This document shows, in pieces, positions 1 through 42,956 of a stretch of 42,956 bases of DNA. The notes under the pieces are model-generated. The model worked only from the letters and a program-made list of their open reading frames with translations. It had not been told where the DNA came from and did not search any database. Position numbers and translations under genes: made by a program. Positions within the stretch are counted from its first letter, which is position 1; each line of letters opens with the position of its first letter. Where the stretch lies: positions 1 to 42,956 of the forward strand of contig NZ_JFBD01000003.1 of the NCBI RefSeq assembly GCF_000709085.1, in the 5' to 3' direction. The DNA is from Virgibacillus alimentarius. GTDB taxonomy: Bacteria; Bacillota; Bacilli; Bacillales; Amphibacillaceae.

Positions 1-629
1 TAAGGGAGCTTGGATTAAGTGAATATACAGAAGAAACTATAAATAAATATCAAGTTCTTCATCCAATAGGTAACTCATTTGAAGGAAAAGGAATTATAGA
101 AGATGGAAGTGAGCATGAGTTAATTGCCGTATCCAGAGAAGAATCTTTTAACATTTTTAAAACACAGGATGATTTTTTACTTTTTACTGATGCTAAAAAA
201 GCAATTATAGAACATGGAATAAAACGCTTGACAGATGGTACTTATAACCATGGTGAAGGAAATATTTTTAAAACAGAAAAGTTAACAATAAATTTAAGTT
301 CCCTGAAAGAAGAAATACAAGATGGTGCTTTAGGTAGAATTCGTGGTGGTTGGTGGAGAGGACTTCAAATTGCAGATGTTGAAGTAGCTTATTTAGGCGG
401 AGGGACAGTGACAGAAAGTTATTACTGGAACACATATGAGGAAAGTGAAGGGATAATCTCCGCATTAAGACTAGATATTCCTAATTTAATGGATGATGAA
501 AATGAGGTCTTAAAGGTTCTACTAACAAAAGAGGGAAATTTGGTTGTATACAAGGATATTCCCACCGAAAGACACCTTCTTGAAGTTGCAACCACTATAT
601 TTAACTTAGCAAAGAATCACCTTGAATAA
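1..629 (+). CDS. C-terminal part of an unrecognised protein, cut by the window edge
   Basis: The frame starting at base 3 is open without a stop to the TAA at 629, giving 208 residues with no convincing start. The TTG at 228 has no ribosome-binding site and lies inside this open frame, so the gene begins upstream of the window. The protein is mixed charged and hydrophobic with no membrane segment. It has a Trp/Gly-rich stretch (RIRGGWWRGL, followed by VAYLGGGT) near its middle. I do not recognise a family. It lies convergent to the NurA/HerA operon, with hairpins between them, so it may be the end of a neighbouring accessory or defence gene; that is inference from position only. Confidence 0.6.
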   Translation, partial: RELGLSEYTEETINKYQVLHPIGNSFEGKGIIEDGSEHELIAVSREESFNIFKTQDDFLLFTDAKKAIIEHGIKRLTDGTYNHGEGNIFKTEKLTINLSSLKEEIQDGALGRIRGGWWRGLQIADVEVAYLGGGTVTESYYWNTYEESEGIISALRLDIPNLMDDENEVLKVLLTKEGNLVVYKDIPTERHLLEVATTIFNLAKNHLE

Positions 630-639
630 TAATATAATC

Positions 640-675
640 AAGAGGGAGAGTACTAATACCCTCCCTCTTAATTAA
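640..675. terminator. Hairpin terminator between convergent genes
   Basis: A 9-bp perfect stem (AAGAGGGAG at 640-648 with CTCCCTCTT at 661-669) closes a 12-nt loop just after the partial gene's stop, followed by an A/T-rich run. It would end the plus-strand transcript; the reverse strand could also use it. Confidence 0.65.
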
Positions 676-721
676 TTTATGATACTTTTTAAATATAAAG
701 AAAATGATAAACCTTAGATAA

Positions 722-752
722 CCTTGTTAAAGGTACCAGTTTCATAACAAGG
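722..752 (-). terminator. Hairpin downstream of the NurA gene
   Basis: CCTTGTTA at 722-729 pairs with TAACAAGG at 745-752. It lies 23 bases past the NurA stop on the minus strand. No good U-tract follows, so terminator function is uncertain. Confidence 0.35.
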
Positions 753-774
753 ATGCTAAGATCCCCTCAAAAAT

Positions 775-2133
775 TTATATATTTGACTTCGCAAATTTCT
801 CTAATATTGTTGAACTAGGATGGTCAGCTAAAGATATCAATTTATTTACTAAAGCTACTGGTAATAAAGCATCATCATACATATCACACTTCAATTTTTC
901 AATATTTGTTAATATAATATCTATATTCCTGTAATCTTCTTTCTTCGGGTTTAATATAACTTTAGCGTCTTTAGTTGGAAGAGTTGCAACGTAAATTCGC
1001 TCATTATTATCTTTATAGATTACTTTTCCACTATAATAGGATGTCGAAGCATACGGATTCTCGGGATCAGCCTTACCTGGCAATATATACTTATAAATAT
1101 AATTATTATCTAAGAGTAAGGCCTCTCCTTTTTTTAATTTATTCTTTATCTTATCTGCATGTTCTACAAACGAACCTGATTTTTCTAACCCAATTAAGAA
1201 CAAATTTCTCTTATCTATAAGGTAGTTTATCATTTCTCTCATTAATTTATGCATATTAGCTGTTTGTCCAAAAAATGCTAGAGGGCCATCTTTTATAAAC
1301 ATCGTTTCGTTCAATAACGATGATTTCGTCTGTAGCATTAATTTTATTATATGAATAATAAAAATTTGTTCCATTAGAGTAACCACATACCCTAAAATAC
1401 CACCTGCACCAAGCTCTTCATCAATAGCTTCATGTAATCTAAAAACATCAGTTAAATATATTTCACCTTTACACTCAGGACAGTTGAATATACCATCTGA
1501 ACTCATTTCTTTGAAGCTTAAGTTTATGGCTCGTTTTTCACAGTTTATATTTGGGCAACTACCCAGCTGATAAGAAAGATCAGTATCACTTCTTTCTTTT
1601 CCTTTATACTCCTTATAAATAAACCACTTTAATGTATCGATAAAATAGTTACTTTCATCAGGTTTATTCATAAAAACATCGTATACTGTTTTTCTAACGG
1701 ACTTAGTAAGTGATGTTTCTCCATCTAACGAAATTCCTTTAATGGGTATTACAAACTTTAATCTTTCTATTTGTCGTAATGACTCCATGTCTTCTTCATC
1801 AATAAATGATAATTCATGAATCTCGTCTAGATCACTTACTTTAAAAAAGGATGCTCCCAGTTGAAAAAAAGCAATTTTAGATGAAGGAAAGTCGTTCCTA
1901 ACTGAAATTTCCCTGTAACTTCCATCAAACGCAATTACTCTCTGAATCTCACGGGAATCAAGTTGGTTTATTTCAAAGGTGTTAAAGTGGTTTGCATCTA
2001 TTTCTTCAGTTGTTTTTGGTAAATCGCAATTACTTAAGAAGTACTGTACATCACTGTCTTTTATTACATAGGAGTGCGAAGATTTACTTGCTTTCTCAAT
2101 AGGTCGCCTCCCTCTTTTTGATACATAGGCCAT
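775..2133 (-). CDS. NurA-family nuclease with a zinc-ribbon insertion
   Basis: 452 residues. The N-terminal part has VIAFDGSYRE (Asp70) and the C-terminal part has FIKDGPLAFF (Asp282); these match the metal-binding Asp motifs of NurA 5'-to-3' nucleases. The end (LLPVALVNKL) also fits the family. Between them is an extra CPNINC...CPEC cysteine set (Cys193, Cys198, Cys218, Cys221), probably a zinc ribbon. NurA proteins work with the HerA translocase in DNA end resection in archaea and in bacterial defence operons. Here the start codon overlaps the HerA stop by one base (TAATG), implying translational coupling. A role as the effector nuclease of a three-gene anti-phage system is inference. The family call is fairly secure from the two Asp motifs and the HerA partner. 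Confidence 0.75.
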   Translation of the reverse strand: MAYVSKRGRRPIEKASKSSHSYVIKDSDVQYFLSNCDLPKTTEEIDANHFNTFEINQLDSREIQRVIAFDGSYREISVRNDFPSSKIAFFQLGASFFKVSDLDEIHELSFIDEEDMESLRQIERLKFVIPIKGISLDGETSLTKSVRKTVYDVFMNKPDESNYFIDTLKWFIYKEYKGKERSDTDLSYQLGSCPNINCEKRAINLSFKEMSSDGIFNCPECKGEIYLTDVFRLHEAIDEELGAGGILGYVVTLMEQIFIIHIIKLMLQTKSSLLNETMFIKDGPLAFFGQTANMHKLMREMINYLIDKRNLFLIGLEKSGSFVEHADKIKNKLKKGEALLLDNNYIYKYILPGKADPENPYASTSYYSGKVIYKDNNERIYVATLPTKDAKVILNPKKEDYRNIDIILTNIEKLKCDMYDDALLPVALVNKLISLADHPSSTILEKFAKSNI

Positions 2134-4160
2134 TATTCATCCCCCTGAGCAGAAAACTTATCAATTTGAACTGGTACCACAAATGAATTTGAATATGTTT
2201 TCATTCTGACAAACCCTTTATCATTGGAAGAACTAAATTTTATGAGACTAGAAGTAAAGTCTGCAAAATCATAGTATTTTCTTAATTCTTTTGTCTCATC
2301 CTCATTATTCAGGTGCGCTATAAACCAATTTTGAGTATTTTTTAATATATTTGAACTAATAGAGCTAACTTCTTGCGTAGCATAAATTAAACCTAAATTT
2401 AATTTCGCACCTTCTTTGGCTATTCTATTATATATTTGGCTTAAATCCTTATCCTCTTTTTTAGGGAACAGATTATGAGCTTCTTCAAAGTAAAACTGAA
2501 CAAAATTATTAGGTTTTGTACCAATAAACCTAGACATTGCATCATCAAATATTCTTTTACATATTTGTTCAGAATAAAGCGCTTGTATTTCCGGATCTCC
2601 TTGGGACAAGTCCACAATAACAATTTTTCCAGATCTCAAATGCTCTAAAATATCTTCCTCAAATGGATTATTAGTAGAACGGGTGTGTAATTTAATCAGT
2701 GGAGTAAGTTTTTTATAACCACTTACAGTTGGGTTAGCTCCTGGTTGTTTTTTCATTGTAAGGAATACTAATAATGCTTTTAATTCTTCATCCGCCCACT
2801 CTTTACCTTTATTGTTTTTTGGATATTGGGATGTGTAATTCATATCCTTATAATTTTCCCAAAGTTGCTCAAACCAGTTTGAAGCATCTTCTAATGAAAC
2901 CCCTTTTGATGGGTCGATATTTATTTTGTCATTAAGTTCATCAATTCCTTTAAATTTAACTCTTAATGCTTTAGTTGGGAAACCAGCCTTGAATAAACAA
3001 CATAAATATGCTGCTTTCTTTCTATCATACCTAGTTTTCACACTATAATCATGATCATAATCCTCAGGTTTTTCTAAACTAACCACTCGAAAGGCATTTA
3101 CATAATCAGAACTTTCCCCTATATTTTTAAAATGCTTTTCAATTAGATTAAACCCTGCAGATAACTGTTCATAAAAATTAACCTTCATAACTTTAAATCC
3201 TGGTTCTTCTTTTTCAATAACACTATAACGAATTACATCATTTTTATAAAGTTCAAAAATTGCTGTCCCTTCGTCCTGAAGATTTGCATTAGCATACTCA
3301 CCATTAATATCAAAGATAATTTGACCTACAGGATACTTCGTAGTCCCATCATCGTTAAAATTATTTAAAACGAATTTTGCGTCAACTTCATTCCGTTTTT
3401 GCTTTTGAATAATCTCTTCAAGAGTATGATTCGCTAGGTTACTCATTTCTACCGTTTGTTGTATGACTTTTTTCACGGTATTAGATTTACCTGTTCTTGT
3501 CATACCGAATAAAGCTGTCCGTTTACCTAAAAAATCTGTTGGTAATATAGATACAGGAACTTCCTCGTCCTTCTCCTGAAACCTTTTAGTAGAACTATAC
3601 CTTACCTGTCCTATCTTTTTATATATTTCTTCGTTTATTATACCTTCATCATTTCCATTAACTATAAAATCTAATGCTTTACCTTTTGGCTTAAACACGC
3701 TATAGTTATGAGCACTATAAAAGTTCTCCACATCTGCACCAAATAATACATTCCCATTGCTTTCTTTATAAAAACTTCCTAAAATTCTACACTCTAACCC
3801 CGAAAAACTAAATTCATATCTAGTAAAGTCGTCAAGTTCATTGCCACTTCCACTTGTATTAATATTATCCTTATAGTATTCAATCATAGAACTAACTATT
3901 TCATTATCTGTTGGTAGTTTTGTGGTTTGAATAGCGCGCAGTAATAAAGCTTCTGACACACCATCTTCATTATCATAATATGCTAAGAGAAATGAACCTT
4001 GTGGAACTCCTCCCACACGGTGTTTTTTGGAATCACTAATCAATATAAACGCTTTGTCGTAATCTATATAAAAAGGACGTCCAACGAAATTTTCTTTACG
4101 ATTACCTTCCAAAAATAAATCTATCTGGGCTTCATTTTTGATTCGATCGGTTAATTTCAT
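2133..4160 (-). CDS. herA: HerA-family hexameric DNA translocase ATPase
   Basis: 675 residues. An N-terminal beta-rich region of about 200 residues (HAS-barrel-like) precedes the Walker A motif GMTRTGKS (219-226). Walker B is FYFEEAH (near 557-562), followed by a sensor-like YATQEVSSIS segment and a C-terminal region typical of HerA/FtsK-like ATPases. The family pumps double-stranded DNA and pairs with NurA or other nucleases. The gene follows the methyltransferase after 20 bases and overlaps the NurA start, so all three form one operon. SIR2-HerA and DUF4297-HerA are known defence pairings; here the partner is NurA. The start ATG is preceded by a GGAGG-like site. I see no sign of damage. Confidence 0.85.
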   Translation of the reverse strand: MKLTDRIKNEAQIDLFLEGNRKENFVGRPFYIDYDKAFILISDSKKHRVGGVPQGSFLLAYYDNEDGVSEALLLRAIQTTKLPTDNEIVSSMIEYYKDNINTSGSGNELDDFTRYEFSFSGLECRILGSFYKESNGNVLFGADVENFYSAHNYSVFKPKGKALDFIVNGNDEGIINEEIYKKIGQVRYSSTKRFQEKDEEVPVSILPTDFLGKRTALFGMTRTGKSNTVKKVIQQTVEMSNLANHTLEEIIQKQKRNEVDAKFVLNNFNDDGTTKYPVGQIIFDINGEYANANLQDEGTAIFELYKNDVIRYSVIEKEEPGFKVMKVNFYEQLSAGFNLIEKHFKNIGESSDYVNAFRVVSLEKPEDYDHDYSVKTRYDRKKAAYLCCLFKAGFPTKALRVKFKGIDELNDKINIDPSKGVSLEDASNWFEQLWENYKDMNYTSQYPKNNKGKEWADEELKALLVFLTMKKQPGANPTVSGYKKLTPLIKLHTRSTNNPFEEDILEHLRSGKIVIVDLSQGDPEIQALYSEQICKRIFDDAMSRFIGTKPNNFVQFYFEEAHNLFPKKEDKDLSQIYNRIAKEGAKLNLGLIYATQEVSSISSNILKNTQNWFIAHLNNEDETKELRKYYDFADFTSSLIKFSSSNDKGFVRMKTYSNSFVVPVQIDKFSAQGDE

Positions 4161-4180
4161 ATATTTTCCTCCTCAAATAA

Positions 4181-5158
4181 TTACAATTTTGATAATGTGG
4201 TTTCTAATTTCGGGTCTTCAAACCTTATCATGGACTGATTTCCGTACTCTTCAATAGCTTCTGTGGCTATCCATTCCCTCTCTAGTTTTTCCGCTATAAA
4301 ACCAGTAGTATTGCTTCCTGCAAATGGGTCAAAAACTAAATCCCCTTTATCTGTTAAAAATTCAACAAAAAATTGAACTAATTCTAAAGGCATTCTAGCT
4401 GGATGAGGTGTTATTCCTCTCTCTCTACAAGTCTTCAAAAAAAAGTCAGATGACTTGGTATTAGAAATACTAAATACATTTTCAGGTACTCTTCTCTCTC
4501 TTGTTTCATCAATTTGCTCAATTTCTAGTACATTAGGCATAATACTTCCGCCGTTATTCTTCAGGAAGCTTTTCTCTCCAATATTATGTTCGGAGGGCCT
4601 CTTACCAGAATTATATTCTTGCTTTTCTAGTAACCTTTTCATACTCGCACTATAAGGACGGAGTACTTTACCATTATCTGCTTTTGGAGTATCACTCTTT
4701 GACATCCACCAGACATGAGTATAACTGTCTATTGTTCTAATTCTATTCACTGTAACCCACTGTGCTGGGCTGGGTAATCTTGAAGGGTTATAGCATATAA
4801 ATTCTTGGCATAAATTAAGGTTTGCCTTTTCATTCTTTAAAAATCCAAGAAGGGATTCTAAATGAAGTGTGGAATATATTGGCCTTTCCGCTTCCCATGA
4901 ATTTCCCATTTCAATCACAATGGATCCATCATCTGTTAACAATTTACTAAATGCCTCTGATAAATTACTAAACCACTCTCTATATTCTTCCCCTTTTAGG
5001 TTTCCATATTTTTTCTTTTTGTTAAGAGGGAATGGTGGCGAAGTTATTAGAAGTTGTACTCTTCCGTGGAATTTCCTTCCCTCTTCTGAGTTAATGAAAT
5101 CTTCCACTCTATCTAAATAATATTTCCCCAGTGATGTTTCATAAAATAAGTTTGTCAT
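4181..5158 (-). CDS. DNA methyltransferase, N4-cytosine type (beta class)
   Basis: 325 residues. The catalytic motif TSPPF (39-43) comes before the AdoMet-binding motif DPFAGSNTTG (277-286), the order of beta-class amino-methyltransferases. The Ser-Pro-Pro-Phe form of the catalytic motif is more typical of N4-cytosine than N6-adenine enzymes. The central part would be the target recognition domain. It is the first gene of the methyltransferase-HerA-NurA operon, with an AAGGAGA ribosome-binding site and an extended -10 promoter upstream. The likely role is marking host DNA so that the HerA-NurA pair acts only on unmodified DNA; that is inference from gene order. The modified base and target site cannot be read from the sequence. 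Confidence 0.82.
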   Translation of the reverse strand: MTNLFYETSLGKYYLDRVEDFINSEEGRKFHGRVQLLITSPPFPLNKKKKYGNLKGEEYREWFSNLSEAFSKLLTDDGSIVIEMGNSWEAERPIYSTLHLESLLGFLKNEKANLNLCQEFICYNPSRLPSPAQWVTVNRIRTIDSYTHVWWMSKSDTPKADNGKVLRPYSASMKRLLEKQEYNSGKRPSEHNIGEKSFLKNNGGSIMPNVLEIEQIDETRERRVPENVFSISNTKSSDFFLKTCRERGITPHPARMPLELVQFFVEFLTDKGDLVFDPFAGSNTTGFIAEKLEREWIATEAIEEYGNQSMIRFEDPKLETTLSKL

Positions 5159-5203
5159 TTTACTATCTCCTTATAAATAAAAACGCTTAATTCCTTAGTT
5201 CCT

Positions 5204-5212
5204 AGTATAACA
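5204..5212 (-). promoter_or_regulatory. Extended -10 promoter of the methyltransferase-HerA-NurA operon
   Basis: On the minus strand the sequence reads TGTTATACT, an extended -10 (TGnTATACT). It lies about 45 bases before the methyltransferase start. The -35 region is weak. Confidence 0.45.
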
Positions 5213-5370
5213 CTTCAAATCCATTACGTTTATTAATTTTCTTGAACCAAATTAATAGTCTAATCAGTTGTTCTTCATCAGGTACATAACCTTAGAATCG
5301 GAAAAATATTAAAAATATTAAGAGGGATTTTTATTTTTATACATTATTCACAATATTTTCATATTGAAAA

Positions 5371-5419
5371 GCCTTAACATTAGACAACTATAAAGAAGTT
5401 GGAAATCTAACATTAAGGC
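5371..5419 (-). terminator. Terminator of the dual C5-methyltransferase operon
   Basis: On the minus strand GCCUUAAUGUUAGA pairs along its full 14 bp with UCUAAUGUUAAGGC, counting two G-U wobbles, followed by UUUUC. The wobble pairs form only in the minus-strand RNA, which fixes the direction. It lies 26 bases after the methyltransferase stop. Confidence 0.7.
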
Positions 5420-5444
5420 TCTTTGCAGAGTAAAACGAGATATA

Positions 5445-6467
5445 CTATAAAGCACCTGCTACCTCGTAATTAAGTATATCTTTATTTTTACTTTCGAGTG
5501 CTACAGCAAGATTCTTAGCTATATTCCACATTAGGACTGGAGGAATAGCATTCCCTAAAGCCCTATATTGCGTTCCTTCCGCTCTAACTAGTTTAAATGA
5601 ATCAGGAAATGATTGAATTCTAGCCACTTCTCGTGGAGTAAATCTTCGATAACGATTATTTATTTTCAATACCGGATCAGTACTGTTAAGACTTACTTTT
5701 GCAAGGTGTGCCCCAACAGTATTACATGGTTTGTTAACGTCCTGAGCTCTACCTTTATTCATGTCTTTTTTAGCTTTAAGCATCCCCTGTACTGCTCTAT
5801 CGCTAAAATAGTATTTCTCATTTATTTCACTCTCAGGAAAAATAACTTCCTTGAGAGGTACATGAGGTTGTCCAAACAAACCATCATCATCAGCATGAGT
5901 AAAGAAAGGAAATTCAAAGTCAGCTTCAATATCAGCCCTAATTCCAACAATAAATACTCTATATCTATTTTGAGGAACTCCGAAATCAGCAGCATTTAGA
6001 ACACAATGTTTTACCTTATAACCACATTGTTCAAATTCCCTTAGTATTAAAGGAAAGGCTTCTCCTTTGTTCGCTGATAATATCCCCTTTACGTTTTCTG
6101 CAATAAATGCTTTAGGTTGCCACTTCTTAATAGTCCTTACCATTTCAAAAAATAGTTTACCTTCATCATTCTTAATCCCTAACCGTTTTGGATTTTGAGC
6201 GACAATAGAGAAGGATACACACGGAAATCCCCCAACCAATATATCATGTTGTGGAATATCCTCCTCTGATACTTCCCTAATATCACGTACATCTGCATCA
6301 ATATCAAAATTAGCATTAAATATTTCGGCTATTTTAGGATCATATTCATTTGCATATACATGTTTAAACGGTAATTCATCATACTTCTTTCCTAAGAATT
6401 CAAATCCACCTTTAATTCCTATATCTCCCCCTCCACATCCAGAAAACAGGGAAGCAACTTTAAACAT
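5445..6467 (-). CDS. DNA (cytosine-5) methyltransferase, second of the pair
   Basis: About 340 residues with the ordered C5-methyltransferase motifs: LFSGCGGGD (motif I), GGFPCVSFS with the catalytic Cys near residue 83 (IV), AENVKG (VI), QNRYRVFIVG (VIII), PREVARIQSFPDSF (IX) and ALGNAIPP (X). Methylation of cytosine C5 protects host DNA from a cognate nuclease. I chose the ATG at 6467 because the AGGA site is about 9 bases upstream; two ATGs at 6476 and 6473 lie too close to it. It is the last gene of the operon that also holds the DUF3883 nuclease candidate and another C5 methyltransferase. The two enzymes differ strongly in sequence, so they probably read different strands or sites. Confidence 0.9.
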   Translation of the reverse strand: MFKVASLFSGCGGGDIGIKGGFEFLGKKYDELPFKHVYANEYDPKIAEIFNANFDIDADVRDIREVSEEDIPQHDILVGGFPCVSFSIVAQNPKRLGIKNDEGKLFFEMVRTIKKWQPKAFIAENVKGILSANKGEAFPLILREFEQCGYKVKHCVLNAADFGVPQNRYRVFIVGIRADIEADFEFPFFTHADDDGLFGQPHVPLKEVIFPESEINEKYYFSDRAVQGMLKAKKDMNKGRAQDVNKPCNTVGAHLAKVSLNSTDPVLKINNRYRRFTPREVARIQSFPDSFKLVRAEGTQYRALGNAIPPVLMWNIAKNLAVALESKNKDILNYEVAGAL

Positions 6468-6486
6468 ACACATCATTCCTATCTAT

Positions 6487-7893
6487 TTACAGTATTAGTT
6501 CTATCTCTTCACCACATTTGTTAGGATTAAAATTTATATCCATGCCGTTACGAGGAGAAGCCGATAAATTGCCACGCTTATATTCACCGACGGGATCTTG
6601 TATTACAAAAAGTTTTGTGGCTTGCTTAGTCACCATAAGTCTATATACAAAGTATCGATCCTCATGACTTTCCGCAGCTGTCCACTCATTTGGTGTTAAG
6701 TGAAACTTTAAAAAATTTACTGGAGTAGAGCTTGCTGTTGTTTTTACCTCAATATGTTTGTGCCTTTCATCAACCTCACGAGAGTTTATATCATAACCAA
6801 CTGCATACATTGCAGGAATTAACCTTATTAAATACTCAAGATCGGGACGCCCTTCAATAGATATCCTCTTTTTTTCATGATTAAGGATTAAACTTTCCCC
6901 AACTGAACCAATTCCTCCAGTAGTAGACAAGGCACCCTCAGCAATCAACTTATCTAAATCTATCAAATCCTTGACTTTATAGTACTCTTCAGAGGTATCC
7001 GTCATTAATGCGATTATATCTGTATCGAAAAAGCTATCTTCACGCTCAGTATTAAAATAATCTATCCATTTTGCTTCCAGTTTCTTAACATCTCTAAGTA
7101 GAATATTTTCTGGTGCCGGCAGATCCGTATAGTAGTCAAATAAATCGTCGGTTGGATTTATGAACCTTTGAATAGCGATGTCTTCAACATGGTTAATGTA
7201 ATATCTTCCATCAGGCCGTCTAACAAGCAGATTGGCTTGAGTCATATAATCAAGTATATCACCGGCATAACGAACTACATCACCAGTCCAATCGTACTCG
7301 ACGTCATCCTTCCTGTTATTTACTATGAGTGCCCATGTATCTTCAACAGACCTTCCATCTCTTGTTACCCGTAAATCATTGAATATGCAATGGGTAGCTT
7401 CAGCTTTCTTAATTCCAGCTCTAACTCCATCCTGTTTTTCAGCATAATCCATCATTTGAAGGATATATAAAGCAGGTCGAAAATCAATTCTATTCTGCAA
7501 GAACTCAAGGTTCATATGTGGCTTTAAGAAACCACCAGGATATTGAAAGTGGTAGCAAAAAAGCTTAAAAAACTTAACAAGATCTTGATTTGACGCTAAC
7601 TCTACAGCTCTTCTACTAGGTTTTAGTTCATAACCATCCGCTTCAACAAAGCAGAACAAGGCATCTATTTCTGTTCTCCAGTTATTTATTGTTTTCTCTT
7701 TCTTATGAAGGTTACCTGGAAATCTCCTGATTGCCGCATTAAATTCACGAATAAATTCGTTTACTGGCTTTTGCCCTATTCTTGTTACCTCATTTGCAAT
7801 AAAAACTAACACATTTTCAATATCATTTTTAAAACGAGGTCTTGGATGATGTAATCTAAAAAAATACTTATCTGGTACATTGTACTCCGACAT
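6487..7893 (-). CDS. DUF3883-type nuclease candidate (restriction endonuclease of the operon)
   Basis: About 468 residues. The C-terminal 130 residues resemble DUF3883, a PD-(D/E)XK-like nuclease domain: GESLILNHE, then VGYDIN (Asp near 368), then IEVKTT (Glu382, Lys384), then LTPNEWTAA. The N-terminal 300 residues are alpha-rich and I cannot place them firmly; they may recognise DNA. The gene lies between two C5 methyltransferase genes, overlapping the first by 26 bases, so a restriction enzyme role is the natural reading but is not proven. The ATG at 7893 is preferred over the TTG at 7902 because AGAGGTG lies 10 bases before it. No catalytic residue seems lost. Confidence 0.72.
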   Translation of the reverse strand: MSEYNVPDKYFFRLHHPRPRFKNDIENVLVFIANEVTRIGQKPVNEFIREFNAAIRRFPGNLHKKEKTINNWRTEIDALFCFVEADGYELKPSRRAVELASNQDLVKFFKLFCYHFQYPGGFLKPHMNLEFLQNRIDFRPALYILQMMDYAEKQDGVRAGIKKAEATHCIFNDLRVTRDGRSVEDTWALIVNNRKDDVEYDWTGDVVRYAGDILDYMTQANLLVRRPDGRYYINHVEDIAIQRFINPTDDLFDYYTDLPAPENILLRDVKKLEAKWIDYFNTEREDSFFDTDIIALMTDTSEEYYKVKDLIDLDKLIAEGALSTTGGIGSVGESLILNHEKKRISIEGRPDLEYLIRLIPAMYAVGYDINSREVDERHKHIEVKTTASSTPVNFLKFHLTPNEWTAAESHEDRYFVYRLMVTKQATKLFVIQDPVGEYKRGNLSASPRNGMDINFNPNKCGEEIELIL

Positions 7894-8959
7894 TATCTGC
7901 AAACACCTCTTTATTCAAAGATTGAAGCAACTTTTCTCCAATAGATTTAGCAAGTAACGGTGGAACAGCATTTCCAACCTGTCTATATTGTTCAGTCCTA
8001 TTCCCATAAAAAATAAAGTCGTCTGGGAATGATTGAAATCGAGCATTTTCTCTAACAGTTGGAACTCTGTTAGCTTTATAATGAAAATGATGGCGGTGTC
8101 CAGTGTCTATTGTTAGAGTAGGTCTCTTGCTATGATATCTAGTCCAAGCAACATTAAATTTCCTTGATTCTCTATATTCTTCAGGTAGATCCTTATAATT
8201 CCCTCCCTCTGGCACTAAACTGATTATCTTCTTAGTTTGTTCAGTATGATTTGTTGCAAGATGATTAAATACTGATTGGGAATTGGTTCTACAGTATTTC
8301 TGATAATCATTTTGTGGGGGAGTTATATAATCCTGTCTCTCTTCCCCCAGTTCGTCCATAAGAAGTGGTAAATCACTTGTGGCTTGTTCTGAAGTAATCC
8401 AATCATTTTCAAAAAGTATTTTTTGTTCTGGGAAAGAAAACTTCTCTCCACTTTTTATTCCAACAAAGAAAACTCTTTTACGGGTTTGAGGAACGCCGTA
8501 GTCCGCCGAGTTCAATATTTGATAGTTAACGGTATAACCTAACTTTTCAAATTCACTCAGAATACTATCCTTTATTGTTCCTTTAAAAAGACTAACTAAT
8601 CCAGGAACATTTTCAATTACAAAGGCTTTTGGTCGTATATCTCTTACTTTTTCTATAAAAGACAGATAAAGTCGATTTCTTGGGTCATGTAATTTCCTCG
8701 GCCCCGCAATTGACATCCCCTGACAGGGGGGGCCACCGACTATTACATCAATTGTTCTACCTTCAACTGCATCTAGTATTTCATTAGTAGAAATTTTTGT
8801 AATATCTCCACATATCCCTTTGCTGCCTTTATGATTTTCTTCAAAAGTTTTGATAGCTGCCTTGTCGTTATCTATGCCTAAAATTGTTTTGTATCCTGCT
8901 AAATTAAAACCATATGATAATCCACCACTACCACAAAATAGATCAATGATGTTATACAC
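7868..8959 (-). CDS. DNA (cytosine-5) methyltransferase, first of the pair
   Basis: 363 residues with all main C5-methyltransferase motifs: DLFCGSGGLS (I), GGPPCQGMS with catalytic Cys79 (IV), VIENVPG (VI), QTRKRVFFVG (VIII), RENARFQSFPDDF (IX) and QVGNAVPP (X). The start is a GTG at 8959, supported by AAAAGGAG ten bases upstream. It is the promoter-proximal gene of the operon, as expected when methylation must come before restriction. Systems with two C5 methyltransferases often recognise asymmetric sites, one enzyme per strand; whether that holds here is inference. Confidence 0.9.
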   Translation of the reverse strand: MYNIIDLFCGSGGLSYGFNLAGYKTILGIDNDKAAIKTFEENHKGSKGICGDITKISTNEILDAVEGRTIDVIVGGPPCQGMSIAGPRKLHDPRNRLYLSFIEKVRDIRPKAFVIENVPGLVSLFKGTIKDSILSEFEKLGYTVNYQILNSADYGVPQTRKRVFFVGIKSGEKFSFPEQKILFENDWITSEQATSDLPLLMDELGEERQDYITPPQNDYQKYCRTNSQSVFNHLATNHTEQTKKIISLVPEGGNYKDLPEEYRESRKFNVAWTRYHSKRPTLTIDTGHRHHFHYKANRVPTVRENARFQSFPDDFIFYGNRTEQYRQVGNAVPPLLAKSIGEKLLQSLNKEVFADNVGVQCTR

Positions 8960-8998
8960 TCTAGTAATTCTCCTTTTAACTCTTTTAATATATCTACT

Positions 8999-9004
8999 AT
9001 TGTA
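8999..9004 (-). promoter_or_regulatory. Probable -10 of the restriction-modification operon
   Basis: The minus strand reads TGGTACAAT, an extended -10 (TGnTACAAT), about 40 bases before the GTG start. No clear -35 is seen. Confidence 0.4.
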
Positions 9005-9044
9005 CCAAAGAAACTAGTGTTTGTTCGATTAATTAATCCACCAT

Positions 9045-9078
9045 AAAATAAAAAGAGCCCTTTCTCAATTAGAAAGGG
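9045..9078 (-). terminator. Terminator of the lipoprotein operon
   Basis: On the minus strand CCCUUUCU pairs with AGAAAGGG (stem 9058-9078), followed by CUCUUUUUAUUUU. The stop codon of the lipoprotein gene lies inside the stem. Confidence 0.75.
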
Positions 9079-10024
9079 AATTGAACTCAATAAAATCTTT
9101 CTCAATTTGGTTTTTATCTGGGTGTTCTTCATCTATAAAAATAGCAATATTTCCATTAAATATTACAGGTATCCCAACTCCATGAGGGTTTAGTATGCCC
9201 GTTTTTTTGGCTTCTTCTATGCTTTCTTTTGTTATTGTATCTTCATTCTTTGGATCAAAACCATAAAATTCAACCTCATGCTCAGAATTATTAACAACAA
9301 CATTGTAAGCATATATTGCTCCGATAGTATCAGATATCATTCTATTTTTCACTTGTATATGATAGCCAACGTTTTCAAAATAATTAATGACTTCAGATAT
9401 GTCAACAAGTTCATTATTATCCTTATCACGTTTCCTCTCGTTGATAATTGGTTCAGATTGTAATAACAAATCATCAATTGTCCAATCACTCATGTTTAAG
9501 TATGATTCCAAGTCGAATAAGCCAATTTGATTAATAACATTATCATCAACTACAAAGCTTAAAATAAAGTTTTCATCATACATATAATACGTACTATCCG
9601 TCTTCAAAACTTTACGATCAGCATAAGCATTAACAAGCTTATTTAATGTATCATTTATTGCTATTCCTGATTTTGTTTTTAAACCGGGAGCTTTTATTGC
9701 GTAACCAACAACTTTATCGTCTTTAATCAAGAAGTATTGTTGCTCATATACAATCTCTTTGAAGTTTGATGATTCCACTTTTCTTAGTTCGTCCTGACTG
9801 ATAGGCTTACCTAATGCTTCTATTACTTTTGCAGACGAATCATTAATCCTTAAATCCTTTAATAAAAGTTCTTCTCCTAAATTGGCAGAATCGGTCTTTT
9901 CAACTTCATTACTAATCTCCCAATCTAGGCTATTTTCCTCCTCAGTGCTGGCTGTAGAAATTTCCTCATTACTGCATCCAACTATTACTAATAACAACAA
10001 TCCGATTATAATGTTCTTTTTCAT
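9065..10024 (-). CDS. Predicted lipoprotein of unknown function
   Basis: 319 residues. MKKN followed by a hydrophobic stretch and a lipobox ending VIVGC (Cys16) marks a lipoprotein signal peptide, so the mature protein should be anchored outside the membrane. An acidic linker follows, then a soluble domain of about 270 residues containing repeated beta-rich units (for example KVVGYAIKAPGLKT and the Asp-rich segment before SEVINYF). I do not recognise a family with certainty. It is the last gene of a three-gene operon after the ankyrin and RDD proteins, which points to a shared envelope role. Its terminator overlaps the stop codon. Confidence 0.75.
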   Translation of the reverse strand: MKKNIIIGLLLLVIVGCSNEEISTASTEEENSLDWEISNEVEKTDSANLGEELLLKDLRINDSSAKVIEALGKPISQDELRKVESSNFKEIVYEQQYFLIKDDKVVGYAIKAPGLKTKSGIAINDTLNKLVNAYADRKVLKTDSTYYMYDENFILSFVVDDNVINQIGLFDLESYLNMSDWTIDDLLLQSEPIINERKRDKDNNELVDISEVINYFENVGYHIQVKNRMISDTIGAIYAYNVVVNNSEHEVEFYGFDPKNEDTITKESIEEAKKTGILNPHGVGIPVIFNGNIAIFIDEEHPDKNQIEKDFIEFNSLSN

Positions 10025-10057
10025 GACAACACATCACTTTTATTTATATTTATAAAA

Positions 10058-11053
10058 TCATTTCGCACCAAAGCTTTTCAGCAACTCAACAACACTATCT
10101 AATTTTCTATCTACTGCAACGTCTAATGCTGAACTTCCATTTACAAATACCGTGTTTGAATTTGCACCATTCATTAATAATAGACCAGCTAACTCATATA
10201 TAACGTCTTCAGTTTTAGCTTCTCCTTCTGGAAAAACATCAAAAGCCGCTTCTAAAGGTGAATAATTGGTCGCTGAACTTGTTAAGTTTGGATCAGCACC
10301 TGCTTCAAGCAACATCTCTGCTATCTCAAGACGCGCATCTCTAATAGCAACAATTAATGGTCTTGTCCCTTTAATATCTACATTTACATTTACACCATTA
10401 TTAATTAATCGCTCCACCATATCAATTTCATTGTCTGGAATAGCAAGATATAATAGTTCCTCATTAGATAATTCTACCGAAGAATTTTCCTTTGACGTAT
10501 CACCATGTCCTTCTGCAACTTGTTCCTTATCTTTCACATTATCCTCAGAGACTGTATTTCCGTTATCAGATTCTGTATCATTAATTTTTGGTGAATCGCT
10601 TTTTTTATTATCTTGTTGATAAGAATTGTCCGCCACCATGTCTAACCCACTAACATCTGGGCTTATATATCCTTTCAATTCTTGTCGATGTGTTAAATAC
10701 ATTTCTAACGCATCCCTTAAAGCATATACATCTTCACGTTGGTTCGCTTCATAGGAGTCTTTAGCATCCAATATGATGTTTACCACAAGATCATATATAT
10801 TTGATTCTTTAGTTGTTTTGTCATCACTTTTGTACTTTAATATATATTCTTCGAACGATTGCACATCTTTTTCATTTAGCTCGTAACCATGTTCAAAGTA
10901 ATGATTTATTGTCCCAAATATCTTTTCTGAATCATCTTTGAACTGATCACCCAAGATACTTGTTGTATACGATGTATGACTGTTATTCGATAACAATACA
11001 GCTATGGACAATGTAGAGATGGCTATTACTATAAACAATATAAATCTAGTCAT
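10058..11053 (-). CDS. Membrane-anchored ankyrin-repeat protein
   Basis: About 331 residues. An N-terminal hydrophobic segment (residues 4-22) acts as signal anchor. An extracytoplasmic helical region and a long acidic, low-complexity linker (about 135-190) follow. The C terminus has about four ankyrin repeats, with hallmark pieces LLYLAIPDNEIDMVERLINN, TRPLIVAIRDARLEIAEMLL, EAGADPNL and LLMNGANSNT. Ankyrin repeats bind proteins. I chose the ATG at 11053 because AGGAG lies 8 bases upstream; the GTG at 11062 is less likely. It starts just after the RDD gene and is followed after 33 bases by the lipoprotein gene. The partner is unknown. Confidence 0.78.
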   Translation of the reverse strand: MTRFILFIVIAISTLSIAVLLSNNSHTSYTTSILGDQFKDDSEKIFGTINHYFEHGYELNEKDVQSFEEYILKYKSDDKTTKESNIYDLVVNIILDAKDSYEANQREDVYALRDALEMYLTHRQELKGYISPDVSGLDMVADNSYQQDNKKSDSPKINDTESDNGNTVSEDNVKDKEQVAEGHGDTSKENSSVELSNEELLYLAIPDNEIDMVERLINNGVNVNVDIKGTRPLIVAIRDARLEIAEMLLEAGADPNLTSSATNYSPLEAAFDVFPEGEAKTEDVIYELAGLLLMNGANSNTVFVNGSSALDVAVDRKLDSVVELLKSFGAK

Positions 11054-11067
11054 TATCCTCACTCCTG

Positions 11068-11631
11068 TTATCTAGTATTTTTTATTTGAACAACACATCC
11101 ACTAGCCATATCATGTAGTGCTTGTTTCTTCTCTGTTACCGCAACCATCAGATATCCGATCAGCATTGTTAGATTAGATAAAAGATGAAAATAGTAACGA
11201 GCTGTAGCTCTTAGAAAAGAAATCCTGTCACCGTTTTTATCACATACAATAATATTCATGGCTGTTTTTCCTATTGTTCCTTGCCATGTAGAACTATCAA
11301 GTAATGCATAATACATCCATGCCAAGAAGAGTCCAATTAAGCCATATGCCCTTTCATCTATAGGCAAAAATAATACTATGGCAACGATGAATATAATCCA
11401 AAGTATGCAGTCTATTATAGTAGCTGACACTCGTTGCCAAAAGCCTGCATACATTGTATCAGGTTGTTCATTTTGTTCTTGGATTTCTAGTCTGTTTCTT
11501 TTATATGTAGTTGGATAATTATCCTCTTGTGTGGCAGACATTTCATCATATATTTCAGACACTAGTGATCCACACTTAAAGCAAAATTTTGCTTCTTTAT
11601 TAAGTTTGTATCCGCATTCTGAACAGTAAAT
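11068..11631 (-). CDS. Zinc-ribbon plus RDD-family membrane protein, apparent ATT start
   Basis: The first ATG (11562) gives 164 residues with an RDD domain: GFWQRVSATIID, several membrane helices, TWQGTIGKTAMNI and a QALHDMASG ending. In the same frame, the upstream codons encode a typical zinc ribbon (YCSECGYKLNKEAKFCFKCG) bounded by a stop. The only plausible start is ATT at 11631, with AAAGGGGG placed 8 bases before it, ideal spacing for a ribosome-binding site. That gives 187 residues. ATT starts are rare in bacteria. RDD proteins are small membrane proteins of mostly unknown role. It heads the RDD-ankyrin-lipoprotein operon. The alternative is a mutated ATG and reduced expression. Confidence 0.75.
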   Translation of the reverse strand: MYCSECGYKLNKEAKFCFKCGSLVSEIYDEMSATQEDNYPTTYKRNRLEIQEQNEQPDTMYAGFWQRVSATIIDCILWIIFIVAIVLFLPIDERAYGLIGLFLAWMYYALLDSSTWQGTIGKTAMNIIVCDKNGDRISFLRATARYYFHLLSNLTMLIGYLMVAVTEKKQALHDMASGCVVQIKNTR

Positions 11632-11815
11632 GTTTCATTCCCCCTTTGATTTAGAATTAACACACTAAATGGATGTCTAATATGTAATATCGGTGCAAAA
11701 GTACTGTTTTTTAAGTTTAATAGTACTCATAACCAAAATTCCATATTGTTTTTTCTAATTTGTGTATCTGTTTGTTAATGAATCACTTCTCTACTCTAAA
11801 AGAGAGGTGATTAAT

Positions 11816-12178
11816 ATGCCTGATTTGAAGAAAATAATCGGTGAACGAATTCGTTCAATAAGAAAAGCTAAAGGTTTCACTCAAGAAACTCTTGCTGAAA
11901 AAGCAGATATTCATTATTCATATATTGGCGGTATTGAACGTGGTGACAGGAACATATCTGTTGAAACGTTATCGAAAATCATAAACGCATTGGAAATACT
12001 TCCAGTGGAACTGTTTCAGTTCACCACAATTGATGATGAAAATGAAATTTTGTCAAAACGAATAGCTATAGAAAGCTTAAACTCTAGTTTATTAACCCAT
12101 AGTGTTGATGAGATTAAATTAATACATAGAATAACTGAAGACATATTTAACACAATGGACAAGAATAAAGAAGATTAG
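11816..12178 (+). CDS. XRE-family transcriptional regulator
   Basis: 120 residues from the ATG at 11816, which has AGAGAGGTGA just upstream; an in-frame ATG-less extension to 11762 has no such site. Residues 5-60 form a Cro/C1-type helix-turn-helix (IRSIRKAKGFTQETLAEKAD, then YIGGIERGDRNIS). The C-terminal 60 residues are helical and probably dimerise. The size and fold resemble controller-type and SinR-like regulators. It is divergent from the RDD operon with about 180 bases between them, so it may control that operon; this is inference. It has its own strong terminator. Confidence 0.82.
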   Translation: MPDLKKIIGERIRSIRKAKGFTQETLAEKADIHYSYIGGIERGDRNISVETLSKIINALEILPVELFQFTTIDDENEILSKRIAIESLNSSLLTHSVDEIKLIHRITEDIFNTMDKNKED

Positions 12179-12193
12179 TCTTCATACTTATAT

Positions 12194-12230
12194 GGCCTGT
12201 GACTTTGAAAGTCACAGGCCTATTTTTTTT
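12194..12230 (+). terminator. Strong terminator after the XRE gene
   Basis: GGCCTGTGACTTT and its complement form a 12-13 bp stem with a minimal loop (12194-12220), followed by TATTTTTTTT. Confidence 0.9.
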
Positions 12231-12348
12231 GTTCAGATTACTTAAAAACCTTTACAACTAAAAAATATCAACATTTTTTCTCTCCACCACCATTCAATAT
12301 GAACAAAGGGGGTATACCACCGTTTCATGCCCCACCCCATTTTATAAG

Positions 12349-12388
12349 TCGTTATTTATCCACCGAGATAGATAACGGCTTTTTTTAT
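12349..12388 (+). terminator. Terminator-like hairpin upstream of the small-gene block
   Basis: AGTCGTTAT (from 12347) pairs with ATAACGGCT (to 12380), including a G-U pair, followed by a T7 run. No gene precedes it directly; it may be an attenuator or the relic of a removed gene. Apart from this and the terminator at 12194-12230, the region 12179-12443 shows nothing further. Confidence 0.6.
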
Positions 12389-12443
12389 TTACAGAGACGA
12401 CAGGCGCGGTGAGAGGAGCGCATTCTTGAAAGGAGGCATTAAG

Positions 12444-12644
12444 ATGAATGATTCATTAGTACGTATCCTTGTTAGTGCAAAAGAGATGAACAAGTGGGTT
12501 CCAGTAGATTACTTGATCAAATACGACATACGTAATGTGGATCTTTTAGATTTAGAAGATCAAGGTTTACTACTGGTTAATCGAAGTAAGACAAATGGAC
12601 TCATGCTGAAGTTAACACTAAAAGGTTATCACTACTTTAGTTAG
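12444..12644 (+). CDS. Small protein, winged-helix-like
   Basis: 66 residues starting at the ATG at 12444, seven bases after a strong AAAGGAGG; the ATG at 12426 lies before that site and is not used. The sequence (VPVDYLIKYD, LEDQGLLLVN, LKLTLKGYHYF) has the helix-helix-wing pattern of small DNA-binding proteins, but I cannot name a family. It opens a plus-strand block that continues with two unknown genes and a RadC-like gene, the sort of set found on integrative elements. Confidence 0.6.
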   Translation: MNDSLVRILVSAKEMNKWVPVDYLIKYDIRNVDLLDLEDQGLLLVNRSKTNGLMLKLTLKGYHYFS

Positions 12645-12695
12645 TCGTCCTAAAGCTTTTAGCAACTACTTATCAATTAATAGGAGGAATCATTT

Positions 12696-13199
12696 ATGAG
12701 AAACAATTTTGAAGACACAAATGAAATGTTGAACGGAAAAAGCATTTCTATTCCAGAGGTTCAATCAATCTATCAATCACTGATTGAGCAATATGAAGGT
12801 TTATCAGTCGAAATAGTAGATTCAGTTGAGGGTAATGACTACGTCAGACTCTCTCATCTACTAGCTAGAAGAAGGAAGTTACAAACAGCATTGGATGATA
12901 TTAAATCCCTACATGAGGATGAGCTAATCACACAGCGATCAACTAAAGAACGAATTGCAAATGTATTAAAGACAAGCGCAGAAATGACTGAATCAAAAGG
13001 TGAAGATGCTTTGATAAAAATTACCGACAGCTTAGAGAAAGTAAACCATTCAGCACATAGCATTGCATCTAAAACACTAGATCTCTCAACTAAGACAATA
13101 AGTAAGGGGAATCAGCTTAATCATAGCGTAGGTAAGTTTCTTGTAGATAAGACATCAAAGGGTTTATCAAAACTTGCAGATGTATTCGATAAACAATGA
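12696..13199 (+). CDS. Unknown helical protein of the mobile block
   Basis: 167 residues, with TAGGAGGAATC before the ATG. The first 90 residues are charged helix, likely coiled coil (ending KLQTALDDIKSLHEDELI). The C-terminal part has repeated Ser/Thr-Lys-Leu units (KTLDLSTKTISKGNQL). There is no signal peptide or membrane segment, and I recognise no family. It lies 51 bases after the small winged-helix-like gene and 31 bases before the next gene, so co-transcription is likely. Confidence 0.6.
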   Translation: MRNNFEDTNEMLNGKSISIPEVQSIYQSLIEQYEGLSVEIVDSVEGNDYVRLSHLLARRRKLQTALDDIKSLHEDELITQRSTKERIANVLKTSAEMTESKGEDALIKITDSLEKVNHSAHSIASKTLDLSTKTISKGNQLNHSVGKFLVDKTSKGLSKLADVFDKQ

Positions 13200-13230
13200 T
13201 CTTTATCCATTGAAAGGAGGTGAATACCAA

Positions 13231-13971
13231 ATGAGGACAGATGAACATGCAAACAACATCGTACCATTTTCAAGTAATGCTGAGTTAAATCCATCATCAT
13301 TACCAAATATCGTCTTATCATCAGATGCATCCAAACAACGGATTGAAGAACTACAAAAGTTTGTTCAGGAAGTGATGGTTAAAGGAATTGATTATGGTTT
13401 AGTTCACGGCTTTTCAAAACCTACTTTACTTAAGTCCGGTGCAGAAAAGCTATGTGATGTATTCGGCTTCTCGAAAACAGCAGAAGTCGTTAACCGTATC
13501 GAGCAATGGGAACCTGGAATATTCGCATACGAGGTAAAGACGACACTCATACGCAAAGATAATGGTGTTGTCGAGGCAGAAGGTTTAGGGTCTTGCAACA
13601 GTAAGGAATTATCATTCCAACAACAAGATCCTTATACAATCGTTAACACCATTTTGAAGATGGCGAAGAAACGTGCATTGATTGATGCAGTATTATCTGC
13701 AACACGTTCAAGTGGATTGTTTACGCAGGACATCGAGGACTTTCCTAAGCAGTCAAACAATAAAGGAGGTGATGATCTAGCAACAAAAGCTCAGCTTCAA
13801 ACGATATTCCGTATTGTCAACGAAATTGATATGCGGACAGATGTTGCAAAAGAAATGATGAAGATGACTTTCGGTGTTGAGCGTAGTACACAACTCACAA
13901 AGAAACAGGCATCCGATTTCATTCAAGACTTGCTGCATTTGAAAGAAGCATATGAGGAGGTGAGGGAGTAA
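13231..13971 (+). CDS. Conserved mobile-element protein, possible DNA-recombination role
   Basis: 246 residues from the ATG at 13231, which follows AAAGGAGGTG by 8 bases. The core has IDYGLVHGFSKPTLLKSGAEKL, then a beta-rich part, then GLGSCNSKE and DPYTIVNTILKMAKKRALID. This pattern (lysine-rich loop before GAEKL, then NT-x-x-KMAxKRA) is one I recall from plasmid, phage and integrative-element proteins that lie near recombination genes; I do not know a proven function. The C-terminal 60 residues (after FTQDIEDF) look like a separate small helical domain. A single-strand annealing or DNA-binding role is a guess. It is followed by a terminator. Confidence 0.62.
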   Translation: MRTDEHANNIVPFSSNAELNPSSLPNIVLSSDASKQRIEELQKFVQEVMVKGIDYGLVHGFSKPTLLKSGAEKLCDVFGFSKTAEVVNRIEQWEPGIFAYEVKTTLIRKDNGVVEAEGLGSCNSKELSFQQQDPYTIVNTILKMAKKRALIDAVLSATRSSGLFTQDIEDFPKQSNNKGGDDLATKAQLQTIFRIVNEIDMRTDVAKEMMKMTFGVERSTQLTKKQASDFIQDLLHLKEAYEEVRE

Positions 13972-14000
13972 ATGAATTTACAGGAAAATAATCATCAATG

Positions 14001-14040
14001 AAAAGCTCATGGATTGCAGATGCAGTCGATGGCTTTTTTA
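14001..14040 (+). terminator. Terminator after the 246-aa gene
   Basis: AAAGCTCATGGATTGCA and TGCAGTCGATGGCTTT form an imperfect stem of about 13 bp followed by TTTTTTA. Confidence 0.6.
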
Positions 14041-14051
14041 TTGCACAAAAA

Positions 14052-14081
14052 AGATGAGCTCATCCACCAATGAACTCATCT
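14052..14081. other. Inverted repeat in the region before radC
   Basis: AGATGAG at 14052-14058 and CTCATCT at 14075-14081, with further inner pairing. The A-run upstream would make a U-tract on the minus-strand RNA, so it may be a minus-strand terminator or a transcript element; no minus-strand gene is nearby. Confidence 0.4.
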
Positions 14082-14145
14082 CCTATGGGACGCAAGTGTA
14101 ATCTCTTAATTACATTGTATCTCATAACAGCTATTCACTCAATTG

Positions 14146-14174
14146 GGAGGGACGTATTTTGTCTCTCCTTTTTT
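14146..14174 (+). terminator. Terminator or attenuator just before the RadC gene
   Basis: GGAGGGAC (14146-14153) pairs with GTCTCTCC (14161-14168) and six T follow. The hairpin ends about 30 bases before the RadC ATG, so it may attenuate that gene. Confidence 0.6.
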
Positions 14175-14206
14175 AATTCAATCAAACAATAATGGAGGAA
14201 TTTATA

Positions 14207-14815
14207 ATGAACAATTCAATCGATAAAATTACTTTTAGAAATTTATTGGCGACAACTACTCGTGAAAAGGAAGATAGTTATGTAGTGAATGAACTATTCA
14301 GCCGCTACCCATCTATCCAAGAATTGTTGGATGTAACGGAAGAAGAGTTATTGCAAATCAAAGGTATTGGGAAAGTAAAAGCTAAGCAGATTATTGCTGC
14401 CCTACAACTTGCTCGCATGAACCCATGTCCAGTTGAACAACGATTTACGATTCGTTCACCTGAAGATGCGTATGACTATCTGAAGGATATGCAATACCTA
14501 AATCAAGAACATTTTGTAGTCCTTGGACTAAACACTAAAAATCAAATAATCTTTCGCGAAACAGTATTTGTTGGGTCATTAAATGCTAGCGTTGTCCATC
14601 CCCGGGAATGCTTTAAGCACTTAGTTCGTCGTAGTTGTGCAAGTGCTATCGTCGCCCATAATCATCCTAGTGGAGACGTTTCACCAAGCATGGAGGATAT
14701 TAACGTTACAAAGCGCTTAGGTGAAGCTGGGAAAATGATGGGGATTGAGATTTTAGATCACTTAGTTATTGGTCATGAAAAATATGTGAGCTTAAAGGAA
14801 AAAGGATATCTATAA
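14207..14815 (+). CDS. radC: RadC-family (MPN/JAB domain) protein
   Basis: 202 residues from the ATG at 14207, with GGAGG seven bases upstream; the ATG at 14192 contains that site and is not used. A helix-hairpin-helix segment (LLQIKGIGKVKAKQII, about 50-65) leads to the MPN domain with FVVLGLNTKN, HPRECFKHLVRRSCASAIV and the metal motif AHNHPSGD. RadC proteins are frequent on mobile elements and often occur in anti-restriction or recombination gene sets; their biochemical activity is unsettled. It ends the plus-strand block and has a good terminator. It may be an element-borne paralogue rather than the chromosomal one, which usually lies near mreB. Confidence 0.88.
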   Translation: MNNSIDKITFRNLLATTTREKEDSYVVNELFSRYPSIQELLDVTEEELLQIKGIGKVKAKQIIAALQLARMNPCPVEQRFTIRSPEDAYDYLKDMQYLNQEHFVVLGLNTKNQIIFRETVFVGSLNASVVHPRECFKHLVRRSCASAIVAHNHPSGDVSPSMEDINVTKRLGEAGKMMGIEILDHLVIGHEKYVSLKEKGYL

Positions 14816-14824
14816 AACCATTAT

Positions 14825-14856
14825 GAGAGTCAGTGATTTCGCTGACTCTCTTTTTC
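14825..14856 (+). terminator. Terminator after the RadC gene
   Basis: GAGAGTCAG (14825-14833) pairs with CTGACTCTC (14842-14850), followed by TTTTTC. Beyond it, to 15108, I see no gene. Confidence 0.85.
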
Positions 14857-15108
14857 AAAATGACTTAATGGGCTGACATTTGAGATTATTGAATGTTTTT
14901 GGCTAAGTACCCACACCGAATAATGTAATAATGTTGATATGATAGTCTTTCAGCTTTAACCAATTATTTAACGTTTGTTGAGGATCAGGTTGAAAAAACA
15001 GTTCACTTTATATTAATCGGTCACAAGCCGAAATTGTAACATTGGAAGTTGAATTTTTTGCATAATAGCTATAAAAAATACCCAGATCCATCTAACAATT
15101 TTATTCAT

Positions 15109-15588
15109 CTACTTATGGTATGGCTCATTTTTCTGTATTTTGAATGATCGGTATATTTGTTCCAACAAGATCAGCTTCATTAATTGATGTGGAAATGTCA
15201 TTTTCGAGAACGACAGCTTTTGATCCGCACGATGTAACACCTCATCACTTAAACCATTTGAACCACCAATAACAAAAGATATTTGGCTCTTACCATGAAT
15301 GCTAAGCTCATCCATTTCTTTTGCTAACTGTTCTGATGACCAATTTGCTCCTTTGATGTCCAGAACAATGACATATTGGTTGGGTTTTATTTTACTTAAT
15401 ATCCGCTCTCCCTCTTTTTGCTTTACTTGGAGTAACTCCTTCTCACTCATTTGCTCAGGTGCTTGCTCATCATTCACTTCATCCATCGTTAGTTTACAAT
15501 ATGGACGCAACCGCTTCTCAAATTCTGCGATTCCCTGTTTGATGTATTTTTCTTTGATTTTGCCTACACTTACAATTTGAATCTGCAT
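15109..15588 (-). CDS. rlmH: 23S rRNA (pseudouridine-1915 N3)-methyltransferase, element-linked second copy
   Basis: 159 residues, the normal family length, with the SPOUT knot segment [15 protein letters not shown], then [13 protein letters not shown] and a C terminus ending in PYHK. By hand alignment it is about 60 per cent identical to the second copy at 19361-19846, so it is a different lineage, not a recent duplicate. A GAGGTGG site precedes the ATG. RlmH methylates pseudouridine 1915 of 23S rRNA. It is co-oriented with, and 41 bases after, the element's replication gene. Its 3' end holds the left junction of the integrated element. It ends in the consensus tail that the copy at 19361 lacks. 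Confidence 0.92.
15118..15123. other. Left junction (attL-like) in the 3' end of the element-linked rlmH
   Basis: GTATGG on the plus strand lies at the codons for Pro-Tyr of rlmH, the position matching GTACGG at 19376-19381 in the other copy. GTA is the shared core. The exact crossover bases cannot be fixed from one sequence. Confidence 0.5.
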
Positions 15589-15629
15589 TTTTCCACCTCA
15601 ATTTGTAATCTTACTATTACATTAAGTTA

Positions 15630-16706
15630 TTAGATCTCTATAGGTAAAGAGAAACTGGATTCTAAATCATATGGTATATCTGTTCTTTTCTTAGTCAACC
15701 ATCCACATAGTTTAGGAAATTGTGACAAGGTATTTCCATCTACAATTGGATTTACTGTTCTTTTCTCTAAAGGAGTTGTTACACCCCAATTATGCACTAG
15801 AGATAAGGCGATAAACTTAAGTTTAAGTAGAGAAGAGTACTGTATCCACTCATTTAGATCGTCTTGGAATTTTTTCTGTAGATCTAGGCATGGATATTTA
15901 AAACCCTTTTCTCTTTTCAATCGTAGCTTTTCATTATCGCTCATCTTCATTACAGCTTCAATCATATTGTCCTCTTTGTTGATGATTTTCTTTATCTTTT
16001 TCCGTCCATCTATTTTATCAATGTCTACCATATTCATCCCTTGAAATACATCACTACGATCATTTAATAAAAACTCCCGGACGGATAAACGGTTGGCACG
16101 TTTTACCTTATTCGTCTTCTCTATACGTGTCAGTACATATCCTTCTATGCCCATCTCGTTTGCCTTGTCATACACCTTTACTTGTTGTCCATTTCGCTTT
16201 CCATAATAATAGGTTCGATGCTTCCCTTTATAATTTTGTAACTTAGATCTTTGACTAGGTACATATAAGCGTTTGGCTACTTCATTTGGACTGAATTGTG
16301 TTATATCTACCTTGTCATCCCACATCCCAACCTGTATATCGTCGACATCTCCTACGATAAATTTTAATATATCTACCAACTGAGATGGGGAAATGTTTTG
16401 ACTAGATGGATTTATTTCGATTGTTGTATTAGGTAAATGAGCATAGACTTTTCCCCATTTTACCTTAAATAACTTATAGTTAAGCATATATTTATATCGT
16501 GTGCTTGTGTTTGCTGATTTATCAACATAAGAAGCACCTTTTACCATATTCCAAAAATCCGCTCTAACGATTTTGTCGGTATAGAACTTTATTCCGTCGT
16601 AGGGACACACTCCCTTCTTTGATGATGAACTCTTCAATATCTCATTTAACGGGTAACAGTGATCCATTACCTTGTTAAGTTTTGTCGTATCAAACATAAT
16701 AACCAC
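15630..16706 (-). CDS. Replication initiation protein, phage gene II/X (rolling-circle) type
   Basis: 358 residues. The central part has TYYYGKRNGQQVKVYDKANE followed by GYVLTRIEKTNK, close to the YxGxRxSxxxxxxYDK pattern of gene II/X and RstA-like replication proteins of filamentous phages and small plasmids. The N terminus (CPYDGIKFYTDK, then NPSSQNISPSQLVDIL) is compatible. The C terminus is helical. I use the GTG at 16706, about 10 bases after GGGAGG; an ATG at 16697 is also possible. It should nick a double-strand origin to start rolling-circle replication; I could not locate the nick site. The rlmH copy follows on the same strand. Confidence 0.72.
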   Translation of the reverse strand: MVIMFDTTKLNKVMDHCYPLNEILKSSSSKKGVCPYDGIKFYTDKIVRADFWNMVKGASYVDKSANTSTRYKYMLNYKLFKVKWGKVYAHLPNTTIEINPSSQNISPSQLVDILKFIVGDVDDIQVGMWDDKVDITQFSPNEVAKRLYVPSQRSKLQNYKGKHRTYYYGKRNGQQVKVYDKANEMGIEGYVLTRIEKTNKVKRANRLSVREFLLNDRSDVFQGMNMVDIDKIDGRKKIKKIINKEDNMIEAVMKMSDNEKLRLKREKGFKYPCLDLQKKFQDDLNEWIQYSSLLKLKFIALSLVHNWGVTTPLEKRTVNPIVDGNTLSQFPKLCGWLTKKRTDIPYDLESSFSLPIEI

Positions 16707-16810
16707 GTCATCAACACCTCCCGTATTTATATCCCTCCAACCATTGGTATAACTGGTATGAATCTACTTCTTATGATAGATAGCAAGAATAGTCATAGGG
16801 TGCATAATTT

Positions 16811-16993
16811 TTAATCAATTTCTTTATTATTAATTGAATCCAATGAATCTATGAACACATCAGCCAACCTTTGTGTAAATTGCTCTTTTTGCCTTTGTTG
16901 TTGTTTATAATACTCAGATATTTTAATTACCACTCTATCTGACTTCTTAGCTTTTAAAGATATCCAATCAGAATTACGCTTATTATCCATCAT
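16811..16993 (-). CDS. Small basic protein upstream of the replication gene
   Basis: 60 residues, with AGAGAGG eight bases before the ATG at 16993. It is rich in Lys, Gln and Arg and mostly helical (KISEYYKQQQRQKEQF). The place just upstream of a rolling-circle replication gene is where copy-control proteins often sit, but no ribbon-helix-helix signature is clear. It is read from the minus-strand arm of the divergent promoter region. Confidence 0.55.
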   Translation of the reverse strand: MMDNKRNSDWISLKAKKSDRVVIKISEYYKQQQRQKEQFTQRLADVFIDSLDSINNKEID

Positions 16994-17017
16994 TAGATCA
17001 ACCTCTCTTTTTTGTAT

Positions 17018-17097
17018 ATTATAAACCTTACAAAATATAATATTACATAAATAGTATTGTGTAAACAGTTGTATTTTAAAAACCTTACAATTATAAT
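17018..17097. promoter_or_regulatory. Divergent promoters with twin AAACCTTACAA operators
   Basis: Plus strand: TTGTAT (17069-17074), 17-base spacer, TATAAT (17092-17097) for the XRE-recombinase pair. Minus strand: TATAAT at 17023-17018 for the 60-aa and replication genes. The repeat AAACCTTACAA occurs twice, at 17023-17033 and 17080-17090, each directly beside one of the two -10 boxes. This suggests one repressor, probably the XRE protein, controls both directions. Confidence 0.55.
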
Positions 17098-17115
17098 AAT
17101 AATGAGGTGATGAAA

Positions 17116-17715
17116 ATGAACTTTGCGGAATCTGTTAAGAACAATAGAACTAAATTAGGTTTAAGTTACAGAAAGCTTTCAGAGGAAACTGGAATATCAC
17201 ATAGTCACATTCGTGATATAGAAAATGGAAAGTATACCCCTTCCTTTGATAAGGCTATAAAGTTGGCCAATGCCTTGGACATTAATACTCAAGATGTAAT
17301 AATCACTACATATCAAGCACAGTTTCGTGACCAAATATATGAACTGATTAAAACGTGCGATGAATACAAGGTGAGCATCCCCTATAAAGAATGGGTTAAT
17401 TCCAACTTACCAATTCAACCAATTAGCGAAGATAGAACCAAACTACACGATATTGCTTTTAAAATAGCCGAACCACTCTATAGCGAGTCAAACAAACAAG
17501 TACTAAATAAAAAGTTGGAATTCATCGACTATATTTCAAATTCTCAGTTCAATACATTCACGTATGAAGATACCATTAGGCTTATGGAAATGATGCACAA
17601 AACATCCTTGATCCAAGGTATTCCCGTTGCTAAAAATCGGGTTAACGGATTTATGCAGAAATTAGAAGAAGAAAACGAAACAATAATGAATAATAGAGGT
17701 GACTTAAATGACTAA
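17116..17715 (+). CDS. XRE-family regulator of the integrated element
   Basis: 199 residues from the ATG at 17116, with GAGGTG six bases upstream; the GTG/ATG at 17107-17110 overlap that site. Residues 4-60 form a helix-turn-helix (NRTKLGLSYRKLSEETGISH, then IRDIENGKYTPS). The rest is helical with no known domain. It overlaps the recombinase start by 8 bases (ATGACTAA), so the two are translationally coupled, as with many phage and plasmid repressors placed before an integrase. It likely binds the two AAACCTTACAA sites. Confidence 0.82.
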   Translation: MNFAESVKNNRTKLGLSYRKLSEETGISHSHIRDIENGKYTPSFDKAIKLANALDINTQDVIITTYQAQFRDQIYELIKTCDEYKVSIPYKEWVNSNLPIQPISEDRTKLHDIAFKIAEPLYSESNKQVLNKKLEFIDYISNSQFNTFTYEDTIRLMEMMHKTSLIQGIPVAKNRVNGFMQKLEEENETIMNNRGDLND

Positions 17716-19423
17716 TACCATTCCTGCCGCACTATACGCTCGTGTTAGTACCGAAGAACAGGCTACAGAAGGGTACAGTATTCAAGCACAAATTGAAGAA
17801 ATCGAAGCATATGCAAAAAGAAACAATATGGAAATAGTTTCAAGGTATGTGGATGAAGGTGTAAGCGGAAAGAACATATCTGGCCGTCCTGAAATGAAAA
17901 GACTATTAAAGGAAATCAATAACAACCAATTCAATACTGTTATTGTATATAAGATTGATCGTATATCACGAAAATCTAAAGATGCTTTGGAAATTGCAGA
18001 GCGTTGTCAGCAGTCTAATATCAGTTTAATCAGTCTTATGGAGAATATGGATATAACAACACCCATGGGTAAAATGATGTTTCAAATCTCAAGTAACTTT
18101 GCGGAATACGAAAGAAACTCAATCATTGAACGCTTAAAAATGGGTATGAACCAAAGAGCTAAGCAAGGTTATTACAATGGTGGACGAGTTTTTGGATATG
18201 AAAGTGTTAACAAACTATTGGTAGTAAACGAAGAGGAAGCTCATGTTATACGCCTGATTTTTGATTATGCTGAACAAGATTTAGGCTATAAGGCAATAGT
18301 TTCCCGAATTAATGCTAAGGGATATAAAACAAAACGAGGATGCGATTTCTCAATCGGCACAATTAAAACGATACTGCATAATCCACTTTATATTGGGAAA
18401 ATCCGCTTCAATATGTACGAAAATTGGTCAGAGAAACATCGGAAAGGCAAAAACAAAAATTACATCCTAGTTGATGGAAAACATGAAGCCATTATTGATG
18501 AAGAGCAATGGAATAAGGTGCATCAGATGCGCAAAAAACGTACTACAAGACCTGCACAATCCAACAAACCATATATATTAAATGGACTTATTAAATGCCC
18601 TAAATGTGGATACGGAATGGTTTCTGGATTATCTACAGGTTCAAAAGGTAAAAAGTACCGTTATTATGTATGTGGACTATTTCATAATAAAGGAAGTCGA
18701 GCATGCAGTGCCCATTCCATTCGTGCAGATCGAGCTGAACAGCAAGTGTTTGAAGAATTAAAACGAATTGTATCTGAACCATATGTATTAAAACGTATAA
18801 TTGACGATGTTAATCAAAAACGTAGCCAAGCAATGACTCCAATAAATGATGAAATCAGAATATTAGAGTCTAAATTAAATAAAGTAGAAGTACGTATCAA
18901 TAACATCACGGAACAATTAATGGATGATCCATCTCTAGTGTCTATTTTTAAACCGAAGCTAGCGGAACTGACAGAAGAGAAATCAAATCTCCAAAACAAG
19001 CTTGAAGTGTTGAATACCGAATTAGATGAGTGTGATACAACACCTATTGATACTCAAGCATTACATAACCTTTTAAGTGAATTTGAAAAGGTAATGAGGG
19101 ATGCAAATCCTGAGAAACAAAAAGAACTTCTTCGTTTGATTATTAAGGATATACAAATAACCATGGAGGCAACGCAAGGGGTTGAAAGACTTATTGAAAG
19201 AATCAATTTACACTTTGACTTCACACTAGAGGGATTAAAGCATAATGCTTTAGATGTTGTGAATACAATTCATATTGAATTCGATGAACCAATAAAACCT
19301 TGGATGCTGGAAGAAAGGGCTAGTAAAATGTTGAGCGAATTTATGGATTCGCTTAATATTTTACCCTTGAAAGATGTACGGTTCCCCCCTCATAATCCGA
19401 AAAGCCCGGTACACCTGCTCTAG
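17708..19423 (+). CDS. Large serine recombinase (site-specific integrase)
   Basis: 571 residues. The resolvase domain has [11 protein letters not shown] with catalytic Ser14, [16 protein letters not shown] and [15 protein letters not shown]. The recombinase domain includes [19 protein letters not shown] and [14 protein letters not shown] zinc ribbon (Cys297, Cys300, Cys322, Cys333) and a long coiled coil (about 355-430) follow. This layout is that of phage and SCC-type large serine integrases. The start overlaps the XRE stop. The last 16 or so codons (from about 19376) lie in the antisense of the chromosomal rlmH, so integration changed the C terminus; in a circular form I predict a shorter tail ending near LIFLYFE. 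It probably inserted this element into rlmH. Confidence 0.93.
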
Positions 19424-19846
19424 CAACACCAGCCTCATCAATTGATGCGGAAATGTCATTTTAGAAAAGGACAACGCAAGATCACTCCGCTTCTGCACCG
19501 CTTCGCTGATCCCGAGTGACCCGCCGATCACAAATACTATTTTGCTCTTTCCGTAGGTCGCAAGCCCGTCCAATTTCGATGCGAGTTGCTCAGAACTTAA
19601 CATTTTCCCGTTTATTTCCAGGGTGATGACAAACGCATCTTGAGAAATATTAGACAAAATGCGTTCACCTTCTTTTCGCTTCACTTCCTGCATTTCTAAT
19701 TCGCTCATCGTTTCCGGAGCTTTTTCGTCTGCTACTTCAATGATATTTACTTTGGCATAGGCACCAAGGCGTTTTAAATATTCTTTGATGCCTTCTTTTA
19801 GATATTTTTCTTTTAATTTTCCAACAGATACGATTGTTATTTTCAA
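19361..19846 (-). CDS. rlmH: 23S rRNA (pseudouridine-1915 N3)-methyltransferase, chromosomal copy with altered tail
   Basis: 161 residues with [14 protein letters not shown] and [13 protein letters not shown], the normal SPOUT fold. Its position matches the usual rlmH (yydA) locus beyond htrC. The C terminus reads RGEPYIFQG rather than the family's RGEPYHK, because the last codons come from the inserted element. The stop lies within the recombinase gene's 3' end. Loss of the terminal His-Lys may weaken the enzyme, as the C-terminal residues lie near the active site in the family; that is inference. It is probably the ancestral copy. Confidence 0.92.
19376..19381. other. Right junction (attR-like) in the 3' end of the chromosomal rlmH
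   Basis: GTACGG on the plus strand marks the Pro-Tyr codons after which the chromosomal RlmH departs from the family tail. It matches GTATGG at 15118-15123. It lies inside the recombinase gene. Confidence 0.5.
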
Positions 19847-20017
19847 CGGCTAAACTCCCTTTTTTCGCATTCTCTCATTACTTCCTAGTTTACCAAAAAT
19901 CTTTCATTTGCCATAATGTGTTTGATCCTATTTTCTCTTGGGAAAGGTATTTATATAGTGAAAATAAAGAAGAACTGGATATGCTTAACATATAACGGAT
20001 GGAAAGGAGCGGTTCAT

Positions 20018-20383
20018 ATGAAAATGGAACAAGTTTTATTTATCCAAACAGGGATGGGCATTGATGTACATGGTCAGGATATTACAAAGGCTGCCAGAAG
20101 AGCGGTTGAGGATGCGATTTATAAAAATTCCATGCCTGGGATTGAGAAAAGTCTTCCAGAACAGCGTTTGGAGAATATGAAAGTGAATGTAAAGGTTGCT
20201 GTTCCGCTTGATCGAAATAAATTAGATGTTGATCACATTAAAGAAGTCATACCGTATGGTTCTGTTCATGTTGAGGTTACAGATGGCGGGATGGCAACAA
20301 GCAGCGGGATTATCTTGGATGATAAAGGGGATGAAAATGATTTAATGTATATGGTGAATGCGGCAGTTGAAGTTGGTTACTAA
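20018..20383 (+). CDS. Lin0512-family protein
   Basis: 121 residues from the ATG at 20018, with GGAAAGGAGCGG upstream; the earlier in-frame ATG at 19916 has no site and overlaps promoter-like DNA. The protein (FIQTGMGIDVHGQDITKAA, DAIYKNSMPGIEK, VDHIKEVIPYG, TDGGMATSSGII) matches the Lin0512 family of small conserved Firmicutes proteins of unknown function. It is soluble, with no signal peptide. A terminator follows. Confidence 0.85.
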   Translation: MKMEQVLFIQTGMGIDVHGQDITKAARRAVEDAIYKNSMPGIEKSLPEQRLENMKVNVKVAVPLDRNKLDVDHIKEVIPYGSVHVEVTDGGMATSSGIILDDKGDENDLMYMVNAAVEVGY

Positions 20384-20403
20384 AAATATATTTCCCTTCT
20401 TTC

Positions 20404-20430
20404 GCCCTCCATGTTTAGGGAGGGCTTATT
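20404..20430 (+). terminator. Terminator after the Lin0512-family gene
   Basis: GCCCTCC (20404-20410) pairs with GGAGGGC (20419-20425), followed by a short TTATTTG. Confidence 0.6.
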
Positions 20431-20497
20431 TGATGCTTCTATTAAAAGAGAGTCCATGCCTTTTCATACGCAGAAGTTAGAACCCCTTTCACCTTAT

Positions 20498-20992
20498 TTA
20501 CCTTACAAGTTCTTGCTTTACTTCTTCTATTTGTTTAAGATGCCTTTTTTCGTGATAACCGATAAAGGGGATCCACTGCTTCAAACTTAAATCGCCAAAT
20601 GCCGGGTGTGGATACGTTCTTTGTTCTAAAATCTTCGCTTCTGCAGATTCAGCCAGCTTCGTTAAATCCGCTCTGGAAGCCGCTAGTTTTTCTTTCATTT
20701 CATTCAATGTTATAAATTCATTAGATGGCTGAGCAAATGATGGAGCCTCTGCTTTCGTAGAACGATCCACAGACATTTCGATCGGTTTCTTTGATACCTC
20801 TTTGTTTTCACCATTCTCGATTTGATCAGCAATCGAATGGGTAACGGCCTTTTCGATTAAATACAAATGCTCAAGTACCTGCATAATCGACCAGCGATCT
20901 TCTTCCACTTTCTTATTTAATACTTCATCGGATAAACCACTGACTGCATCCAATATTTCCTGACGTGCTTCGGTATTGATATCCAAGATCAT
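20498..20992 (-). CDS. DinB-superfamily protein
   Basis: 164 residues, four-helix bundle pattern. Candidate metal-ligand histidines lie in VLEHLYLIEKAV and YHEKRHLKQIEE; the segment DRWSIMQVLEHL is typical of DinB/YfiT-like thiol-transferase relatives. GGAGTG precedes the ATG. These proteins are often metal-dependent transferases using bacillithiol or similar thiols, but substrates are mostly unknown. It is encoded alone between the Lin0512 and acetyltransferase genes. Confidence 0.8.
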   Translation of the reverse strand: MILDINTEARQEILDAVSGLSDEVLNKKVEEDRWSIMQVLEHLYLIEKAVTHSIADQIENGENKEVSKKPIEMSVDRSTKAEAPSFAQPSNEFITLNEMKEKLAASRADLTKLAESAEAKILEQRTYPHPAFGDLSLKQWIPFIGYHEKRHLKQIEEVKQELVR

Positions 20993-21154
20993 TCACTCCA
21001 TGAGATAAGATTTTTATATGTATCATTTTACCATATTCAAAAATATCTGGGCTAACATAAACGACAAGTGCATATGTTGAAACGAAAGATCCCCCTTAAC
21101 TTCCTGATGGACCATGGTATAATTGTAAAAAGTAAGTACAAAGAGGTGTTTGCC

Positions 21155-21721
21155 ATGTTTATCAAAGACGTTAATGAAGATATTTCCCTGAGAATACTAT
21201 CGATTCGAGATGCAGAAGCACTGTTTCAAATAACCGATCAGTCACGGGAGCATTTGCGCCAGTGGCTTCCCTGGGTAGATGAAACGAAAACCGTTGAGGA
21301 TTCACGCAGTTTTATTAAAAATTCGTTTCAGCTATATGCGGATGGAACCGGGCTTACAACTGGAATATTCTATCAAGAGGTGCTTGTGGGGGTTGCCGGT
21401 TTTAATAAGTATGATTGGAAAAATCGTATCGGGTATATTGGTTACTGGCTTGCGAGTGCATATCAAGGACATGGAATTATGACAAAAACGGTGCATACAT
21501 TAGTCGATTATGCATTTCATGAACTGGAATTAAATCGGATTGACATTCGGGCTGCGAAAGAAAATAAGCGCAGTCGTTCGATTCCTGAGCGCTTAGGGTT
21601 TACAGAAGAAGGGGTAATAAGGCAAGGGGAATGGCTTTATGATCATTATGTAGACCATGTTATTTACGGCATGCTAAAAAGGGAATGGGCAAAAGTGGAA
21701 CATCCTCCTACCGGGAAATAG
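21155..21721 (+). CDS. GNAT acetyltransferase, RimL-like
   Basis: 188 residues from the ATG at 21155, preceded by AAAGAGGTG; the upstream ATG at 21068 lacks a site. The sequence has the RimL/RimJ pattern: LRILSIRDAEALFQITDQS, HLRQWLPWVDETKTVED, IGYIGYWLASAYQGHGIMTK (acetyl-CoA loop) and HELELNRIDIRAAKENKRSR, then RLGFTEEGVIRQGEWL. Such enzymes acetylate the N terminus of ribosomal proteins or small substrates. It lies alone with its own short leader. Confidence 0.86.
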   Translation: MFIKDVNEDISLRILSIRDAEALFQITDQSREHLRQWLPWVDETKTVEDSRSFIKNSFQLYADGTGLTTGIFYQEVLVGVAGFNKYDWKNRIGYIGYWLASAYQGHGIMTKTVHTLVDYAFHELELNRIDIRAAKENKRSRSIPERLGFTEEGVIRQGEWLYDHYVDHVIYGMLKREWAKVEHPPTGK

Positions 21722-21791
21722 GCTAGAGGGATGTTCAACATTTCCCGGGAAATATCGACATAATCTAACATCATTTCCCCATTATTCTCTT

Positions 21792-22088
21792 TTATTTTTC
21801 AGCCTGTTCATACAATGCATCAAAGTGCTTTACCATTTCAAAATCTACGTCTGTTAGTCCTTTTGCTTGCCAAGAGGAAATTTTTAGCGTGACCATTTTA
21901 TAATCAATCGAGATAAATGGATGATGTTGTTTCGATTCCGCATATTCAGCAATTTGATCCACGAACCTTACTCCGGCCAAGTAATTTTTAAACCGGTATC
22001 TTCGCTCTATCCACTTTTCATCTACCCGTTTCCAATCTGGGACTTGTTCAAGTTCTTTCCTGATTTGGTCTTCACTTAAACGTTCCAT
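21792..22088 (-). CDS. phhB: Pterin-4a-carbinolamine dehydratase
   Basis: 98 residues from the ATG at 22088, which has AAGGAGG six bases upstream; an open upstream extension to 22157 is probably not translated. It shows the PCD/DCoH signature: VPDWKRVDEKWIERRYRFKN, FVDQIAEYAESKQHHPFISI (the His-His-Pro catalytic motif) and YKMVTLKISSW. The enzyme recycles the pterin cofactor after aromatic amino acid hydroxylation; in many bacteria without a hydroxylase its role is unclear. Three DnaA-box-like sites lie upstream, between this gene and the ABC exporter. Confidence 0.88.
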   Translation of the reverse strand: MERLSEDQIRKELEQVPDWKRVDEKWIERRYRFKNYLAGVRFVDQIAEYAESKQHHPFISIDYKMVTLKISSWQAKGLTDVDFEMVKHFDALYEQAEK

Positions 22089-22186
22089 TTTATCCTCCTT
22101 ATTAACTACTTTGAACATTCTCCGGTCTTCCTTGTATTCCCTTTTACTATAAGTCAAAACCTATTCTAAAGCAAAATTCTGAATTT

Positions 22187-22217
22187 TTATGCACAACTTA
22201 TCCACAGTTGTGGACAA
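22187..22217. promoter_or_regulatory. Group of three DnaA-box-like sequences
   Basis: TTATGCACA (22187-22195) and TTATCCACA (22198-22206) match TTATNCACA exactly; TGTGGACAA (22209-22217) is a one-mismatch box on the other strand. They lie within 31 bases. Confidence 0.55.
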
Positions 22218-22220
22218 ATG

Positions 22221-22255
22221 AAATAAAAACAGAGTTCTGCCATATTGCAGAACTC
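22221..22255 (-). terminator. Terminator of the ABC exporter gene
   Basis: On the minus strand GAGUUCUGC pairs with GCAGAACUC (stem 22232-22255), followed by UGUUUUUAUUUC. Confidence 0.85.
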
Positions 22256-22269
22256 CTAATCAAAACTTT

Positions 22270-23985
22270 TTATTGCATTTGTACGCGGTGCAGATGCGCA
22301 AATATCCCATTATGCTGGATCAGTTCATCATGTGTTCCGTCTTCCGTAATCCCATCCTTTGTAACGACCATGATTCGGTCAGCATTTTTAATCGTTGCGA
22401 GCCGGTGAGCAATGATTAAGGTTGTCCGGTCTTTCGCTAATTCATTTAATGCTTTTTGAATGATCATCTCCGTTTCCGTATCGAGTGCTGAAGTTGCTTC
22501 ATCCAAAATTAAGATGGGTGGATTTTTTAGAAACATCCTTGCAATGGCAATCCGCTGTTTCTGACCGCCAGAAAGCTTCAATCCCCGCTCCCCGACTTGT
22601 GTTTCGTAACCATCTGGAAGTTCCTTAATAAATTCTTCCATATGTGCTTTACGTGCTGCACGTTCTATTTCCACGTCGGAAGCACTCAGGTCACCGTAAG
22701 CAATATTTTCGCGTAGTGTTCCCGTAAATAAGAATACATCTTGCTGGACGATTCCGATTTGATGCCGCAAAGATTCCTTTGTCATATCACGTATGTCCAT
22801 TCCGTCTATGGTAATGCTTCCTTTATCTACATCATAGAATCTTGGAATGAGGGAGGAAATCGTTGTCTTTCCGGCACCTGATGGACCAACAAATGCGATG
22901 GTTTCTCCAGCATGAATATTAAAATTCATGGATGTTAAGACGGGGCTCTGCGTTTTTTCATAGCTGAATGTTACATTGTTAAACGAAATATCTCCTTTTA
23001 GCGACCCAACAGGCTTGGCATCTTTACGATTTTCTACTTCTGGTTCTACATCCAACAGATGAATAAATCGTTTAAAGCCTGCCATCCCTTTCGGATAGAG
23101 TTCAAGGAGAGCACTAATTTTTTCAATCGGTTTAAAGAGCACATTCATATATAAAACAAATGCGACTAATTCACCGTAGGATAGTTTATGATTAAAGCTC
23201 AGCCAAGCACCAATGACAAGCACAATTAAAATAACGAAGCGCATCAGCATATGGATATTAGCGGATACGAATGCCATGACCCGGTATGCGCCCAGTTTTG
23301 CCGTCCGAAAGCTGTAATTATCCTTCGTAAAACGCTCCATTTCAAATTGCTCGTTCGTAAACGATTGAACAACACGAACGCCAGCTACCGCATCCTCCAC
23401 TCGAGCATTTACATCAGCAATATCAAAGTACATCTTCCGCCACGCGGCACTCATTTTTATATTACTGTATGCAATCAGACCGATTAAAATGGGAACGATG
23501 ATCAAAATAATTAGTGCTAATTGAAAATTAACCGTAAACATGATCCAAAATGCGCCGATAAATGTCATCGCTGCGATAAAAAAGTCCTCCGGTCCGTGAT
23601 GGGCTAGTTCCCCAATATCAAATAGATCATTGGTAATCCGGCTCATTATATGGCCTGTCTTTGTATTATCAAAAAAGCGAAAAGATTGACGCTGCACATG
23701 GTTAAATAATTCCTGCCGCATATCTGTCTCAATATTAATTCCTAACTTATGCCCCCAGTAAACCACCACGTATTGCAAAAATGTGCTGAGGATGTAAACG
23801 AAAAATAGTAGGATACTGACGGTCACGATTACATTCCAGTTGCCTCCAGGCAGTAAGTCATCAATAAACCACTGAACCGCCACTGGAAAAGCAAGCTCCA
23901 GCAATGCAACGATCACGGCAGAGGTAAAATCAATTATAAATAGGCGCCGATGCGGCTTGTAATAAGAGAAAAAGCGTCGAATCAT
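22270..23985 (-). CDS. ABC exporter with fused membrane and ATPase domains
   Basis: 571 residues. Six membrane helices in the first 310 residues are followed by an ATPase with Walker A GPSGAGKTT, the signature LSGGQKQRIAIAR, Walker B ILILDEATSALD and the H-loop IAHRLATI. This is the half-transporter design of Sav1866/MsbA/BmrA-like exporters that work as homodimers or heterodimers; no second half is adjacent, so a homodimer is more likely. The substrate cannot be read from sequence. It has its own terminator. Confidence 0.9.
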   Translation of the reverse strand: MIRRFFSYYKPHRRLFIIDFTSAVIVALLELAFPVAVQWFIDDLLPGGNWNVIVTVSILLFFVYILSTFLQYVVVYWGHKLGINIETDMRQELFNHVQRQSFRFFDNTKTGHIMSRITNDLFDIGELAHHGPEDFFIAAMTFIGAFWIMFTVNFQLALIILIIVPILIGLIAYSNIKMSAAWRKMYFDIADVNARVEDAVAGVRVVQSFTNEQFEMERFTKDNYSFRTAKLGAYRVMAFVSANIHMLMRFVILIVLVIGAWLSFNHKLSYGELVAFVLYMNVLFKPIEKISALLELYPKGMAGFKRFIHLLDVEPEVENRKDAKPVGSLKGDISFNNVTFSYEKTQSPVLTSMNFNIHAGETIAFVGPSGAGKTTISSLIPRFYDVDKGSITIDGMDIRDMTKESLRHQIGIVQQDVFLFTGTLRENIAYGDLSASDVEIERAARKAHMEEFIKELPDGYETQVGERGLKLSGGQKQRIAIARMFLKNPPILILDEATSALDTETEMIIQKALNELAKDRTTLIIAHRLATIKNADRIMVVTKDGITEDGTHDELIQHNGIFAHLHRVQMQ

Positions 23986-24164
23986 TCCTACACTTCCTTT
24001 AGGTTAGATCGTCCTGTTTATTTTTTAGCGTACCAACAAGATTATATGGTTATTCCTCTCATTTAGCAATAAGAAAAGCAAATTTCGCAAAATAGTTGTA
24101 AAGTTTGTCCACTAAGCTGCATAGATATGTACTGGTTCGATCTCTTTTAGGATGGAGGTGCATC

Positions 24165-24521
24165 ATGTCAAAGTGGGTCTATTATGCAATCGGTTATGTA
24201 TTTATCACGTCAGGGCTTCTTAAATTACTTGTATCCGATTTTGAAGTTATGTTTGTCGGTTTAGGGCTTCCTTTTCCAAGTATAACGTTGCTTCTTGTTG
24301 CCATTGTGGAAATCACAGGGGGAACGCTTATTTTAGGAAGAAGATATATGAAAATAGCGAGCATTGCACTAATGACAATCATGCTCGGGGCCATCTATGT
24401 GACCAAAGTACCAATACTCTTAACAGAAGGATTTTTGTCATTCGCCTTTGAAGCGAGGCTCGATATTGTTATGCTTCTTTTATTAATTCCTATTTTGAGG
24501 TACCGCGAAGTAAACGCGTAA
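24165..24521 (+). CDS. DoxX-like small membrane protein
   Basis: 118 residues from the ATG at 24165, with GGAGGTG seven bases before it; the upstream ATG at 24105 has no site. Four hydrophobic helices (starting YYAIGYVFITSGLLKLL; later VAIVEITGGTLILG and LDIVMLLLLIPIL) fit the DoxX/DoxD-like family. Members of this family occur with redox and thiol systems in the membrane, but the role here is unknown. Confidence 0.78.
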   Translation: MSKWVYYAIGYVFITSGLLKLLVSDFEVMFVGLGLPFPSITLLLVAIVEITGGTLILGRRYMKIASIALMTIMLGAIYVTKVPILLTEGFLSFAFEARLDIVMLLLLIPILRYREVNA

Positions 24522-24546
24522 AAATTATCCAGTTGATGTTGATAAA

Positions 24547-24700
24547 TAATCCACAGAGTTATCCACATATGCACAAGTGTTCCCTGCTATTTTGATGATT
24601 TTTGTCGAAATTATACTATATATAGATTTTCATTATCTTGTTCTCCACATTTGTGCATAACTAATTAAAAATTGTGGACAAAGAGGAAAGTTGTGTATAA
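24547..24700. promoter_or_regulatory. DnaA-box-like cluster between the DoxX-like gene and htrC
   Basis: Exact TTATNCACA matches: TTATCCACA (24559-24567, plus), TTATGCACA (24660-24652, minus) and TTATACACA (24700-24692, minus). One-mismatch copies: 24547-24555, 24567-24575 and 24681-24673. Six boxes in about 155 bases. Confidence 0.65.
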
Positions 24701-24736
24701 GAAAAGGCTATCTCCTTTTTCTAGGAAATAGCCTTT
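24699..24736 (-). terminator. Terminator of the walR-htrC operon
   Basis: On the minus strand AAGGCUAUUUCC pairs with GGAGAUAGCCUU (one mismatch, stem 24703-24736), followed by UUCUUAU. It overlaps the end of the DnaA-box cluster. Confidence 0.8.
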
Positions 24737-24751
24737 TATGGTCATACTTAG

Positions 24752-25945
24752 TTAGTCCTGCTCCGTCAGTTTCAATGTTTTTTCCTGTTGTTTCCCATCT
24801 CGATAAAATGTGATTTTCACTTTATCTCCGACTTCTTTTTCTTGATAGAGAATTTTTCTTAAATCAATCATGTTCATCACTTCTTTTCCATCTAGCTTGG
24901 TGATAACATCCAGGCGCTCCATGCCTGCTCTATCTGCAGGTGATAAAGGATCGACACTCCAAATGTACACACCACCTTCAACTTCTTTAGGAAGATCCAA
25001 TGTTCGATTCCACTCGGATTGTGGTACTTCATCTAATGAGTATATTTCCACTCCTAAATAGGCTCTTTTTACTGTTCCTTCTTTTTCTAATTCATTAATG
25101 ATGGGGCCTGCAGTATCAATAGGAATAGCAAACCCAATGCCCTCGACAGCCTCCTGATGGATTTTCATGGAGTTAATTCCTATCAGTTTGCCGTCAATAT
25201 TAATCAGTGCTCCTCCACTGTTACCAGGATTAATGGCTGCGTCTGTCTGAATCACTTCTGCTTGCCAATCTGCGCGTCCGTCCTGGTTAAAATCCTGAGG
25301 AATTGTACGTTGTTTTCCACTAATTACACCTTGGGTGACAGAGCCGGAAAACATTTGTCCTAATGGGTTTCCGATCGCAATTGCTGGTTCGCCAACCTTT
25401 ACACTACCGGAAGTCCCCATTTCAATTACCTTTTCCACATGCTTGCTGTCCATTCGAAGAACGGCTAAGTCTGAAAATAAATCACTACCCATTAAATCTG
25501 CTTCAATATGTGTGTCATCAAATAATACCACCTCGATGGCGTCTGCTCCCTCAATAACATGGTGGTTCGTTACGACATAGGCATATCCATCTTCTTTTTT
25601 ATAAATTACTCCAGATCCCGAACCGGCTTCACTAACTTCTTGCTGCTGCCAGAAATCCGCTGAGCGTTGGATGTTTGTAACACCTACAACTGCTGGACTC
25701 ACTTTTCCTACAACATCCGTTATTTGAGTAGATACGTCAACATTAACTTGTTTATTTGTGACATTATTTCCATTATCACTTTGACGCACTTCTTCTCTAT
25801 TATCGGGTAAGTTAGAATTCATTAGATTTGGCATAACAACAACCACTAATAAAATTCCTATAATGATTCCAAGAAGTATGGGAATTAACCAACGGCGATT
25901 TTTTTTCCGTGGACTTTTTGGGTAGTGATCGTTATAATAACCCAT
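24752..25945 (-). CDS. htrC: HtrA-family serine protease (HtrC/YycK type)
   Basis: 397 residues. One membrane helix near the N terminus (about 20-40) places the body outside the cytoplasm. The trypsin-like domain has the triad in TNHHVI (His129), SDLAVLRMD (Asp159) and NPGNSGGALI (Ser243). A PDZ domain (about 300-390, GGVYIWSVDPLSPADRAGME) ends the protein. HtrA proteases degrade or refold misfolded envelope proteins. In B. subtilis the equivalent (yycK/yyxA/htrC) also ends the walRK operon, which is the main reason for the symbol; the close paralogues htrA and htrB cannot be excluded on sequence alone. Confidence 0.88.
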   Translation of the reverse strand: MGYYNDHYPKSPRKKNRRWLIPILLGIIIGILLVVVVMPNLMNSNLPDNREEVRQSDNGNNVTNKQVNVDVSTQITDVVGKVSPAVVGVTNIQRSADFWQQQEVSEAGSGSGVIYKKEDGYAYVVTNHHVIEGADAIEVVLFDDTHIEADLMGSDLFSDLAVLRMDSKHVEKVIEMGTSGSVKVGEPAIAIGNPLGQMFSGSVTQGVISGKQRTIPQDFNQDGRADWQAEVIQTDAAINPGNSGGALINIDGKLIGINSMKIHQEAVEGIGFAIPIDTAGPIINELEKEGTVKRAYLGVEIYSLDEVPQSEWNRTLDLPKEVEGGVYIWSVDPLSPADRAGMERLDVITKLDGKEVMNMIDLRKILYQEKEVGDKVKITFYRDGKQQEKTLKLTEQD

Positions 25946-26024
25946 TTAACACCATCCCCTTTTTCATGACACCTCAGCAAAACGTAAAACCGAACTTTCC
26001 TGTATTACCTCATTTACAAATAGA

Positions 26025-26831
26025 TTAAACGGATAAGTACTTTTCTGTAGCTACATTATACATTGCTGTTGGTGTTTTTGGATCTGTATCGAATAAATCA
26101 ACGTTGATGCCACGTTCTTTTAGTATTTGATCAACAGACATTCGAGCCAGGTCTTTCATATTATTATCTTGACTTAAATGTGCTAAATAAATACGCTTTG
26201 TTTGATTTCCGATAATGTCACTTAATGCCAATCCTGAATCTTCGTTGGAAATATGTCCTGTATCCCCTAAAATACGCCGTTTTACATTCCATGGATAACG
26301 TCCCATTCGTAGCATGCTCACGTCGTGATTTGCTTCAAATATGTAGGCATCCGCATTTTCAACCGTCTTTTTAATTCGCTCTGATACATAGCCTAAATCG
26401 GTAACGAGAGCTACCTTTTTATTATTTTTATGGAATGTATAAAACATTGGCTCTGCTGCATCATGGGAGACACCAAATGATTCAACGTCCATATCACCAA
26501 ATGTTTCTACAGTTTCCATACCGAAATGGAATTTTTGATCTACGGATAACTTTCCGATTGAATTTTCCATCGCTTTCCATGTTTTTTCATTAGCAAAGAT
26601 TGGCAAATTGTATTTTCTAGCAACAATACCGAGTCCTTTTATATGATCAGCATGTTCATGTGTTACTAAAATCCCATTTAATGTCTTTGGATCAACATTG
26701 ACTTCATTTAACAGCTGGTCAATTTTCTTTCCGCTTAAACCTGCATCAACTAATAATTTTGTTTGATCGGATTCAATATAAAATGCATTTCCTGTACTGC
26801 CTGATGCCAGTACACTAAACTGAAACGTCAT
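26025..26831 (-). CDS. walJ: WalJ/YycJ metallo-beta-lactamase-fold exonuclease
   Basis: 268 residues. The metal-binding [10 protein letters not shown] motif (about 58-67) and later conserved LVTDLGYV and IFEANHDV segments identify the YycJ group. WalJ is a 5'-to-3' double-strand exonuclease tied to the WalRK operon and to coordination of the cell wall with DNA metabolism. The start overlaps the yycI end by 17 bases, as in other Bacillaceae. The length is the family norm. Confidence 0.94.
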
Positions 26832-27759
26832 CTTCCTCCCCCCGATGAATTATTTCAAGCTTTTTCTCAAGCTGATTTAAAATACTGCCCTTTACCTTTT
26901 GATCACCTTTTAATTGACGGATACCTTTTACATATTCGGTAAGAACGTCGCTAATAAAGCTGTTCTCATCACTTGAAAATACAAATCCTTCGATTGCATT
27001 GACAAAATAATTTTTCTCCTCATTTACCGTCACTTTCCATGTTGGTACAAATACTTGAACACCATTCGCTAAGGGGACTCTCGTATGAAATCCAATATTG
27101 ACTTTCGTTATTTCATCCCCTGCATTTAACGTATTTGCTTTATACAATGTTTCAATGGCTTTAATCGGTTTGATTAAGGTTTTCTTCTCTGCACGCGGTT
27201 CTGCATCTCCAAGCATTGTCTGCGTATAATAAATCATTTCATTATCATCATTTAAAAAGACTAAGACCATTCCATTTTGATTAAAATAAATCGGTCTTTC
27301 CTTTTTCTCTTGAAAGAAGAAAAGAACATTCAAGTCCTTATTCCAATCCCAAAATGTATATTCCTTTGGGTAAATGATGGATTTCTTAACCGTTTCCTCA
27401 ATCTTTTCTTCCGAGTCACCTGGTGATATCGGAACAGGGTCTTCAAATTCAGAAATAATAAAGTTCTTATCAACGGATAAAGGTTCTTGATTTTTAAACC
27501 CTTCTACTTTCTTAAGGTCGTCTGTTGAAAAACTTTTTGGCTTCACAGATAAAAATGACTCATCAGAAACCTTCTCTGGCAATGAATTTATTTTAATATC
27601 TTCTGATTCAAGCTGTTCTTCAATTGGTGAATCTTGTCGTTCTAGCACTCCTATATTGGACTGCGATTGTTTATCAAAAAACTGAAATAATAAATACACA
27701 TCAAGGACAAGGAAACAGAGGATAAATAGTGTTTTTATTTGGCTCCATTGCATCCTCAA
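26815..27759 (-). CDS. yycI: WalK regulator YycI
   Basis: 314 residues. Membrane helix at residues 7-26 ([19 protein letters not shown]), then an extracytoplasmic body that includes the YycI-typical [13 protein letters not shown]. YycI and YycH bind WalK in the membrane and tune its activity (repressing in Bacillus). The gene overlaps both yycH (4 bases) and walJ (17 bases), so translation is coupled along the operon. Confidence 0.9.
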
Positions 27760-29039
27760 TTCCCTCCTTTATCACGGTCATCATTCATCTTTATTTCTTG
27801 CCAGTGGCCCTTATAATTTACATACCATGCGGGCTCAAGCATTAAGCTATAAGTTGCATTGTCTAAATAGGATAATTGATAGCCGACTTGAATATCGCTA
27901 ATTTTATCAATTTCATACTCCGACTCATTTTGAAGGAAGAAAATAACGTCACTGCCTGATGGCAATGTAACCGGATCTTCCCCTAGGCTATTATTTAAGA
28001 TGAAAAGGGGCCGCCGGTACTGATGCAGTTCTTGCTCACGCCATACTTGTTCAATAACGGATAAATCATTTCTATTATAGACTGGATACCCGTCATAACG
28101 CATTCGAAAACGAAGGCTATTTGCCGATCTGTCGATTTTCTCCAGTTTATACGTATTTGTCCAACCCTTATGTTCATTAACATTGGAGATGCTGCTATCT
28201 AATAAATCGGCTGGATCCATTGGGTCAAAGTTTGGGTTGATCGGATTGATAAACTCCATATTTTTCTCATCATGCATCACGCTCAGACCACGCTGTCCGT
28301 CCGTAAAATATGCTTCGCCAACATTCGCACTTACCAGGGATGGGTTACTAAACAAGGCGTTTACAAGCATATCCGGATCAGTGCCTTTTACTGCCATGGA
28401 GCGTTTTTTCATTTGTACGTCATTCTTTGGCAAATAAATTTTTTCATCGCCAGGCTCAAATAATACATATTCACTTAGATCGTCGAATTGAGATAAGGCT
28501 GACCACAAAAGATCATATTTGCCAGTATTATCAATCATAGCGGTCGCTTGTTTTCTTTCATCGACTGACAAAAATGTTACATGTAAGGTTGTAGCCGATG
28601 GATCAAAGGTAATGAATATACGTTTAAACGACCAGTTGGGCAAAGGTTCATCCTTGTTCAATGTAAATAGACTTGGCAGCATCTTAACCGGGATTGCGTC
28701 AGGGAAAATGAGCTCTACCATGTATTTATTGGATGGAATAGAAGCGTCACTTACAGTTAAGTCATACAACACCCATGACTGCATATCCTTATATAAATTT
28801 TGACTGTTTAATGGGTCTGTGTATGAAAAGTAACGTCCATTATTATGAAAAATAATCGATCTGGGCTCGATTAGACTCTTTTTCGTTTCTTCTATCCCTC
28901 CGATGTCGACTTCGTTCACATAGGAAGTGTCATACGTAAGTTCATTATTTGGCTGATAAGTCCACAGCCCAAATGTAAGCAGTAAACTTAATCCTACTAG
29001 AACACATAAAATAAATGTTTTAACGGATTCCAATTTCAT
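27756..29039 (-). CDS. yycH: WalK regulator YycH
   Basis: 427 residues. A membrane helix at 7-27 is followed by a large extracytoplasmic domain (for example SYLDNATYSLMLEPAWYVNY near the end). The sequence and place between walK and yycI fit YycH, the partner of YycI in control of the WalK sensor kinase. The start ATG overlaps the walK stop by 4 bases (ATGA). Confidence 0.9.
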   Translation of the reverse strand: MKLESVKTFILCVLVGLSLLLTFGLWTYQPNNELTYDTSYVNEVDIGGIEETKKSLIEPRSIIFHNNGRYFSYTDPLNSQNLYKDMQSWVLYDLTVSDASIPSNKYMVELIFPDAIPVKMLPSLFTLNKDEPLPNWSFKRIFITFDPSATTLHVTFLSVDERKQATAMIDNTGKYDLLWSALSQFDDLSEYVLFEPGDEKIYLPKNDVQMKKRSMAVKGTDPDMLVNALFSNPSLVSANVGEAYFTDGQRGLSVMHDEKNMEFINPINPNFDPMDPADLLDSSISNVNEHKGWTNTYKLEKIDRSANSLRFRMRYDGYPVYNRNDLSVIEQVWREQELHQYRRPLFILNNSLGEDPVTLPSGSDVIFFLQNESEYEIDKISDIQVGYQLSYLDNATYSLMLEPAWYVNYKGHWQEIKMNDDRDKGGN

Positions 29040-30868
29040 TTGCGATCTCCCCGCTTTTGATTCATTAGCGGAAGTGTAAAAAGCACTGTTGTGCCTTTTC
29101 CTTCTTTACTTTTCGCCCATATTTTCCCGTAATGTGCTTCCACCAATTCTTTGGAAATAGCTAAACCTAATCCAGTACCGCCAAGCTTTCTCGTTCTTGC
29201 TTTATCTGCTCGATAGAAACGGTCAAATATTTTATCCAGTTTATCATACGTTATTCCTAGCCCCTGGTCTTGAATACTGATTAGTAAACGGTGTCTTTGT
29301 TTTTCTACCCGCAGCCGAATTGTGCCACCCTCAGGTGAATACTTAATGGCATTCGATATAATGTTATCCAAAACCTGCGTCATTTTATCTTTATCCATCC
29401 ACACAAAATAGTGTTTTTTCGGTAATTCCCTCTGAAGTGTTATATGTTCCGGAATATTCATATCAAATCGATCAATGACCTCATGAAAATAAGCGATAAA
29501 GTCTATTTTTTCCTTATAAATGGAGTATTCTTTATTATCCATCCTGGAAAGCTGCAATAAGTCATTAACCATCCGGATCATACGCTCCGTTTCATTTTGA
29601 GCTACGCTTAAGAATTTAGGCGCAATTTCCTTATCTTCCCATGCGCCATCTGCTAATGCTTCCATATAACTTCGCATGGTTGTTAATGGCGTACGTAATT
29701 CATGGGAAACATTTGAGACAAATTCTCGTCTTTCCTGCTCTACCTTTTCTTGTTCCGTCACATCACTTAGAACAGTAATTAAACCTGTCACTTCGTCTTC
29801 TTCATCATAAATTGCGGAGAAATTTGCACGAAGCAAGTAAAACTCCTGATCATCACTTAAATCGATAAGAATGGAGCCACTATCCTGCAATTCGGTAAGG
29901 TCGACATTCTTTTCCTCTAGTGGCAGTATATCAAGTAAAAATTTACCCGCTATCTGATCGGGACTTTGTCCTATAAATCTTGCAGCAGCTTCGTTTACTA
30001 ATGATACGTACCCTGCCTTATCCGTAGAAATGACGCCTTCTGTCATATTCGATAAGACAGAACTTAGCTTTCTTCTTTCCTTTTCCGTTGTAGCCCGTGA
30101 TAGGAGCAGTCGGTCATTGAGATCATTAAAGGTCTCTGCAAGCTGGCCAATTTCATCGGTACCATACACATTAACCTTTTGTGAAAAGTCACCTTTCCCC
30201 ATTGTCTGCGCCTGTCTACGCATCTCTACGATTGGCTTTGTAATGGTCCGGGCAACTAAAATTCCTAGCAGTGCAGATACAATAATTGCCAAAATGGAGC
30301 CTTTTAAGAAAATCTCATTAATATTTTGCAGCTGGTCATAGACACCTTCCAGTGAGGCTTCTAAATATATAGAGCCAATCACATTTTCTTCTTTATCATA
30401 TATAGGAACAGATTTTATAAAAACCCGATTTCCTGTTTTTGCATTTCGTAATGTATTATCTAAAGAAGATCCAAATTTAAGGGTTTTTTGTACAATGTCT
30501 TCCGTTGTTTTCTTTCCAATAATATCCCGGTTTTTATAGTCGTTACTGCCTATGACACGGCTTTGGCTATTGATCACTTGTATGTTCGTAATCGCATCCG
30601 TTCCAACATCCGTGACAATCGTCTGTACTTCTTCCTCCAGCGTCATTTCACCTTCGTCGTCAGTACGATCTTTATTAAATGCCTGTTCTAAATTATAACT
30701 TAAGAGCTCCACCCGATCGTTCACAGACATCTTGAAATTTTCAAGGAGCTCTGATTCTAATTCTCTAGCGACATAGGAACCAATCACTTGTACCGCTATA
30801 AGTAATAATAAAATATATATAATAATAAATTTTAATTGGATGGAGCGGAAAAAACCAACCTTCTTCAT
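29036..30868 (-). CDS. walK: Sensor histidine kinase WalK
   Basis: About 610 residues from the ATG at 30868 (AGGAGTAG upstream; the TTG two codons earlier is not needed). Two membrane helices (about 11-31 and 190-208) flank an extracytoplasmic Cache-like loop. HAMP, PAS (near 268-370) and HisKA with SHELRTPLTTM (phospho-His about 389) follow, then the ATPase with NIISNAIKYSPEGG, DQGLGI and GTGLGL. WalK phosphorylates WalR to control cell-wall metabolism and is essential in most Firmicutes with this operon. walR lies directly upstream. Confidence 0.96.
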   Translation of the reverse strand: MKKVGFFRSIQLKFIIIYILLLLIAVQVIGSYVARELESELLENFKMSVNDRVELLSYNLEQAFNKDRTDDEGEMTLEEEVQTIVTDVGTDAITNIQVINSQSRVIGSNDYKNRDIIGKKTTEDIVQKTLKFGSSLDNTLRNAKTGNRVFIKSVPIYDKEENVIGSIYLEASLEGVYDQLQNINEIFLKGSILAIIVSALLGILVARTITKPIVEMRRQAQTMGKGDFSQKVNVYGTDEIGQLAETFNDLNDRLLLSRATTEKERRKLSSVLSNMTEGVISTDKAGYVSLVNEAAARFIGQSPDQIAGKFLLDILPLEEKNVDLTELQDSGSILIDLSDDQEFYLLRANFSAIYDEEDEVTGLITVLSDVTEQEKVEQERREFVSNVSHELRTPLTTMRSYMEALADGAWEDKEIAPKFLSVAQNETERMIRMVNDLLQLSRMDNKEYSIYKEKIDFIAYFHEVIDRFDMNIPEHITLQRELPKKHYFVWMDKDKMTQVLDNIISNAIKYSPEGGTIRLRVEKQRHRLLISIQDQGLGITYDKLDKIFDRFYRADKARTRKLGGTGLGLAISKELVEAHYGKIWAKSKEGKGTTVLFTLPLMNQKRGDRK

Positions 30869-30874
30869 GCACAA

Positions 30875-31579
30875 CTACTCCTGCTCAGGATTACGCAAAT
30901 AATACCCAACACCGCGACGGGTAACGATCCAAGTTGGATTACTTGGGTTTTCCTCAATTTTTTCGCGTAGTCTTCTTACCGTAACGTCAACGGTACGTAC
31001 ATCACCAAAATAGTCATAACCCCAAACGGTTTCAAGTAAATGTTCGCGGGTCATTACTTGTCCGATATGGCGGGCTAAATAATGCAATAACTCAAACTCA
31101 CGATGCGTTAAATCAATATGTTCTCCGTCTCGCGAAACAGAATATGCATCTGGATGAATAACCAGTTTGCCAATAATAATGTTTTTTGAGGGCTTCACTG
31201 TATCGTCAGGAGCTTGCTGTTGTCTGCGTAAATTTGCTTTTACACGTGCAATCAACTCCCGGTTGCTAAAAGGCTTGGTTACATAATCGTCAGCACCAAG
31301 TTCAAGACCTAACACTTTATCTATTTCTGAATCTTTTGCTGTCAACATAATAATTGGCATGGTTTGTGTCTTCCTGATTTCCCGACACACTTCATTTCCA
31401 TCCTTGCCTGGAAGCATAATATCCAGTAGGACGAGATCAGGCTGTTCATCCTCAGCAAGTTCGATTGCTTTATCCCCATCATAGGCACAAATTACCTCAT
31501 AACCTTCTTTTTCTAAATTAAATTTTAAAATATCTGCAATTGGCTGTTCATCATCTACTACTAGAATTTTTAATGCCAT
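30875..31579 (-). CDS. walR: Response regulator WalR
   Basis: 234 residues from the ATG at 31579 (AAAGGG upstream). Receiver domain with Asp9-Asp10, phospho-Asp53 in [14 protein letters not shown], and Lys in DDYVTKPFS; OmpR-type DNA-binding domain with [32 protein letters not shown] and [15 protein letters not shown]. It follows the B. subtilis WalR sequence closely. It governs autolysin and wall-synthesis genes and is first in the essential walRK operon. Confidence 0.97.
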
Positions 31580-31905
31580 GCTATTCACATCCCTTTCTCA
31601 CTTTAGGAAAAAAATAAAATCTATGTCATTATGGGTTGTCTATATTTTCAAACATACTCTTGATCTATTTTATCGTACTTTCCATAAAAAGTCTTACTTT
31701 GAAATTAATGAAAGCGGGTTTTCGTATCTTTCAACTACTGATTTCCTTCCTTTTTTCAAAGATAAACTTTTCAAGTAGTAGCGATCTTTTAGACGTTTAG
31801 CAAATAACAAAAAGAGACGGATACTCATACATCTTATCATGTAGAATCCATCTCTGTCTCTCTGATTCAAAATAGTTGATGCGTTACAGCTTGCGTAACA
31901 CCCTT
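31580..31905 (-). other. Noncoding region between walR and dnaB
   Basis: 326 bases with no credible gene; the short frames here have no ribosome-binding sites. On the dnaB side it holds that gene's terminator (31808-31855). The rest is A/T-rich and should contain the walR promoter; no convincing -35/-10 pair was found. Confidence 0.5.
31808..31855 (-). terminator. Terminator of the gdpP-rplI-dnaB transcript
   Basis: On the minus strand AGAGAUGGAU pairs with AUCCGUCUCU (10 bp, one G-U), with extra inner pairing ACAU/AUGU, followed by UUUUUG. Confidence 0.75.
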
Positions 31906-33282
31906 TTATGCTTGTTGCATGGATACTGGCGGAATATCACTAGAATCATAACGATGATCTAAATCAACGAATTTATTATATTCCTTTACGAAGGCTAACT
32001 CGACATTGCCAACCGGACCATTCCGCTGCTTAGAAATAATAATTTCGATAATATTTTGCTTTTCTGATTCGGAATCGTAATAGTCATCACGATATAGAAA
32101 TCCGACAATATCCGCATCCTGCTCAATACTTCCTGATTCCCGCAAGTCAGACATCATTGGACGTTTATCTTGCCTTGACTCTACACCACGGGACAACTGG
32201 GATAAAGCAATTAGCGGGACATTTAATTCACGGGCAAGTCCTTTTAAGGAACGCGATATTTCTGATACTTCCTGCTGTCTATTTTCCTTGGAATTTGCAC
32301 TTCCCTGGATTAACTGCAAGTAATCGATTAAAATCATTCCGAGTCCGTGTTCCTGCTTTAACCGGCGGCACTTGGAACGAATTTCACTTACACGGATTCC
32401 TGGAGAGTCATCAATGAAAATTCCAGCATTTGAAAGACTCCCCATCGCCATCGTTAATTTACTCCAGTCTTCTGCTTCCAGTTTTCCTGTTCGTAAGCGC
32501 TGTGCATCAATATTTCCTTCTGCACAAAGCATACGCGAAACGAGTTGATCTGCGCCCATTTCCAAGCTAAATATAGCAACACTTTCGTCCGTATTAATAG
32601 CTACATTTTGAGCAACGTTAAGGGCAAATGCCGTTTTACCTACAGATGGACGAGCAGCGATAATGATTAAATCGTTTCGCTGAAATCCAGAAGTGATCCG
32701 ATCCAAATCTCTAAACCCCGTTGGTATGCCGGTCACATCACCATCGTTTTGATGAAGTTGTTCAATATTATCATAAACTTCAATTAGGACATCTTTTATC
32801 GCTTTAAAAGAGCCTGAATTTTTACGGCTGGAAACTTCTAGTATACTTTTTTCTGCTTCATTTAAGACATCCTCTACTTCGTCTTCTTTCGCATAAGTAG
32901 TCGTTACGATATCTGTAGCCGTACGTATTAAGCGGCGTAACAACGCTTTTTCCTCTACTATTTTACTATAGTAAATGATATTTGCTGCTGTTGGTACACT
33001 ACTGGCTAAGTCGGTAAGATAGGAAACCCCACCGACTTCATCTAATGTTTTTTCGTTTGAGAGAGATGTTGTTACGGTAACTAGATCAATAGGTTCTCCC
33101 CGATCTGAAAGTTTCATCATTGTTTGGAAAATACGTTGGTGTCCTGCTCGGTAAAAATCATCGGGCATCAACAATTCAGACGCTTGTGAAAATGCTTCTG
33201 GTTCTAAAAATATTGCCCCTATTACCGCTTGTTCCGCTTCTATATTATGTGGAGGCGTTCGGTCATTCCACTGTTCGCTCAT
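31906..33282 (-). CDS. dnaB: Replicative DNA helicase DnaB (B. subtilis DnaC)
   Basis: 458 residues. N-terminal domain starting NIEAEQAVIGAIFLEPEAF, then the RecA-like core with Walker A AARPSVGKTAFA (about 210-221), IFSLEMGADQLV, LIDYLQLIQG (Walker B) and SRGVESRQDKRPMMSDLRES. This is the hexameric helicase at the replication fork. The gene is named dnaC in B. subtilis. It follows rplI, the same pairing as in B. subtilis and staphylococci. Confidence 0.97.
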   Translation of the reverse strand: MSEQWNDRTPPHNIEAEQAVIGAIFLEPEAFSQASELLMPDDFYRAGHQRIFQTMMKLSDRGEPIDLVTVTTSLSNEKTLDEVGGVSYLTDLASSVPTAANIIYYSKIVEEKALLRRLIRTATDIVTTTYAKEDEVEDVLNEAEKSILEVSSRKNSGSFKAIKDVLIEVYDNIEQLHQNDGDVTGIPTGFRDLDRITSGFQRNDLIIIAARPSVGKTAFALNVAQNVAINTDESVAIFSLEMGADQLVSRMLCAEGNIDAQRLRTGKLEAEDWSKLTMAMGSLSNAGIFIDDSPGIRVSEIRSKCRRLKQEHGLGMILIDYLQLIQGSANSKENRQQEVSEISRSLKGLARELNVPLIALSQLSRGVESRQDKRPMMSDLRESGSIEQDADIVGFLYRDDYYDSESEKQNIIEIIISKQRNGPVGNVELAFVKEYNKFVDLDHRYDSSDIPPVSMQQA

Positions 33283-33318
33283 TGTTTTTCCCCCTTTAAC
33301 CGAGAGATTTCTATGATG

Positions 33319-33768
33319 TTATTTTTCCTCTGTAACATGAACATTAATCGATCCAGTTACCTCTGGATGAAGCTTTACAGGGACAATTGTATGCCCTAAT
33401 GCTCGAATTGGCTCATCTAATTCAATTTTCCGTTTATCAATTTTATGACCATGTTCCTTTTTTAGTGCTTCAGCGATTTGCTTACTTGTGATCGAACCAA
33501 ATAGACGTCCGCCTTTTCCTGATTTTGCTTTTACTTTTACAGTGAGGTCTGCTAGTTTATCTTTTAAATCGATGGCTGCCTCTTTTTCTTCCTGTTCTAA
33601 TTGTTCATCTTTACGTTCTTTTGCTTCTAAAGCTTTCAGATTACCTGGTGTTGCTTCAATTGCCAGGTCCTTCTTAAGCAGGTAGTTACGAGCATATCCG
33701 GTTGATACTTCTTTTACTTCTCCTTTTTTGCCTGTACCTTTTACGTCTTTTATAAAGATTACCTTCAT
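33319..33768 (-). CDS. rplI: Ribosomal protein L9
   Basis: 149 residues, the normal length. The conserved start [20 protein letters not shown] and the [16 protein letters not shown] segment identify bL9, which binds 23S rRNA at the L1 stalk base. The start overlaps the gdpP stop by 4 bases (ATGA), so translation is coupled. Confidence 0.97.
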
Positions 33769-35744
33769 GATGATTCTCTCCCCTCAAAGTATTCTTCAAG
33801 TATATCTTTTAAAAATGCTTCCGCGTCATCAATGGTTGTATCCTCTATCTGTGTAGCAGCGTTTGTTAAATGTCCGCCTCCATTCATTTTTTCCATAATG
33901 ATTTGGACATTGACATCACCTAGAGACCTGGCACTAATTCCTATTTTATCATCTTCACGCTCACAAATAACGAAATATGCATTGACACCACTCATCGTTA
34001 AAAGCGTATCCGCTGCCTGAGCAATAAGTATTTGCCCATATCGCTCTCCCTTTTTCGCCTTGGAAATGGCAATGGATTCACGGTAAATCTCTGCGCGTTC
34101 GATTAATTTGCTTCGCTTAATATAAACATCCAAGTCTTCCTTCATCAGCCTTTGAACTAAAACTGTATCAGCACCCTTTGAACGTAAATAGGAAGCTGCA
34201 TCAAAGGTTCGTGACCCTGTCCGTAATGTGAAGCTCTTCGTATCAACAATAATACCAGCTAATAAGGCTGTAGCCTCAAGCATTTTAAGTTTTAATTTCT
34301 TTGGTTGATATTCCAGTAACTCTGTAACTAATTCTGCTGTGGATGATGCGTATGGCTCCATATAAACAAGTGTCGGATTTTCAATAAAATCTTCTCCCCG
34401 GCGATGGTGGTCAATGACTACTTTAAATTCAGCTTTCTGCAGCAAACGTTCATTGGAAACCATCGCTGGTTTATGTGTATCTACGACAACAATTAAACTG
34501 CGGCTCGTTAGAATATCTTCAGCTTCTTCTGGTTCCACAAAATGCTGCCAAATCGCTTCCTCCTGTTTAATGGCACGCATCAAGCGCTGTATCCCCGTAT
34601 TGACATCATCTGGATCATAAACAATATGACCGTCAACATCATTTGATTTTGCAATGTTTAAAATACCGATAGCTGCACCAAAAGCGTCCATATCGGGGGC
34701 TTTATGCCCCATAATAATGACATTATCACTTTCTTTGATAAGCTCCTTTAATGCGTGGGATATGACACGCGCTCTTACGCGAGTCCGTTTTTCCATCGGA
34801 TTTGTTTTTCCGCCATAAAATCGAACTTTTCCTGTTTCATCTTTGATCGCTACCTGGTCTCCCCCGCGCCCTAACGCTAAGTCCAGACCTGATTGAGCCG
34901 TTTCTCCAAGTGTTGGCAACGGCATATTGCCAACACCAATGCCAATACTGAGCGTAACAGGATTCTTCTGGGCTTGATCCGCGTTTAATTCACGTACTTC
35001 ATCCAGAATATCAAATTTGGAGTCCTCGAGCTTCTTCAGTATCTCTTTCGTCCCCACCGCTAGAAAACGATCTTGAGACGTACGTTTTAAATAAAATCCA
35101 TAAGCATGTGACCAATTATTTAAAACGGAAGTTACTTTGGAATTAAGCTGACTCTTCGTTGTATCATCCATGTTTTGCGTAATTTCTTCATAATTATCGA
35201 GATAAATAATGGCTAAAACCGTTTGTTCATTTTGATACAGATTTTCTATTTCCGTCTGAGCTGTGCGGTCAAATAAATAAAGCAACCGTTCATCTTTCTT
35301 AATCACTGCTTGAAATCTATATCCTTCTAGTTCAAACCAATACTCATCTTTATTTTCTTTAATATGCGCAATTAAATCTTCTGCGAGTGTATTTAGAGAA
35401 TTTCCGACTAATGTATCATCTGCAGCGAATCGATTCATATAGGGATTGGCCCATTCAATTTTATACTCTTCACTAAATAGGAGAATACCAATTGGCATTT
35501 CCAATAATGCCTCTTCCCCAACCTTTTTGATGCGATGAGAAAGGGTTGAAATATATTTCTCTGTTTCATTAATTAATGTTTGCTCCGTTCGGATACTATA
35601 GTAAAAAGAAACAGCTAGTAATATCGTCATTACGATTCCTAGTTTCCACTCGAAATACCAAATTAGCCCCAATAAAATAATGGAAAGTATATAGATCATC
35701 CATAAATGACTGCTAAATGTTGGTTTTTTCTTTACATCTGACAT
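33765..35744 (-). CDS. gdpP: c-di-AMP phosphodiesterase GdpP (YybT)
   Basis: 659 residues from the ATG at 35744, equal to the B. subtilis length; TAGGAG lies upstream, and an in-frame extension to 35771 begins at a TTG before the site. Two membrane helices (about 10-45), a PAS-like domain, a degenerate GGDEF domain and the DHH/DHHA1 catalytic part follow: [31 protein letters not shown] and [11 protein letters not shown]. It hydrolyses cyclic di-AMP and affects wall stress and beta-lactam tolerance. It is coupled to rplI. Confidence 0.95.
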
Positions 35745-35775
35745 GAAAAATTCACTCCTACTATTTAACAACCGT

Positions 35776-36720
35776 TTATTTTTTACGTTGAGCTATCCGA
35801 TCCCTAAGCCCAAAACCTAAATCAATTATACCTATGATCCGTACGAAATAAAGGAGAAGAAATGGTAAAAGCAATGTCAGAACTACGCTAAGTATTGGAA
35901 TTGCTTTTGACCAATTTTTATAGTTTGCATAGAAAAAGATAAATGACAACCCTTGTATCGTCATCAACACACCTGTTAATGTGAAAATATTTATCACGGC
36001 TAAGTAAAAAACACTGTTAGGATCCAAATCAATAAACGTAAATAGTAAGGCTACGAAGTAAACCCAAATTATTACAACTGGGAACCGTAATGAACGGAAA
36101 GGCGGAAAACGAAATTGTCTATTTTCCAGCCGATTAATTAATTTATAACTAACCCATTGAGTCAGAAACGCGAATACAATAGCTATAAGAGCGAGTACAA
36201 CTGGAAACAAATCTTGCATGAGTTCAATCTGATCCTTGAGAAGTTCCTGAGCCTGCGTTTGATCTGTTATTCCGTATTGCCCCATAATCTCTTGACTCAT
36301 TTCCATCGAGTCATTAACCATGATATCAATTTCTTCTAACCAATTGATTTGTAGCACAAGCTGTATAAAAAGAACTACAAATAATAACCCTGCAATAAAG
36401 CCAATTGCTCCTCTTCCCCATGTTTCATATGGGGATAATCCTTGATGGATTGCAGTACCAATCAAAATTCCTGCGATTCCTACTAAGACAGTTAAAGGTA
36501 ATGTCACGGAAGTTTCGAAAAACAATGTAAAAAGAATCGCAGCTGCCAACATTAATAAAGAAGGCTTCCAGCTATATTTAAACGTATATAGAACAAATGG
36601 TATCGGCAGTAAAAATATAGCAATAACGATAAAGGCAGGAATAAACCTTGCCATTAATAGAAGTAAGATGAAGATCCCTGTAAATAGAGCCCCATCTGTC
36701 ATTTGTTTCGACTGATTCAT
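35776..36720 (-). CDS. yybS: YybS-family membrane protein (DUF2232)
   Basis: 314 residues from the ATG at 36720 (TTGAGGTG upstream). About eight hydrophobic helices, with the pattern of the YybS/DUF2232 family found upstream of gdpP in Bacillaceae. The function is unknown. It starts the yybS-gdpP-rplI-dnaB run; the 31-base gap to gdpP suggests one transcript. Confidence 0.85.
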   Translation of the reverse strand: MNQSKQMTDGALFTGIFILLLLMARFIPAFIVIAIFLLPIPFVLYTFKYSWKPSLLMLAAAILFTLFFETSVTLPLTVLVGIAGILIGTAIHQGLSPYETWGRGAIGFIAGLLFVVLFIQLVLQINWLEEIDIMVNDSMEMSQEIMGQYGITDQTQAQELLKDQIELMQDLFPVVLALIAIVFAFLTQWVSYKLINRLENRQFRFPPFRSLRFPVVIIWVYFVALLFTFIDLDPNSVFYLAVINIFTLTGVLMTIQGLSFIFFYANYKNWSKAIPILSVVLTLLLPFLLLYFVRIIGIIDLGFGLRDRIAQRKK

Positions 36721-37014
36721 TTTTTGCACCTCAACAATTGATAACATAACTTAAAATACATATTTTTTAGCTTATTGGTAAGTTTGTCATTCTAATATGA
36801 TAACATGATTTTGACCGTAATTGGCCCTGGAAATGATAAAAAATATTTCCACGTCATTTTTGAAAAGTTTCTTACTATATCATGCACTTACTATTCTTTT
36901 TATAGGATTCCCATTATAATAAAAGGATGAATCAATTTTATCAATTATATCTTCTAAAAGTCGAATATCTTAACTTTATTTTTTTAGTGGCTTTTGGTAA
37001 AAAGGATGAATATC

Positions 37015-37500
37015 ATGGTCTTTTGGAAAACATTTTTGCATAGCCTTCAGCTTCCTTCTAAAAATGCAATGTTTAAATTAAATCGAACAGGGATGGATAT
37101 TGCTGTCCTGTATATGTTTATGCTCTTGCTTCTGGTTTCAGTGCCTTCCCTGATCGACCGGCTAACAACAACCGGCCAACCAGGTTCGGATTTAAATTTA
37201 CTGTTCTTACTGATTTACTTTTTTATTTTTTATTATTTACCGATGACAGTCATCGTTTTTCTATTGCTTTCCTTCGTTGCCTATATTGGCACATGGATAG
37301 CTAAATTCATGCAGCGAAAATTAAAGTTCCCATTACTCTTCAAAATGTGTGCTTATATTTCCACTGTACCATTTATTCTATATACCATCGTTGCAATCCT
37401 CTTTCCAATTGATGATACTTTTTTATGGTTTGCTCTATTGTATACGTTTATTTTCTTGGTTAAGATGATTACTGTTTACCCGAAACGCAGAGTACGCTAA
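37015..37500 (+). CDS. Predicted membrane protein, DUF1189-like
   Basis: 161 residues from the ATG at 37015, with AAAAGGATG upstream; earlier in-frame codons overlap that site. Several membrane helices are seen. The N-terminal segment (FLHSLQLPSKNAMFKLNRTG) and later helices resemble DUF1189 proteins, which are usually longer. The function is unknown. A TATAAT at 36915-36920 may be its -10; the 267 bases upstream otherwise hold no gene. Confidence 0.7.
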   Translation: MVFWKTFLHSLQLPSKNAMFKLNRTGMDIAVLYMFMLLLLVSVPSLIDRLTTTGQPGSDLNLLFLLIYFFIFYYLPMTVIVFLLLSFVAYIGTWIAKFMQRKLKFPLLFKMCAYISTVPFILYTIVAILFPIDDTFLWFALLYTFIFLVKMITVYPKRRVR

Positions 37501-37525
37501 GAATCAACTCGTTATTACAAAAATA

Positions 37526-37568
37526 AAAAACCTCTAAATCCAGTATGAGCTGGATTTAGAGGTTTTTT
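37526..37568. terminator. Bidirectional terminator between the membrane gene and rpsR
   Basis: A perfect 13-bp stem (CCTCTAAATCCAG with CTGGATTTAGAGG) flanked by A6 and T6, so it can end both the plus-strand gene and the rpsF-ssb-rpsR operon. Confidence 0.92.
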
Positions 37569-37574
37569 ACGCGG

Positions 37575-37805
37575 TCAATCCGTTACAAAAGGTAATAATG
37601 CCATAGTACGAGCACGTTTGATTGCTTTTGTAAGTTTACGCTGATATTTAGCAGATGTTCCTGTTACACGACGAGGAAGAATTTTTCCACGTTCTGAAAC
37701 GAAACGTTTTAGCAAATCAATATCTTTATAATCAATATGTGTAATTCCATTTGATGTGAAATAACACACTTTACGACGCTTTGCACGTCCGCGACGAACT
37801 GCCAT
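37575..37805 (-). CDS. rpsR: Ribosomal protein S18
   Basis: 76 residues, matching bS18 ([40 protein letters not shown]). It is the last gene of the rpsF-ssb-rpsR operon and binds S6 in the 30S platform. A strong AAGGAGG lies before the ATG. Its expression would depend on read-through of the intron in ssb. Confidence 0.97.
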
Positions 37806-37831
37806 TTATAACTCCTCCTTTAAATGAAATT

Positions 37832-38232
37832 TTAGAATGGTAAATCATCATCTGATATATCGATAGGCTCTCCGTTGTTCTTAAACGGGTCCTCTTCATG
37901 TTGAGTCTGGAATTGGTTCTGGTTATGATTTGGCTGAAATCCTGATGGATCTTGTCCTCTTGTTTGAGAGGAACCTTTTGATTCCAGGAATTGTACACTA
38001 TCTGCAACGATCTCCGTTACAAATACAGTCTTTCCATCTTGTCCTTCGAAAGTACGTGTTTGAACACGACCGTCGACACCTACCATACTACCTTTTTTCA
38101 TGTAGTTAGCAAGATTTTCTGCGGGCCTGCGCCAAACAACACAATTAATAAAATCAGCATCACGATTCCCTTGCTGGTTTGTAAAAGGCCGATTAACTGC
38201 AACTGTAAAGTTAGCTACAGCAACGCCATTTG
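37832..38232 (-). CDS. ssb: Single-strand DNA-binding protein Ssb, exon 2 (codons 21-153)
   Basis: The 401 bases join exactly to exon 1 (41146-41206), giving 462 bases and a 153-residue Ssb with no frame error. The join rebuilds [13 protein letters not shown], identical in type to B. subtilis SsbA at that point. The exon covers most of the OB fold ([27 protein letters not shown]), the Gly/Gln/Asn-rich linker and the partner-binding tail DISDDDLPF. Alone, the ATG at 38101 would give only an 89-residue fragment without the main part of the OB fold, so that is not a real start. Ssb protects single-stranded DNA and recruits replication and repair proteins. Confidence 0.93.
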
Positions 38233-38281
38233 ATATGGATAGGTAAGCCTTTGAAGTTATCTCCAGCTTTTCCCCCCATTA

Positions 38282-38315
38282 GTACCGCACGTGCGACTTT
38301 CATCGCATACGGCAC
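38282..38315 (-). ncRNA. Group II intron domain V
   Basis: A 34-base hairpin on the minus strand: GUGCCGUAUGCG, GAUGAAAGUC, GCACGUGCGGUAC. It has the paired arms, the GAAA tetraloop and the bulge expected of the catalytic domain V. Domain VI follows, with an ACCUAUCC segment that probably contains the branch-point A. Confidence 0.9.
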
Positions 38316-38404
38316 GCCATCGTTTCCAATCCGTCATGTTTTACCATGACAGAATCAAATTGGATCCGTAATTTGACGAGATAGTGTTATACTATACGAC
38401 TTAG

Positions 38405-40325
38405 CTAAATGCCACTTTTGAGTTTAGCTTTATATTTCTCGACTCTCTCAGCTATTTTGCTGTCACTAGGTAGGTCATTAGCATGAATTAGCTCATGACA
38501 CCCTTTGTGCAGGCTAGCTAGATTGCTTACTTTGTTAACTTTGTCGAGGGGTAGTTTTGGGTTAACGTGATGACAATGCAGGTCTGACGGTAAAATATCG
38601 TCGACACATATTTTACATTTCCCTCTGTCTCTGTTAAATGCATACTCTCTGTTCATGTAGAACTCGAAGTTATATTTACGGATATTCTCTCGGTTAGAAC
38701 TATTTAGATTATGTTTCGCCAATCTAAAAATATCTTCATTTTTGTCATACAATGGTGGTCTGTTAAGTCTTCCCTTCATTTTCGCCTTCTTATAGTAGAG
38801 TTCTCTTCCCTTTTCGGTAAAAGGTGTCATCTTTTGATTAAAATTTTTTGGGTCTTCAGAAGATGTGTGTAAGAATTTTGTAATTCCTATCCATTGCCCC
38901 TCTACTTCAACAGCATGAGTTTCAGCAGTATATTTTGCATGTCTCGATTGTCTGTTGGAAAGCTGGGAAAACTTTTTCAGGTTCGCCTTATCTTTTCCAT
39001 TATTTTGGTTTCGATAAAGCTTTTTCCAAGTGTAATGACAAGTCGTAAAGATTTTATTATCAAATGAATCGAATATTTTTGTCCAGACGGCTATTTTATA
39101 ATATTCAGCCATACCTATAATTTTGGAGTTCACTTTTTCAATGATTACTGCTTTCTGATAATCGCATTGTGTTCTCCTAATCTGTCTAATATCCTTGAGA
39201 ATTTCCGCCATTTAGGCCTAATATTATTTGAATCAGGCAATATTTTGGCATATAACTCATGTTTCTTTTGGTTTCCAGTCCTTCCTATTGACCTACGAGG
39301 TCTTGCAAGTCCTATTTCGAAACCAAGAAACTTCATTCTACTTTCCTGTAAGTCAGTGATTAGTGTCTTTTCTTCCGATAACTCTAAGTTCAGCTTTGCA
39401 CTAAAATATTTCTTTAAATATTTTAGATACCTTGTAGCCTCTTCTTTGGTTTTCGTGAATATGACCCAATCATCTGCGCATACCTTACAAGAAAAACAGG
39501 TTGTCTGCCTACCCTCCGAAATTTCCTACGGGCATTTTTGACATTAGCAAATTCCTCTGAGAAATATGGATTCTCATATCTGCTTGAAACCATCCAGTCA
39601 AAGTCATTTAGATAGACGTTTGCTAAGATAGGGCTAATGATTCCACCTTGTGGAGTACCTTTACCTATGTCATAGAATTTGAAATCTTCTTCTATGATGC
39701 CAGATTTAAGCATTTTCTTGATAATCGCTAAAACTCTTTTATCGATAATGCCTATTTTATGCAACTTACGCATTAGTACTGCATGGTTTATATTATCAAA
39801 ATAGCCTTTAATATCTCCTTCAATGACGTATCTGTATCTTCCAATATTAATAAGGTGTGCTATCCTAGCAATAGCATCATGGGTTGACCTATACGGTCTG
39901 AATCCATAGCTATGTTCGTATAGCTTAGCCTCAATGATTGGTTCAATAACAGTTTTTACGCATTGTTGGATAATTCTATCAAGCATAGTAGGAATGCCCA
40001 GCGGTCTGGTTTTTCCCGTATTTCCTTTCGGTATATGCTTTCTTCTCGCTGGCTTCGGATTGTAATTTCCACAAGCCGTTAACACCGTGCGAATAAGTTT
40101 CTCTCTTGGCATTTGTAGAAAATGGTTTATGGTTTTTCTATCGATACCCGCCGTCATACTGCCTTTATTTGACTTGATGTCATGAATAGCAGTTATGATG
40201 GTATGTTCATTGATGATAACTTCATAAAGACCATTTAGGGATTTCCCCTCTCTGGAATGTTGGTATAATCTGTCCAGAGTCTGCTTCAAGTCCTTTTCAG
40301 ACTCGATTTGGTAATTAACCTCCAC
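38405..40325 (-). pseudogene. Frameshifted intron-encoded reverse transcriptase/maturase/HNH protein
   Basis: About 640 codons in three frames. The first part (39423-40325) is the reverse transcriptase: KGSMTAGIDRKTI, RPLGIPTMLDRIIQQ, YGFRPYRSTHDAI, EGDIKGYFDNI and GTPQGGIISPILANVYL. At the YADD active site, a GCGC where GC is expected (39476-39479) shifts the frame; the neighbouring frame reads ADDWVIFTKTKEEA. A one-base loss near 39202 then shifts it again, from IRPKWRK to ILKDIRQIRRT. The last part holds the maturase domain (IIEKVNSKIIGMAEYYK) and an HNH endonuclease (CKIC, LHCHHVNP, HKGCHELIH). Sequencing error is the alternative; otherwise it is inactive. Confidence 0.88.
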
Positions 40326-41145
40326 TTTGTTCTCACATTCTTCTTAGTAAGAAAGATATAAAGCTTACAAGAGTGGATTAGCAATTATTATAAGTACACG
40401 CCTGTACCTATAACGTTAACCAAATGACGTTTTGTATAATCTCTTGTTTTAATAACCATCTCTTAGAAACGACTAGTTCCCTTCGCTCCACAGGCATTAC
40501 CCTGCTTCCACACTACTATGGAACTCCTGACTTCCTATCAAATCTCTACAGACTGACATCCTCCTCTTGATAGGCTCTCCCACGTTCCCTAACAACTATC
40601 CCTTCATTTACTTATCCTTAGACTCTCACCCTATCCCGGTAATTCATGATACAACTCTGAATCTTAGTTAGTATTGTATCTCCCATCCTGTTTCAAGGTA
40701 TGGGGCAGTAAGTTGAACACACAACAACAAACCACGAATTACATTTTACCCGTTTTCACGGATAATACTACGTTACGAGACTGCATGAGTTCCCACTACT
40801 GTTGGTAGTCATAGAAAAGTTTTTAAGGAATCCCGCACCACATTCACCATATTTTCAACAATGAAAACTTAGGTTACTCGGGTTACGACCTCACCTAGCT
40901 TCATACCATTCCAATTGTCAGATTGAAATAGCATGTAGGGGTATTAGACTGCACACATATAACATTACGAACGCTATTGAGCTATTAGCTCAAATCCTTA
41001 AGGAGGTGTTCCCTGTTATATTAGATTCTGTGTGACCTCTGACTTTCACAGAGGAGTTCATTGTTAGAGTTTTTTACTAACATTAATTAATTGCTAGCAC
41101 GCTGCTTTTCCCGTCATATCAACGGTTATGCAGAACGTGGCGCAC

Positions 41146-41206
41146 GTGTATAACGTAGATCAGGATCCTTCGTCAACCTGCCGACAAGTACGACTCGATT
41201 TAACAT
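41146..41206 (-). CDS. ssb: Single-strand DNA-binding protein Ssb, exon 1 (codons 1-20 and one base)
   Basis: 61 bases encoding MLNRVVLVGRLTKDPDLRYT plus the first C of codon 21, then the intron. AAGGAG lies 8 bases before the ATG and the gene starts 16 bases after rpsF. Without splicing, translation would run six codons into the intron and stop. See exon 2 at 37832-38232. Confidence 0.93.
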
Positions 41207-41222
41207 CAGAACCACTCCTTAA

Positions 41223-41513
41223 TTATTGATCATCTTCTCGAATTGCCATATGACGGAGTATATCATCAGAAAACTTCGCTAGGCGGTCAAATTCATTAAC
41301 TGCTTCTGTATTGCCTTTGAAGTTAATAAGTATATAGTATCCATCACGGTAGTCATTGATTTCATAAGCAAAACGTTTCTTGCCTTTTTCATCAACTTTT
41401 TCAATTTCCGCGCCATTATCAGTTAAAACTTTGTTAAAACGCTCAATCAAAGCTGTTTGAGCTTCCTCTTCGATATCTGGGCGGATGATGTACATGATTT
41501 CATATTTTCTCAT
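41223..41513 (-). CDS. rpsF: Ribosomal protein S6
   Basis: 96 residues of the bS6 family ([37 protein letters not shown]). AAGGAGGTG precedes the ATG. It heads rpsF-ssb-rpsR; the S6:S18 pair is known to bind its own leader mRNA in many bacteria. The upstream leader here contains a clear hairpin. Confidence 0.97.
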
Positions 41514-41590
41514 CCGTTACACCTCCTTTTGGTCTTAGCGGCTCCTTTGAAAAAAATAAACAACACGAATGTGCCTATTTTCATCAGAGC

Positions 41591-41657
41591 AAGGAGTAAT
41601 CTTGAAATTTAATTACTCACAAGAATTAAGTATACTAAATTTTTTTCTAAAAAACAA
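41591..41657 (-). promoter_or_regulatory. Promoter and leader hairpin of rpsF-ssb-rpsR
   Basis: Minus strand TTGTTT (41657-41652), 17-base spacer, TATACT (41634-41629). Just after the expected start of transcription, GAGUAAU and AUUACUC form a 7-bp hairpin (about 41617-41593). Further on, GAGCCGCUAAGACC before the ribosome-binding site may belong to the S6:S18 binding motif; this last point is tentative. Confidence 0.55.
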
Positions 41658-41705
41658 CTATTCGAGAATCCTTTTCTTCGTTATATCATTCGAATTTTAA
41701 AAAAC

Positions 41706-42806
41706 TTATACATTAAAGCGGAAGTGAATAACATCGCCGTCTTCGACAATATAATCTTTTCCTTCCAGACGGACTTTTCCTTTTTCACGTGCTTGAGCCA
41801 TTGATCCATTCTGAGCAAGGTCCTCATAGGATACCGTCTCTGCACGAATAAAACCACGTTCAAAATCAGAATGAATAATACCTGCCGCTTGTGGTGCTTT
41901 AATTCCTTTACGGAAAGTCCATGCACGCACTTCTTGTTCACCAGCTGTAAAATACGTTGCCAGTCCTAACAACTCATATGTTGCTTTAATTAGCTGATCT
42001 AAACCAGATTCAGGGATTCCTAACTCTTCAAGGTACATTTCCTTTTCTTCTTGATCCAACTCTGCAATTTCTGCTTCAATTTTTGCACAAACAACAATCA
42101 CTTCTGCGTTTTCTTCAGCTGCATATGCTTTCACTTTTTGCACATTCTCATTAGCGTCTGGGTCTGTTATTTCATCTTCACTAACATTTGCAACGTACAA
42201 TACAGATTTGCTTGTTAATAAATGAAGCTGTTTCACATATTTCATTTGCTCGTCCGTAAATTCCAGCGAACGTGCAGGTTTTTCTGCTTCCAAACCTTCT
42301 TTTAACTTTTTCATTACATTAAACTCTGCTACTGCTTCTTTATCCTTTTGACGTGCAAGTTTTTCTACACGCTCATACCTTTTGTTAACCGTTTCTAAGT
42401 CTGCTAAGATTAATTCCAAATTAATAATTTCAATGTCATCAATTGGATTAATTTTTCCAGAAACATGCGTAATATTGTCATCCTGAAAACAGCGGACAAC
42501 ATGACAAATTGCATCTACTTGGCGAATATGCGATAGGAATTGGTTCCCTAACCCTTCACCCTTGCTTGCTCCTTCTACAATACCTGCTATATCTGTAAAT
42601 TCAAATGCTGTGGGTATGGTCTTTTTTGGTTTTACTAATTCTGTTAATTTATTCAAACGATCATCAGGTACTTCTACAATACCTACGTTTGGATCAATTG
42701 TACAAAATGGATAGTTTGCCGATTCTGCTCCTGCTTGGGTAATCGCATTAAATAAGGTTGATTTCCCAACATTAGGAAGACCGACTATTCCTGCTGTTAA
42801 CGCCAT
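41706..42806 (-). CDS. ychF: Ribosome-associated ATPase/GTPase YchF (Obg family)
   Basis: 366 residues. G1 motif GLPNVGKSTLFN (8-19), then FCTIDPNVG and FTDIAGIVEGASKGEGLGN, with the C-terminal TGS domain ending VEDGDVIHFRFNV. YchF/OLA1 binds the ribosome and prefers ATP; it affects translation under stress. The usual Bacillaceae place is next to rpsF. A good promoter lies upstream. Confidence 0.97.
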   Translation of the reverse strand: MALTAGIVGLPNVGKSTLFNAITQAGAESANYPFCTIDPNVGIVEVPDDRLNKLTELVKPKKTIPTAFEFTDIAGIVEGASKGEGLGNQFLSHIRQVDAICHVVRCFQDDNITHVSGKINPIDDIEIINLELILADLETVNKRYERVEKLARQKDKEAVAEFNVMKKLKEGLEAEKPARSLEFTDEQMKYVKQLHLLTSKSVLYVANVSEDEITDPDANENVQKVKAYAAEENAEVIVVCAKIEAEIAELDQEEKEMYLEELGIPESGLDQLIKATYELLGLATYFTAGEQEVRAWTFRKGIKAPQAAGIIHSDFERGFIRAETVSYEDLAQNGSMAQAREKGKVRLEGKDYIVEDGDVIHFRFNV

Positions 42807-42859
42807 TCAACTTCCACTCCTTAAGGATTTCATTCACGTGAACTAAGATAGTCATCCCA

Positions 42860-42888
42860 ATTATAGATTTATTATAATTAATTGACAA
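42860..42888 (-). promoter_or_regulatory. SigA-type promoter of ychF
   Basis: Minus strand TTGTCA (42888-42883), spacer of 17, TATAAT (42865-42860). The start of ychF lies about 54 bases downstream of the -10. Confidence 0.8.
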
Positions 42889-42901
42889 GCATTCAAAAGT
42901 T

Positions 42902-42931
42902 AAAAATAAGCATAGATCTATGCTTATTTTT
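42902..42931. terminator. Palindromic terminator at the right edge
   Basis: AAAAATAAGCATAGA is followed by its exact complement, an almost perfect palindrome with T-runs on either strand. It probably ends a gene beyond the window; it is not part of ychF. Confidence 0.7.
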
Positions 42932-42956
42932 AAACCTTTATCTATGAAAGTAATCT

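Follow-up and report, generated by a model that had tools for sequence, protein, structure and literature searches.

SCC-type cassettes are known to insert into rlmH without harm to this gene. Their repeats begin with the motif encoding the terminal EAYHK of RlmH (PMC4723332, excerpt), and no second rlmH in SCC is reported in the literature searched. The Enterococcus cassette chromosome (ECC) also uses rlmH as its target; six of 32 ECC are reported to carry a gene with a presumed role in rolling-circle replication, and two rlmH alleles are reported among ECC strains, with no mention of a cassette-borne replacement in the excerpt available (PMC6222049). The CI ccrDE islands (about 18.8 kb) sit in staphylococcal rimL, which they truncate, and carry a rimL homologue (70% nucleotide identity) that, according to the authors, may complement the truncated gene (PMC10581047, excerpt). 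A cassette-borne replacement of rlmH is not reported in the literature searched, which covered a minority of subscription journals.

Here, we describe a locus of Virgibacillus alimentarius contained in a window of 42,956 nucleotides (the whole stretch of DNA analysed). It resembles SCC/SCCmec in its target, the 3′ end of rlmH, its Ccr-like large serine recombinase, its GA core and its variable cargo but, unlike in SCC, the recombinase scores below the CcrB and CcrC cut-offs. With ECC it shares the rlmH target and the use of Ccr recombinases, which in ECC, unlike in the window, are a ccrAB pair (PMC6222049, excerpt). With the CI ccrDE islands it shares cassette recombinases, a truncated target, a carried target homologue (here rlmH, in 8/8 cassettes) and restriction-modification cargo, whereas it differs from these staphylococcal elements in its target (rlmH instead of rimL), in its single recombinase (instead of ccrD plus ccrE), in the loss of residues needed in E. 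coli, in a pairing that is constant in 8/8 cassettes and in its explanation by overlap at the att site (PMC10581047, excerpt). We consider it probable that the element is a cassette chromosome of SCC-like type whose recombinase belongs to a distinct clade, and that it breaks its target gene and brings a replacement (“break and replace”).

The two rlmH genes and their surroundings

The two full-length rlmH genes that a previous, sequence-only reading had noticed run in the same direction (Table 1), and the identity of about 60 per cent estimated by that reading agrees with the 61% found at the protein level; in a whole-genome profile search they were the only rlmH matches of V. alimentarius. 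The right-hand gene clusters with those of host relatives in the tree, and the HtrA/WalJ/WalI/WalH/WalK-like genes upstream of it (named by eye) are matched in five of seven clade relatives. Between the two genes, the large serine recombinase, the XRE gene and the 60-aa ORF were found as described, while the fourth ORF (358 aa) could not be upheld as gene II/X.

Table 1. Features of the cassette and its insertion site in the window
Feature	Position	Strand	Evidence or remark
Cargo: NurA-like and HerA-like genes	775..4160	-	Domain and defence-system searches
Cargo: BpuJI-type restriction enzyme and three DNA methyltransferases	4181..8959	-	PF11564, E 1.1e-90; PADLOC MTase_II/REase_II
Conserved cassette gene, 167 aa	12696..13199	+	No Pfam match above chance
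phrog_10048 gene, conserved in cassettes	13174..13971	+	PHROG match
RadC-family gene, conserved core	14192..14815	+	PF04002; 68-96% identical in 7 other clade cassettes
Conserved motif AATGTTACAATTT, then TAATAT downstream (promoter-like)	15031..15043	-	1 match in window, 0.01 expected
Cassette-borne rlmH, PYHK tail intact	15109..15588	-	PF02590; NCBIfam RlmH
Putative replication protein (type 1), 358 aa	15630..16706	-	Same-slot homologues in relatives
ORF, 60 aa	16811..16993	-	No Pfam/NCBIfam match; phrog_12220 only at E 0.0065
XRE-family regulator, directly ahead of recombinase	17107..17715	+	HTH_3, E 9.5e-15
Large serine recombinase, CcrB/CcrC-like	17708..19423	+	Resolvase, Recombinase and Zn-ribbon domains
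Cassette right end in attR, GAACCGTACATCTTTCAAGGGTAAAAT, source of new rlmH tail	19358..19384	-	GGGTA 18 nt after GA
Native host rlmH	19361..19846	-	PF02590 and NCBIfam RlmH; cassette interrupts 3′ end; C-terminus PYIFQG
Inferred crossover dinucleotide GA of attR	19383..19384	-	Centre of attP palindrome ACGGT-GA-ACCGT rebuilt from relatives

A search of genomes for this recombinase beside rlmH agreed with the suggestion of a recurrent family. The clade, defined by recombinases at least 67% identical to that of the window, comprises eight cassettes, of shared descent and not independent, from seven genomes in four families and from Cytobacillus horneckiae; whole-genome rlmH counts were made for seven of the eight.

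Related Bacillales cassettes with a single rlmH (e.g., in Oceanobacillus bengalensis, Virgibacillus ndiopensis and Paucisalibacillus globulus) have a homologous recombinase (47-53% identity), many carry the radC, phrog_10048 and 167-aa genes, and the two that were tested show the same att layout. In these cassettes radC lies near the recombinase in 8/9 loci (L035-L043), the exception being L036, whose contig begins 674 bases before the recombinase, and the AATGTTACAATTT motif stands at the same place. These three genes, which in the window lie left of position 15109, are part of one cassette core. The stretch from radC to the cassette rlmH was considered as a folded origin and rejected, its DNA fold not being significant (z -1.2, with 25/200 shuffles equal or better).

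Extent of the cassette and attachment sites

The right-hand rlmH is the native gene, and at its 3′ end is inserted a larger SCC-like cassette, which is the mobile unit and has the left rlmH as internal cargo. The choice of the rlmH 3′ end as integration target, as in SCC, had been read correctly: attR is present in the window, and empty sites could be rebuilt in relatives. Both cassette ends were located on one contig in three relatives, giving cassettes of about 17, 19 and 30 kb, whose true left ends consist of TTTACCCTA or a near match, followed by ACGGTGAACCGTA. Inverted repeats ACCC / GGGTA flank ACGGT-GA-ACCGT in these three and in two single-rlmH cassettes, while the window has the right end only, and joining the flanks yields an empty site encoding EPYHK-stop for each of the three relatives (3/3) and for 2/2 single-rlmH cassettes tested. 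A GA crossover has also been described for CcrAB (PMC10581047, excerpt). The exact left end was not found in G314 or G229, and for C. horneckiae the search covered the stretch retrieved around the locus. In the window, the cassette measures at least about 19 kb and apparently extends leftward beyond the contig start; we infer that its left end, like that of the G036 cassette, lies on another contig.

The sequence-only reading had instead proposed a 4.3-kb element, bounded by the 3′ ends of the two rlmH genes and moving alone, with a circular junction of 15118 with 19376. The left rlmH end does resemble the target site (TACCATAAG), the segment includes the recombinase and a putative replication gene, and five of the eight clade cassettes have, past their own rlmH, a GGGTA, which belongs to the right-end signature. 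However, in these five it is misplaced (34-49 nt after GA) and in the other three the first 100 nt past the stop codon contain none, whereas at attR it stands exactly 18 nt after GA in 8/8; additionally, the left half-site ACCCTA is missing from the 60 nt before the GA of all eight cassette rlmH genes, and the left rlmH has neither of the cassette-end half-sites at the correct spacing. Moreover, conserved genes run on past it into radC, which single-rlmH cassettes have in common with the clade, and the three relatives have their real left ends at a distance of 17-30 kb. Independent movement of the short segment is thus very improbable, and the proposed junction does not hold; the left rlmH lies inside the cassette and not at its end.

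The locus might also be a composite of two tandem cassettes, with a left rlmH that was captured from a host and formerly gave the outer cassette its insertion site. Cassettes in tandem have been reported at rlmH (PMC10061031, excerpt), one cassette end is fused to another in a locus of the single-rlmH type (L043), and the misplaced GGGTA of five cassettes may be left over from a site of this kind. Nevertheless, the same motif and radC as in single-rlmH cassettes are found past the left rlmH, and none of the eight clade cassettes has a GGGTA or GGCAAA end signature at the right spacing after its own rlmH, which makes a composite very unlikely.

Loss of the His-Lys tail from the native RlmH

The sequence-only reading had not remarked that the native RlmH of the window ends in GEPYIFQG, not in GEPYHK. 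The C-terminal His-Lys is gone from the host copy in 8/8 clade cassettes, where PYHK has become PYIF, PYIFQG or PYLV, while in SCC the RlmH product is expected to be unchanged after insertion. Outside the clade, 93 of the 94 distinct rlmH genes retain the His, against 0/8 within it (counts that ignore kinship), and all 94 retain Lys or Arg; beside recognised non-clade cassette ends, His-Lys/Arg is kept by 49/49 distinct genes (29 of the ccrAB type and 20 of the window's type). In E. coli, whose RlmH is distant, the single substitutions Y152F, H153F and R154A left activity undetectable (PMC5430550, excerpt), and by analogy with these mutants a host RlmH with a replaced tail should be inactive.

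It could be argued that the change is harmless: a host RlmH ending in PYIF would still be functional, and the second rlmH would be a passenger or would have another substrate or role. The remainder of the host RlmH is preserved, its gene is open and shows no sign of decay in seven of the eight clade genomes, and a second full-length rlmH without the clade recombinase occurs in two of 159 family genomes (G008 and G085). However, the near-invariance of both residues outside the clade, the inactivity of the corresponding E. coli mutants and the association of tail loss with a second gene in 8/8 cassettes make this explanation unlikely, and argue for a host gene that is broken and replaced. In the remaining genome, G229, a nonsense codon interrupts the host rlmH and the cassette rlmH is open; since the recombinase end and the phrog_10048 gene are broken there too, general decay or the quality of the assembly may account for this codon.

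The cassette-borne rlmH

That the element carries its own rlmH holds for the whole clade: a second, intact gene ending in PYHK is present in 8/8 cassettes. By contrast, genomes whose recombinases come next in identity (47-53%) have one rlmH in 15/15 cases examined, a count that does not include a sixteenth such genome, G873, and single-rlmH cassettes encode His-Lys/Arg-stop in their right end. The cassette copies are 81-94% identical to each other and 55-61% to their own host copy, and they group in the tree (with one long-branch genome among them), whereas host copies are scattered among other hosts. Their distances correlate with recombinase distances (r 0.53, p 0.016) and do not follow those of the host copy (r -0.09). 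As judged from a dN/dS of 0.05 in both pairs with dS <1, cassette rlmH genes are under purifying selection. No close relative was found on plasmids or phages, where the best identities among the matches listed were 64.8% and 59.7%.

The final Pro codon of the cassette rlmH is never CCG (0/8), while it is CCG in 96 of 108 other rlmH rows, a table that covers 108/118 loci (10 had no rlmH match passing the length rule), with some genomes twice and 94 distinct sequences. Self-immunity through a recoded cassette rlmH was rejected as an explanation, because CCG is also scarce at the other Pro codons of these copies (3/31). GAACCGTA, common at host sites, is present in 28/47 rows lacking a recognised cassette signature; at occupied sites it is uninformative on host choice, because the bases to the right of GA are the cassette's own.

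Recombinase and putative replication protein

The single large serine recombinase proposed for the integration site was confirmed. With NCBIfam scores of 398.6 bits (CcrB) and 326 bits (CcrC), both under the cut-off of 900, it is related to CcrB/CcrC but falls outside equivalog-level membership, and is neither the ccrAB nor the ccrC by which SCC is recognised. Among plasmids, four records matched it at E 1e-60 or better, every one with <60% identity. Its last codons span attR and are encoded antisense to the host rlmH; across the right end, clade recombinases read LKDV or LNEV, versus LFMI in the two single-rlmH cassettes translated. The recombinase lies directly beside rlmH in each of the eight clade cassettes, which leaves attR free of stacked elements.

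The 358-aa ORF gave no Pfam, NCBIfam or PHROG match and a low-confidence model, which leaves its earlier label as gene II/X unsupported. Homologues occupy the same slot in three other clade cassettes, and the ORF is split in two in G314. In G109 the slot is occupied by a different protein, which resembles replication proteins of phages (phrog_702, E 6.7e-9; TIGR01629 only at E 0.023), while its C. horneckiae homologue has no phrog_702 match. AlphaFold2 models of the two types (mean pLDDT 52.1 and 46.5) were too low in confidence for a fold search, and PDB profile searches gave chance-level matches only. None of the four ORFs that separate the rlmH genes was recognised as Cch helicase or CcPol-MP, whose operon precedes the recombinase in SCC; a putative replication gene is present there, and the rest of the cassette was searched in part.

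Proposed mechanism and significance

In the mechanism that we propose, the recombinase would join attP to attB at the GA of a Glu codon near the end of the host rlmH, as the sites suggest. Integration, as can be read from the occupied sites, replaces the last codons; the host RlmH would then be inactive, as in the E. coli mutants, and the cassette rlmH would presumably take over the methylation of 23S rRNA pseudouridine-1915, while precise excision would restore the host gene. The precedent for such a strategy is the staphylococcal ccrDE island in rimL, with its rimL homologue. Ordinary cassettes must encode His-Lys/Arg-stop in their right end and, consequently, the recombinase tail on the opposite strand is constrained; clade recombinases may read LKDV or LNEV because their own rlmH lifts this constraint.

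A further reading, possible but doubtful, is that the cassette creates its own dependence and exclusion, the host needing the cassette and competitors being unable to stack at rlmH. Overwriting the end of the host rlmH would remove the catalytic tail and rewrite the half-site beyond ACCGTA, which ordinary cassettes would leave target-like after insertion, and the cassette's own rlmH would be a poor site (GAACCGTA in 0/8 copies). A cassette with these properties would parallel in nature the cleave-and-rescue gene drives built in the laboratory. Tandem counts were rejected as a sign of site exclusion: beside single-rlmH cassettes, stacking was noticed at one locus (L043) outside any systematic count, so that the contrast carries no weight.

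The clade appears to be the opposite of SCC, in that it harms rlmH and pays with its own copy. It makes testable the constancy of the rlmH site, the shaping of an attachment site by the overlapping code for the recombinase and RlmH tails and, finally, whether dependence of a ribosome-modification enzyme on a mobile element can be brought about by the element itself.

A recombinase clade with two rlmH genes

Recombinase searches at E 1e-60 or better picked out 49 of 159 genomes in the family; at the stricter limit of E 1e-150, 12 of 397 in the order and three of 398 in the class qualified. From the contigs of named genomes, the best 79 loci were taken; these sets overlap. Recombinases at least 67% identical to that of the window (genome G000) were found in G109, G036, G530, G314, G339, G229 and Cytobacillus horneckiae. 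In all eight members of this clade, the host rlmH ends in PYIFQG, PYIF or PYLV, alongside a second rlmH with a PYHK end. The next recombinases, 47-53% identical, occur in 16 genomes, and one rlmH was found in each of the 15 examined (all but G873). The named loci comprise stretches of up to ~22 kb. Of the best 79, three carry two full rlmH genes, all three belonging to the clade, while the other 76 have one rlmH (52) or none in the stretch (24).

A second full-length rlmH without a clade recombinase occurs in two of the 159 family genomes, G008 and G085, where both copies end in PYHK. Those of G085 lie 3.3 kb apart with 91% DNA identity, and no recombinase of this family was found in the fetched stretch (locus L092); one of them ends in RGAPYHK and has GCT at the position of the GA core, a damaged attachment site. 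Besides the intact gene, ten genomes (G006, G011, G032, G044, G054, G071, G077, G088, G092 and G153) contain rlmH fragments or pseudogenes, located 11 to ~800 kb away on the contig of that gene or on a different one; they are perhaps relics of cassette traffic.

Organization of the cassette

The window is an entire contig (C3) of a 3.05-Mb genome. The host chromosome extends rightward from 19385 and begins with the native rlmH, beyond which lie HtrA-, WalJ-, WalI-, WalH- and WalK-like genes (named by eye) and other chromosomal genes. By tblastn, five of the seven clade relatives carry these five genes in identical order upstream of their host rlmH; in the fetched stretches of the remaining two, G109 and G036, they were not found. 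Cassette DNA extends leftward from 19384 and comprises, in this order, the recombinase, an XRE gene, a 60-aa ORF, a putative replication gene, the second rlmH, radC, a phrog_10048 gene, a 167-aa gene and cargo (a BpuJI-type restriction enzyme, methyltransferases and HerA/NurA-like genes). Far to the right of the cassette in the window, reverse-transcriptase-like and HNH-like ORFs resemble, by eye, a broken group II intron.

Two protein types, between which BLASTP finds no link, share the replication-gene slot: type 1 in the window, G036, G530 and G314 (as two ORFs), and type 2 in G109, G339 and C. horneckiae; neither was found in G229. The type 2 protein of G109 matches phage replication proteins (phrog_702, E 6.7e-9), that of C. 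horneckiae has no such match, and type 1 has no family match and no reliable model. For comparison, an excerpt of PMC6222049 reports a presumed rolling-circle replication gene in 6 of 32 ECC elements. A promoter-like motif, AATGTTACAATT, with a TAATA-type box downstream, is conserved beside radC in the clade and in single-rlmH cassettes; G109 and G229 have a second copy upstream of the cassette rlmH.

Coordinates of features in the window and in related loci
Feature	Sequence	Position	Strand
Cassette rlmH	window	15109-15588	minus
Native rlmH	window	19361-19846	minus
Inferred crossover GA	window	19383-19384	
Recombinase 3′ end	window	19361-19423	
AATGTTACAATT motif	window	15031-15043	
AATGTTACAATT motif	L033	12874 and 13676	
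AATGTTACAATT motif	L115	5980 and 6721	
Misplaced GGGTA after cassette rlmH	window	15079-15083	minus
Reverse-transcriptase-like and HNH-like ORFs	window	38405-40325	
ACGGTGAACCGTA, probable left end	C29	1263	
Second recombinase	C29 (L226)	15233	
Two full rlmH genes	L092 (G085)	2480-2959 and 5788-6267	

Cassette ends and attachment sites

The right junction reads GAACCGTACATCTTTCAAGGGTAAAAT on the gene strand, and the left end is TTTACCCTA (TATACCCTA in G109)...ACGGTGAACCGTA, beyond which lies the displaced host end. Such a left end lies on the same contig in three clade relatives (G339, G530 and G109), giving cassette lengths of ~17, ~30 and ~19 kb, respectively, and in two single-rlmH cassettes (G065 and G015). 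As rebuilt, attP is a palindrome centred on ACGGT-GA-ACCGT with arms ACCC and GGGTA; GA is also given as the central dinucleotide of CcrAB in the part of PMC10581047 consulted.

With the end patterns searched, no second cassette end was found between 19384 and window base 1. The sole ACGGTGAACCGTA of this genome is on another contig, C29, where the host side also reads PYHK-stop by eye; the same is true of G036, and no exact match to the left-end pattern was found in G314 and G229. The sequence-only reading had placed a 4.3-kb element between both rlmH genes, with its left boundary at 15118. As the left ends of relatives are located elsewhere and that of the window's genome is probably on C29, this position is not a cassette end. 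Neither does the second rlmH have an attachment site of the usual form: GGGTA follows GA by 18 nt at attR in all eight clade cassettes, whereas after the second rlmH its distance from GA is 34-49 nt in five, three having no GGGTA within 100 nt of the stop, and none of the eight has an ACCCTA half-site in the 60 nt ahead of GA. The misplaced GGGTA could be a relic.

C29 (1-17000) is likely a composite site: after what is probably the left end of the window's cassette come R-M-like genes (by eye) and a second recombinase, 36% identical. In G339 (locus L127), just outside the left end, the displaced host end runs into AGGCAAAA, which marks the right end of ccrAB-type cassettes, so another cassette probably used this site earlier. 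Among native Bacillales rlmH 3′ ends, 35 of the 47 rows that lack a recognised cassette signature use CCG for the Pro of EPYHK, whereas CCG accounts for 101 of the 351 remaining Pro codons across all 108 rlmH rows; the attachment site seems to be kept or rewritten by cassettes.

Loss of the host RlmH tail

According to the portion of PMC5430550 consulted, the E. coli RlmH variants Y152F, H153F and R154A have undetectable activity while retaining dimers and SAM binding, and R154A impairs ribosome binding. Outside the clade, 93 of 94 distinct rlmH ends have the corresponding His and all 94 have the Lys/Arg; both are missing from the host copies of all eight members. By analogy, the host RlmH of the clade should fail as an enzyme. 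The host rlmH of G229 contains a nonsense codon, which lends this weak support, since its recombinase end and phrog_10048 gene are also broken. When the flanks were joined, EPYHK-stop was restored in five of five cassettes tested; thus, insertion makes the tail change, and precise excision would undo it.

Origin and maintenance of the cassette-borne rlmH

The eight cassette copies share 81-94% identity with each other and only 55-61% with their own host copies, which are 65-81% identical among themselves. Their closest non-cassette matches in the family (67-81%) are the rlmH of one genus (G111-G115). In a tree of 110 rows, whose bootstrap is not fully settled, the cassette copies form a group (98/96) that also takes in a single long-branch genome (G113) and adjoins that genus and Brevibacillus, while host copies fall among the rlmH of other hosts. 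Pairwise identity of the cassette copies tracks that of the recombinase (Mantel r 0.53, p 0.016) and of radC (r 0.57; seven cassettes with whole radC, r only), but not that of the host copy (r -0.09). For the cassette rlmH, only two pairs have dS below 1, with dN/dS of 0.050 and 0.049; most other pairs are saturated, and host copies, whose divergence probably mostly predates the insertions, show low values too. Codon use gives no support to the idea that selection recoded the cassette rlmH against the recombinase it travels with.

The recombinase tail across attR

In the cassettes for which it was translated, the recombinase reading frame runs across attR, its last residues being read from the antisense strand of the host rlmH when integrated and from the cassette left end when circular. 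The C-terminus is therefore different in the two states, which could set direction or timing. As the right end of single-rlmH cassettes must spell His-Lys/Arg-stop, the recombinase is constrained on the opposite strand: its tail is LFMI in G065 and G015, and a different choice of stop or Lys codon changes these residues. Clade tails are LKDV (six of eight) or LNEV (two of eight), and an rlmH of its own would free this segment of the cassette from that constraint.

Relationship to known systems

No report of a cassette-borne rlmH replacement was found in the literature searched, although a related idea is in print for the ccrDE island in rimL (PMC10581047, consulted in part). The window's cassette is not SCC proper, because its recombinase lies below the CcrB and CcrC cut-offs and the rlmH product is changed by insertion instead of being preserved. 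Nevertheless, it works like an SCC cassette, but with a break-and-replace twist.
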